Part shown: positions 1-64,000 of the stretch, in pieces
Numbering within the stretch: the first letter of the stretch is position 1
How the letters are laid out: every line of letters starts with the position of its first letter
Origin: Onchidella celtica
Lineage: Eukaryota > Mollusca > Gastropoda > Systellommatophora > Onchidiidae
NCBI GenBank assembly: GCA_963931925.1
Contig: OZ007570.1
Location: 29,737,188-29,801,187, forward strand
Direction: 5' to 3'
Length of the DNA: 64,000 bases
Translations under genes and position numbers: made by a program
Notes under the pieces: generated by a model
Databases searched by the model: none
Seen by the model: the letters and a program-made list of their open reading frames with translations, nothing else
Told to the model about the DNA's origin: nothing

Positions 1-828
1 TGTGTATGCCAGTCTAGATTGTGGTGGATATATATACCCAAATATTTGTAACATTCAACTCGCTCAACCTCTTCATTATCAATGCTTAATGGTGGTAAAG
101 GTGCCGTATTTGTCCTAAAATCAATAACAATCTCTTTTGTTTTCTTCACATTCAAAACAAGAAAATGATCATGGCACCACTGTACAAATCTGGCTATTTC
201 TGTAATATAGGCATCTTCATCGACTGAGTTCTTGATAAGACCTTGGATGGTAGTGTCATCTGCAAATTTGATTATATGAACATTGTCAGACTCACTTCTA
301 CATTGACTGGTATAAATGGTGAAGAGGACAGGAGATAAAACGCAGCCTTGTGGCGCTCCTGTGTTCGTATAGAGAGTTGGTGACGTAAAAATACTCTGTC
401 CAACATTTAAACTTACATACTGGGGTCGATTAGTAAGGAAATCTAGTACCCACGATACAATATGTTTGTTGACATTCATTTCCAACAGTTTTGAAACAAG
501 GAGATGTGGTTGAATGGTATTGAAGGCGCTGGAAAAGTCTACGAAAAGGATTCGCGCATAGTTTTTTGGAATGTCGAGATGTTTGTAGACGTTGTCAAGA
601 AAGTATAAGATGGCATCTTCCACACCCCGTTTCTCTCGGTAAGCAAATTGCATCGGATCTTGGTGACATTCTAAAAGGGGCAATAATCGTGTCAGAACAA
701 TTCTCTCCAAGCATTTCATTACAACAGACGTTAGTGCAATCGGCCTTAAATCATTCATTTCTACTATTTTGTTCTTTTTCGGTATTATGGAAGGAGTTCC
801 GTACTCGAGCGCCAAAGACCAGAAACTA
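1..828 (-). mobile_element. LINE reverse transcriptase fragment, 5'-truncated, CR1/Rex-like
   Basis: Read on the minus strand, one frame stays open from about 828 to the window edge and encodes the catalytic core of a non-LTR reverse transcriptase. In order it shows a fingers motif NDLRPIALTSVV, motif A FVDFSSAFNTI, motif B GAPQGCVLSPVLF, the catalytic FADDT box near 250-266, and the thumb motif LNVKKTKEIVIDF. The order and wording fit the Jockey/CR1/Rex group of LINEs; the clade is a judgement by eye. The copy starts abruptly inside the protein, as expected of 5' truncation during target-primed reverse transcription, and continues beyond the window. I saw no stop in the part present, so it may be fairly young. 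It lies far from either host gene. Confidence 0.85.
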
Positions 829-1045
829 ACTAAACACAACTACCCCAGCCCCTTTTCGCCTGATTAGTCAATCTGACTACCGCCCATTGATACAAACTGA
901 CTAGACCCTCACGCCCCCAGGTCCATCTGACCATTCCATGTGTTTAAATTGATAACAGTGAAAGTGGCGCTCGAGTAAGGTACTCCTCCCAAGAATATTG
1001 TGAATGTGAATTGTGATGTCAATAAAATACCACCAGTTTAAAAAA

Positions 1046-1147
1046 CTAGATCTAGATAGTCTATATAGATCTAGATCTAGATCTAGAGTCTAGATCTAGA
1101 TAATCTAGAATCTAGATCTAGATCTAGATCTAGACTCTAGATCTAGT
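1046..1147. repeat. Self-complementary AGATCT/TCTAGA hexamer array
   Basis: The stretch is almost wholly built of overlapping AGATCT and TCTAGA palindromes, interrupted by AGTC, AATC and CTATAT variants. Because the unit is its own reverse complement, the array can fold back on itself at many registers. A second block of the same unit follows about 110 bp later. Confidence 0.9.
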
Positions 1148-1254
1148 TATCCTGCCACAGACTTGTTACATCACTTACTTTCATCTGTTTTGATTCCATT
1201 TGTAATCTGGCCTGCATATGATAGATCTACCATTATTTGCTTCAACGACCTGGA

Positions 1255-1290
1255 CCTAGATCTAGATCTAGATCTAGATCTAGACTCTAG
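1255..1290. repeat. Second AGATCT/TCTAGA hexamer block
   Basis: Same self-complementary hexamer as the block at 1046-1147, ending in the same GACTCTAG variant. The shared variant suggests the two blocks come from one array split by about 110 bp of unique sequence. Confidence 0.85.
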
Positions 1291-2043
1291 TACAGTAGTA
1301 GATCTCTAGGTAAATAAACTTGTTCACCGGTAGGCAGAACTCAACTTATGCAGGACAATTCCAAGGTAAATAAGGATAAATTTTCTGTATGAATAAAATT
1401 AAATGCAACTTTGTGGGAGTCTCTTGGGCTGCATGTTCAATACTATTACTATTTGGCAAATGAGTCTCTGACAAGAATAAAATTACTTACCAACTGGGAA
1501 CATCTGAATGTCGCCATGATGAATGAGAAGGTCACTCACCGGAAGTGGTAACCCAAAACTGAAATCGTAAACCCATAATAATGCAACGAAACAAATACGG
1601 CAGGATTCATTGCCTTCCATCTTTCTCGTGATAACGAAAGTATAAAATAATAAAGGAATTGCAACAGTTATTGCAACAGTGACCAATGGATAGTGTGGCA
1701 TGTTAAAAAAGTAATAAATCTTTACAGATGTATTTAAATGGCTCCGAACAATGCGCAGAAAATGTGTTCTAAACTAGCTTAATCAGCCTTGAGCAAATTC
1801 TTAATTTTCTTACTGTTGAAAAAAATCCAACTCTTAAATAATTATTCCTTTCCCGCAATGTGGCTTCGTTCAAATAACAACAATGGAATTGTCATCATTC
1901 GTTCATTCATTCTGTTTTTGATTCAGGTATACCGTGGGCCTCTATTTGCAGGACCAAATTTCATGATGGGTCCCACCTGTCTGGTGGGTGAATAAATCTT
2001 GTCATTTTGGGAGTTTGGGGTAATTTATCTGGGAAGCTGTAAA

Positions 2044-2231
<188 letters not shown>

Positions 2232-3131
2232 GATCGACCCCAGTGTATGAAAAGCATACAATGGGGTATGGGATATCTGGGAAATACGTTAGATTTAAAA
2301 CGGTTTGTTTTTTCGACAAAAATCCTTAAAATATAGAAATCGACTGAATCGATTGTAAGCTGTAAATCTAATGAACAGTGATACAGTCCATGCAAAATGC
2401 TGCTTAATTTTTTTATTTTTTTGTAGCACCAAGGCCTTTTCATCTCTATTGTACGCTCGCACACGGAGGTTGTGGGGAGAGGGGTGCGAAGTCAAACATA
2501 CCAAAGAGTGCATGGAGGAGGTAAGAGATTCAAAAGATCGGTAAAAATCGAACCTGTTACGCATTTTGTGGATGACCCTGTAACCGCCACAGAGAGGAAA
2601 ACTATTAGTTAAATAAACTGTGAGATCCCACTCGGGGAAGTGGGCATAAAATCTAAGATACAGAGGACAATAAAAAATATATATATATTAAAATATATTA
2701 TTGTTCAGTTTCACGATGCCTTGAAGATAAAGGCCGTTCTGCGTCGACAAAGCGTGGAGATCCAGAGGATTTAGATTATCAGCCTGACAGTGCATGGTAT
2801 TTGTTTGCACAAGGAAGAGGGCTTCGGGTGTAACAGACAAGTAGGCATACCGTACGGTACCGATTACTGGTAGGCCCACTGTGAAAAACATGTTTTAGTA
2901 AGGTTACTGCCGGGATAAAATAATTTTTTAAAAAAGGTTCTGGAATGATCTGGAACTTTGTCGCACATTGGTCATTATACTGCTTATGGCATATCAATTT
3001 TCATTTTCATTTAGAAGAACTATATCCTTCTCAAAGACAATATAACTAGAGTTAATGTGTCTAATGTGTCCTTATGCCCATTATTTCCAATAGCAAATTT
3101 GTCAGTTACTGTAGGCCTACTTACTTTGGTA
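2232..3131. other. Non-coding stretch, nothing recognised
   Basis: AT-rich sequence with short unrelated open frames. I see no domain, splice-bounded exon, tRNA-like head or terminal inverted repeat. Confidence 0.4.
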
Positions 3132-3414
3132 TTACTTTGGTGTAGAACCAGCCTCCTCGCACTCGGGACACACCCAAACGTGCTCAGCTCTCCGCGCCAT
3201 CATGTCGGACAAGGTCTTCTCAAGTACTAACAACTCCAGTAAGATGTTGATTGAACAGTCGTCTTGCAGTACCACACAACCGGCTCTTGACTCCACAGCC
3301 TCTCTGATGCCCAAACAGTTTTATACGTTCGATGGTGTCCCCGTCTTCTTGTGGTGCTGTTTCTCTCAAAGCTGCGAGAATTTCATTTTCCCCGAGACTA
3401 AGAGAGCCTTGCAT
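3132..3414 (-). other. Unrecognised coding-like segment, possible exon or retropseudogene
   Basis: Two overlapping minus-strand frames give protein-like, locally amphipathic sequence: an upstream part with NEILAALRETAPQEDGD and a downstream part with INILLELLVLEKTLSD, ending in CPECEEAGSTPK and a stop. The second reads like helical-repeat protein, but the two parts are in different frames and no clean splice pair joins them here. It could be a broken processed copy or chance. I do not recognise the family and assign no function. Confidence 0.2.
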
Positions 3415-3420
3415 TGGGGC

Positions 3421-6400
3421 CTAACTATCTCATAGTCAAGTTTGACTGACAAGCAGTCTAGACTATGTCAAGTTAAGGTTAAGAGAATCACTTCCTCATT
3501 CCTCTAAGCAAACGCCATGTAGGAGTAATCTCTGTGTTGTTGTCTATTATGATTAGGCCTACGGTAAAATGAACACATGTATTTAAAATGTGCAAGCTTC
3601 TTCATTCTCCCATCTCTGCGTGCGTGTGTGTGTGCGCGCGCGTAATTTTTGTCTCACTTCTTCCCCTTTTTCTTCATACTAGACGTCTCGATCCATGTGC
3701 AAATTTATCCATTACTTTTTACACTTTAAATGGACGTTTAAACTCAAACTGTGAAATTTAAAGGGCAACGGAAATAAAAATGTTTTCACCCTGGATTCCC
3801 ATCCGATGGCGGGCGTTAGGCCCTACCGGTGCTTTTGATATCGTTTACCAATAAAGAAAACCCGCTTTTGACTACTCAGTCTTGAATCTTCACTTCTAGT
3901 TCAAAGCAGTACAGTGGTCACGTTTACCACGTTTACGTAACAAACTTTTGTAAGTGCATTTGCAGGTGATGAGTTATGACCATAGATATACGCTACTAAA
4001 CGGTTATGACATTATTAATATAACTTCTTTCTTCAGATTTCGAATTAATGAGAATATTAAGATTTTATGGGATAAGATGAAGAGCTGAAACCTCTGGTTG
4101 ATTGGTTAAAAACTTTGTACCCTTGTAAGGGTTTTTCTTTAATTCTTTTTCATGATTTCTACCGATTTCTTGCGTTGCTACCATTGCGGTTTTGTTTTTG
4201 TTTTGTTTTTTAGTCAGACGTAATTCAGGATGGTGACTATATAAACTCAACAATTCAGACCTCATATTCATTTTAATCAAATTTTGACAACCTCGAATTT
4301 ACACAACAATGTACCCAGACTGCTGAAATGTTTCGTCACCACACAAATTGCAAACCTTTCGTTTCTACTGCCAGTCGGTGTGCGTCATGAGCAAATGTTT
4401 AAGTAAGGGAAAGGCAATTGGCAACTGTTGGTACTGTATGTGTGACTTCAAAAGAAATCTGGCGCGATCCTGGCAGAAACGGTCGGAATACGGAGACCCG
4501 GAAATGTGCAGTCAAACAACAGTGACTTATCCATCGGGGACTTTCAAACTTTATATTATCGGCGACATAATAGTCTGAGGCCTAAATGATAAAAAGCTGA
4601 AACTAATAAGAAAAAAACAACCACAAAAACAGAAACACAGATGGCTTACACAGTAATAGCAGTGTCAAATCGCATAAGACAAAAGAAAGGTGCCATGAGT
4701 GTATAGACACTTATTTAAGAAAAAAAAAACAACAACAAAAATCCTAGTCATTTTTTTCCACGGACTTTATGGGAACATCATGTATGTTTTGGTCTTTGTA
4801 AAGTCCGCTTTGTCTGTTTGTTCATAAGTCTTTGTATTTTGCCACCGCCAGACTATCCATCCGCTTGATTTTGTCTCCCCTCTCATTGCTGCAGTCTCCC
4901 TCTTTCCTCTCCGTCCCCTTCCTTCACCAAGTAAACACTCTACGTCATTCTGTTAAAAAAAAAAGTTGAATACTATTTACAAATACAACGAAGCTCTGAA
5001 AATCAAAGGATTCAGAAAGACATGGGTAAATGGATAAGAGATTGAGTTTTCCTGTTGTTTTCGGTGTCTTTAGAACAATGTGTGGAAAAAATAATGTAGT
5101 CAAACTGGAGCGTGTCTTGCAGGAGCAGATTCATCTGACTTGAAGAGGTCCGGAAACTGAATTCTCCATAATCTGTAAATGTTCTAAATATGAAAATGAA
5201 CATTTTGGACAAACCGTTTATGTATGTACCAGGGGAGTAATCAGGATTTAAATGTATGATGAAAACTATAAGATACTGATACTGATATGATTACACGATT
5301 TTTGTCCCTTGAAACCAAAGAAATTTGGGTTACTAAAGTACATCTCATCGTCTGCTGAATCTCATTTTGTTAGAATACGCAGCTAGCTACAAATTAACAG
5401 CTCTCAGTAAGACGTGTGTTTCTATGTGTAACAATCAATACACAGAATATTTATCTTCGTGATAGCTATAATAAGTTTCAGTTGTCCGCCTAATTAATAT
5501 TGGTTCGACACACAAAGACCGCCACATTCTGGATTTTCACTGTCCACAGGTCTCGCTCCGATGACCACCGCATTCATTTCCACCAGGAAATCGGTAAAAG
5601 ATCTGCCATTTTATGGATACAGCGGCGTCGTAATCTTTTGTGTCACTGAGGCCTTTGTTCCAGTTTCGGAGGTGTTCTATTCGGTTTTTTTTTTTTTTTT
5701 TGGAAAGAAGAGGTTACTGTATGTCACTTTCCATATAATAGCACTAAAATTGAATCGTATCATTTACGTAATCATGTAGGATGTCTGAATTGGTTTACAG
5801 ATATCCATAAATTATATAAAAACAGTGTATGTATCCCACGATATGATCAATACTTTAAGTGTCTAAAGCATGATGTATTTAAGTAGAGAGCCGCAGATGA
5901 ACGGCTTAACTTATGAGTATTCTTTGGTTTAATAGTTCGTGTAGTGCTCTCTCTGACATGTAACAAAACAGTTGCATAATAAAATACATAACAGGCGGAG
6001 TACCTGAAAAGGCCATCAACGATCAAAAGTGGAGATGTTCACTGAACCTAATTCTTGCGACAATTCTACGCCCCTGGATTACCATTGACCATTGGATAAA
6101 GCGCGGATTTTCCCAACTGTTCCGCTTCATTGGTTGTCTGATCTCCCCTACGTCAGGAACCCTAGTTCAATCAGCATGGAGAAAAAAAATACAAAAGAAA
6201 CAGTCCATGTATTATTTCATAAGCGACTTCAGCCTTCGCACCACCAGGACACACCACCACCCTATTATTTGTAGGCACTGGACCACAAGACGTTCACTGG
6301 TGCGTGCAGTAGGAATTATGAGCAATGCGCGGGTTCGCACTTCTACCGAATGCGTTCTCACAGTCACAGGAAGTGTGGACAACTGTGGACTAGACCAATA

Positions 6401-7439
6401 GAGAGTTGGAGACCGAGAAAACAATCTCTTTCACCATACACTTCTTTCCTGGATCTAAATTCGCTGTTTTTTGGTGACACTGACACTATTTAGACTGACG
6501 CTTAAGTAGTTTTTAGTGTTCTCTTGTTTGTGGAAATAAATATTGGGTAAGTTGACCATGGTACCAGAACCGGTAGACATCTTTCTTTATTTCAAACAAG
6601 CTGAATAGTCCAGCTATGCCTTGTCTGACAAAAATACGTTTTCCTGAGACACTTGAGAAAACCTTAGGCTCACAAGAAAAGAAATTAATAAACAAAAAAT
6701 AACCCATAATTATATCGTTTTCGTGGACACCATGGTAGGTGGCAGAGAATTGTTTGGTTGTTTTTTTTTTCTGAGACAATTTTCATAGCCTACTCATTTA
6801 TCCAATATGTCCTGTAAACTCCAAAATGGCTTGGATTAGTCTATAACTTGATAATTAACTTCGGATTAAATAAAGAAATATCTTGTTTATGAACATTTTA
6901 CGAGCAAAAAAAAAACATAATTCCATAACGACCATGACAAATTAAAAGCACATTCAACAGTCAGTTTTTCCTGAAAATCTATCAAAAGTTCGCGCAAAGC
7001 AAGATTTAAGGACCAAACCTCATGCAGATCTTTAAAATGGCATCGGTATCATTCACAATTATCTTTTTGTCTTTTTCAATTCAATTACTTATTCGCCTAG
7101 CTATTTACTTTGTAACTTATTTATTTTAGGTGTGAGAAATACATTTATAAATTTGGAGATTGTAAAATCTGAGATAGATCTAGTTGTATCATATCATATT
7201 AATATTAGGCTTATGTACATATATCTTAACCCTAGCCCTGCCAGTAGCCCAAGAACTTGTCCAATTGTTTAGTGCTACTCTGTCAAATATAATGGAATCA
7301 GCTTTACAGAAAATAAATACTTTGTTATGGTTTCTGTTGGGTGGAGAGTGGTCCCATTACTACTAAACTGCCAATGGCGTGTCAGTCATCCCACGCCTGA
7401 CACCAAAAATGTCGGAATGGGTGATTGGTGGGCACGTTT
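3421..7439. other. Non-coding stretch, nothing recognised
   Basis: About 4 kb of AT-rich DNA with short homopolymer runs (T-run near 5685-5701, A-runs near 4720 and 6909) and a GT/GC run near 3622-3642. No exon, transposon end or RNA gene could be supported. Confidence 0.4.
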
Positions 7440-7976
7440 GATAGGGTCTCCTCCTGTTCTACATTACTGGGCACTTTTGGTAGGGTTTCCTCCTGTCCTA
7501 CATTACTGGACACTTTTTGGTGGGGTGTCCCCCTGTTCTACATTACTGGGCACTTTTGGTAGGGTCTCCCCCTGTCCTACATTACTGGGCACTTTTGGTA
7601 GGGTCTCCTCCAGTCCTACAATACTAGGCACTTTTGGTAGGGTCTCCTCCTGTCCTACATTTTACTGGACACTTTTGGTAGGGTCTCCTCCTGTCCTACA
7701 TTACTGGGCACTTTTGGTAGGATCTCCTCCAGTCCTACATTACTAGGCACTTTTGGTAGGGTTTCTTCCTGTCCTACATTACTAGGCACTTTTTGGTAGG
7801 GTCTCCTCCAGTCTTACATTGGCACTTTTTGGTAGGGTCTCCTCCAGTCCTACATTACTAGGCACTTTTGGTAGGGTTTCTTCCAGTCCTACATTAATAG
7901 GCACTTTTGGTAGGGTTTCTTCCTGTCCTACATTACTGGGCACTTTTGGTTGGGTTTCTTCCTGTCCTACATTACT
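7440..7976. repeat. 39-bp minisatellite, about 14 imperfect copies
   Basis: A unit of about 39 bp is repeated head to tail. Each unit contains a landmark GGCACTTTTGGTAGGGT followed by TCCTCC(T/A)GTCCTACATTACT. Copies differ by a few substitutions and 1-3 base indels, so two plus-strand frames stay open by chance and read like repeats of ALLVGSPPVLHYW. The right flank (about 7977-8045) continues into sequence that resembles the unexpanded relative at 12405-12560, which shows where the expansion took place. Confidence 0.93.
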
Positions 7977-10093
7977 ATTGTCTTGCGTTTTCCTTGCACT
8001 ATGTGACCGTTATCGTGTCGACTTGCTTCCTCCAATGTCAGTCTCAAACTCAGAACTCAGAGGGAAGAGATGCTTGGGTGGGATACTTTATTCTGATATA
8101 GATCTATTGGGTTCTACATTGACGTTAACCATAGCAAGAACACTTGATAACAGGAGTCGCTTCACATTCATTTGTTCCCGTTTCTTTACGCGCGAAAACT
8201 ATTTCTAATAAGAAGAAGAAGAAAAAAAAAATCGTAACCTCTCACATTTCATTGCCAATGCATGCTCCAAATATATACGGTACTAAACTGACAAGATTAC
8301 CAATGACAGCTCTAAAAAATTTTGCAGAACAAAATTTCAAGAGGATCACAAAGAAGGAACGAAGGCCACAATGAGACCGGAAAGAAAACAGACGGACACT
8401 AGAGAAATATTGGAAGCTGCCTAATTGATAGAAATTGGAAAGGCGGAAATAGCTCAGTTAAACAAGTAACGTAAAGAAGCAGACGTAAAAGAGGGAATAG
8501 TGAAATTAATCAATAAATCGACAGAGATGCTCTGAAATAGTGAAAAGGTTCAGAAAAGAGACTGGCGAATGAAAGAGAGAGCGCCTAGCTAAACAAACAA
8601 ACAGCTAATCAACAAAGTAAGTTATCAATCCTACCTCTGAAGGGGAAGCTGATGAATGGATTCAACGGTGATCGGTCAATCAACTGAGAATGTATGGATG
8701 GGTGGATCGATCGATAGTTTGGTCGATTTTTTTTTTTTTAACGTTCTTCGTTTTAATATTTAGAGCTATCCAGGGATTAAATGTATTATTCAGATAATCA
8801 ATCCTACTGCTCACATAATTTGTTTCAGTGGCGTTAATATATCTGAAATGTTCTTCCATTATTTCAGAATAATAATCTTCCAGAATCATGATATCAGTGT
8901 ATTAGTCCCGTCTAAGAATGCGTCCAACTGATAGAAAACATTCTCGGCAAAGAGCAAGACAAACTGAAGGTGTCAACTCTTTGTACTTTTTTTCTCATGA
9001 CAAAATTTCTGAAAGTAACCCTCACTTTCGTCATGATTTCTAAAGATCCATTACTGGTAGTTGAAGTCACTTTGGGTTTTAACCTTTTAGAGGCACGAGT
9101 GCCAGGTATAAAATAATATTCAAGTACAGAACTGTGACTTTTTAACAGAGAGCAAGCAATACCTCATGCAGCGCCGCATACTTCAACCATCTGTGTCGAC
9201 AGGGTTTATTGTCAACATATTATCATAATAAGATTTAAATTGTAAAAATAAACCAAAAAAAAACAACAAACAAATGTGGTATTGACAATGTAGTTAAAAG
9301 GTCTTTCAGATATATTTTTTAAAATTTAAATCTGCCTTTTTTCCAATACTATGACACAGAGAATTATGGCGAACGAATCACCAAGTACAGGAAAGGGACG
9401 GGGGAGGGAGGGCAAGAAATGAAAGCATGAGAAGAGTGGACAAGTACAAAATTAGAAAGATGAGGAGGGGGGGGGGGTGAGGTGGAGTTTTGAATAAAGA
9501 GGAATAATTTCTCTACCTAATTTGTTACTCTTTATCAAAGGTACCTAAACTTGTAAATGCCTCAGTTTCGCAGGGCCTACAGCCTTAGTCTGGGTCCCTC
9601 GAGAAACAAAGATCTTCACACAAATAAATGCCTCAACTGGAGAGCAGAAAAATCCTACAAATAATTTCTATAACCGTAAATTCACAAGGCTGAAAGTAAA
9701 ACTGTCAGATACTGGACTATTGCCGAGACGGGGGATTGGCTGCCCTCATGTAAAAAAGCGGATAAATCGTACTTAAGCGATTTCAGGCCGTGCGGGAACA
9801 AAGTGGACAATTCGATCTGTTCTCGATACCCGGGGATAATGATTATGATTGATGAGTGGATCGATAGGAGCCATTGTTGACATTTGGGTATGATCTGGCT
9901 CGTTGTGAGTAGGGGTTTGGCTGTGTACGTGTGTGTGTGTGTAGGGGGGAGGGGTGGGGATGGCGGGAGAAATTTTTTGCCCTGGGTAGGAAGGAGAGTG
10001 GGTGTTGTAGGTTTTATTATCGGGGAAAAGGATGAGAGACAAATACTGTAAGAAAGAGAAAAGGAGTGGAAGAGGATTCTTAAGTTCGGGTCA
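7977..10093. other. Non-coding stretch with A- and G-rich tracts
   Basis: Purine-rich DNA at about 8340-8640, a G-run near 9467-9477 and a short GT run near 9928-9942. No protein family, splice-bounded exon or transposon terminus was recognised. Confidence 0.4.
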
Positions 10094-10095
10094 AT

Positions 10096-10126
<31 letters not shown>

Positions 10127-10130
10127 TTTT
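10094..10130. repeat. (ATTT)n microsatellite
   Basis: Nine or so uninterrupted units of the tetranucleotide ATTT. Confidence 0.95.
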
Positions 10131-10432
10131 GGTTTCTTCAATGTGTATTTTCTGACTGTCCAACATAACTTCTTAATTAAGCCACAAACAGCTTTACACA
10201 TTTAGAGTCTATCTGGTACAGTTACTAGAAACTGTTTAACTGGCCTTTAGTATGAACGCAAGAAATCGCAAGAAAGAGTTGTAGGCCTAACAGTAACAAA
10301 GAGATCGGTCTTTCCGGTTATCCGAGACAGCCTCAGGTCTAGTGGCGTTGCCACATCGGCGATTGTTCGCTTCACGTAATGTCTCGTCCATTTATTCTAC
10401 ATTATTTCTGCAAAGGTTGGGGCATGCGGGCA

Positions 10433-10433
<1 letters not shown>

Positions 10434-10502
<69 letters not shown>

Positions 10503-10523
10503 ATCTATCTATCTATCTATCTA

Positions 10524-10611
<88 letters not shown>

Positions 10612-10718
10612 TCTATCAATCTATCTATCTATCTGCCTGTCCGTCTGTCCGTTCTTCTGCCTGTCTGTCTATTTGTCTATCTGCCAGCATGTCTATTTGC
10701 CTGTCCGTCCGACTGTCT

Positions 10719-10750
<32 letters not shown>

Positions 10751-10752
10751 CC
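10434..10752. repeat. Compound (CTAT)n/(CTGT)n microsatellite
   Basis: CTAT units give way to about 20 CTGT units and return to CTAT, with interruptions near 10500, 10616 and 10636-10720. The serine/leucine/tyrosine/cysteine open frame across it is a repeat artefact. Confidence 0.97.
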
Positions 10753-11180
10753 TATCAGCCAATCACAAAAATACCATCAGCGGATTTGTCTTAGCCTCAT
10801 TTTCTCATCATTTTATTATCATCCACAGATTATTGAGACGCCTCTTGCTGCTCACAGGTCTTCCTGCAACCCCAGCGTCGCCCGCTCACTCGACACTGTA
10901 CACCCACGTTCTCACTGGTAGTACTGGTACCACCAGACTTCATTCATCAGGGTTCTCATTCATGCTTGCTGTGTGTTGACGTCGGATATGTAACTTCTGT
11001 GAGTTTGTAGCGGGGACAGGAACAATGAATAGTGCGTGAGTTCATTGTCCGTGGATTATGAAGAGGGTGAGCGTAGGTCAAAGTTGGAAGTTCACATGGT
11101 GTGTGAACTTCGGTGGAGTATGAGGAGGGGAACAAAAGCAACATGGGCGTTACTTAGCCCGTGGTCTCTCGGTGAGTACA
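10753..11180. other. Non-coding spacer between two satellite arrays
   Basis: Unique sequence with no recognised gene or element; open frames here are extensions of the repeat-encoded frames on either side. Confidence 0.4.
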
Positions 11181-11779
11181 TTCATCCATCCGTTTATTCA
11201 TCCATTTGTCCATCCATCCATTCATCCATCCGTTTATTCATCCATTTGTCCATCCATCCATTCATCCATCCGTTTATTCATCCATTTGTCCATCCATCCA
11301 TTCATCCATCCGTTTATTCATCCATTTGTTCATCCATCCATTCATCCATCCGTTTATTCATCCATTTGTCCATCCATCCATTCATCCATCCGTTTATTCA
11401 TCCATTTGTCCATCCATCCATTCATCCATCCGTTTATTCATCCATTTGTCCATCCATCCATTCATCCATCCGTTTATTCATCCATTTGTCCATCCATCCA
11501 TTCATCCATCCGTTTATTCATCCATTTGTCCATCCATCCATTCATCCATCCGTTTATTCATCCATTTGTCCATCCATCCATTCATCCATCCGTTTATTCA
11601 TCCATTTGTCCATCCATCCATTCATCCATCCGTTTATTCATCCATTTGTCCATCCATCCATTCATCCATCCGTTTATTCATCCATTTGTCCATCCATCCA
11701 TTCATCCATCCGTTTATTCATCCATTTGTCCATCCATCCATTCATCCATCCGTTTATCATCCATTTGTCCATCCATCCA
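11181..11779. repeat. 40-bp higher-order repeat of CATC-type units, 15 copies
   Basis: From 11181 the sequence repeats every 40 bp. Each unit has landmarks TTCATCCATCCGTTTATTCA and then CCATTTGTC. Fourteen units fill 11181-11740 with almost no change (one T for C near 11330), and the 15th is shortened by one base. The near identity points to recent amplification or homogenisation. Because 40 is not a multiple of three, all three plus-strand frames read through as His/Pro/Ser/Ile-rich pseudo-protein. Confidence 0.97.
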
Positions 11780-12330
11780 TTCATCCATCTAAATATCCGT
11801 ACACTCACCCATCATTCAGTCATCCATCAGTACATTCATCCATCCATCCACCCATCTGTCTATTCATCCGTCCATCCATCCATCCACCCATCCATCCATC
11901 TATTCCATCCATTCGTCTACCCATCCATCCGTCTACCCATCCATCCAACCAGCCACCCGTGCGTCTATCCATTCATCCACCCATCTGTGCATCCATCCAT
12001 CCAACCAGCCACCCGTCCATCCATCCATCCATCCATCCACCCACCCATCCATCCAACCAGCCACCCGTGCATCTGTCCATTCATCCATTCATCCGTGCAT
12101 CCATCCATCCATCTATCCACCCTCCTCCATCCATCCATCCACCCAACCTTCCTTCCACCCATCCATCCACCCACCCATCCATCCATCCACCCATCCGTTC
12201 ACCCAACCTTCCTTCCACCGATCCATCCACCCATCCACCCATCCATCCATCCATCCACCCATCCATCTACCCACCCATCCATCCATCCACCCATCCGTTC
12301 ACCCATCTACCCACTCATCCTATCATTCTA
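11780..12330. repeat. Degenerate (CATC)n array
   Basis: Continuation of the 40-bp array into irregular CATC, CACC and CAACCAGCCACC variants, without the 40-bp periodicity. Longer local duplications such as TTCACCCAACCTTCCTTCCA recur. It looks like an older, unhomogenised flank of the array. Confidence 0.9.
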
Positions 12331-12404
12331 TCCAGTATCTCATTTCGCGCCAGATCTCTAGTAACACTATCCCATCACAGTTTTTGGCTTGAGGTAAAAT
12401 GATT

Positions 12405-12560
12405 CTCCTTTCGTGCGGGTGGTTGATGGGCAATTCTGGTAGGATCTCTTTCTGTCCTATCAGTCTGCTACATTCTGTCTATCATCTTGGTTCTGTCCAC
12501 ACAATGTGGTCTTTATCGTGTCCACGCTACTAGCTTTCTCCAAACAAACTCAGGGTCATT
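12405..12560. repeat. Unexpanded relative of the 39-bp minisatellite locus
   Basis: Starting near GTGGTTGATGGGCAATTCTGG, this stretch matches the 7.4-8.05 kb locus in order: a single TGGTAGGATCTCTTTCTGTCC unit-like core, then the TTATCGTGTC and TCTCCAA landmarks that follow the minisatellite there. It has about one unit rather than 14. The parent is therefore a dispersed repeat in which one internal segment became a tandem array. Confidence 0.6.
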
Positions 12561-12979
12561 TTCCTGTTGCGTCATATGCCTCTACTGTCATAGTCAGTAT
12601 ATAAGGTCAAGCTTCTTTTGATTGTCAAAATGTGGCAAAATAAAAAGTTGTAGGTAGCAAAGCCTCGGGTAAGAAAAATACAGTAACGATACAGTATAAC
12701 GCTAAAGAAAAGGAAAACCAAATCAAGCTTTCGATTGACTTGATCTTCTTCGGACTAAATAATGTAACATCGACCGGAGCTTGATTTGTTTTTCCTTTTC
12801 CTTTGGGATTTATTGTATTGTTTCTTTTATTATTCCTTACACGAGGCTTTGCTGCAAACAACTTTTTCTTTATCCCATATTTTGACTTGGCTTCAAGCCT
12901 TGCTGCGACCCCCTTCCCTTGATTGGTAGATCTGGGGTTTTCATCCTATTACTGATTTTCCTCATTTTATTATTCCCAC

Positions 12980-12981
<2 letters not shown>
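12561..12981. other. Non-coding stretch, nothing recognised
   Basis: No domain, repeat terminus or exon was recognised. The frame open across 12919-13435 is hydrophobic low-complexity sequence driven by the TC tract. Confidence 0.4.
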
Positions 12982-13034
<53 letters not shown>

Positions 13035-13110
13035 TCTTTTTCTCTCTCTCTTTCTCTCTTTCTCTTCTCTCTCTCTCTCCTCTCTCTCTCTCTTTCACTC
13101 TATCTCTTTC
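12982..13110. repeat. (TC)n tract
   Basis: Long CT/TC dinucleotide run, interrupted by TTT and CC, which encodes only Ser/Leu low-complexity frames. Confidence 0.95.
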
Positions 13111-13435
13111 CAATATCATCATATGAGTTTTATAATTCTTCTGCAAGCCGATTCCCTTTCATCCGAGCATAATTATTTTGCTATATCTTGCTCTCTCCCT
13201 CTTCCTACATACACTCTCCCAACACCTTCTTTCTCTTTTGTTGACATCATTTTCCTTTATGTTTTTCCACCTTCGTACATTCCAACTTTTTTTTTGTTTC
13301 CACATAACTATCATTCACACTGCCTTCATCGTCTACAACATTATAGTTATTCCTTTTCCCTTCCCCAAGCTTCTTTCATTTTACTTCAGATGTGCTCCTT
13401 GTCTTGTTGTTGTTGTTTTACACCGTGCCTCCTAA

Positions 13436-14018
13436 ACTACTATGAGAAGAAAAACCTCATCAAAAACAACAGACGGCAGCAAATAAACCAACAGGATAAA
13501 TATCATCTCCTGAACAGAGAGGATCAAGTACTATTGTTCAGACTAAGAACTGGTCACAATAGGCTCCACCACCACATGTTCACCAAGTTCAAAATAGGAA
13601 CATCTGCCATATGCGAGTGCAGCCAGTCTCCTCAAAACACGGAGCATATATTGCAGAACTGCACACTCCTCTCAGCACTGCGAGAAACATATTGGCCCCA
13701 ACCCACCGACCTGAATATCAAACTCTATGGTGCTCTGCCAGAACTGCAGAAAACCGTAGATTTTATTAAAAGAACAAATCTGCAGATTTAGATTGGTGAA
13801 CGAAAGAAGAAGAAGAATTAATATATTTAAGTATAATGTAATTAGAATCTGTCTGCTTATGTTCCTCTAACCTTAATTCTTAAATTTCCTACCTGCCCTA
13901 TTCCCATATCACTATGTTAGTATACACCAGGAAAGGAAAAAAGAAATTAAAACTGTTTTTCATTTGTAGATTTCTGATAAAATGTAAACAAATGAATGAA
14001 TAAATAAATAAATAAACT
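13436..14018 (+). mobile_element. LINE 3' fragment: C-terminal zinc-knuckle region and 3' UTR
   Basis: The plus frame ending with a stop at 13789-13791 encodes the C-terminal end of a LINE polyprotein. It includes LFRLRTGHNRLHHHM, a CEC...EHILQNC metal-binding motif (Cys-x-Cys then His-x4-Cys), and a tail LYGALPELQKTVDFI. This arrangement is typical of Jockey/I-group LINE ORF2 C-termini. The coding part begins without a start near 13436, so the copy is strongly 5'-truncated. Downstream is a short 3' UTR ending in a TGAA/TAAA simple tail at about 13992-14018. It is a different LINE from the fragment at the left window edge, since they cover different protein regions and opposite strands. Confidence 0.75.
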
Positions 14019-15493
14019 GTGAAAAAAAACAAACAACGAATAGAAACTTTAACTGTCTTTCAGTTTTATTTTTTGTATTTCTGGGTTAAAGAAACAAATC
14101 CAACTGTCTTTCATTTTTTCTATTTTGTTGGTTTGAAAAAAAAAAAAAAAACGCTTTTTGGTATCAATGTGAAGAATAAGAAAATGAAAAAAAAAAAAAA
14201 ATCGAATTCGGCCTTAAACCGGCGGGTTTTGTACTAAGGTTGGAGGAGGGGGAGGGTTAATAGATCTAGGCTAATCATCCGCCCGGAACTTTGCCAATGT
14301 CCTGATTTCACCCACAAACCACTTGTCCGATCCCACAATCCCTGTGATCAATTATCCCGTTATCGGACGACAGAATGACAAAGTATCGATGATTCTACAC
14401 CATCGTAATGCCAGGCTTGAAGTGAGTAGGCATCGATTTGAGATGTCATTCTAAGGAGGAGAGAGTGTGTTCGTCTCTCTTACAGGCGATTGTCATGTTG
14501 TAGCCTACAGAAGCTGATAATGAAGCTGAGGCCTACAAGGACTGGCAGAATTATACTGCCCTCCTGCTGATTATCGGAATAGTTAAGAATTGTTTCCCAC
14601 TAGTAGTGATTATTACATTGCTTGGAGTACAGTTTATGTCTGCGTCCATATCATAGCTGGTGTGATTTTTCCTCTCGTATTTATCTTTCGTCATTCTTGT
14701 CATTGGTAGTGAAATTCAAGAATAAAAATGGATGGTATTTATATAACGCATATCCATTTAAAATGCTCTATGCGCTTCACAGAAGCAACATGTCAACCAC
14801 ATAATAATATAGATGATGTTAGAGATGATGACTACCGCAGGATCACAGGCGAAAGTAGAATATCAATGAATTTGAAAAAGTAATGTACGTTTGTTACTCG
14901 AGGTGGGGGGTTGGGAGGGGGGGTAGGGGTAGATATCTGCTGAAACGGGAATAAACATTCACTGAAACGAATACATATTATATAATACTGATTTGTACCC
15001 AAGTAATGAAAACACACGATGGACTCAAAGAGAAGTGCATAAATATTTGCATCCCGGTGCGTCATTTCAGTAATCGGCCTCTTGAACGCCCACCTGGTGT
15101 CAAGAACAGATTTAATTCATAAATGTTTCCACTGACTAAATTTTTGTGAGAGAGCAGTGAGTAATTTTTACAAACGTAATTATTGTGCGAGCCAGCATAA
15201 CTTGGTCTCGTAAACAAGTTGTTTTGAACAGTTTTTTTTATAATAGATAGACAGAAGATGTGGGGAAGGATAGACGGACAGCGTAGGTGTGCATGACTGA
15301 GCACTTGTTGTATCTCGTGTTTTGAACTAGGGTTAGTAAAGAGGGAAGGGGTGAGTAGGAATTAAATGTTATTGAGACGTCTGTTGACGTACAGAAAAAC
15401 CGTGATCCAGAGTAAAAGCTCGGGGTTTTGAACATGTTAAGAATTTATTGCTATAAAATTACATTATATTGTATGAAGTAATTCGACCTTTGA
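14019..15493. other. Non-coding stretch, nothing recognised
   Basis: AT-rich with A-runs near 14137 and 14187 and a G-run near 14905-14927. I see no exon, RNA gene or transposon terminus. Confidence 0.4.
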
Positions 15494-16332
15494 TGTCGAC
15501 CCAAGGTCGTTGCGTAGGGCTGTTACTTAAAATAACTCAGTTCGGCAGCTGAGCTAGAAGTGGTTGCACCAATCACAATCCAGGAATTAGACGGTAAGCT
15601 GCAGATGCAGTCCAGTATTTAAGGCCATACAGAACTTAGTTCTGGGCCACATGTAGACAATCCATTTACGAGGTGGTCGGCGATAGTCCTCAGCCAGATG
15701 AGAGACATAGAGACGCAGTTGAGCAGTCCATTGTGAGGAGCCTGATTTAAAGCTCCAGAGCCTAAGCTACTTGGTTTGATATAAAACCACAGCGTTTACA
15801 TCCAGCGCTCTCACTCCCAGTGAGGGCCGCATGGTGAGAGTCCATACTAATTTGTAATGATGAAAGTGAACCGTTCTACTTACTTTTGAAGACAGTTTCA
15901 GAGCTACCGCCAGACAACGCATGGTTGTACAAGCATTCTCCATGGCGTGTCTAGAGGAAATGTCCATATCCTAACATGTCTCATTGAATTAATAGAATTT
16001 AAACTGTTAGATCCGTCGCCACGTGCGCGGATTCTTTTTGCCATATAACTCATATGACCTGCAAGTAGTTAGATTGAATACGTTAGTCTTTATAAAAGCT
16101 GTAGTTCCATTAGTTAGATTCAGTTGCCTTTGAATTGATATTTATATTTATAATTATATTTGTTACATTAATTCCTGTAATTAAACTGCCCTACAGTTCT
16201 GCTAAAATTGAAAGCAATTGATTTATTTAGTTTTTAGAGTGCAAGTATTTATTTTTGTGTGTTCGTCGATTGTGGGAGCGGACCTCGAAAGAGTGTCAGT
16301 CGAAATATCCCCATGTAACCCACATCGCGACA
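15494..16332 (+). mobile_element. Possible LTR fossil (unassigned)
   Basis: The stretch begins TGTCGACC and ends TCGCGACA, an inverted TG...CA-type end pair. It holds a TATAAAAG box near 16092 and T-rich sequence after it, as many LTRs do. No matching target duplication was found, and no coding part of an element follows. It may be a solo or truncated LTR of an unknown family, or chance. It looks old and incomplete. Confidence 0.25.
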
Positions 16333-16990
16333 CCTGGCAAGTGGTACAGAAAGGAAACTGCTTGTCTCTTGTGCGGTAAAAAACAAACAGTATTACGAAA
16401 TGTACTCATTTGGGGTACGGTATATCGATCTATCGATCAGTCGATGGCCAGTTTGAATGCTTGACCGCGCCTATCAGCTTACCCGCAGGCAGGAGTCACA
16501 CCAATACTCAGATATCTGGGTGCGGTTAGGATAAAAACGGTCAATAATTTCTCTCTTGCTACGGAGAATTAACTTTACATAAGACATACATACGTTTTGA
16601 ACTTTGTCAGCATCTTTGGTACACATTTTTTAATCTTAGATGATGAAGAACGCACGTGGAAACAATATTTATTGATAGTAATGATTGATGGGAATGAAAT
16701 ACACTCATAATTGTTTTAATTAGCAAGATTAAATTACCGTTAACCTTTTTCGTCTGCATAAACCAGCAGGAAAACATAAATATACAATAATTATGTATTT
16801 CATTAGGACGCAGAACGTCAGCGCCGTTTCTTCAAAATCAGAACAGCTGGGTCCTTTGATCTGTCGCCAATATTAACCCTTTTCCCTCCCGTTCGTGGAC
16901 TATTGGCCATGTGAGATTCTTGTCCATAAAATAACCATTTAAAAAAAAAGGATATAAATTCTCATTTGGAGCATTTAGTGTTAGGGGGTG

Positions 16991-17090
16991 TCATACCAAG
17001 CCCGGTCAGACTCGGTCAGTTGCTGCCAGCAAAACGCACACCAAAGAAATAGTGGCAGAAACTGACTGTGTCTGACCGGGCTTGGTATGA
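16991..17090. repeat. Long near-perfect hairpin (38-bp arms), MITE-like
   Basis: Arms at 16991-17028 (starting TCATACCAAGCCCGGTCAGA) and 17053-17090 (ending CTGACCGGGCTTGGTATGA) are reverse complements with about three mismatches, separated by a 24-nt loop. A third, more diverged copy of the right arm follows at about 17149-17190. The shape fits a small palindromic MITE or a fold-back transcript. I cannot tell which from this window. Confidence 0.75.
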
Positions 17091-17237
17091 TAGAGTCTTC
17101 CTGGATTTACAAAGAAAATAAATAGGAAATTGTGGTGTGCACTTCTTGTCTGCCAGCGTCTGACTGTTTCTGATCGTACTTAGTATGTTACCTCCCTTAA
17201 GCCGCCAACAGACGTTCAAATTTGTCTTCAAACTTGT

Positions 17238-18418
17238 TGTCAATCCACGAGTGGAGTGAGTGCAATTAAGGGGATTGCTACAGAGCGGGTGTAGAGTAAG
17301 AAGGACTCACGGTAGACAAGTTAAGCGTGCTGTTGTGAGTAGTGGGGGGGTCTGAATGAGGCGAAAGCGCTGTATTACTATCACTGCAAGTTAGAAGGTC
17401 CTACGAGACGGACCTGTGAATAAGAGCCCATCGGGCGGACATAAGGGGAGCAGTCGAGAAGACTAGTGAGAGAGTCTTTCCAGTGATGACTGGTATGTAG
17501 AATGTTGATTGATTATTATGATTGATGTATTATATTATATTCGTCTATTACCATGATGTAAATAAGTATATGTGAGGAATGTGGAAGTCCTTGATATTGG
17601 ATATAGCAATGTGCGCCATGAGCGATAGATGAAAGTGAGTTCATGGATTTGTAGCGCGAGTGAGTAGTGTGTACTCCGATGGAGGTGTGTTACCGTAAGA
17701 TGTGTGGTGAGTGAAAGGTGAACTAGTGTGTGTACGCTTCATGGGTTGTAAGGAGAGGTGGAGTGAATAGAAATGGTAGGGTATTATACCAATGTAATGT
17801 TATTCTTGTAGGTGTCGAGGACGGGCCGCAGAGCCACCTCGATGAGCACAGGGGATAGGCCAGCATAGGGCCGGAGGCCACACATAGGCCAGAAGTGAGG
17901 CTGTCAGTGCAGGACAGTAGAGGCACATAAAGTCGTGGCAGTCAGGCCACGGACAGGGACGTAGATATGAGCGTGAATGTGATAATGCACTATTGCCATG
18001 TTGAGGGGAGAATGTACTATTGAAATGATAATGTCTATTGAAATGATAATGTGTTATTGCCCTGCTGAGGTGCTAGGGGAATGCTAAGGTGTATGACAAT
18101 AAGAAGGTGATATTGAGAGACTGCGGTGCCAGTAAATTATTAATGTGCTATTAAGACCCTGAGGGGAGAGGCTGAGGCCGAAGTGCCTTTAGGAGTAACT
18201 ACCGGATTGTGGATCCGAGGGAGAGTGTGTGTGAGAATAAGGCCGTTGTACGGCAGTTGATTTCAATAATATAATGTATGTAATTGCGCTATTATCTGTA
18301 TAATTATGTTTAATAAATGTGTGAGTCTGATGGATTGTTCTGTTAAGTGTTAACTTGTTTGTTCGTGATTGTTGTCCTGTCATAACTTATTACATCTCCC
18401 AGTCTGGGATTTGTGACA
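17238..18418 (+). mobile_element. Solo LTR of the element B family (Ty3/gypsy, Gmr1-type)
   Basis: This 1.18-kb block matches the LTRs of element B (38459-39724 and 45678-46945) over nearly its whole length but in the opposite orientation, from TGTCA plus GAGTGGAGTGAGTGC at its left end to CAGTCTGGGATTTGTGACA at its right end. It is shorter than the roughly 1.27-kb LTRs of B and clearly more diverged, especially in the middle. No internal element sequence adjoins it and no 5-bp target duplication was evident. It is best read as an older solo LTR left by recombination between two LTRs of a related copy. Confidence 0.85.
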
Positions 18419-19046
18419 CACACCAATTTGGGCGCTTGGGATCGTGCTTGCGTTCATTCCAACTGCTTGTGCCACCGCTTGGGAGACGTCAGAACAACCT
18501 TTTTTTGTTTTATTTTGCGCAGCATCGTCTTGAACAAGCCATGTTTGAAGATGTGGCCGGCAGGCACTCAAGCACCACCTCTTTCACTTCCTTTGCTTGT
18601 ACCAAAAATGTTGTAATGTGTTCAGGCACACATTTAAAGTGTTGCCAACTGGCGTGTAGATAAAATCCCAGTGGACAACAAAGTCCATGCGAAGGCATTG
18701 AAATGTACACACAACCGGCATTTATTTCTTTACTCAGCAAAGTAAAATAAAATCGCTCCTCAAATGGCAAAAACGAGTATAATTATTGTGTAGTTGTGTT
18801 TATAGTACCGATAATTATGTATCATCTCATCATATTGTGATGTCACTATTGTCTTTTGAGAGCCAAAGAGTACCGGCATGACTGTGTAAAAATAAAACAA
18901 CCAGGCATCACTCGGTGAAAGGAGCAAATGATGAACACCGAAATGCAAAGACCAGTAAAAAGTTTAAGAAAGCAAAAGTGGACGAAAAGAAGAAAAACAT
19001 TGAAGTTTACCCAACATTTTATTTGTTGACTAATGACGAGGATGTA
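18419..19046. other. Non-coding stretch beside the solo LTR
   Basis: Overlapping short frames exist on both strands, some Cys-rich, but none matches a family I know and none has a convincing splice context. Confidence 0.35.
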
Positions 19047-19054
19047 GATACATC

Positions 19055-19214
19055 CAGTGGCGGATCTACTGTGAGCTTAATGAAGCTTAAACTTCAGGGC
19101 CCCGAAGAAAATTTTTAATGAGTGAATGTTGTATGTTGCCCTGTTGTTGGTGGTTGGAAAGGGGCCCCACAAAAGTTCAAGCTTCAGGGTCCCAAACATG
19201 AAGGTCCGCCACTG
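19055..19214 (+). mobile_element. hAT-type MITE, copy 1
   Basis: A 160-bp element with terminal inverted repeats CAGTGGCGGATC at the left and GGTCCGCCACTG at the right. It is flanked by the 8-bp direct repeat GATACATC (19047-19054) and GACACATC (19215-19222), one mismatch. Eight-bp duplications and CAGTGG-like ends are typical of non-autonomous hAT elements. It encodes nothing. Relatives lie at 53102-53285 and, split by a later insertion, at 27403-27446 plus 36607-36753. Confidence 0.85.
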
Positions 19215-19819
19215 GACACATCACAACTTGTTCGTGTGAATGGGGATGCAACATGCTTGAGCTGAAGTTGAATGCAGACTTAAATTAGACGTTCAAAACT
19301 GGAGGTGACAACAAGCTGTTCCAATGATGGGAAAAACATACAAGTTTTACCAACTACCCCCCGATGCAACGGCTCTCTATAAGGGAATTACTTCTAGTAT
19401 TGCACAAAAGCGTGTTGAAAACCCATTTACCCAGACACGCATGAATGAAGCAGCCAACATAACAGCCTACCCCAAATGCATGACAGAACAAATGTACGAA
19501 AATATTGTTTCAGCAACGGACGAGGTCCGGATTCCTGCCTGCTTTTGTCTGTAATGATTCTGGCGAAATCAATACGATCGATTCGTACAGTTCTGGATTA
19601 TCACACGGAATAACAAACCTGAGCTGTTTTTGTTTTCGATTACCCGTGACATGACTGCAAATGGAACGGAAAAGATCAAATTCGGGTTGAAACAGCGCGA
19701 AAGCAAGGTGCCTGACACTGGCAACAGGCGAGAGGTGATTGGCTAAACAATCGCTGGATAGGAAATCATTATATATGTAATTTTGACTGCCATTTTCCTG
19801 AGAATCTCTCCCGTAGCCT

Positions 19820-19843
19820 GGGGGGGGGGGGAGGGGGGGGGGT

Positions 19844-19891
<48 letters not shown>

Positions 19892-19907
19892 CAGAGAGAG
19901 AGAGACC
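19820..19907. repeat. Poly-G followed by (GA)n tract
   Basis: A G-rich run at 19821-19842 passes into a GA dinucleotide array with CAGA interruptions. Confidence 0.95.
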
Positions 19908-21673
19908 ACATGACACTTTCCTTGCAATTTAAGATCAATGTCGAGTTCCTGACATCTTTCGACACAGTTTGATGACGTGCCCGACGTACCCCTAATCAAA
20001 AGAGCTACGCATGATCTTGTTTTCAGTGACCATGCCATGTCCAAAGATTAACCTCCTGGTACGGGTACTCAAAAGAAAACGGAGAAACTGGATGCAGTTA
20101 CAAATTTAAGCTTGCTGGCGCCGCAGAATGTATACATTCATTCAATTATCACTCCTGTAATCTGTGATCGGAACAAGATATGACTCCCATTCTACATGCA
20201 CAAATCGCCCATTACACTGTCACGTTTTGTATCGAGCTTTCTGCGGGCGTTTGACCATTAGCCACTCATGCAGGATTTGTGACACTCCTGACTCAGGCAG
20301 AGATAAATGGCTAGTAACAAAAACGTATTATGCTTTGTAAACATGTCACATTTCCCCTATATTGTGTACCGAGGAGAACTTGATTCTCTGTTTCATTGCA
20401 CGCGCTAATGAGGGGAAAAGAGCAAATGGACTGAAAAAGGTACAATTAGCCATGACTTATCATGCATAATATATTCTTCAGTAAATGTGTGCTTTTATCT
20501 CTGTAACAGCTCTAGCGCTTTAACACCAAATGAATAATGAGCCAGTTGCCTCTTTGGAATGGCTAAAAGGTAAAATTTTGGTGTCTTTTAGTGTCATTGA
20601 GACAAGTATCGCCAAATGAAAACTGTAACAAACAAACAAAAAAGTGGAGGGGAGGTATAATCATTATGTTGAATCGACCTTTTTGGGGGGGGGGGGGTAA
20701 ATCAGAGTGGTTTTACTGTGTAGTTTATACCATAAAGCTTTGTTTGTAGCCGGAGAGGGGCATTTCAGAGAGAAAAATACTTCACACCACATGAATTGTG
20801 AATGTGCAACTGGCTTTTATCTTAATTTTTATTCTAGGTTGGTGAATTTCTACTGACCTTCAAGTCAGTCTTCGTAGTTCAATTCCGTTGACCTGGCATG
20901 CCCCTTGCAATCAGTGTTGCAACACTTGTAATAAAATCCGAACTCGCCGATTAATATTCCGTTCGAATTCTGAAAATTCCATCATTGAATGGTGTCTGAT
21001 AAATAAACTGATTTATCGGGAGTTCGGTGGAGTGGCTTTTCGGGGGCTGGGGGGTGAGGAGAGGGAAAGGGTCATAAAGCCATAAGACATGAATCCAGAG
21101 GGACGGAGAGGTTTTGAAAGGTTCAGAGCCGCTGGTTTACACGAAAACACCCATGATAAGTACGTTTAACTTTATGTTCCAAGGACCAGTTATTGGAAGA
21201 CCTGATCTGCCAAACATAAGCCGTAGGCGTTATTCACAGACCCACTTTCAGACCGCAAGATTGGTAATATTTTGGAGTGGAACTTTTATATGAGGCTTTG
21301 CCAGGCCCTCTCCACGTGGATTTATGCATTAAAGGCCAACTACATTTCCTCTGTTCTCGGATCTGAGGGGGTGATTTGGAAGTCATGCACGATTTAGCAC
21401 TTCATGTAAGTTGTCTGCGAGGTCACTCACAACATTAAAACCATTGTGAGATTATCAGACCACTCAGCCTGACCGGTATAAGTGCCGGGGTACAGCTCAA
21501 ACTGTCTTTGCTGCGAGACCCACGGGCCAAATCACTGTAAATAGACAATATTCTCTATGACCATTACACTTACAGGTCACTACTATAACATGCCAAAAAA
21601 AAAATCGTTGTCTGAAGTTTGTAATGTCTTCGAGTTCTTCAGTGTCTTATTCAACATTTACACAACTAGCTCG

Positions 21674-21825
21674 GGCCGTCTTAGCATCATTGTGGGCCGC
21701 TGGGCAAAGTAATAGGCTGCGTTGTCCCATTTCAAAAGCTAATAATGTAAATTTACATGCATGGGGCCCCCTAAATCCCTGGAGGCCCTGGGCAACTGCC
21801 TAGTGTGACCACGCGTTAAGATGGC
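21674..21825. mobile_element. Possible MITE with short inverted ends
   Basis: The left end GCCGTCTTAGC and the reverse complement of the right end, GCCATCTTAAC, agree at 9 of 11 positions, and the body contains TGGGGCCCC and GGAGGCCCTGGGC blocks. No second copy is in the window and the target duplication is unclear, so this is tentative. Confidence 0.4.
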
Positions 21826-22185
21826 TGTGCGCTACTAGCCAACACCCGCAAGGGGAGCTTGCAGGTTGTTTATTAAGTGCGTGTGTTTATTTTTTCTTAA
21901 CAAAGAAACAACAAACCCTATATCCTATTCCCCACCACAACCATCCCATCTGACTCGTCCCTACTACACTGGCGATTTTTAAAGGTGGGGGGGGGGGGGA
22001 AGTCATACAGAACAGGTGGAAATAGCAGTAGTTAGTCGCACAGGGCATTGTGTTTAGTCAACACACGAACGGTTCGTTTGAATGTTGTGTCATCAGAGCA
22101 ATCTGTATCAGTCTTAAATGGAAGATAAATTATAACATGAAAATGTCTAGATGAGTTTGGTTGTTTGTTGTTGTTGTTTTGTAAC

Positions 22186-22533
22186 GGTGTCCTGAAGACA
22201 ATCACCGGTAAGGAGTGTGTAAACGTGCAAAGTTATGCGTTTACTCTTGACCGACAAACAGGGAAGGGCGTGCTGCAATGTCGTAAAGTGTCTTTTATTG
22301 GTACGTAATTATTTAAGGATGGGCTGATTTGGAAGTGGATGCCAGTATTTCTAATGTTTAGACGAATGTTAAGTGGCGGTGTCCTGAAGACAACCACCAG
22401 TAACAAATGAATAAAAATTCAAGATTACACTTTCGTTACTGGCCGAGGAACAGGGAAAGGCGTGCTGCAGTGTCGTAAAGTGTCTTGTATTGGTAAAGAT
22501 TAAGGACAACTTGATCTGGATGCAAACATTTTT
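22186..22533. repeat. Tandem duplication of a 160-bp unit
   Basis: Unit 1 (about 22186-22352) and unit 2 (about 22378-22533) share GGTGTCCTGAAGACAA, the block GCGTGCTGCA(A/G)TGTCGTAA followed by AGTGTCTT(T/G)TATTGGTA, and a TGAT(T/C)TGGA...GGATGC end. They differ by many substitutions, so the duplication is old or each is a separate insertion of the same repeat. No coding content was seen. Confidence 0.75.
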
Positions 22534-22910
22534 GTGGATTTTACTTTATTAATTTTATTTAACTGTTATATAACAGGTCAATTCCATCCCTCCACGTTTT
22601 TTAAGCCACTTGGGGTTTGCACATGCCACAAACTGATGGGCGTTATTCGGTATTACTCTAATTTTTGTCAAGAACATAGCAATCAAGAATAGAAATAATC
22701 CACTTCCTTACAGTCATCTTCATTCAAAAAGTATCATTGGACGAAATTGTGGATTGAAAGAATTTGGTGTCGAACTGAGCACACCGAACGCCAGCTGAAA
22801 TGACGTCCAGGATTTAAGGGCCGGTAGTCCATTCTGATTTTGGTTGTCTGCATTTATCTCTTGCTTATTTGCTGTTGTCTCCCGTTACACTGACAACGCT
22901 TGCACACATG

Positions 22911-23143
22911 ATGACCCTAGTTCTTGTTTGTTCCTTATTTGCACAGCTGAGAAATTGGACGTTAAACGTTTGCAACTTTAGTTTTGTGATAAGGAGTTAA
23001 AATAGATCGGAACTGTGAAACAGCTTGATAAGTACCACAACGCATTTTAAGCAAGTGTGGAAGTGCTGTACCTCTTCTACAGATTAAAAGATCTCCATTT
23101 TTCCACAAAGCTGGAGAAAAGACAAATAAGAAGTAAGGTCGAG
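22911..23143 (+). mobile_element. TIR-bearing MITE family M, copy 1
   Basis: One of three related copies in the window (others at 54191-54437, reversed, and 58835-59109). Shared landmarks are the left end GACC(C/T)TAGTTC...TTTGTTCC, the internal CGGAACTGTGAAA and CAGCTTGATAAGT blocks, and the right end TAAGGTCGAG, which is the inverted counterpart of the left end. The copies differ widely, so this is an old family. No transposase is present. Confidence 0.75.
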
Positions 23144-23877
23144 ACATAATTATGGAAGGAGGAGCAGTATGTCACACAGAAATGACTAGTGAATTATCGG
23201 GTATAGATATGGTATTGTTCAAGGATAGCTTGTTGTCGCATTTATCGCTGTTCTGCTGTGTAATTTGCGCATTTTACATCATCGCGGCGAAGGTTAAAAG
23301 GTGGGATAATCAAGACTACACATATATATATAGAACAGATCTGAGACTAATCCCAAGGCCAGGGCTCCGTTGGGTCCAGGCAAACCAGCAAGTCCTCACA
23401 GTGATCGATCCAAATCACAGTGGGAAGCGGAGCGATAAACATGTACTAATCTTTGTGGTTGCACCTGCAGTACAAATTTTAATGACGTCAAACTGCCCCC
23501 CCCCCCCTTTTTTTTTTACGCTGAAAATATCATAGATATACCCTGTGTTTTATACTGATTCAGCAACATAAAGTTGCTCTACCAAAGTGTTAAAATTATA
23601 ATTATGATAATGAATGTATTATATTAATTCTATGTTAAACTTAATAGCTCTGAATACGAAACATAAATAAAGACGGTGAAAAAACTAAACCCAGACTCAA
23701 ACTCAAACCTTCAGTTACATAAGGCCGAAAGTCTATGAAGTGGTCTGTCATATTATATTATGTAGAGATGTAAAACGTCCTATCACTGGGAAGCGATCAT
23801 GATTACCTTCGTACCGACATGGTCACTGAAATATTCATACTAATCGCCGTTACATACTTAAAGACATGACCAATGTT

Positions 23878-24825
23878 ACCTTTACACGGACATGATCTTT
23901 GTTATCTCCACACAGGCACGATCTTTGTTACCTCTACGTCAATAATTATGTGTATTGTTACTTTCATATAGACACGATTTACTTTCATACAGACACGCTC
24001 ATTGTTACCTTCACACAAACACGATCATTATTACCCTCACACAGCCAAGATTATTGCTACCTTCACACAGAGACGATCATTATTACCTTCACACACACAC
24101 GATTATTGTTACTTTCACACAGGCACGATCATTATTACCTTCACACAGACAAGATGATTGTTATTTTCACACAGGCACGATCATTATTATCTCCACACAG
24201 ACAAGATTATTGTTACCTTCACACAGACAAGGTTATTGTTACCTTCACGCCGACACGATCATTATCACCTTCAAACAGACACAGTCAATGCTACCTTCAC
24301 ACGACACGATCAAAGTTACCTTCACGGGGACACGATCGATGTTACCTTCACACAGACACGAGTGATGTTACTTTCACACAAACACCAGCCTTGTTACCTT
24401 CTCGGGGACGCGATCGATATTACCTTCATACAGACACGATCGATGTTACCTTCAGCAGACACGATCGATGTTACCTTCACACAGACACGATCGATGTTAC
24501 CTCCACGCAGACACGATCGAGGTTAATTTCACGCAGACACGATCGATGCTACTTTCACGCAGACACGATCGATGTTACCTTCACACAGACACGATCAATG
24601 TTGCCTTCACACAGACACGATCGATGTTACCTTCACACAGACACGATCAATGTTACCTCCACGCAGACACGATCGATGTTACCTTCACACAGACACGATC
24701 GATGTTACCTTCACACAGACACGATCAATGTTGCCTTCACACAGACACGATCGATGTTACTTTCACACAGACACGACCAATGTTGCCATCACGTAGACAC
24801 GATCAATGTTATCTTCACGCAGACA
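23878..24825. repeat. 26-bp minisatellite, about 36 copies
   Basis: A 26-bp unit with landmarks GACACGATC(G/A)ATGTTACC and TTCACACA is repeated about 36 times. Left-hand copies are diverse (for example GATCATTATTACC), while those to the right of about 24430 are nearly uniform and carry CGATCGATG. The open frames spanning it, one of them 550 codons long, are artefacts of a unit that lacks stops in several frames. Confidence 0.95.
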
Positions 24826-25030
24826 CACACACATTCTCTCTTCTCTCTCTCTCTCTCCCTTTCTGTCTCGTTCTCCCATTCTTTTATTTTGCGTCTACCT
24901 CTTTTTCTCCCTCCCTCTGTCTCTCCCCGTCTTTCACTTTGTTCTGATTTTTCTGTTCATTTCAAAACTACTTCAGATTTTTCAGGTAACTCCTCTCCAA
25001 TTTTGCGGCTGCCATACGTGTCAGTAAATC
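24826..25030. repeat. CT-rich low-complexity tract
   Basis: CT and CTTT runs adjoining the right end of the 26-bp minisatellite, with no coding signal. Confidence 0.8.
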
Positions 25031-25040
25031 ATCTCTCTCA

Positions 25041-25197
25041 ATGGTACCGTCACGCCAACGTCAAAATTTGTCCTGCCACTGGAAACTGCCGCTGCAATTA
25101 CTTCATTCTGTTAGTAGCGTTCGTTTTCATAGCCATGCATCTTTCTTTATTCCAGCTATCTTGTTTATGGTGCTTGCCAGTGCTTCTGGATCATCAA
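25041..25197 (+). CDS. Candidate first coding exon (signal peptide) of the CUB-LDLa gene
   Basis: From an ATG at 25041 a 52-codon frame ends at a strong donor, A|GTAAGT, at 25197/25198. It leaves one base, which is the phase needed to join the CUB exon at 26606 and makes a joined frame of 322 codons. The C-terminal part, ASFFIPAILFMVLASASG, has the hydrophobic core and small-residue end of a signal peptide, though the n-region is unusually long (over 30 residues) and the ATG context is weak. A second frame over the same exon, from the ATG at 25135, also gives a signal-like peptide starting MHLSLFQLSCLW, but ends in phase 0 and does not fit the next exon. I infer this exon from phase and composition only; a different first exon further left is possible. 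Confidence 0.42.
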
Positions 25198-25261
25198 GTA
25201 AGTGTTAAGGCATTTTTTTTCCCTGTCTTTTCGTCACAACAAACACAGTGCAATGTTGAAT

Positions 25262-25303
25262 TCCATCTGATCTCTCTCGCTCTCTATCTGTCTGTATCTC
25301 TCT

Positions 25304-25342
<39 letters not shown>

Positions 25343-25352
25343 CTCTCCTCTC

Positions 25353-25385
<33 letters not shown>

Positions 25386-25516
25386 TTCTTCTGTCTTTGA
25401 CTATATCTCCCCGTCTTTCTCTCTGTCTTTCGCTCTCTCTCTCTCTCGCTCTGTGTGTGTGTGTGTCTCCCTCTCTGTCTGTCTGTTTCTCTCTCTGCCT
25501 CTGTCTGTCTGTCTAA

Positions 25517-25549
<33 letters not shown>

Positions 25550-25555
25550 AACAGG
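25262..25555. repeat. CT/TC microsatellite tract with GT and CTGT runs
   Basis: Long CT dinucleotide runs, a short GT run near 25454-25466 and poly-C near 25517-25526. Frames across it on both strands are low-complexity artefacts. Confidence 0.93.
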
Positions 25556-25976
25556 AACGTCAATCAAATCTAATTGATTTCGGCGGGTTGTTGTCCCTGT
25601 TTTTGCTACAGTCCATCATCGCATAGTTTTGTTTTTAGTACCTTTAGCGTGGTTGTAGTGAGTCAAAAGTATGAGAAGAAAGTTGGATTGTTGTTTTCTC
25701 CGCACAGCAAAGTCAGTCAAATCTAACTGATGGTTATTCATGGAAATTTGTTTCTTGTAGTTGATGTTGGCCACATTCCTTCGTCGTGTGATTTTGTCTA
25801 CAGCATCAGCATAGTTAAGGCAAAACATGGAAAAGAAAAGTGTCTGCGGACCTCTACGTGAATGAACAAGGATAGGAAAACGAGATTTTACTTGAAAACC
25901 GCGAAGAATTGAGAATAAACGCGCGCGGGCTTTTTGTTTCTGGATGTGATGCAGGCTCTTCGTCTTCGAGTGTAAC
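25556..25976. other. Intronic or intergenic stretch, nothing recognised
   Basis: If the exon at 25041-25197 is real, this is the left part of the first intron. No domain or element end was seen. Confidence 0.4.
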
Positions 25977-26313
25977 AAGAGAGTATAGATGTATAGAGAG
26001 ATCTCACTTCCACCAAATCGCGAAACTAGGTCGCTGCGGTAAACAAGAAATTGAAGAATTGAAAGACACCTTCTTCACCAAACATAGTGTGCATATCTGT
26101 TTAGTGTGGTTTGTTCATATTTTTGGGCTGACTGAAACTGTTTAGAGCCGTTTGTAAGCTCTTACGCCCCGTGGAAATGCACAAACAGAAATTGTTTACC
26201 GCAGCGACCTACTTTCTGCTCCATGCTAACAATGGTTTCGCAGAGCTTCCCGTGTCTCGCAGTGCAAATCGACCAATAGTGAAACCTCTCTATACATCTA
26301 TACTCCCTGGAGT
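25977..26313. repeat. Two inverted copies of one short repeat
   Basis: The stretch at 25977-26052 and the reverse complement of 26186-26313 share GAGTATAGATGTATAGAGAG near one end and TAGGTCGCTGCGGTAAACAA at the other. The right copy carries about 50 bp of extra sequence between the two blocks. They face each other across about 130 bp. They could be the two ends of a palindromic MITE or two insertions of the same short element. Confidence 0.65.
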
Positions 26314-26605
26314 AACGCAAGCTCCCGGTCTCCGAACGTTCCCCCGGCGCATAAACATAACGAGCCAAAGAGAATAACTGGACAAAATAAATGAATCAAG
26401 TAAATAAAGAAAGATAGAAAGAAGATGAAAAAAATATATACCTTTCATTTGATTTCAAAAGTAAAAAAAAAAAAAGAAAAAATGGATTTTAGAAAGTTAA
26501 TAGATACATGAAAATAAAATAACATTTTAAAAAAGGTTCAAAATCAAATTACGCATGATGATTTGACATGATGTAACTGTGAGTATACATATATTTTATC
26601 CCTAG

Positions 26606-26793
26606 TGTGTGGTGATTATTACCAAGTAGGTTCCTCGGAACCGGTCAACATCTACAGTCCTTCCTACCCTGATTTCTACCCGACGTACAGCAAGTGTATC
26701 TGGTTGGTCGAGGTACCCACCGATCATCGTGTTCGGGTGAGCATAACCTACGAGGGAGAGAGGTATAACGGCGAATGCTCGGACTACGTGGAG
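26606..26793 (+). CDS. CUB domain exon, N-terminal half
   Basis: Acceptor CCTAG at 26601-26605 and donor GAG|GTGAGG at 26793/26794. It enters in phase 1 and leaves in phase 0. It encodes the first half of a CUB domain, with Cys-Gly at the start, the SPSYPDFYP turn, Cys-Ile-Trp, and ending CSDYVE where the family has its D-x-V/L-E strand. The next exon continues with VRDGG, the expected sequence. Confidence 0.88.
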
Positions 26794-29700
26794 GTGAGGC
26801 AGAAGAAAACAATCTGACTGAATGACTGATTTTTATTTTTTTTTCGGCCAGAGCCCCCAACCCCCCAACCCCAACCCCAACCCCACCCAACAAATTAAAA
26901 AGGGGAAGAAATTAATTTCTTCTGTTAAAATTTCAAACAGACAAAAAAACAACACATTAAAAATGATAAATTTCATTATAAATCCACCACTTCCACTTAT
27001 AGAACTGGAGAGAGAGAGAGAGAGAGAAAGCGCCCCCCCCCCCCAAGATCTAAATCTGGTCCCCGTTTCCACTCCTGGTGCCCAGAGGTTTGATCAATTA
27101 AGCAATAAGGACAGTAACATGGAGCGAACGCCTGAAGCAAGACGTGAAACATATGGCTACATGTACTGACTTCAGAAAACAGCACATTTAACTTTACTAG
27201 ATAGGACCTCGATGTTTGAATTAATTCCGGTGAATTGCCGTGAATTTCATTTCTGTAAATGATTGGCTCACCAAACCTGAAGTGTTCTGGCCCCCCCCCC
27301 CCCAAGATCTAAATCTGGTCCCCGTTTCCACTCCGGGTGCCCAGAGGTTTGATCAATTAAGCAATAAGGAGGCAAAGGCACCATTGTTGGACTGTGTTAA
27401 GGCAGTGGCAGATCTACTATAAAACTAATGGAGCTTAAGCTGCAGGTCGTTTTGACTGCCAGGTCGTCAGACGATATCCGGCGGGCTTACCTTATGGCAG
27501 GTTTACAGCCCGGGATGCCCATAGCATCCTGGGCTACCCTCCGCAGAACTATTAGAATGAGTCCCTAGTCATTTCATTCTGCGGACGGAAAGTCATGACA
27601 CTGTCGACATGTGCTGACGCTGTCGGGAACAAAATTAATTTTAAAATACCATATATAAAAAGTTATTAAGAGACAAAGCCCCCAAAGGGGGCTGGAAGTT
27701 AATGGTAGGGCCTTCCTCTCTCCTGCTTCTTCTTCTTCTTCCTCTGATCTCTGGTTGTCACGAGCAGAGTTAGGGTCTTGGGGATGTTACGACTGCACGA
27801 GAGGCAGCTAACTCACACTCGGACACAACCACACAAGAAAAGTACTAAATAACTAGAGCGTATATATGTCAGGCCGGTCAGGCCATAGTTTACATAAATA
27901 TTAATAACAAAACAAAAGACAATAGAGGTATATATTCAAACCAAAAACTCTAATTAATAACTTAACCAATAATATTCATGTAACTATGGAGGTACTGCAA
28001 TCAATAGTAAATAGGTATATTATACGAAACTGGATATCAATTTAAAGTGACAGTTGAGTCGCCACTGGCCAGTCGCCAGGCAAACTCTCCATAAATCATA
28101 TGGGCTTAAATGTTAGGAGAGCCCAGTACGTTCAAAAGCCTACAGAAGCACTCTTCGGCTTGTAGGTAATTTAAGCAGTTGCCAAAAGACTATATTTTAT
28201 GCACAATCACTATTCAATTCATCAACGATGTGCTATATTATTCCAATCATACTATGGCAATAGATCTATCATACAGGACACTCGTGGTCGAGTGCCAGCT
28301 GGGGTTTCCTTAGTCTTCCTATGAGGCTGTAGTTCTCTCTCTATCTCCGATCTCTATTATACTTGAATAATTAAGATATATTACCATTGCTCACGCCTAC
28401 TGAGAGGCGCGAACATCAAAATAGCGCAGCGTGGGCTTTCAAAGGTCAGCCCACTCAGACCTTTCTTTCTAGAGCTCAGTCAGTCCGTTAGCAAGGACTT
28501 CTTAGTCTTCAGACCACACAGTTCAGGTACTGGCCGACCGGAGATACTTCACGAAACGATGCTTCTCTCGTCTGTATTCCTCCAAATCTGAACGTTACAC
28601 GATGTTATATACTATCTAACTACCCAGCGTGCTAGTCCGCTGGCCCAATTAGTTCAGCTATCTCATAGGTCGAAACCTCCCACCATTTTAACTGTAGTAA
28701 TACGACTGCACTATTCTACCAGCCAGTTAACGTGCAAAACTTGTCTAGTCATACTTAACAATGTCAACTGTCCCCACCTTGTTTCACCCCTACTCCATTA
28801 CTTATTAATCACGAACATTAAAGCCGACAAGCGTGACTCTAGCAGTTTAACTTTACATTTATTTACTCACCAACTATAATTTGGCGAGGACCGTTCAAGG
28901 CCACCAGCCAATTTCTCATGGCCCTGGTAAACAACAACAACTCACTCTCTGCGTGAGTTTTAACAATATCCGAATCATGACATATCCCCCACCCCAGTTA
29001 AAATTTGCAATTTTAACGATATAAATTATTATCGTAAAGGGAAGGCATGAGTCGAGAAATTGCTCGAAAGGTTAACTTAACTAAGAATACTAGGTAATAA
29101 CTAAGACTAGTACTAAAGTTGAAAAAAACCTACAGGACGGGTATCATTGATGGACAAAACTTCATGAAAATCTTAAGGCTCCGTCCAAAAGTATATATCT
29201 CTCTGAGGATTAAATCTTACCTCTAAATAGGTAGACATTAACAATCATAACTCTAAAATTTTAGAGTACAACACTGATCCTGTGCGAATGTCATCAGGAA
29301 TGCATACATACAATGAATAATACTCAAGAAAAGATAACTATAGTAGCATCGATGGCATTAGTGGATCTGGACTCCTGGTCTGCCATGATCTTCTCGTCCT
29401 CGACCCTGGGCAACAACGTCTGGTGTGGCCAAAATACGGGTCGACGTCAGTAAAATAGCTGTTGGAACAAAGGAAAGCACAGGGGTAGGTGAAAAGTGTT
29501 CACAATGGGTGAACAATATGTGATACCATCCCTCGGTCTCTGAATGAGGTGCTAATCAGTATCCAACGCCAATACATATGACAGACTAAAATACAACAAG
29601 ATTAAGGTAACCGTGATAATAGGTCGGCATGGACATTATCTCCACCAGGAATGGCCTTTATAATGAAGCGGTATTCCTGAAGGGCCAGACTCCATCTGGT

Positions 29701-32700
29701 CAAACGAGCGTTCTTGGCTCGGTTCGATTTTAAAAATAACAACGGTTTATGGTCTGTCTCGATGACGAATTCTGTCATAAGTAGGTAGCGGGAAAACGCG
29801 TCTACGGCGTATACAATCGCCAGGCATTCTCGCTCTATAATAGCGTATCTCTGCTCTCTCGGAAGTAATTTCCGGCTAGCGTACATACAAGGGCGCAATA
29901 AGCCATCTCTTTCCTGAAGCAAAACAGCTCCAATTCCCTGGTCCGACGCGTCAGTTCGGACGGTGAAGGTGCGCCTAATATTCGGTAGTATAAGCAGCGG
30001 CGAACTGGAGAACAGTTGCTGCACTGTCGCGAGCGCGGTGGCGCACTGCGTATTCCAGGTAATTTTGTTGGGTCTGTCTTTTCTTGTAAGATCGGATAAC
30101 GGGGCCGTAAGGGCCGAAAAATTAGGAACAAATTTCCGATAATAGCTTAAGAAGCCTAACAGGCTACGAACCTGCTTCTTAGTATGAGGAGCCTGGAGTT
30201 TTAAAATCTTACTTATCTTACTGTCGTCCGGTGTTTGGACGCCTTTGGCGATAGTATGTCCCAGAAAGTTAATCTGCGTATAACCCAGGAAGACTTTGCT
30301 AGGCTTAGCTGTAAGCCCGGCATCTCGAAGTTTACTAAGCACTTGACGAAGTGCTTCTAAGTGGCCTTTCCAATCCGTATGGAAAGCGCAAATGTCGTCA
30401 AAGTAGCTTAGGACGCATGGTGTCTGCTGCAATAGGATGTTCATCATCCTCGCAAATGTCGCTGGTGCCGTTACGAGACCGAATGGCATGAATCTCCATT
30501 GCATGAGACCCATAGGGGTCTGAAACGCTGTGTACTGTTTACTGGCCTCTTCCATTGGGATTTGCCAGTAGCCTTTAGCCAAATCTATTTTCGAAAACAC
30601 GGACGACTCGGCCAATCGCGCAAATAGATCTTCCTGATTCGGGATAGGTTCAGCATCGTAAATGGTTAGAGCGTTAAGCTTCCTGTAATCGATACAAAAT
30701 CTAACGGAACCGTCTGTTTTCTTTACTAGTACAATCGGCGAGCAGTAAGGGCTCGTCGAGCGCTCAATGACTCCTAAGCTGAGCATCTTTTCCACCTCGG
30801 ACTGTATGGTGTCGTGCGCTTGCAGCGGGCGCGGGTAGGGTTTGACAAACACGGGTACGTCCGAGTGCAACCGGATGACGTGTTGAACTAAGGATGTTTT
30901 ACCCGGCAAATCAGTGAATACTGGCGAAAACTCCCGAACAAGATTCATGATGTCCTGTGTCTTACTTTGATCCAGCTCTGGATTGATATTAACGGAAGTC
31001 GCGTCCTCTGTGGCTTGCAAGGATAGGAGCGATCTTGTCATAGATAATGGCTCCCGGTCGTTGTCATCGATAGTGACCATCGCTGCGTTTGCTTGGGCCA
31101 CAACATGGCATGAATGATCGTGATGAGTTTGATCATCGGTAAGATACTTTTTCAACATATTAATATGGTACACCTTATCGTTACCACGTATGGTAATGAG
31201 ATAATTAACTCTCGAGAGTCGCTTTTTAACTAGAAAGGGGCCTTTCCAAGTGAGGAGTAGTTTGTTATTCGTTTCTGGTAACAGCACCAATGCCCGATCT
31301 CCGACTGACAGGGTTCTTAACCGACTACCCCGATCGCGATATCCTATAAATGACCTGGTCCGTACGCATGCAAATTGTCGAGCCAGGTCGCATGCATTAA
31401 CTATTCTATGTCGGAGATCGACTATGTACTGATACGCGGATCGCGTATCAGGAACGTCGGTATCAGAACCGGCGTATAAATCGCGTAAAATGGCCATCGG
31501 GCCACGTGGTTTTCGACCGTATAACAGTTCAAACGGGGAAAAACCCGTTGTCGCATTTGGGAGTTCCCTATATGCGAACAAGATGGCCGGAAGTCGACGG
31601 TCCCAGTCACCAGGTCTATCGGCGGAAACGCGTGCCAGCATAGTTTTCATGGTGGCATTCCAGCGCTCGCAACAGCCATTGGACTGTGGATGGTATGGCG
31701 ACGTAAGTTTTTGCCTAATGCCCGTGAGTTCCAATACTTTCCTGAAAAGGTCAGAGGTGAATTGCGGACCTCTATCAGATAATAATTCGGACGGGAATCC
31801 GACACGTGTGAATATGGTCACCAATGCCTCGGCGACGTGATCGGCCGATATTTCCTTTAAAGGGACAGCCTCAGGCCAACGGGTGGCATAATCGATTACT
31901 GATAGAATAAACCGATGGCCTCTATCCGACTTCGGTAATGGCCCGACGATGTCGACGGCAACTCGCTGAAATGGAGTGGAAACCGGCGGCATCTCTTGTA
32001 TAGGTGCCCGCGAAGTTTTTCCTTTGGGGGTTCTTTTCTGGCATGTATCGCAACGCGACACATAGCTATTTATGTCCCCGTAAACCCCGGGCCAAAAAAA
32101 CTGAGACAGGACTCTCGATTTTGTTCTCGCTTTGCCTTGGTGGCCCGCCAATGGCGTGTCGTGCGCGAGGCGGGTGATGTCTCGGCGAAATGATCTCGGT
32201 ATGACCAATTGCAAAATAGTTTCGCGCTTTCCCCGAAAAACGCGATATAGGAGGTCGTCTTTAAGGCAGAACCTGGATGTATCCGGGTTGTCCGGATCAA
32301 TCTTAGCAAAGAGGGGCTTTAGTGATGGATCTGTGCGCTGTTCGTTACGAAAAATCTCGGGGGTTACATCCAAATCGACGACAGGCGATCGTAATGTGTC
32401 GTCACTCTGGCGACGCGATTGTTGTCTTGTCGTGACACACGCAATGTCGTTATCATCCCAAATCCCGAGTTCGCAATCGGAGACGTCCTTTAAGTGGGGA
32501 ATATTCCCAATGATTAGGTCGGCGACCGGATTTGGTAGCACGCAGGCCGTGACAACACCAGTTATAAACGGTGTGTCAACATATATTTCCGCCAAACGAA
32601 AATGTTCAACTGAACCACCAAAAGTAATGCAAGTCGCATCGCGATCCAGGAGTTGTGCAGGACGGACCAGGGATTCACGTACACCGACGGTCGTACAGCC

Positions 32701-35700
32701 TGAATCTCGCAATACGGATGCTCGTATGGCGTTTACTCGTCCCTCATACAATGTCAGCGCGCCTCGCTCGTGGAGGGCGGACATCACTGGAATAACTTTA
32801 TCTACGGTTTCGGCATTCCTAGTTCTGTAACCGCGGTTTTCGGTGAATGCTACAGAGCATGCATTTGCCGCATCTAATCTAACTCTGCATTGTCGCGCAA
32901 TGTGGCCTCCGGCGCCACATCTATAACAGTAGACTGGATTATCATCCCTTCGAGGTGTACCTCGATAAGAAGGAAATGTGGGCGCTTGATAGTAGTTGTT
33001 ACGCGGTCCTCCGGTAGGGAAAGGACGTGTATATCGGGGTTCCCAGTCCCGAGAAAATTTATGGGGATTCGGTTGCCTCCTGCTAACCGGCGGCTCGGAC
33101 CGTGGACGAACCTGCGGCGACTGTCGAAAGGGCTGTCTTGATTGTCTCGACGGTACCGGTGTCTTAGTAGCAGCGCCGGCGTAACACGGTTCGTTTACTT
33201 TAGCTTTAGCTAACGATCGATTAGGGTGAGCTGCAGCATACCGTTCCGCTATCGATGTTATCTCGACGGTAGTTTTGGGGGCTTGTTCCTTAAAATGCGC
33301 CACCAGGTCCGTGTGGCAGGACATATATATTTGGTCTTTAATTATCAAATCATATAGTTTCTTATAGTTTCCCTCTTCCACACCGGCCAACTCAGTCCAA
33401 CGGCTGAGTAGGTGGCGGAGGCGGTCCACGTAAGTAGAGAAATTCTCAGATGCCTCCGGCTTGCAATCGCGGAAACGCTTATGAAATCCATCTTCCGTAT
33501 GTTGGAAACGCTTTAATAGCGCGGTCTTTAGAATGTCATAGTCCCTAGCGTCATCAATAGTGAGGCTATGGAAAACTTCCAACGCTCTCCCTGTCAAAAG
33601 ATTGGCGAGGCATGACGTGTACTCACTACGCTGCCATCCCGCGCAAACGGCATGGAGTTCGAAGCGGTGTAGGTAGGAATCAATACGATCAACCTTATCA
33701 TTAAAGGTTGGCAATTTAGGCTTCGTTTTATTATTGGAAGTAACTTCCGGAGCCCCGGTAGGTTGGGCTTGCTTCGCTTCTAACTGTTTCAAAGCGAGCT
33801 CGTACTCTCTTTGAGCCTGTTTTTCCGCGCGTTCCGCGGCTCTATCTTCTCGTTCCGCGGCTTTTTCTTCTCGTAATATCTCCGCGGCCTTTTCTTCTCG
33901 TAATCTCTCCGCGGCCTTTTCTTCTCGTAATCTCTCCGCGGCCTTTTCTTCTCGTAATCTCTCCGCGGCCTTTTCTTCTCGTTCTTCTTTCAGTTTCTGG
34001 TCTACCCAAGAAGCACGCTGAGCTTCCGGTATGCCAAATGATTGGGCCAGTTCCAAATATTTCTGTAGTTCGGCCATGATATCGGTCGATAATACGATAT
34101 AATAATGTCCTAATCGAGGACAGCTCCTGAAAAATCTCCAACTTTATTCTCCCTTGAAGCAATTTATCAATTGCACTCTGCGGGTGCTCGTTCCTGCAGT
34201 ATGAACGAAATTAACGAAATCAACAACAAACTGTACGTCTTAGTCAACCAAGTAGTGGTTGAGCTATCTCAGTGATCACTTAACTCCACTTATTTCTCCT
34301 AATCCTCAAGCAGTGAGTCTACTGCTTCCGTGATTGGTCGTTACTAACGATACCAATGTAATATTCCCAGTGTATTTTCCGTACACTCCTAGCAGCGTTC
34401 CCTCTGCTATAAATCGGAATAAATCAATATTCACGATATGAACTTCCTTGGCTATACCAGCCTAACAACTCTAATATCCAGATTATCTCTCAACGTGCCC
34501 TAGACACGTGATTTATCCCAGGCAATAATATAGCAAGTATGAATACAAAATATAATAATGCAACACTATAATGGAAAAGAATTACATGGAGAGTAAGACG
34601 AGACTAACAGAAAGAACAAACGACAACAGACCTGACTAACCTGAAACTATCTACAAAAAGGTAAGAAAAGCACAAGAGAGACGTCTTCCTAAAAGTACGA
34701 GAAAGATAGAACGCTAACAATCTATACGAATAACAGGTCCCTACAGAACTATTCAAGGCAAAGCGTATCTCCTATCCGTTTTAAACGCCATCTAGATCTG
34801 CTAGTCTGGCAAAAAGAGGTATGCTAAGTCTCGATCCCTTCCAACCTCCCGCCTATCTAATCTAACACAAAAGAAAAAAATAATGCCTGTCAAAAGTAGG
34901 GGAGCTGGAACGACGAACCCCTCAAACGAAGACAAATACAGATGGTTCACTTAACTGGGCAAAATGGACTGGCTCTTTCCTTTGGTCCACAGCGCTGGTC
35001 TTGTCTTTTCCTGATGCTAGCTGTCAGTCCCTCGTAGTGGTCCCAGGATCAATGACGAGAGGACATGCCAGACATGTGGGGGAGAAACAAACAAAAAAAT
35101 CAGCAGTATACAAAACTATAAACTACAAAAATTACATAAATAACAGTGGAGTCTTAGAGTGGTAGACCTGCAGCTGTTGACGGGGTCCTCTTCCGATGAT
35201 AGTAGTGTTCTCTAGATGTCAGAAGGTGACGGGTCCTCTTCAGATGTCAGTGGGGTCCCCTCCAGATGTCACGAGCAGAGTTAGGGTCTTGGGGATGTTA
35301 CGACTGCACGAGAGGCAGCTAACTCACACTCGGACACAACCACACAAGAAAAGTACTAAATAACTAGAGCGTATATATGTCAGGCCGGTCAGGCCATAGT
35401 TTACATAAATATTAATAACAAAACAAAAGACAATAGAGGTATATATTCAAACCAAAAACTCTAATTAATAACTTAACCAATAATATTCATGTAACTATGG
35501 AGGTACTGCAATCAATAGTAAATAGGTATATTATACGAAACTGGATATCAATTTAAAGTGACAGTTGAGTCGCCACTGGCCAGTCGCCAGGCAAACTCTC
35601 CATAAATCATATGGGCTTAAATGTTAGGAGAGCCCAGTACGTTCAAAAGCCTACAGAAGCACTCTTCGGCTTGTAGGTAATTTAAGCAGTTGCCAAAAGA

Positions 35701-38700
35701 CTATATTTTATGCACAATCACTATTCAATTCATCAACGATGTGCTATATTATTCCAATCATACTATGGCAATAGATCTATCATACAGGACACTCGTGGTC
35801 GAGTGCCAGCTGGGGTTTCCTTAGTCTTCCTATGAGGCTGTAGTTCTCTCTCTATCTCCGATCTCTATTATACTTGAATAATTAAGATATATTACCATTG
35901 CTCACGCCTACTGAGAGGCGCGAACATCAAAATAGCGCAGCGTGGGCTTTCAAAGGTCAGCCCACTCAGACCTTTCTTTCTAGAGCTCAGTCAGTCCGTT
36001 AGCAAGGACTTCTTAGTCTTCAGACCACACAGTTCAGGTACTGGCCGACCGGAGATACTTCACGAAACGATGCTTCTCTCGTCTGTATTCCTCCAAATCT
36101 GAACGTTACACGATGTTATATACTATCTAACTACCCAGCGTGCTAGTCCGCTGGCCCAATTAGTTCAGCTATCTCATAGGTCGAAACCTCCCACCATTTT
36201 AACTGTAGTAATACGACTGCACTATTCTACCAGCCAGTTAACGTGCAAAACTTGTCTAGTCATACTTAACAATGTCAACTGTCCCCACCTTGTTTCACCC
36301 CTACTCCATTACTTATTAATCACGAACATTAAAGCCGACAAGCGTGACTCTAGCAGTTTAACTTTACATTTATTTACTCACCAACTATAATTTGGCGAGG
36401 ACCGTTCAAGGCCACCAGCCAATTTCTCATGGCCCTGGTAAACAACAACAACTCACTCTCTGCGTGAGTTTTAACAATATCCGAATCATGACACTGGTGC
36501 CCACAGAAACAGGACACCAACGAGGAAGAAGGAAACAAAAAAACAATAAAGAACAGGGGGCCAGTAGATCTTCGCCTGAAGCCCCCGAGAAACAAAAGAC
36601 CTTCGAGCTTCAGGGCCCATAATCCCGGAGGGGCCCTGGAGAATTTTTTTTTTATATAGAGTGAATTTTGGATGTTGCCCTATTGTTGTTGGTTGGGAAA
36701 GGGCCCCATAATAGTTCAAGCTTCAGAGCGTCAGTAATGTCGGCCAACCACTGGTGTAGGGCATCAATTTGACCACTTTATTCGAAACCTACTTAAAGTC
36801 ATCAGCTGTTTTAGTGGTGTTGTTGTTGTTGTCGTTTACCTGACCAGGTGCGGGATGGCGGTAGATATGCGCCACTACTGGGACGGTTTTGTGACTCGGT
36901 GAACCAGTACCAGGTTACGTCGGGTAATATCTGGATGTGGCTCATGTTCAAATCGGATGGGATCAACGGTACTGGCTCCCTGATGCACTCAGCATTCATT
37001 GCTGTCTACAGTAAGTACTGGACTGCCTCTCTCTCTCTCTCTCTCTCTCTCTGTTTGTGCGTGTATGTGTATGTGTGTGTCGCTCCCTCTCTTCCTCTCT
37101 CTCTCTCTTTTGCTCTCTTTCTCTTTCTGTCTCTCTCTCTCTCCCTCTCTATGTCCATGCGTGTGTGCGCGTGCGTACATGTGTGGGTGTATTTTAACTG
37201 CAGGTGAGATAACCGCGTAAATATTAAGTGCGATATTTTGTCCTTCCACAATCTGTAACATTAACATATAAATAAATAGATAAATAAATAAATAAATAAA
37301 TAAATAAAAGCGACTCTGTACTTTCACAACACATGCAGGTAGGTCTACAACCAGTGTACATTATTTAACACCCCAAGTTTCCTTTATCCATACATTTTCA
37401 CCTGAATTGAGAATAACTAATAGGCCTACTGAAGGTTCTTGTTATCTGATGCCCTCAGTACGCCCAGAAATATTACGCTGTTTAATTTATAACATAGAGT
37501 GTTCTTGCAGTCTGGCAGTTTCAGTAACCTCTAGCATATGAAACTGTGTAGATAGATGGCCCTCGTGACCCCAAGTATTCCCAGAGTATTTTCACCGAAC
37601 GCAGGATCTGATAGCCTCAGTATCCTCAACATAATTACATCATTCTACAAGGCTCTTGTGATCTAATAGGCGCAGCACTGTCAGATAATGACACTGCGCA
37701 GACGCTCCCGATACCTGATGGCACCAGTATTCCCAGCATACCACTCTGTATTTAAAGTTTTTATTATTACATAGCTAACCCCAATAAGATCAATCTTGCT
37801 GATTTTTTGTTCTAAGGTTAAGAGAGGAGAAGAACAAAATTTTCAATCTTACTTTCAATTTTATTGTACACGGTGAAAAATTCCTCTTTTGTCTTGTGGT
37901 TAAAAAAAATATTTTAAAATGAATAAATAATATTAAACACTGAAGTTTGCCAAAAACGGAGGTGTCCACGTAACTTATCACCAAGAACTGAAGCAGTGCA
38001 CCAAGTTTCATCATATTTTTTTATCGTGTGGTCACGAAGTTTTAGATGCTTACATGTTCACCTTCTAGTTACATTATGGTAAGGTATTTACTCTTTTTTT
38101 CACCTTCAGTCCTTGTTGACTCTGTCTCTTGTCTGTTAAGTAATAGAAGGACGTGGGGGGGGGGGGGACACTATTGTTGAGCCTTGCAAAATGCATTATT
38201 AATCAGCCGTAATCTGTTATCCTATGTAATACGTCATGTATTAATTTTTTTTTTTTTATGTTTACATTCTGTCAGACAATACAACTCCTGACAATACCAC
38301 ACTGCCATATACAAGTGAGTATCATCCGCAGCCTTACACAGTGCCTCTCTTTGCAGTCTCTTGCCTCTCTTCACCAGCAGGGCCTATAATACACTTCCCA
38401 CTGTTTTGTCTTCAGAGCCATGTAGAGCCTTGTAGCAAAAAAAAAAAAAAGCGAGTATTGTCACAAATCCCAGACTGGGAGATGTAATAAGTTATGACAG
38501 GACAACAATCACGAACAAACAAGTTTAACACTTAACAGAACAATCCATCAGACTCACACATTTATTAAACATAATTATACAGATAATAGCGCAATTACAT
38601 ACCTTATATTATTGAAATTAACTGCCGTACAACGGCCTTATTCTCACACACACTCCCTCGGATCCACAACCCGGTAGTTACTCCTAAAGGCACTTCGGCC

Positions 38701-41700
38701 TCAGCCTCTCCCCTCAGGGTCTTAATAGCACATTAATAATTCACTGGCATCGCAGTCTCTCAATATCACCTTCCTATTGTCATACACCTTAGCACTCCCC
38801 TAGCGCCTCAGCAGGGCAATAACACATTATCATTTCAATAGCCCCTCAACATGGCAATAGTACATTATTAGTTCCTAGCCCATCAACATGGCAATAGTAC
38901 ATTATTAGTTCCTAGCCCATCAACATGGCAATAGGACATTATCACATTCACGCTCATATCTACGTCCCTGTCCGTGGCCTGACTGCCACGACGTTTTGTG
39001 CCTCTACTGTCCTGCACTGACAGCCTCACTTCTGGCCTATGTGTGGCCTCCGGCCCTATGCTGGCCTATCACCGTAGGCGGCGCTCTTTGGCCCGACCTC
39101 GGCACCTACAAGAATAACATTACATTGGTATAATACCCTACCATTTCTATTCACTCCACCTCTCCTTACAACCCATGAAGCGTACACACACTAGTTCACC
39201 TTTCACTCACCACACATCTTACGGTAACACACCTCCATCGGAGTACACAATACTCACTCGTGCTACAAATCCATGAACTCACTTTCATCTATCGCTCATG
39301 GCGCACATTGCTATATCCAATATCAAGGACTTCCACATTCCTCACATATACTTATTTACATCATGGTAATAGACGAATATAATATAATACATCAATCATA
39401 ATTATCAATCAACGTTCTACCTACCAGTCATCACTGGAAAAACTCTCTCACTGGTCTCTCGACTGCTCCCCTTATGTCCGCCCGCTGGGCTCTTACTAGC
39501 GTCCGTTCAGTAGGACCTTCTAACTTGCAGTGATAGTAATACAGCGCTTTCGCCTCATTCAGACCCCCCACCACCCATAACATGCACCCTTTCCTTACTT
39601 GTCTTCGTGCGTTAATTTTACTCTCCTCCTTTCCCGTCTTTCCCTACTTGTCTGCCGTGAGCCCTTCTTACTCTACACCCGCTCTGTAGCAATCCCCTTA
39701 ATTGCACTCACTCCACTCGTGACATCATCCCCCACCCCAAAAAAATTAATGCAATTAATTTCAATTCGCATCAAGATGACTGTCAACGAGTGAGCGTGAG
39801 CAATACTTACATAAAAATGACCTACCAATGCTCCTAGCACATAAAATACCGGAATCAGGGGAAAACATGGGGATCAATATGCAGTGCATTATGCATATAT
39901 GTATCACATCATCAATAGCTAACTAAACACAATACCTAATACAGAATCAAAAACCAATCAACCTATCAACCATTCTTCATATCATATTTATAATGTCAAT
40001 ATTTTAAAGTCGACTCATTCACACAGATCCTGTCAATGTTCCTGTCCTCCGATGTATAAGCTCCTGAACTCTTCCCCTAGGCTCGACTAAGGTAGTCGGC
40101 GATATGATTGCTGGTTCCTGGAATTGGTTGAATAACGAAAGTATACGGCTGCAAAGCCAATGCCCATCTAGATAAGCGTGGGCTGGACGAACGATTCTTC
40201 GACAAAAACGTTAGTGGCTTGTGGTCTGTCTGGATACAAAATTCTCGTCCCATGAGATAACGTCCTAATTTCTGGACGGACCACACAATGGCAAGACACT
40301 CACGCTCTATCACAGAATATTTTCTTTCTCTCTGCAATAACTTCCTACTGACATAACATACAGGATGGAGACATTCGTTCTTCTCCTGTAGAAGACAAGC
40401 GCCGACACCAGAGTCCGACGCATCCGTTCTGAGGATAAAATTAGATCGAAAATCGGGTAATATCAGAATGGGTGACGATGATAATGCTGTCACCAAATTA
40501 TCAAATGCTGTCTGACATTCAGACGTCCACTGGACCTTATCGGGTTGTCCCTTCTTAGTAAGGTCAGTAAGAGAAGATGACAAGGAGGAAAAATTTGGAA
40601 TGAACTTTCTGTAATAATTTAAAATTCCCACTAAGCTTCTGACTTGTTTCTTTGTTTTAGGGATTTGCAACCCTACTAATTTGTCAATTTTTGTTACTTC
40701 AGGTCTCTGAACACCTCTACCCACGATATGTCCTAAGAATACTATCTCTGGACATGCCAAATCCATCTTTGCGGGTTTAGCAGTTAACCCAAAATGACGT
40801 AATCGTTTAAAAATTACTGTTAGTGTCTGAATATGATCAGACCATGTCGACGTATGACATGCTATATCGTCAAAGAATGACACGACATTAGGTATGTCCT
40901 TCAACACTAGTCTCATTAATCGTGCAAACGTCGCTGGCGCGTTTACCAACCCAAATGGCATGACCTTAAATTGGAATAATCCAATGGGCGTTTGGAACGC
41001 CGTGTATTGTTTAGACTCCTCAGTAAGAGGGATTTCCCAATAACCTTTCGTTAAATCTATCTTGGAAAACCACGTGGACCCGGCCAATGAAGCTATTAAT
41101 TCCTCCTGAAACGGAATAGGCTCCCTATCGCCTACCGTAATAGTATTCAATCTTCGAAAATCAATACAGAACCGCACCGATCCATCAAGTTTTTTCACGA
41201 GGACGATGGGTGATGAATACGGCGATGTTGATGGTTCTATCACATCTAACTTCAACATTGATTCAACTTCCTTTATAACTCTATCTCTCGAAGAAAAAGG
41301 CAGCGGATAAGGTCTAAGAAATACTGGCTTATCCGAAGTCAACTTTATTTGGTGCTGGATCACGGTAGTGCGACCCGGCAAATCCGTAATAACATCCGGG
41401 AATGACGCTAACAGGGTCTTAAGTTCCCTACTCCTTGAACTCGTAAGGTCAGGGTTAATTTTTACGTCCCTGTAACCTTGTGTCGGAGTTAACTCCGGCA
41501 ATTGAATTTGTAACTCTTCCTGCGCCTCGGTGTCGCTTACGTCACAGTCCAACTGGTCTACGACTCCCGTACAAGCAATAGAGAAGACAGTCTCCTCTGG
41601 TCTTGTCTGTGCACACAGATACTGTGGTCTCTCATAAAATCTCTGTAGCATATTAACATGGAAAACCTTACTCGTTCCATCAATGTGGATAGCGTAATCT

Positions 41701-44700
41701 ACCTTTGAAACAACTCGCTCAATAACATAAGGGCCTTTCCATGTCATCAATAACTTATTATGGTCCGTAGGTAACAACAATAGGACCTTGTCTCCTGGCT
41801 TAAAAATTCTCAGTTTGGAACCTCTATCTTTATAGTCTTTTGCTCTTTTCGAAGCGATACTAGAAGCTTCTTCTGCTATAGTGCGCGCTGAAGATAATCT
41901 TTCTCTTAAATCAACAAGGTACTGAAACACCGAAATCTGCTCATCGTCTCCCGATGATGGCGACGTCATCATGTCCCGAAGAACATCAGTTGGGCCCCTA
42001 GGACTACGACCATACATCATTTCGAACGGCGAGAATCCCGTTGACTCCTGCCGTACCTCTCTGTACGCGAATAACACTGCAGGGATATATCTATCCCAAT
42101 CTTTAGGGCGATCAGCAGCTACCTTACGCAGCATCGACTTTAACGTCGAGTTCAATCTCTCGCACATGCCATTAGCCTGCGGATGATAAGGGGTGGTAGT
42201 GATGCGTTGTATGCTGAATAAGCGGAACAATTCCTTCATCATCTCCGACGTAAATTGCGCGCCCCTATCAGACAGAATTTGCTCTGGTATTCGTACCCTA
42301 GCGAAAATTGCAAACAACGCTTCCGCGACTGCCTCAGACGTTATGGTCCGCAGAGGAATCGCCTCTGGCCATCTCGTAGCATTACATATGACCGTTAAGA
42401 AAAATCGATTCCCCCTATCGGTCGCTGGGTGAATGGGGCCAACAAGGTCTATCGAGACCTTTTTAAACGGTTCCGAGACCGTGGAGATCTTCTGAAGAGG
42501 AGCCTGGGGTGTACGACCCTTATGCGTCGTCTTTTGGCACGCACTGCACGTCTTACAATAGACTTGCACATCTCTGTGGATCGATGGCCAGTAAAAATTT
42601 TTAAGAACCCTTTCTTTGGTTCTAGCTATCCCCATATGACCCGCTAATGGGACATCGTGTGCCAAATGCAATACTGTTGCGATCAGCAACGCTGGCACAA
42701 CGACCTGCTTTAAAATGGAGGCCACCGTTACATACTTACGGAACAGAATGCCCGCCTGAACAACAAAGGAAGACGAGCCGTTCTTATATTTCCTCGTTTT
42801 CTCGGTTCGCGCTTCCCCAAAACATGGGTTTAATGATGGGTCCTCCCTTTGTAATCTCGCCAAGCGCTCTGGCGTGATATCTAGGTTGACCGCTGGCGTC
42901 GCCAAAGGTCTAATCTTATCTTTATCAGCTACCCGTCGACGTGTTTCGACCGCGGCGCAAAAGTCAATACCTTTTGATTGCGACCATGCTTGCACGTTCT
43001 CATCGGAAGGGGAAACTACCCGTAATACATTCCCAATGATGAGCTGGGCGCCTGGAAAACAACCAACGACTGCTTCGACTTCCCCGCTAAGGAAAGGTGT
43101 ATCTATCACTATTCTTGCCATGGGTAATTTCTCAATGGCCCCCGAAAATTGGATGCACGGGACAGTCTCACCTGTAAGCTGTGAATCCCGAATGCAGTCC
43201 CTATGCACTCCCACAACGGTAGATCCTGTATCTCGTAAAACCGAGACCGGTTCGTCCCCAACAAACCCCGGATAAACCCTAAGACCACCTCCTGTATGAC
43301 ATGAATTTATAACGGGGATCTTTCTCCCACAAGGTAAAACACCGGAAGATAATAACTTCTCACAACTGGGACACTTAGAATACTGTCCGCCTCCGTTGTC
43401 CGATGTAACACACGCAGCCGCATGATGAAATTTATTAGGGGAACATGGACTGGAGCTACTGTCCACGTTCGCCGCTATCCTACCTGCAGGGCAATTCACG
43501 CTGATGTGATCTGCTCTTCCGCAGTTCCAACACTTCGCGGCCCTACACTCGCGTGAAAAGTGACCCACGCGTCCGCAAGTCCAACACTCCGCTCCCTGTG
43601 CTGCACTAGGCCTGGGTCCCCGTGACCCATCGCGACCGGAACTAAAGTCCCTATGCCGTCGGTCATCGGCAAAGGTCACAAATCGCCCCCGGCCATTACC
43701 GCGACCTAACCCTCTTGCTCGGTCAAACTTACCGGATCCATATGCAGGTGATTGGTGATAGCCCCTACGCTGCCCCTGGGCTTGCCCGCTATAGGCACCA
43801 CGCTGACGCGACCTGTCCTTAAGTCCTGCCGGCGACCCTTCGACAACGGCGACGTACCCAGCATCTTGGACGTACGCCCTGGCGACTGGTTTGGACGGAT
43901 GTGCCGTACGGTATGCTTCCGCCAACTTAGACGCCTCCTGCACCGTCGCGGGTTCGTTTTCTTTCAGGAAAGCCACCAGATCTTTATGGCACGACGCGTA
44001 CAGCTGGTCACGGATCATTAGGTCTTTCAGTTTAGCAAAATCCGCGCCCACATGCGCCAAGTCTACCCAGTTCGCGAAATATTCCGTTAGTCTCGCGACG
44101 AAGGCAGCAAAGTCCTCCCTGGTATCCGCACGTGCTCGCCTAAACTGCTCCCGGAAATATTCCTCGGTACGCGCAAATCGGCGAAGCAGCAAAGCCTTTA
44201 GCTTATCGTAATCTTGCACGTCTTCGCGCTGTAGCTCTTTAAAGTAGGTTAACGCTCGCCCCTGCAATAGAGACGCCAGGTACGTGGACCATAATTCCTT
44301 ATTTTCCCCCCATTGCAATTGTGCGTTCAGTTCGAACCTGTAAAGGAAGGCGTCTATGTCGTCCTTCCGGTCGTCGAACGTAGGGAGCTTAATCCTAACG
44401 CCACCTTTATTGTGTACCTGCCGCTCAACTGTTTCCGTTGGCGTATTCTTCTTGAGTTCTAATTCCGCGATTCTTACTCGCGCGTCTGTCTCCCGCTCTT
44501 GAGCTTCTATCTCCTTTAACTTTAACTCCCTCTCCTGAGCCTTAGCCTCTCTTTCTTGTTGACGCTCTTGAGCCTCTTTTTCTTGTTGACGCTCTTGAGC
44601 CTCTTTCTCTCTATCTTTAGCACGCTCATCGCGCAAATCCGCCTGCTGTTCTTTAATCCAGCCGCGTAGCTCTTCTCCCTCAAGGCCAAGTTCCTTACCC

Positions 44701-47700
44701 AACTTCATTAATTGTTGGAGTTCCGCCATTTCACAGATTTATGGTTATGGTATGTATTATAAAAACGGCTAACCTGTCGGTATGATCACTAACGACACGA
44801 CCAGAGACCTGAGATCACACCAGATATAACAATACCCAATTGTCTCAAATACAATTCAGAAATTTACGTACTTCCTAACTAATTCTATATTCATTAAATG
44901 TATAGCACTATTAATAATAAAAAAGAGTAGAAAAGACAAGAATAAGGAAATTCAGTAGAAGGACCACAAGTACGTCAAGGACAACAAACCAGACTAGGAC
45001 AAAGACCTAAAAAAGAAAATATAATGGAAAAAAAATGCAACCTAACTACGCCGATTACACTACACGGTACGAACAAGAACAGAGTCTGAAAAAAAAGAAC
45101 GTATCTACAGATAGGGAAGAAAGAGGGACAAGAGAATACGTCTTCCTGCAGAACAGAGAAGATATCGACGCTACAACTAAACAAAAATACAGGTCCCTAT
45201 AGAACTGTTCACTGTGATGAACGAAGTTCCAAGTTTCCCACACCTTTTGAAAAGGATAAACTAAGTTCAACACAGCAAACCCGCGCCACCGCCCGTATAA
45301 TCGATTACGACAACAAAAACAGCAAAAACAGGGAAAAAGACAGAAGAAAAGACAGCCCTCAATCCAGGGTACAAAATTTTTGACTTTTACTTAACTTTTC
45401 TGACTATAACCTCTCCCCTTGTCTCGGAGCTCTGGCTGTTGACCTCTACAGGCTGGCACACCCACTCTCTGCAGAAATTTAAGTACACATTAATACCTAT
45501 TCATAAAAATACATACATCAATACATATTCATAAATATACATAAATCATATCATGAAATTCCCATTCATCCCACGAACAAGGACAACAGCACGAATTCCT
45601 AGCACAACAGAAAAACAACTAGATATAACGAATACACAATGTCAAAATGACCACAGGTAAACAGGACGAGCCCCCAGTGTCACAAATCCCAGACTGGGAG
45701 ATGTAATAAGTTATGACAGGACAACAATCACGAACAAACAAGTTTAACACTTAACAGAACAATCCATCAGACTCACACATTTATTAAACATAATTATACA
45801 GATAATAGCGCAATTACATACCTTATATTATTGAAATTAACTGCCGTACAACGGCCTTATTCTCACACACACTCTCCCTCGGATCCACAACCCGGTAGTT
45901 ACTCCTAAAGGCACTTCGGCCTCAGCCTCTCCCCTCAGGGTCTTAATAGCACATTAATAATTCACTGGCACCGCAGTCTCTCAATATCACCTTCCTATTG
46001 TCATACACCTTAGCACTCCCCTAGCGCCTCAGCAGGGCAATAACACATTATCATTTCAATAGCCCCTCAACATGGCAATAGTACATTATTAGTTCCTAGC
46101 CCATCAACATGGCAATAGTACATTATTAGTTCCTAGCCCATCAACATGGCAATAGTACATTATCACATTCACGCTCATATCTACGTCCCTGTCCGTGGCC
46201 TGACTGCCACGACGTTATGTGCCTCTACTGTCCTGCACTGACAGCCTCACTTCTGGCCTATGTGTGGCCTCCGGCCCTATGCTGGCCTATCACCGTAGGC
46301 GGCGCTCTTTGGCCCGACCTCGGCACCTACAAGAATAACATTACATTGGTATAATACCCTACCATTTCTATTCACTCCACCTCTCCTTACAACCCATGAA
46401 GCGTACACACACTAGTTCACCTTTCACTCACCACACATCTTACGGTAACACACCTCCATCGGAGTACACAATACTCACTCGTGCTACAAATCCATGAACT
46501 CACTTTCATCTATCGCTCATGGCGCACATTGCTATATCCAATATCAAGGACTTCCACATTCCTCACATATACTTATTTACATCATGGTAATAGACGAATA
46601 TAATATAATACATCAATCATAATTATCAATCAACGTTCTACCTACCAGTCATCACTGGAAAAACTCTCTCACTGGTCTCTCGACTGCTCCCCTTATGTCC
46701 GCCCGCTGGGCTCTTACTAGCGTCCGTTCAGTAGGACCTTCTAACTTGCAGTGATAGTAATACAGCGCTTTCGCCTCATTCAGACCCCCCACCACTCATA
46801 ACATGCACGCTTTCCTTACTTGTCTTCGTGCGTTAATTTTACTCTCCTCCTTTCCCGTCTTTCCCTACTTGTCTGCCGTGAGCCCTTCTTACTCTACACC
46901 CGCTCTGTAGCAATCCCCTTAATTGCACTCACTCCACTCGTGACAAGTATCATTTATAGTATTATTGTAGATATTGCCATACGTCCCATGAAATTACACT
47001 CTTAATACTAATAATAGTCTTAGCTTGCACCAAAACCCAAAGCACCAAATTATGCCTTTATAGATGACTTACCTACCGAAGGGCGAAAGACATATTTTGA
47101 AACAATTTTGAGAGCTGCTGGTGCCACAAAATTTGCCCTTCTCCGATTTTTTAAATAGCTCGAGCTTACTGAAAGGCGGTGGTGTCTTGAGATCTGCAGA
47201 TAATATTAAATCTGGCGCTCAATTAAATAGATCGAGCTTACTGAAACAGTGAGGTCTTGAAAATTGCAGATGAAATTTTGTCTATGGTTCAGTCAAACAT
47301 ATCGAGCTGACTAAAACACAGTGATGTCCCCAAAACTGCACATAGAAATGACTTTATTGCCCAACTTCTAATGTCATCAACAGCAAAGTTCGACGAAATC
47401 AGCAAAAAGATCTTTGTTTCTCGATGGCCTCAGCCTAAAGCTAATGACCCTCTGTTCTTGATTCTTGTCTATTCTTATTCCTTGTTTGGAGTTCTTTGAA
47501 ATAAAGAGCCTACAGCGTATAAGTATAGCCTAAACTCAGTGCTATAGTGAATTTGCCAAGATTGTCCAGGTCAGACATTGAGGAAATATAAAAACCACAG
47601 AAGCTACATACAACGTTTTCTTTTTGCCAAATTTAGGACCAGGTCAGACATGTAATTCGAATTTAAACTGTCAAAATTACATTAACAATATTCTACCTGT

Positions 47701-50700
47701 AAGCTTATGCAATTATTTTTATCGTCATGATGGTGGTCAGGGCAACAAACCAGAATAATTCATGATCTTTGACTGGTCAGTAAAAAAATTTACATATTAT
47801 ATCATTTAATTTTAACAGTGCTTGTTTCTTTATTTTCCCTATGATGTGATCATTTTCTCAATCACCCTAAATAAGTTTTTTTTTTTTTAATTCACTAGCT
47901 GAGGTACCCGGCATAAACCTGTGAACCCACCGTTCTATCTCTCTCTCTCTTTTTGGTTTTCAAAGCTTCCCATATTCTAGTCTTACTGGAGAGTTTATGC
48001 GCACCAGAGCACTATGCAGTCACTTCTTGTAGGGAAATTGCGCGCACGGAATTGAACGTGTATTTATATCATTTTCCAGTGCGGTGTGCTTACTACTACA
48101 GGGAGCCAAAAAAAATAATTATTGTATTTCACATTTTTACCTTTTTATTTAAAAATACCTGAAACTTGAATCAGCACAATCGGTCGATACAAAAGCGATT
48201 GGGCTGGATTAGTTGACACTTAATAAAATTAATTTTACAATTTTTTAAACTGTCATTTAGGCTGAAGGGTCAAGCAAAAAAAAAAAGGAGCCAAAATTGT
48301 ACCACAATGAATTATTACCGTCACTAACTTGTTTTTATAATAAGATTGTTGAAATACGGTAATACTGAACAGGTATAAACCTTCTACTGCAAGGAATCTT
48401 TTACGTTTATTTACATGGCTAGCATTGTTTATCTTCTCCACCTACAGTTTGTCAGGTACATGATAAAATCCCCAGCAGTTTGACGTTTGTCCTAAAGTAC
48501 ATAATTTATTGTATATCATTTGGCCTGTTTGGCCCCTGTTTTGCCCACACTTCCAGACTGCAGATCCTACGAGTTCGAGTGCAGAAACAAAGAGTGTCTC
48601 AGCATTTCGTATCGGTGCGATGGCTACAATGATTGTGGGTGCTTGGAAGATTGCGATGAAGACGGATGTTCATCCCTGAGTATATGTGAGTAGTTCAGTT
48701 TCAGCCATTTCAAAAACAACAGTAATTGTAAACCTTTTTGTATGGTGGAAGCTGGAAGAGGGGTGGGGGTGGAGAGACCTTGTGGTTTGCAGGCTAGGAA
48801 AACAGTATTCGTGGCAATGCTCCCTCCAAGCTGCGCGGGTGTGCGACTATGCAGTTGTTATACTATTGCAACGTACATCAGAATGTTGCCTCTTATTTTA
48901 ATTTACAAAATACGATTGTTTTGGCCACTATTCAAGATATTTTATTGCTCAAAGCATCAAGCGTTTCGCTCAGTGGTTTTGAAAAATGAAAGGAACGTTG
49001 ATTCGAGGGTACCGTAGGTGGTATGGAGGGAGGGGCCATCTATGATTTACTTTATGCTCGATTCCGGCGCTTTTTGATCTACCCCAATTCCTCCATGTAC
49101 GCTTTTGATACGCTTGTCTTGACTTGAACCCCTCGTCCTTTTACCGCGTACGAGTATAGGGTCATTAATAAAAAGTAAGAATAAATAAGCAAAAGAAAAT
49201 TTCCCAGAACAAAGTTCTAATGACACCCAGAGATTGCTGGTATGTAATTTGAGGAATACAGAAAATTTAAGGATTAGGGTGTAATTGTGCTAATTCTGGC
49301 TGAATTTTTTATACCTCTCTGTCTCCATTTGTACCCAGGACGTACGGAAAAGGTTAAAATCTTGAATGTCCATAATAAAGCCTTGATTTTCTGAAACTTT
49401 GAGATGCATTTTTGCATGGATTATTTGACTGTTGCATCAGAAACGTGATCTTTGTAGAATCCAAGAACTTTATTAAATTTTACTTACAAAAAAAAAAATG
49501 AAAACGGAACTCTCCATTTTATGACTACATGTATAACACAGCTTAGGTACCCTCTCCACCCCAACACCTAACCTACGCTTTTCATACATTTCAAGTAAAA
49601 AATATTTTTTTTTAGGTTTGCCTCTCCTGCAGAATTAGACCTTTCACACTTGTGTAGTTTGATGACAGGGCGCCAGCTATAAACGTACTTTTTTTTTTTT
49701 TAGCTTTTTTTTTATGTTACCATCTGGTCACATGTATAAATATATATATATTTTTTTTACTTTTGACCACAGCAAAAGGAGCACAGGTTGGAATAGCCCT
49801 GGGCGTGGGAGTGGCTGTGTTCTGTTTAGTGTGCTTGATTGACTTCATCATAGAAGGCAAAAACACATGGCTGGCGGCACAAGCTGAGGCTGTAAGTTAT
49901 ATTGCGTTTTGTTCCTACACATTTCGTAGTAGAATTTACAATTTCTTTGATTATAAGGAATATCTCAAACAGATAAAACGTTACGAAAGTACATCAGTCG
50001 CGAGTGTTGAAAACTGAACCGTCCATGTTTGTTGTACAATTTTTTTAAGTTAGTGCATTCTCATACACCTTACCGATATCCAAGTTTATTTGATGTCCCT
50101 CAACGGATGGTTTCAAGCTGAGATATTTCCCTTCTTGGTAATAATATACCGACAACAATGAATAAATCATGGCAGTATCAGCAGTAATATTCTTGTGCAC
50201 ACTGCTGTCCAACTCCAAAAATTCACATTTTTTGGTTGATGGAAACAGAACAATACATAAAGAAATATAAATAAAAGATTAATGATAGAACACGGCAGAA
50301 ATACAAAAACAAACAACAACCAAAAACATTCCAATCAAACTGTCAGTCTCAGTTCACTCGTTCGACATTGAATAAGATTTTTGTTCGTGTGTTTCTGTCT
50401 CCTCCTCCCCCCCCCCCACCCCCCATGAAGCTGGCCTTTCTAAATTTAGGTGACCTGTATCCGACTACGACCGACTCCATATCTCTTAACTAAAAACTGA
50501 GTCTGAATGTATGTGATAATCATTTTTTTTTTTCTCCTGTTGCAGATGCGAGAGAAAGAAATGCTGGCAGAGAAACAGAGACAGAGAGCTAACAGAGCCT
50601 TTACTAAATTCATTGGCGGATACAATGAAACCTTCTCGAAACCAGACGCCAATACCAGCAACAAGGCTGCTCCCAACAAGAAATCTCCTGAACTTGCAAT

Positions 50701-50719
50701 AACAGATTTTGATGCTTAG
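26606..50719 (+). CDS. CUB-LDLa single-pass membrane protein, gene assembled from six exons
   Basis: Exons at 26606-26793, 36848-37010, 38276-38314, 48557-48685, 49773-49891 and 50546-50719 join in matching phases (1-0, 0-1, 1-1, 1-1, 1-0, 0-stop). The product starts at the first CUB cysteine (CGDYYQVGSS), has CUB hallmarks SPSYPDFYP, KCIWLVEVP, VRDGG and LLGRFCDS, then an Asn/Thr linker with NTT sites, an LDLa-like Cys module, one membrane helix (VGIALGVGVAVFCLVCLIDF) and a Lys/Arg/Gln-rich tail ending in ITDFDA. CUB plus LDLa plus one membrane segment recalls NETO and LRP12-type receptors, but there is only one CUB and a short tail; the ligand is unknown. It should sit in the plasma membrane with the CUB outside. 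Two antisense LTR elements enlarge its introns. With the proposed exon at 25041 the protein has 322 residues. Confidence 0.85.
27032..27111. repeat. Short dispersed repeat, copy 1 of 2
   Basis: A poly-C run followed by AAGATCTAAATCTGGTCCCC and ending TTAAGCAATAAGGA. The same 80 bp recurs at 27291-27370 with one substitution outside the poly-C run, so the duplication is recent. Confidence 0.9.
27291..27370. repeat. Short dispersed repeat, copy 2 of 2
   Basis: Direct repeat of 27032-27111, again headed by poly-C and ending GCAATAAGGA. The two copies are about 180 bp apart. Read in reverse, the unit ends in poly-G. Confidence 0.9.
27403..27446 (+). mobile_element. hAT-type MITE, split copy, left part
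   Basis: CAGTGGCAGATCTACT plus GGAGCTTAAGCTGCAGG matches the left 45 bp of the MITE copies at 19055 and 53102, then stops abruptly. The remainder resumes at 36607. The last eight bases here, GCTGCAGG, recur as GCTTCAGG at 36607-36614, which looks like the target duplication of the insertion that split it. Confidence 0.6.
27447..27755. mobile_element. Left flank of an unidentified element that itself holds element A
   Basis: About 309 bp here, with 36499-36606 on the other side of element A, form an insertion of roughly 417 bp into the split MITE. It contains short self-complementary blocks (GCCCCCAAAGGGGGC near 27678-27692) and TTC repeats beside the element A insertion site. It shows no coding content and the family is unknown. 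Confidence 0.45.
27751..27755. repeat. Target site duplication CTGGT, left of element A
   Basis: Exact 5-bp match to 36494-36498, as left by Ty3/gypsy integrases. Confidence 0.95.
27756..28982 (-). repeat. Element A 3' LTR
   Basis: Direct repeat of 35267-36493 at an offset of exactly 7,511 bp, equal in length and apparently identical. In element sense it starts TGTCATGATTCGG and ends CTCGTGACA. Confidence 0.96.
28983..28997 (-). other. Element A polypurine tract
   Basis: In element sense, CTGGGGTGGGGGATA lies directly before the 3' LTR. Element B has nearly the same tract, GGGGTGGGGGATGA. Confidence 0.8.
29602..34077 (-). CDS. Element A gag-pol polyprotein, 1,491 residues, integrase before RT
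   Basis: Single frame with no internal stop. Residues 1-105 form a charged coiled coil with tandem LREEKAAER units. Residues 115-290 are a capsid-type gag related to the SCAN fold. A zinc knuckle, CYRCGAGGHIARQC, lies at about 384-397. The protease active site DSG is near 458. Integrase follows: the HHCC zinc region at about 639-680, then DDE landmarks VDIVGPL, SDRGPQF and HPQSNGCCE, and a GPF/Y module TWKGPFLV near 942. Reverse transcriptase comes next (about 1090-1250; FCIDYRKLN, MPFGLVTAPATF, YFDD near 1225-1228). RNase H ends the frame (about 1370-1490; TDASD, TDHKPL). Gag and pol share one frame, so no frameshift or read-through is needed. It would form virus-like particles in the cytoplasm and integrate cDNA in the nucleus, as in the family. 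Confidence 0.95.
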   Translation of the reverse strand: MAELQKYLELAQSFGIPEAQRASWVDQKLKEEREEKAAERLREEKAAERLREEKAAERLREEKAAEILREEKAAEREDRAAERAEKQAQREYELALKQLEAKQAQPTGAPEVTSNNKTKPKLPTFNDKVDRIDSYLHRFELHAVCAGWQRSEYTSCLANLLTGRALEVFHSLTIDDARDYDILKTALLKRFQHTEDGFHKRFRDCKPEASENFSTYVDRLRHLLSRWTELAGVEEGNYKKLYDLIIKDQIYMSCHTDLVAHFKEQAPKTTVEITSIAERYAAAHPNRSLAKAKVNEPCYAGAATKTPVPSRQSRQPFRQSPQVRPRSEPPVSRRQPNPHKFSRDWEPRYTRPFPTGGPRNNYYQAPTFPSYRGTPRRDDNPVYCYRCGAGGHIARQCRVRLDAANACSVAFTENRGYRTRNAETVDKVIPVMSALHERGALTLYEGRVNAIRASVLRDSGCTTVGVRESLVRPAQLLDRDATCITFGGSVEHFRLAEIYVDTPFITGVVTACVLPNPVADLIIGNIPHLKDVSDCELGIWDDNDIACVTTRQQSRRQSDDTLRSPVVDLDVTPEIFRNEQRTDPSLKPLFAKIDPDNPDTSRFCLKDDLLYRVFRGKRETILQLVIPRSFRRDITRLAHDTPLAGHQGKARTKSRVLSQFFWPGVYGDINSYVSRCDTCQKRTPKGKTSRAPIQEMPPVSTPFQRVAVDIVGPLPKSDRGHRFILSVIDYATRWPEAVPLKEISADHVAEALVTIFTRVGFPSELLSDRGPQFTSDLFRKVLELTGIRQKLTSPYHPQSNGCCERWNATMKTMLARVSADRPGDWDRRLPAILFAYRELPNATTGFSPFELLYGRKPRGPMAILRDLYAGSDTDVPDTRSAYQYIVDLRHRIVNACDLARQFACVRTRSFIGYRDRGSRLRTLSVGDRALVLLPETNNKLLLTWKGPFLVKKRLSRVNYLITIRGNDKVYHINMLKKYLTDDQTHHDHSCHVVAQANAAMVTIDDNDREPLSMTRSLLSLQATEDATSVNINPELDQSKTQDIMNLVREFSPVFTDLPGKTSLVQHVIRLHSDVPVFVKPYPRPLQAHDTIQSEVEKMLSLGVIERSTSPYCSPIVLVKKTDGSVRFCIDYRKLNALTIYDAEPIPNQEDLFARLAESSVFSKIDLAKGYWQIPMEEASKQYTAFQTPMGLMQWRFMPFGLVTAPATFARMMNILLQQTPCVLSYFDDICAFHTDWKGHLEALRQVLSKLRDAGLTAKPSKVFLGYTQINFLGHTIAKGVQTPDDSKISKILKLQAPHTKKQVRSLLGFLSYYRKFVPNFSALTAPLSDLTRKDRPNKITWNTQCATALATVQQLFSSSPLLILPNIRRTFTVRTDASDQGIGAVLLQERDGLLRPCMYASRKLLPREQRYAIIERECLAIVYAVDAFSRYLLMTEFVIETDHKPLLFLKSNRAKNARLTRWSLALQEYRFIIKAIPGGDNVHADLLSRLP
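33858..33970 (-). repeat. 27-bp in-frame tandem repeat in the element A gag N-terminus
   Basis: About four copies of a 27-bp unit encode LREEKAAER, the heart of the gag coiled coil. Being a multiple of three, changes in copy number would alter coil length without disturbing the frame. Confidence 0.9.
34078..35266 (-). other. Element A 5' leader
   Basis: About 1.2 kb between the 5' LTR and the gag start, with no open frame of note. The candidate primer-binding site TGGAGGGGACCCC starts two bases inside the LTR edge (about 35252-35264). It recalls a tRNA end with U before CCA, but I cannot name the tRNA. Confidence 0.6.
35267..36493 (-). repeat. Element A 5' LTR
   Basis: Partner of 27756-28982, followed at once by the CTGGT duplication at 36494-36498. 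It would hold the element's promoter. Confidence 0.96.
36494..36498. repeat. Target site duplication CTGGT, right of element A
   Basis: Exact match to 27751-27755. Confidence 0.95.
36607..36753 (+). mobile_element. hAT-type MITE, split copy, right part
   Basis: From GCTTCAGGGCCCATAATCCC to the terminal CCACTG this matches the right two thirds of the MITE at 53102-53285, including TGTTGCCCTATTGTTG and GGGCCCCATAATAGTTCAAG. With 27403-27446 it makes one complete copy interrupted by about 9.2 kb. Confidence 0.75.
36848..37010 (+). CDS. CUB domain exon, C-terminal half
   Basis: Acceptor TGACCAG at 36841-36847 and donor TACA|GTAAGT at 37010/37011. It enters in phase 0 and leaves in phase 1. It reads VRDGGRYAPLLGRFCDS..., the second half of a CUB domain, with the conserved Arg-Asp-Gly, Gly-Arg-Phe-Cys, Phe-Lys-Ser-Asp strand and final F-I-A-V-Y. 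The first half lies 10 kb upstream across element A. Confidence 0.9.
37021..37190. repeat. CT/GT microsatellite beside the CUB exon
   Basis: CT runs with GT and GTGC interruptions begin only 10 bp past the splice donor. Frames across the tract are low complexity. Confidence 0.93.
37191..38275. other. Intron with TAAA run and imperfect 70-bp repeats
   Basis: A (TAAA)n run lies at about 37270-37308. Between about 37430 and 37750, phrases like TGAT(A/G)GCC(T)CAGTAT and CCCAGCATA recur every 70 bp or so, suggesting a decayed tandem array. A segment at 38011-38083 matches 57853-57931. No exon was seen before 38276. Confidence 0.5.
38011..38083 (+). repeat. Dispersed repeat, copy 1 (partner at 57853)
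   Basis: Shares GTGTGGTCAC...GAAGTTTTAGATGCTTACATGTTCAC and the following TTCTAG with 57853-57931. It is probably part of an old interspersed element; its ends are not clear. Confidence 0.65.
38276..38314 (+). CDS. 39-bp linker exon of the CUB-LDLa gene
   Basis: A T-rich tract and acceptor CTGTCAG end at 38275; the donor ACAA|GTGAGT follows 38314. It is symmetric, phase 1 to phase 1, and encodes 13 codons reading NTTPDNTTLPYT with the split codons on each side. The Asn-x-Thr sites suggest N-glycosylation, and the Thr/Pro content a short extended stalk between CUB and LDLa. Its symmetry means it could be skipped without a frame change. Confidence 0.72.
38454..38458. repeat. Target site duplication AGTAT, left of element B
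   Basis: Exact 5-bp match to 46946-46950. Confidence 0.95.
38459..39724 (-). repeat. Element B 3' LTR
   Basis: Near-identical direct repeat of 45678-46945. In element sense it starts TGTCACGAGTGGAGTG and ends GATTTGTGACA. Confidence 0.96.
39725..39745 (-). other. Element B polypurine tract
   Basis: In element sense, a T-run, then GGGGTGGGGGATGA directly before the 3' LTR. The G-rich core is shared with element A. Confidence 0.8.
40077..44729 (-). CDS. Element B gag-pol polyprotein, 1,550 residues, integrase before RT
   Basis: Single open frame. Residues 1-100 are a Glu/Gln/Arg/Lys coiled coil. Residues 115-290 are a SCAN-related capsid gag (DLMIRDQLYASC, LKENEPAT). Two zinc knuckles, CWTCGRVGHFSREC and CWNCGRADHISVNC, lie at about 382-413, against one in element A, followed by a CPSC pair. 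The protease DTG is near 500. Integrase follows with HLAHDVPLAGH, CSACQK, SDRGAQF and HPQANGMCE, then a GPY module TWKGPYVI. Reverse transcriptase comes next with FCIDFRRLN, MPFGLVNAPATF and FFDD; the residue before DD is Phe in both elements. RNase H closes it (TDASD, QTDHKPL). Gag and pol are fused in one frame. The function is the normal retrotransposition cycle of the family. Confidence 0.95.
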   Translation of the reverse strand: MAELQQLMKLGKELGLEGEELRGWIKEQQADLRDERAKDREKEAQERQQEKEAQERQQEREAKAQERELKLKEIEAQERETDARVRIAELELKKNTPTETVERQVHNKGGVRIKLPTFDDRKDDIDAFLYRFELNAQLQWGENKELWSTYLASLLQGRALTYFKELQREDVQDYDKLKALLLRRFARTEEYFREQFRRARADTREDFAAFVARLTEYFANWVDLAHVGADFAKLKDLMIRDQLYASCHKDLVAFLKENEPATVQEASKLAEAYRTAHPSKPVARAYVQDAGYVAVVEGSPAGLKDRSRQRGAYSGQAQGQRRGYHQSPAYGSGKFDRARGLGRGNGRGRFVTFADDRRHRDFSSGRDGSRGPRPSAAQGAECWTCGRVGHFSRECRAAKCWNCGRADHISVNCPAGRIAANVDSSSSPCSPNKFHHAAACVTSDNGGGQYSKCPSCEKLLSSGVLPCGRKIPVINSCHTGGGLRVYPGFVGDEPVSVLRDTGSTVVGVHRDCIRDSQLTGETVPCIQFSGAIEKLPMARIVIDTPFLSGEVEAVVGCFPGAQLIIGNVLRVVSPSDENVQAWSQSKGIDFCAAVETRRRVADKDKIRPLATPAVNLDITPERLARLQREDPSLNPCFGEARTEKTRKYKNGSSSFVVQAGILFRKYVTVASILKQVVVPALLIATVLHLAHDVPLAGHMGIARTKERVLKNFYWPSIHRDVQVYCKTCSACQKTTHKGRTPQAPLQKISTVSEPFKKVSIDLVGPIHPATDRGNRFFLTVICNATRWPEAIPLRTITSEAVAEALFAIFARVRIPEQILSDRGAQFTSEMMKELFRLFSIQRITTTPYHPQANGMCERLNSTLKSMLRKVAADRPKDWDRYIPAVLFAYREVRQESTGFSPFEMMYGRSPRGPTDVLRDMMTSPSSGDDEQISVFQYLVDLRERLSSARTIAEEASSIASKRAKDYKDRGSKLRIFKPGDKVLLLLPTDHNKLLMTWKGPYVIERVVSKVDYAIHIDGTSKVFHVNMLQRFYERPQYLCAQTRPEETVFSIACTGVVDQLDCDVSDTEAQEELQIQLPELTPTQGYRDVKINPDLTSSRSRELKTLLASFPDVITDLPGRTTVIQHQIKLTSDKPVFLRPYPLPFSSRDRVIKEVESMLKLDVIEPSTSPYSSPIVLVKKLDGSVRFCIDFRRLNTITVGDREPIPFQEELIASLAGSTWFSKIDLTKGYWEIPLTEESKQYTAFQTPIGLFQFKVMPFGLVNAPATFARLMRLVLKDIPNVVSFFDDIACHTSTWSDHIQTLTVIFKRLRHFGLTAKPAKMDLACPEIVFLGHIVGRGVQRPEVTKIDKLVGLQIPKTKKQVRSLVGILNYYRKFIPNFSSLSSSLTDLTKKGQPDKVQWTSECQTAFDNLVTALSSSPILILPDFRSNFILRTDASDSGVGACLLQEKNECLHPVCYVSRKLLQRERKYSVIERECLAIVWSVQKLGRYLMGREFCIQTDHKPLTFLSKNRSSSPRLSRWALALQPYTFVIQPIPGTSNHIADYLSRA
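44730..45677 (-). other. Element B 5' leader with tRNA-Pro primer-binding site
   Basis: About 0.95 kb without a coding frame. In element sense TGGGGGCTCGTCC (45676-45664) starts one base inside the LTR edge. It equals the first 13 bases of the well-known retroviral tRNA-Pro primer site. Confidence 0.8.
45678..46945 (-). repeat. Element B 5' LTR
   Basis: Partner of 38459-39724, followed by AGTAT at 46946-46950. Confidence 0.96.
46946..46950. repeat. Target site duplication AGTAT, right of element B
   Basis: Exact match to 38454-38458. Confidence 0.95.
46951..48556. other. Intron between element B and the LDLa exon
   Basis: AT-rich intron. Apart from the imperfect tandem repeat at 47152-47355 I see nothing that can be named. 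Confidence 0.55.
47152..47355. repeat. Imperfect tandem repeat, three units of about 68 bp
   Basis: Units share AT(A)G(A/C)TCGAGCTTACTGAAA, then GTG(A)TGTC or GAGGTCTTGA, then CTGCAGAT. The third is the most diverged (ATCGAGCTGACTAAAACA). No coding sense. Confidence 0.7.
48557..48685 (+). CDS. LDLa-like module exon with eight cysteines
   Basis: Acceptor CTTCCAG ends at 48556 and donor TATAT|GTGAGT follows 48685. It is a symmetric phase 1-1 exon of 43 codons, the usual form for LDLa repeats. It reads CRSYEFECRNKECLSI then SYRCDGYNDCGCLEDCDEDGC. The C-x-F-x-C, K-x-C-L and RCDGYNDC parts match LDLa, but the usual DGSDE calcium loop is replaced by GCLEDCDED, adding a Cys pair and keeping acidic side chains. 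Calcium binding may therefore differ from a classical repeat. Confidence 0.85.
48686..49772. other. Intron between the LDLa and transmembrane exons
   Basis: AT-rich, with T-runs just before the next acceptor. No element or RNA gene was recognised. Confidence 0.6.
49773..49891 (+). CDS. Transmembrane exon of the CUB-LDLa gene
   Basis: Acceptor GACCACAG at 49765-49772 and donor GCT|GTAAGT at 49891/49892; phase 1 in, phase 0 out. It encodes KGAQ, then about 20 hydrophobic residues with a GxGxGV glycine pattern (VGIALGVGVAVFCLVCLIDF), then IIEGKNTW, which starts the cytoplasmic side. Two cysteines at the helix end could be palmitoylated; that is an inference. Confidence 0.85.
49892..50545. other. 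Last intron of the CUB-LDLa gene
   Basis: Contains poly-C near 50407-50423 and a T-run before the acceptor TTGCAG. No exon was seen inside. Confidence 0.65.
50546..50719 (+). CDS. Terminal exon: cytoplasmic tail and stop
   Basis: Acceptor TGTTGCAG ends at 50545; it enters in phase 0 and the stop TAG is at 50717-50719. It encodes a highly charged helix (MREKEMLAEKQRQRANRAF), then FIGGYNETF and a Lys/Pro/Asn-rich end closing with ITDFDA. No kinase or known adaptor motif stands out; the basic helix could contact the membrane or a partner. Confidence 0.85.
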   Translation: MREKEMLAEKQRQRANRAFTKFIGGYNETFSKPDANTSNKAAPNKKSPELAITDFDA

Positions 50720-53022
50720 GCATCAAACAGTAGACTTCATATTATAAATTCATGTGTTACCATGGATGTGTTAGGCTCGTGCAGCGACAGCAACAATATT
50801 TTTCTGTGGTGTTGTGCTGCCAAATACTTGGACAAGGCAAGGTCACAGTAATGTGGGAGATTTTAAGTTTTCTGGACAACAGATTACTAATACACTCTGT
50901 TTTATGGAAAGTCAGTTGTGTTGTTTTATCTAGTTGGTTATAAATTCTAGGCTCTTCAGGCTGCCAGTGTGCATTCAGCTGTGTGGGCACTACCAAGCAT
51001 CTTTAAAATTGAATGTGACTGAACATGTGAATAGGTTAAAAATATATTGAATGTCAGTTTGAAATTTCATCCAAGTGCAAATCAACAAAGCATCTGTGAT
51101 TTAGATTAGTATTTGAACTTGGAATGAAGTACCGGTAAACTATTAGCTGTTGTTACTTCATAGTACACTGAAGGTTTAGGCAGTTCAACATATATATATA
51201 TGATGACGCACTCTTCAAAATTTACAATTATAAGAAATATTTTCTAATCTGTTGAAATCTTAGCTGTTCTAATGATACTTTTAGATATTACTTATGTCCA
51301 TGTTATCAAAAATTCCAAAGAGTGAAGTGAAACAGGACAACATAAAATAACAGTTCCATTACTGCGATGCATTTAAGGGGGCCGGGGGGCAGAGGAGGAC
51401 TGGAGGAGTCAATTTCTTCAGCCAAGCAAGTCTTAGATTGATGTCCCCTGACGGTTAGGCCTGGCATCCTTTGAGAAAATTACACACATAATCTTTTGAT
51501 TCACATCTTATTGTGACAGTCTAGCACACAAACCACCCAAGTCAACAGAGGACAACATTACAGGAGGAAGAAAAAAAAATGAATGTGGTTAACTACAGAA
51601 ACGGCAAACTGAGACAAATGGTTTCATGTAATTTATTTATTATTAGTATTTTCCAGTTATGCCCTTTGGTCAGATATTTTGATACACGAATTGGAATAAG
51701 GTCCTCTTCTTTTCCCAGTGAAAAAAAAACAACAAAAAACAATTGGGAGATTTCACCAAAAGCCGTGGCCATTGACGCGATTTTAATTGCTTTACAGTAA
51801 TTTCATTGCTATTAATATTCACATGCCTGTATTGCCGTCTTGGTCAGTAATTGAATTTGTTTACTTCTTTATTTATCATACAGTACAGTGAAAATTGCTT
51901 TTCTAGTATGACAGCAGTCACCGCACTGATTGCATTACACGTGAATATCATTTTCCTTTTAGGCAAGGTTGTTTTTTTTTGTTGTTGTTGTTTTTACCTC
52001 CGTGTTTTCATTTTGTCTTTTATGAATGTGTCACACAATCTCTGATATGTTCTACATGCTGTCTGTTCTTCTGTTTATGATTAATAATTAGACAACTTTG
52101 AACAAGCTGATGTTCCATGGATTTCATAATAATTATTTATATGTAAATAATAAAGCAAAAATTAATTTCAAGGTTAGTCCAAATATAATGTATAAATGTA
52201 TTTCTTTTTCACTGCGACATCATTCCGATACTAGCTAGGTACAAGGTAAAGATTTACAAGTGCTTTTCATAGTAAGCTGTTATCAATGCAGCAGATCGTT
52301 GTGAATGCGTATGTTCCAGGATAGGCTTTAGAAACTGCATTACACCGTTTAGAAACTAAATCATACTGTTACTGCCTTAAGATTTCTCTCATGGATTCCC
52401 CGTTCCTATTTAGACTTGACTCAGTAACTGGGTTTTAATTTGGGGTTACATTATATACACAAATCTAATTTCCTTCATAGAAACAAAATGTTGTTACACT
52501 TACAGTAGTAACAACATAAGTGGCCAAATTCAAGACTTTAGGTCGCATAGCTTGAAAATACATGGGTGGTTCCTTAATTGTGATAATAGAAAGGAATTAC
52601 AGATGTACTCTTATTATGTTTGTCTCTGACCTCATACTCTTGTACTTCCATATCTTCGTAAAAATCTACATAGTCCTTTGTCAGTAAACATAATATCTAG
52701 ATCCCAAATTCATAATGGTCTTTGTCGGTCACCAGTGGGGATTTGACTGGAGAATGGATTGTTTAATTTTGCAAAACTTTACATTTTTAGAGGTCTGGGC
52801 TGAGGTGAAAATTTGAAAATATTAAAACTCATGATTTTAAAAGTAATCATATTGTTTGACAGATTTTCTTCTGTCCATATAATAATTATTATTATATAAC
52901 ATTGAATGTCTATAGAGAGACAAAGTTCTATGCATGAAATATCAGAGACATATGGCAGTAAATTATACTGCAAAATTATAATGTTTTAAGTCTCATTCGT
53001 CATTACAGTTGCTTTGAATAAA
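50720..53022 (+). other. Probable 3' UTR of the CUB-LDLa gene
   Basis: No coding signal follows the stop. Two AATAAA signals are visible, at 52149-52154 and 53017-53022. The second is followed about 25 bp later by a GT-rich TGTGTCTGGT, the usual arrangement of a cleavage site. The UTR would be about 1.4 or 2.3 kb. Confidence 0.5.
53017..53022 (+). terminator. Likely polyadenylation signal of the CUB-LDLa gene
   Basis: AATAAA with a GT-rich element about 25 bp downstream, immediately before a MITE at 53102. An alternative signal lies at 52149. Confidence 0.45.
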
Positions 53023-53101
53023 TACAAATTGTAAAGGAAAAAAGTGTGTCTGGTATCAACTGCATAGTTAACAATTTGTGATAAGAAAGTTTTGTTACAG
53101 C

Positions 53102-53285
53102 CAGTGCCCGCTCATCTTCCATGAAACGAATGAAGCTTAAGCTTCAGGGCCCATAATCCCTGAGGGACCCTGAAGAAACTTTCTTTTATTGGGTGAATTT
53201 TAAATGTTGCCCTGTTGTTGCTGGTTGCGAAAGGGCCCCATAACAGTTCAAGCTTCACGGTCCCAAAAATGCAGGTCCGCCATTG
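53102..53285 (+). mobile_element. hAT-type MITE, copy 3
   Basis: Starts CAGTGCCCGCTC and ends AGGTCCGCCATTG, flanked by the 8-bp pair GTTACAGC (53094-53101) and ATTACAGC (53286-53293), one mismatch. The body matches the copies at 19055 and 36607, including TTCAGGGCCCATAATCCC and TGTTGCCCTGTTGTTG. It lies between the two convergent genes. Confidence 0.85.
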
Positions 53286-54190
53286 ATTACAGCCCACACA
53301 ACAAACTTCTTACTCCATACACATGGACTACAGTGACTTCGTTTTGCAGCCATTGACTAATTTATTCAATTTATTGTTTTATCATTTGAGGCAAAATGTC
53401 CATAAAAATCAGAAAATGATTATTATAAAATGCATGCATACATATTCGCTGCTTGGAATAAAGTTCTCCTCAAAGTTCATGCTAAGGAGCTGGAAATATG
53501 CCGAATATGGTGAGAGAGTCAATCATTACTGTGACATCTAAATGATATATACCCTGAGCTCTTGAAAAAAAACTGGGGCAGTGGTACACGGGTACGAAAA
53601 AAAAATCAAACTCAAGCTTGGTCTGTATGTGCGTGTGTGTGTGTGCGTGTTTGTGTGTAATATAAAAAAATAAGCAAGTCCAGACTTAAAATTGATCTTT
53701 TAATATTTTAGGTACTGCATTTATTTTGGAACCAGATGCCTGCGCTTTTAGCGCTTATGCCTTCTTCATTTTGGGTACAACTTTGATTGGATTTTGATAC
53801 CATTGCGCACATTGCTGTGTTTGAGCAGGAGCTCTGCCTGTACTTATCAGCAAGTCTCAACGCAATAAAGAACTGTTATATTAAAAGGACCAGAATACAA
53901 GAGAAGACAACTAAGCTTAGACTATAAGTAAAAAGTACATGTAATTGAAAATGGTACTAGCTTGACGCCTTGAGATTCCCAGGGTCATTTTAATGAAAGT
54001 ATAGATTCCATAAACAATCGCTATTTAAATGAAATACTTGTATGACGAATGAAGTTATGTGTCAAGGAGATCAGAGAAATCATAATGGATCAGTAAATTT
54101 TAACTCTTCACAGCTGAAATCTCACTAGTAGGTAATATAATTATGTACTTGTAACTGCTCAATGCAGTTAGAATGGCAAATAACAGATGG
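53286..54190. other. Spacer between convergent genes
   Basis: AT-rich with a GT run near 53631-53658. It may include the distal 3' UTR of the GST gene; a minus-strand AATAAA is at 53720-53725. Confidence 0.45.
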
Positions 54191-54437
54191 CGACCTTAGT
54201 ACTTGTTTGTTCTATCTCCGTTTCATGAAAAACTGTAGATCCTTTAGTATATGGAAGAGATATTACAAATCCACCCTTTGACACTTGTTTGAAGTGCATT
54301 GTGGCACTTATCAAGCTGTTATCACAGTTCCGATTTATTCCAACTCCTTATCATAATACTAAAGTCGAAAATGTTTGATATCGAATTTTTCAGTTCTGCA
54401 GAAAGTGGAGTTGGAACAAACAAGAACTCAGGTCGCG
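54191..54437 (-). mobile_element. MITE family M, copy 2, in the GST 3' UTR
   Basis: Reverse orientation relative to the other two copies. The ends CGACCTTAGTACTTGTTTGT and (reverse) CGACCTGAGTTCTTGTTTGT are inverted repeats. The six bases AGATGG flank it at 54185-54190 and 54438-54443. It starts about 20 bp past the GST stop codon, so the GST 3' UTR is largely MITE sequence. It supplies a minus-strand AATAAA at 54334-54339. Confidence 0.8.
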
Positions 54438-54457
54438 AGATGGAACTGAACATCACT

Positions 54458-60244
<5,787 letters not shown>

Positions 60245-61061
60245 CTGTGGAAACAAAATATCCAGCAATCAAAATGTTTACCCCATGCATAACCTAGGAA
60301 AATGCCCAAGCCAACCACGGTAAAACTGTCTGTTTGATTACTACTGTATATAAAATTTTGCATGGACTTACATTTCACATTAAGCCTTATGTAACTTTTT
60401 TTTTCATTAAATTTGTTACTATGTTAAGACTGTTCCCTCCTTTTGAGTTTCCTTCTTTTCGCTTGGTAAAAAAAAACATAAGTAGACCCAGGTATTAAAA
60501 AAAACAACATTTTGTATGGTGTTTAACTTGAACTGGAAACGATAATCATGTTACATACCGGGAACAGCAATATACTCCACACTCCATATACTGAAGTAGC
60601 CTACTCCTATGTTGAAGACATTTTAGTAGGCCTACAACGCAAAATTTAGATCTAGTTCTGCACAAATGTTGTTGCTTTTTTTAACAAACGCGAAGGAGCA
60701 AACTAACAAATCAGGCCACAGTCTAACAAATAATAATAATAATAATAAAATAATAATCCAGTTCCATAAGGTTTGCTGTACTATATGAGCAAGTGCAAAA
60801 TCTAGGTCAGTCCAGCAGTTTTCGAGAAAATCGAACATGAGCTTATCCTGCTCATTCTAAAATTTAAAAATAATTTGTTAAAAGACGCACTACATTCTAA
60901 AAGTAGTCTCCAGTATACAGTTTAGTTCTCCAACGCCTTCGAGAACATTAAAAGGAATAAAGGCAATATATTTAAAAACGAATAACTTGTTAAATTGAAT
61001 GTTACATTGACAGAACAGAGTATTAAAACGGGTGATGATCACCACTGAGCTTACTGTTCTA
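60245..61061. other. GST first intron or upstream region, nothing recognised
   Basis: It should contain the 5' UTR exon and promoter of the GST gene, but neither can be recognised by eye. An (AAT)n run lies near 60726-60750. Confidence 0.4.
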
Positions 61062-61385
61062 CTAGGATAAAAACAGTTTTGAAACTGTGGCCGCTTTCAC
61101 ATTCGGTTTAGCACAATGAGATGGCCAGGACTGCATAATGGCGGGGTCTTTAACAAAATTTATCAAACTTTCATGACTCAACAATATTTTATCGCTAAAC
61201 CTCTTATCAGCACCTGGAGTCTCTTTTGTAGACCATGGATCATACCAGCAGGGCTTAACAATTAACGTCCTACAATGTTCCACACGCTTTATCCAGTGAC
61301 TGTGTGGACAGTAAAACAGATTTTTCTGTCTATGCTTACGTGGTAGAATAAAATGCTGCCCACTGCAGAATCCAGTAGTACATGT
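61062..61385 (-). other. Unexplained open frame, Cys-rich, possible exon or element relic
   Basis: A minus frame stays open for about 108 codons to a stop at 61062. It contains CTTGFCSGQHFILPRKH, LFYCPHSHWIKRVEHC, KPCWYDPWS and a polar end with FVKDPAIMQSW. The cysteine spacing recalls chitin-binding (CBM14-like) modules only weakly. There is no good acceptor at its start, where the sense strand is A-rich, so it may be a relic. Function unassigned. Confidence 0.25.
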
Positions 61386-64000
61386 AGGCTTTTTTTTTTT
61401 TTACGGAGTTAAAATCCAATTTCTAAACAGACAACTGACGTGAAACATTGCAAGCACATGGTAATTGAACAACAACAATGAAAGACTAGACTATTGCGAT
61501 AGGCACCGGCACCGCTGTGTCATGTGCAATGCCCTCCTTCCCGCCGCTTATCGTTAGTTGGATTGTTATCCGCTTGGTCGTGCTGAAATAAAGATCGGGA
61601 CAGCATTGCCTACAGATTTTTTTATTTTAAGTTCTCCTTACAGTTACAGCTATGTTGTCCGTTTGGTTGTAGCTAGTACTGCCAGGGACAGAATCAAATG
61701 AATTTGTAATGTATTTTGGTGCTTTCAGTTTCAGGTGTGCATCAATGCTCTATGTTGTCTTACTAGAACGCCCAGACGTTGAATGACTGGTGTATGGTGT
61801 GGGAGGGTTCTTATTGCACAATTAAAAATTTGGTGTCAGGTGTTTTCATACATGTAAAACGTGCTGAAAAGTTCTACCTTGGACTGTCCATATAATAGAT
61901 CAGGGAAAATGAGTGAAATTAATATTACCAACATACATGAAAAAAAGTAGTCTTTGTTACATCTAATCGGGCGTCTGGTTTCAGTGTAAAAATAAAAGTG
62001 CTACTTCAGCTTATGATAGACCAACATATGGTCGACAATTAATTAAAAGCAGACCTGGCTTATGAGTGTGTCAAATTACTACACGTGTTAGTGTAAACTT
62101 ATCAATTTTCTATCATGTGTGTTCATGACCACCAGCTTGTGTTGAAATCATATACACTGTATTTACTTCTGAAATCAGACATTTTATTTGTTTTAAAAAT
62201 TAGTTGCCAGTCACTCATCCAGTTGCCAAATCTTTTGGTCTTAATTTTACAATGTATTGTCTCAATACAACCTGATGTATGCCGGTCGTCTTGGATAACT
62301 CATAATTATATTCACAGATACATGAATGTACAGTGTCAACCATGGAGACAACAAGGCATATAAATGCACTGAACACATTATTTCACTGGAATGCAGCACT
62401 CTCACAAGATACTACACTGAAACAGAATACAAAAACAGAGGCAAATAAAATACAGAGCATTTGTTATCATGAAAACCAAAATTTATTTTCCAGAACAGTC
62501 ACTGAATTTGAAATACAAATGACAATCAAACTGGGTGTCTTCCAAAGAGTGATCAGAGACTATTTCATTTTCGTTTGTTCTTTTGCATGCTTATTTAGCA
62601 TGAGTTCAGACTTCTAGGAAAAGTTAAATGATGCCTGTTGAAGTTTAGAGAATGGATCAATGCTCTGTGCTGTGAACTTTTTCATCAGCTGAACATTATG
62701 TACAATGCAGTACATGTATTTATTAGCAGTGCCCATCTCAAGTGGTCAATTGTTGGTAGAAAACCTGGGCAGTTCCAGTTATTAATTTTTTTTTTTTGGC
62801 AATTGGATTATCAGATTCCATAGACAGTTTGACTCATGCCATTTTGATATTCATGTTATCATATAAAATAAACATTTTAAGATTAGAAAGTTGAGATTTT
62901 TATCACCCAGCTGACATTTCACTAATCTAAAATGAAAGGTTTTGATGAATAAGAAGCCTTAAAAATTCAGAATGTTTGCAAATAATAACTGAACCTGTTC
63001 GCACAAAATTGCAAAACATCAGCGAAATAAATTGTTGGGGTGCACTACTTCTCACTACGAAAAAACACTAGTTGATTTTTGTGCCTTGCAAATGACTCTC
63101 TCTAAAACATATAGCAGTACAAGTTCCCTTTGTGGGATCAAAGTATGCATTAAGACTCCAAAATCTTCAGTAATTAAAACTTTTCAAAGTAGTGAGGAAA
63201 ATTAAAATGCATCCAATAGCAGTTTCAAAATCTGTAACAACCCACTGAAGAGTCGGTTGCTGATAAAAAATGCAGTGAATGCAATTCAAAATTATAAAAG
63301 AACGGAATGAAAGGTAAATGAAAAGGTCATAGAATCTTGTGGATCCACAAAGTTCAGACAAGGAAAAGTTTCCTATTCCCCACAAGGATCAGCTCAATAC
63401 TTTGTAAAAATATTTAAGGATCATTGTAATAGTATATCATGAAGTCTGATGATTGCCAATATTAAGCCATCATGCACCAAGCTTTGAACCTGTTGATGAG
63501 TGTAAATAAATACAGAATTTAAGAAAAAAAAAACATTTGAATCACAATAAGTATTTTAACTCATTTGAAGCACCGAATATTGCTGTTTTGATGAAGGTAT
63601 GGATGACCAACACAGGTTCAACAAGTGACTTCTATAAAGCAGAGAGATTTGTCTCTCAGATCATTCAAGGTCATAATCAAATAATTTGTTTTCATACCAA
63701 GGTTTGATTAATGTCTGTTCACCCATATGCTTCAGATATCTCATTAATGTCCCAATGCAAAACATCTACAAGCACTTAAGACACGGGTGAAAGTTCAAGA
63801 GAGGCCCTTTGCCTGAAACATCAGAAACATGATGATAAAGAACTACATAAAAAAATTATGATCAGAGTAGATACATATAAAAAAAAACATTCAAAGAAAA
63901 AAAACAACAGAGGTACTTCGAGTTTGTTCTGCAGAAAAAGAAAGATATTTGCAAGATGCAATAATTAATTACCACCAGGAACCGCAAATGGCAATGGAGA
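61386..64000. other. AT-rich stretch, nothing recognised
   Basis: Short frames only. I see no domain, exon with splice sites, RNA gene or transposon end to the right edge of the window. Confidence 0.4.

Follow-up and report, generated by a model that had tools for sequence, protein, structure and literature searches.

The locus analysed here, from the mollusc Onchidella celtica (contig OZ007570.1), poses the question of how two retrotransposons with Ty3/gypsy enzymes come to carry integrase ahead of reverse transcriptase (RT), an order like that of Ty1/copia. All coordinates are those of the window, the whole 64,000-nucleotide stretch. The region singled out by the initial annotation, 27756 to 46945, coincides with the outermost coordinates of elements A and B taken together.

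Anatomy of elements A and B

Both elements lie on the minus strand, each with paired LTRs, its own 5-bp target-site duplication (TSD) and gag-pol in one frame. In A, the TSD is CTGGT and flanks both ends; in B, it is AGTAT.

Element A
27756-36493 (−), whole element, LTR retrotransposon with paired LTRs and TSD
35267-36493 (−), 5' LTR, 1227 bp, TG..CA, 100% identical to 27756-28982
35252-35264 (−), candidate primer-binding site, TGG, 2 nt past the 5' LTR
29602-34077 (−), gag-pol, one frame, 1491 aa
33226-33489 (−), SCAN-like capsid, Pfam PF02023, E 1.8e-4, under the curated cut-off
32884-32931 (−), CCHC zinc knuckle, Pfam PF00098
32398-32757 (−), protease region, DSG motif, by profile comparison with conventional proteases, Pfam match absent
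32026-32202 (−), integrase zinc-binding domain, Pfam PF17921, E 7e-19
31687-31974 (−), integrase core, D,D35E, Pfam PF00665, E 3e-13
31147-31242 (−), integrase C-terminal GPY/F module, WKGPF, PF22938 E 1.5e-5, under cut-off
30250-30726 (−), reverse transcriptase, Pfam PF00078, E 3e-31
29671-29976 (−), RNase H, Pfam PF17917, E 3e-34
28983-28995 (−), polypurine tract preceding the 3' LTR, GGGGTGGGGGATA
27756-28982 (−), 3' LTR, 1227 bp, 100% identical to 35267-36493

Element B
38459-46945 (−), whole element, LTR retrotransposon with paired LTRs and TSD
45678-46945 (−), 5' LTR, 1268 bp, TG..CA, 99.4% identical to 38459-39724
45664-45676 (−), candidate primer-binding site, TGGGGGCTCGTCC, presumably of tRNA-Pro type
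40077-44729 (−), gag-pol, one frame, 1550 aa
43899-44162 (−), SCAN-like capsid, Pfam PF02023, E 1e-6
43542-43586 (−), CCHC zinc knuckle, Pfam PF00098, E 3.5e-7
42969-43280 (−), protease region, DTG motif, phmmer match to the A protease, PF13650 E 0.0038, under cut-off
42525-42698 (−), integrase zinc-binding domain, Pfam PF17921, E 9e-19
42180-42473 (−), integrase core, Pfam PF00665, E 1e-10
40722-41198 (−), reverse transcriptase, Pfam PF00078, E 2e-29
40143-40454 (−), RNase H, Pfam PF17917, E 3e-36
39725-39738 (−), polypurine tract preceding the 3' LTR, GGGGTGGGGGATGA
38459-39724 (−), 3' LTR, 99.4% identical to 45678-46945

Separate copy
17246-18418 (+), lone LTR of family B in the orientation opposite to B, 87.8% identity over 1278 alignment columns

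Pfam returned the same order in both frames (SCAN-like capsid, CCHC, Integrase_H2C2, rve, RVT_1, RNase H), with E-values over the two elements of about 1e-18 for H2C2, 1e-30 for RVT_1 and 1e-35 for RNase H; chance cannot account for such values combined with the long frames. The protease was weak by Pfam, with no match in A and only a sub-threshold one in B, and was placed by profile comparison, in which it matched the stretch that precedes RT in elements of conventional order (probability 95%, E 2e-8). The integrase-first profile comprised 130 of 188 rows, each of at least 90 aa and A included, and the conventional profile 80 of 119 rows, in each of which RT is preceded by over 300 aa. The D[ST]G motif was present in 184 of the 188 protease-region matches, A and B among them. 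The full order is capsid, CCHC, protease, integrase, RT and RNase H, in agreement with the gag, protease, integrase, RT, RNase H originally read from the two frames. The integrase residues D708, D767 and E803 of A are invariant across a 14-row alignment, and p58_C gave a sub-threshold Pfam match in A only of the two. With RT 58% and integrase 50% identical, A and B are by sequence comparison two distinct families, again in line with the first reading, and both appear to have been recently inserted.

For the window more generally, Pfam applied to 10 of the 38 frames of at least 110 aa gave no match, and ARAGORN detected no tRNA. Rfam marked one tRNA-like stretch.

Integrase-first homologues and their phylogeny

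Integrase preceded RT in 196 of 196 proteins, A and B counted in, and a re-test of the order gave the same result for 194 of 194 homologues among the matches listed. These 194 distinct homologues merge the best 120 of 840 and the best 120 of 2348 matches from searches that each scored only the roughly 8000 candidates with most shared words, and such listings may favour co-linear proteins. A conventional query, likewise scored over the roughly 8000 candidates with most shared words, yielded 119 RT-first proteins among its best 120 of 3423, the query's own record (P0195) being one of the 120; the sole exception, the plant protein P0266, was read as integrase-first on a weak integrase match. Among the matches listed, integrase-first proteins were present in database records of oyster, pearl oyster, scallop, abalone and periwinkle, and no entry carried the name of cod or Gmr1. 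Viral contigs, searched with the 14-row alignment and with an RT alignment, yielded no relatives. A scan of prokaryote genome contigs found five loci, three of them with both domains and all three RT-first; the five are probably eukaryotic contamination, and one of them (L003) seeded the conventional set.

The initial annotation had proposed RT and integrase trees with named references. Ours took 48 of the 194 integrase-first proteins, 19 conventional-order proteins from the other 120 and Ty3, with the last two groups standing in for gypsy references; named Mag, Steamer-like, C-clade and CsRn1 elements and copia rows are not among them. In both trees, the integrase-first rows formed one clade at 100/100 that contains A and B together with deuterostome rows (Patiria, Diadema, Strongylocentrotus, Holothuria and Glandiceps), and the RT-first rows sat across a 100/100 branch from A and B. 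RT and integrase distances were correlated over 50 rows (r 0.86; maximum 0.37 over 2000 shuffles). The clade's point of attachment differed between trees: in the RT tree it sits beside all conventional rows other than Ty3 and one plant element, in the integrase tree beside an Oreochromis/Pinctada group (support 85, not starred). Inner placements were partly discordant, for example in Haliotis. Ty3 is a long row whichever enzyme is used, and the integrase tree has two further long rows of conventional order. Because the trees cover 48 of 194 integrase-first proteins, 19 of 120 others and Ty3, a second integrase-first origin elsewhere in gypsy could exist. Membership in the conventional clades (Mag, C-clade, CsRn1, chromoviruses) was rejected, as A and B are not RT-first and lie across the 100/100 branch from the RT-first rows.

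Gmr1 was reportedly described from Atlantic cod and relatives by Goodwin and Poulter in 2002. In the accessible portions of later papers, the Gmr1 clade consists of gypsy elements with integrase between protease and RT (PMC2582038, PMC2774666, PMC6238403). A and B share that placement, Ty3/gypsy-type RT and RNase H, and an integrase with a zinc-binding domain, D,D35E and GPY/F; compared with fish Gmr families by description, they differ in having LTRs of about 1.2 kb instead of 337-518 bp. In every feature examined A and B are of Gmr1 type, and the original interpretation is partly supported. Of that proposal, the Gmr1-type organisation stands; the broader distribution that it drew from a mollusc find had already been published, according to the available text, for the decapod elements GyRex4, Gychoro2, GyMaja1 and GyLiva4 (PMC3587641) and for LGF3 of the annelid Lamellibrachia (PMC8220671), all placed in the Gmr1 clade. 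As described there, the fragment GyRex4 covers RT/RNase H and another, GyRex5, covers integrase (PMC3587641), so the order in that case is inferred from similarity, whereas A and B show it in whole elements. Troyka was rejected as a home for these elements: it needs 5'-CG..CG-3' ends and a 3-bp TSD, going by the text available (PMC12440569), and A and B have TG..CA ends and 5-bp TSDs.

There is a small chance that A and B belong to a separate integrase-first lineage in which the order arose independently of fish Gmr1. Fish, tunicate and cod Gmr1 sequences are absent from the trees, LTRs of about 1.23-1.27 kb exceed the 337-518 bp given for tetraodontiform Gmr (PMC11117352, accessible text), and the consulted part of a 2018 mollusc survey, which classed 16 MolGy clades on RT/RNase H, lists no Gmr1 clade even though Gmr1 is mentioned there as an exception (PMC6238403). 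Against this, sea urchin, sea star, sea cucumber and acorn worm elements share the fully supported clade, and a gag-pol frame of about 1500 aa is near the single frame of 1506-1634 aa, env not counted, of fish Gmr families (PMC11117352, same text). The MolGy clades, likened from the survey's description alone, are possibly the same elements as A and B (PMC6238403, in part). In the accessible text of the open-licence literature searched, which also took in PMC8556966, PMC4131045 and PMC3391268, no paper names the integrase-first order in a mollusc, and Gmr1 has 0 occurrences in the other mollusc transposon papers matched, PMC10294476 included. Judged by title, PMC6238403 is the one paper on mollusc retroelements among the listed papers that mention Gmr1 together with gastropods (6 of 7 listed) or oysters (20 of 36 listed). 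Together with the integrase-first proteins in mollusc records, this is a hint that the order is common in molluscs and goes unnamed in that literature.

Gypsy-type enzymes in a copia-like order

Both enzymes resemble those of Ty3. The RT-RNase H of A matched Ty3 at 232 bits, and its integrase scored 97 bits to Ty3 versus 26 bits to 7z0h_W (labelled 'Integrase'), which we take to be Ty1 integrase. The Ty3 matches fall at 599-1008 for RT and then 1088-1430 for integrase; Ty3 and conventional Ty3/gypsy elements are homologous to A and B in both parts and differ in carrying RT first. Among solved structures, the RT part matched Ty3 best, whilst integrase matched foamy virus best and Ty3 next. The GPY/F motif reads WKGPF in A and WKGPY in B, and the motif quoted as MPFGL(V)xAPATF reads MPFGLVTAPATF in A and MPFGLVNAPATF in B. 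The initial annotation's view of Ty3/gypsy domains in a copia-like order was right.

A recent chimera, whether from a copia-type integrase entering a gypsy element or from gypsy RT entering a copia element, would account for an order that is indeed copia's, but is very improbable: the A integrase has the bit scores above and an Integrase_H2C2 match, Pfam listed neither an RT nor a pre-integrase domain of copia type in A or B at E 0.001 (we assume RVT_2 and gag_pre-integrs to be the copia models), and RT and integrase each place the integrase-first rows in one clade. The two enzymes do not fall in different superfamilies, both being gypsy-type. Ty1/copia membership was rejected on the same enzyme types, and the shared order of protease, integrase, RT and RNase H is an analogy. 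An error of assembly or annotation, or a rearrangement confined to A and B, is a negligible explanation of the order given the unbroken frame, near-identical LTRs and own 5-bp duplication of each element and the recurrence of the order in all 194 homologues listed.

Proposed replication and evolutionary meaning

Building on what was seen directly in A and B, namely their anatomy and domain order, unbroken frames with intact motifs, the 5-bp duplications and a single clade in each tree, we conclude that both are very probably young LTR retrotransposons with their structure intact, from the Ty3/gypsy lineage that has integrase first (Gmr1 type). The 5' LTR would drive one genomic RNA, whose single frame would give a Gag-protease-integrase-RT-RNase H polyprotein, presumably cut by the element's own protease within virus-like particles. 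RT would prime at the site adjoining the 5' LTR and copy the RNA, and integrase would insert the cDNA, leaving the 5-bp duplication. As the protease would free each enzyme, integrase ahead of RT need not alter the chemistry. The rearrangement most likely occurred once, in the ancestor of the whole clade, and would then have been inherited; from their sequences we infer that A and B may be active at present.

A and B are two new families of an already known kind. A wider reading, which we hold tentatively and do not yet favour, is that integrase-first elements form a main gypsy lineage of molluscs and echinoderms, derived from one rearrangement before the protostome/deuterostome split and kept within host phyla, and that part of MolGy is the same lineage, overlooked since the surveys base their classification solely on RT/RNase H. 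The two elements provide complete, young examples of the rearranged order, and the 194 listed proteins fit one old, successful lineage better than repeated shuffling. Surveys confined to RT/RNase H can miss an integrase-first lineage, and domain order alone is a poor ground for calling an element copia or gypsy.

Anatomy of the two elements

Elements A and B lie consecutively on the minus strand of the window as LTR retrotransposons, each with a single long frame (1491 aa in A, 1550 aa in B). In both, a candidate primer site of the TGG type lies 1-2 nt downstream of the 5' LTR and a purine tract immediately upstream of the 3' LTR. The candidate site of B is presumably of the tRNA-Pro type; we know of no tRNA that fits that of A, TGGAGGGGACCCC. 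LTR identity (100% in A, 99.4% in B) suggests that both insertions are recent, and a lone family-B LTR elsewhere in the window is probably older than element B.

Features of the window
27756-36493, minus strand: element A; identical LTRs of 1227 bp, TG start and CA end; CTGGT on both flanks
38459-46945, minus strand: element B; LTR pair 99.4% identical; flanks AGTAT
45664-45676: candidate primer site of B, TGGGGGCTCGTCC
17246-18418, strand opposite to B: lone LTR of family B, 87.8% identical
7429-7977: large tandem array, 39 bp unit
11179-12402: large tandem array, 40/28 bp, CATC-rich
23862-24826: large tandem array, 26 bp unit

Between the end of pol and the 3' LTR, neither element has a stop-to-stop frame of at least 110 aa, and thus no env was seen in A or B. 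The longest 5' leader frames are 111 aa in B (45055-45390) and 122 aa in A (33842-34210), the latter overlapping the gag start. Ten flanking frames of the window gave no Pfam match; the long frames 11036-12402 and 23899-25551, each overlapping one of the tandem arrays, are probably not genes. A tRNA-like stretch at 56581-56641 (Rfam RF00005, 37 bits; no ARAGORN call) is possibly a SINE head.

Domain order and the origin of the enzymes

Pfam reads both frames as SCAN-like capsid, CCHC knuckle, integrase zinc-binding domain, integrase core, RT and RNase H. The initial annotation is confirmed in its observation of integrase upstream of RT and correct in its Gmr1-type assignment. The kind is a known one: the available text of three papers presents Gmr1 as a recognised Ty3/gypsy clade with this order (PMC6238403, PMC2774666, PMC2582038). 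The protease, between CCHC and integrase, falls under Pfam cut-offs in A and B but is supported by a profile comparison that paired this region, at 95% probability and E 2e-8, with the sequence preceding RT in conventional elements and aligned the D[ST]G site; D[ST]G is present in 184 of 188 protease-region rows. Across a 14-row alignment, the H/H/C/C and D,D35E residues of integrase, the GP of the GPY/F motif and the acidic residues of RT and RNase H are invariant, and loose patterns, allowed at any position in the protein, found HHCC and D,D35E in 195 each and the xxDD RT box in 191 of 196 proteins.

The gag N-termini of A (33854-33982) and B (44544-44610) carry 4.8 and 2.5 copies, respectively, of a 27-bp (9-residue) tandem repeat coding for charged, E/R/K-rich sequence. 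A capsid was detected in 174 proteins, A and B among them; in these, residues 21-110 are at the median 40% E, R or K, and 13 of the 174 contain exact tandem repeats of 7-11 residues.

In comparisons with solved structures, the integrase of A reached 115 bits with foamy virus integrase, 97 bits with Ty3 and 26 bits with 7z0h_W, taken here to be Ty1 integrase; the RT-RNase H of A reached 232 bits with Ty3. On these scores we reject a borrowed copia integrase and read the copia-like order as a rearrangement within gypsy: in Ty3, RT (match positions 599-1008) precedes integrase (1088-1430), whereas in A integrase precedes RT.

By this anatomy, and by what is known of Ty3 and retroviruses, the single gag-pol frame would yield one polyprotein cut by its own protease, reverse transcription would proceed inside the particle and integration would generate a 5-bp duplication. 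With gag and pol in one frame, the Gag to Pol ratio would not be set by a frameshift; because processing would release each enzyme, the integrase-first rearrangement can be neutral.

Order among homologues

Two protein searches yielded 194 distinct homologues among the matches listed. By phmmer domain mapping, 173 of 196 proteins (A and B included) read capsid-protease-integrase-RT-RNase H, and the remaining 23 keep this order with capsid and/or protease undetected. A second mapping placed integrase upstream of RT in all 194 homologues among the matches listed, on which basis we reject an artefactual origin of the order. A control search of the same protein database with a conventional element, L003, returned 119 RT-first proteins among the best 120 of 3423 matches, the query's own record (P0195) being one of the 120; because such best-match lists may favour co-linear proteins, neither count measures the overall frequency of either order. 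The sole control exception, a plant protein (P0266), has an integrase-first reading with a weak integrase match.

The L003 control comes from a bacterial assembly that is probably contaminated, and public databases assign its product to Limnohabitans. L001, L003 and L004, all contigs under bacterial assemblies, bear RT-first Ty3/gypsy pol genes and are likely eukaryotic contamination.

Shared history and host range

The RT and integrase trees sampled A and B together with Ty3, 48 of the 194 integrase-first homologues and 19 of the 120 conventional-query matches, each of these 19 being RT-first. In the careful trees, the integrase-first rows form one side of a 100/100 branch for RT and integrase alike, recovered in 200 of 200 bootstrap trees. 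A and B, two families at 58% RT and 50% integrase identity, fall beside unnamed relatives inside one ten-row set (100/96 RT, 97/96 integrase in the careful trees), the make-up of which is drawn only in the quick trees. The RT tree joins this set to Littorina elements in a 17-row set (100/99), and these neighbours make a mollusc host of the window plausible; no starred set in the integrase tree unites A with Littorina.

RT and integrase distances correlate at 0.86 over the 50 integrase-first rows (highest of 2000 shuffles, 0.37); the two domains have largely travelled together. Counting against this are the long Ty3 row and disagreements between the trees: the clade adjoins most conventional rows in the RT tree and an Oreochromis/Pinctada group in the integrase tree (support 85, unstarred), and inner placements differ for some rows, such as Haliotis.

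Integrase-first matches, among those listed, include molluscs (Littorina, Haliotis, Ylistrum, Argopecten, Pecten, Mizuhopecten, Pinctada, Crassostrea), echinoderms (Patiria, Diadema, Holothuria, Strongylocentrotus, Lytechinus), the hemichordate Glandiceps and the nemertean Lineus; these genera are those of named matches, the majority of listed matches carrying no host name. The broader distribution proposed in the initial annotation is correct, although mostly already in print. In the available text, Gmr1 is counted among multi-phylum clades, yet was not recovered in that study's annelid set (PMC8556966), and a 2018 mollusc survey names 21 Gypsy clades from RT/RNase H trees, Gmr1 not among them (PMC6238403); the mollusc part looks unnamed in the open-licence text covered here. 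Of the 39 named tree rows, 23 belong to molluscs, 14 to echinoderms and one each to a hemichordate and a nemertean; over these rows either tree requires 4 changes of host phylum, against a minimum of 3 for four phyla. With the caveat of uneven sampling, these sequence comparisons suggest long residence of integrase-first elements inside phyla more than frequent exchange between them.
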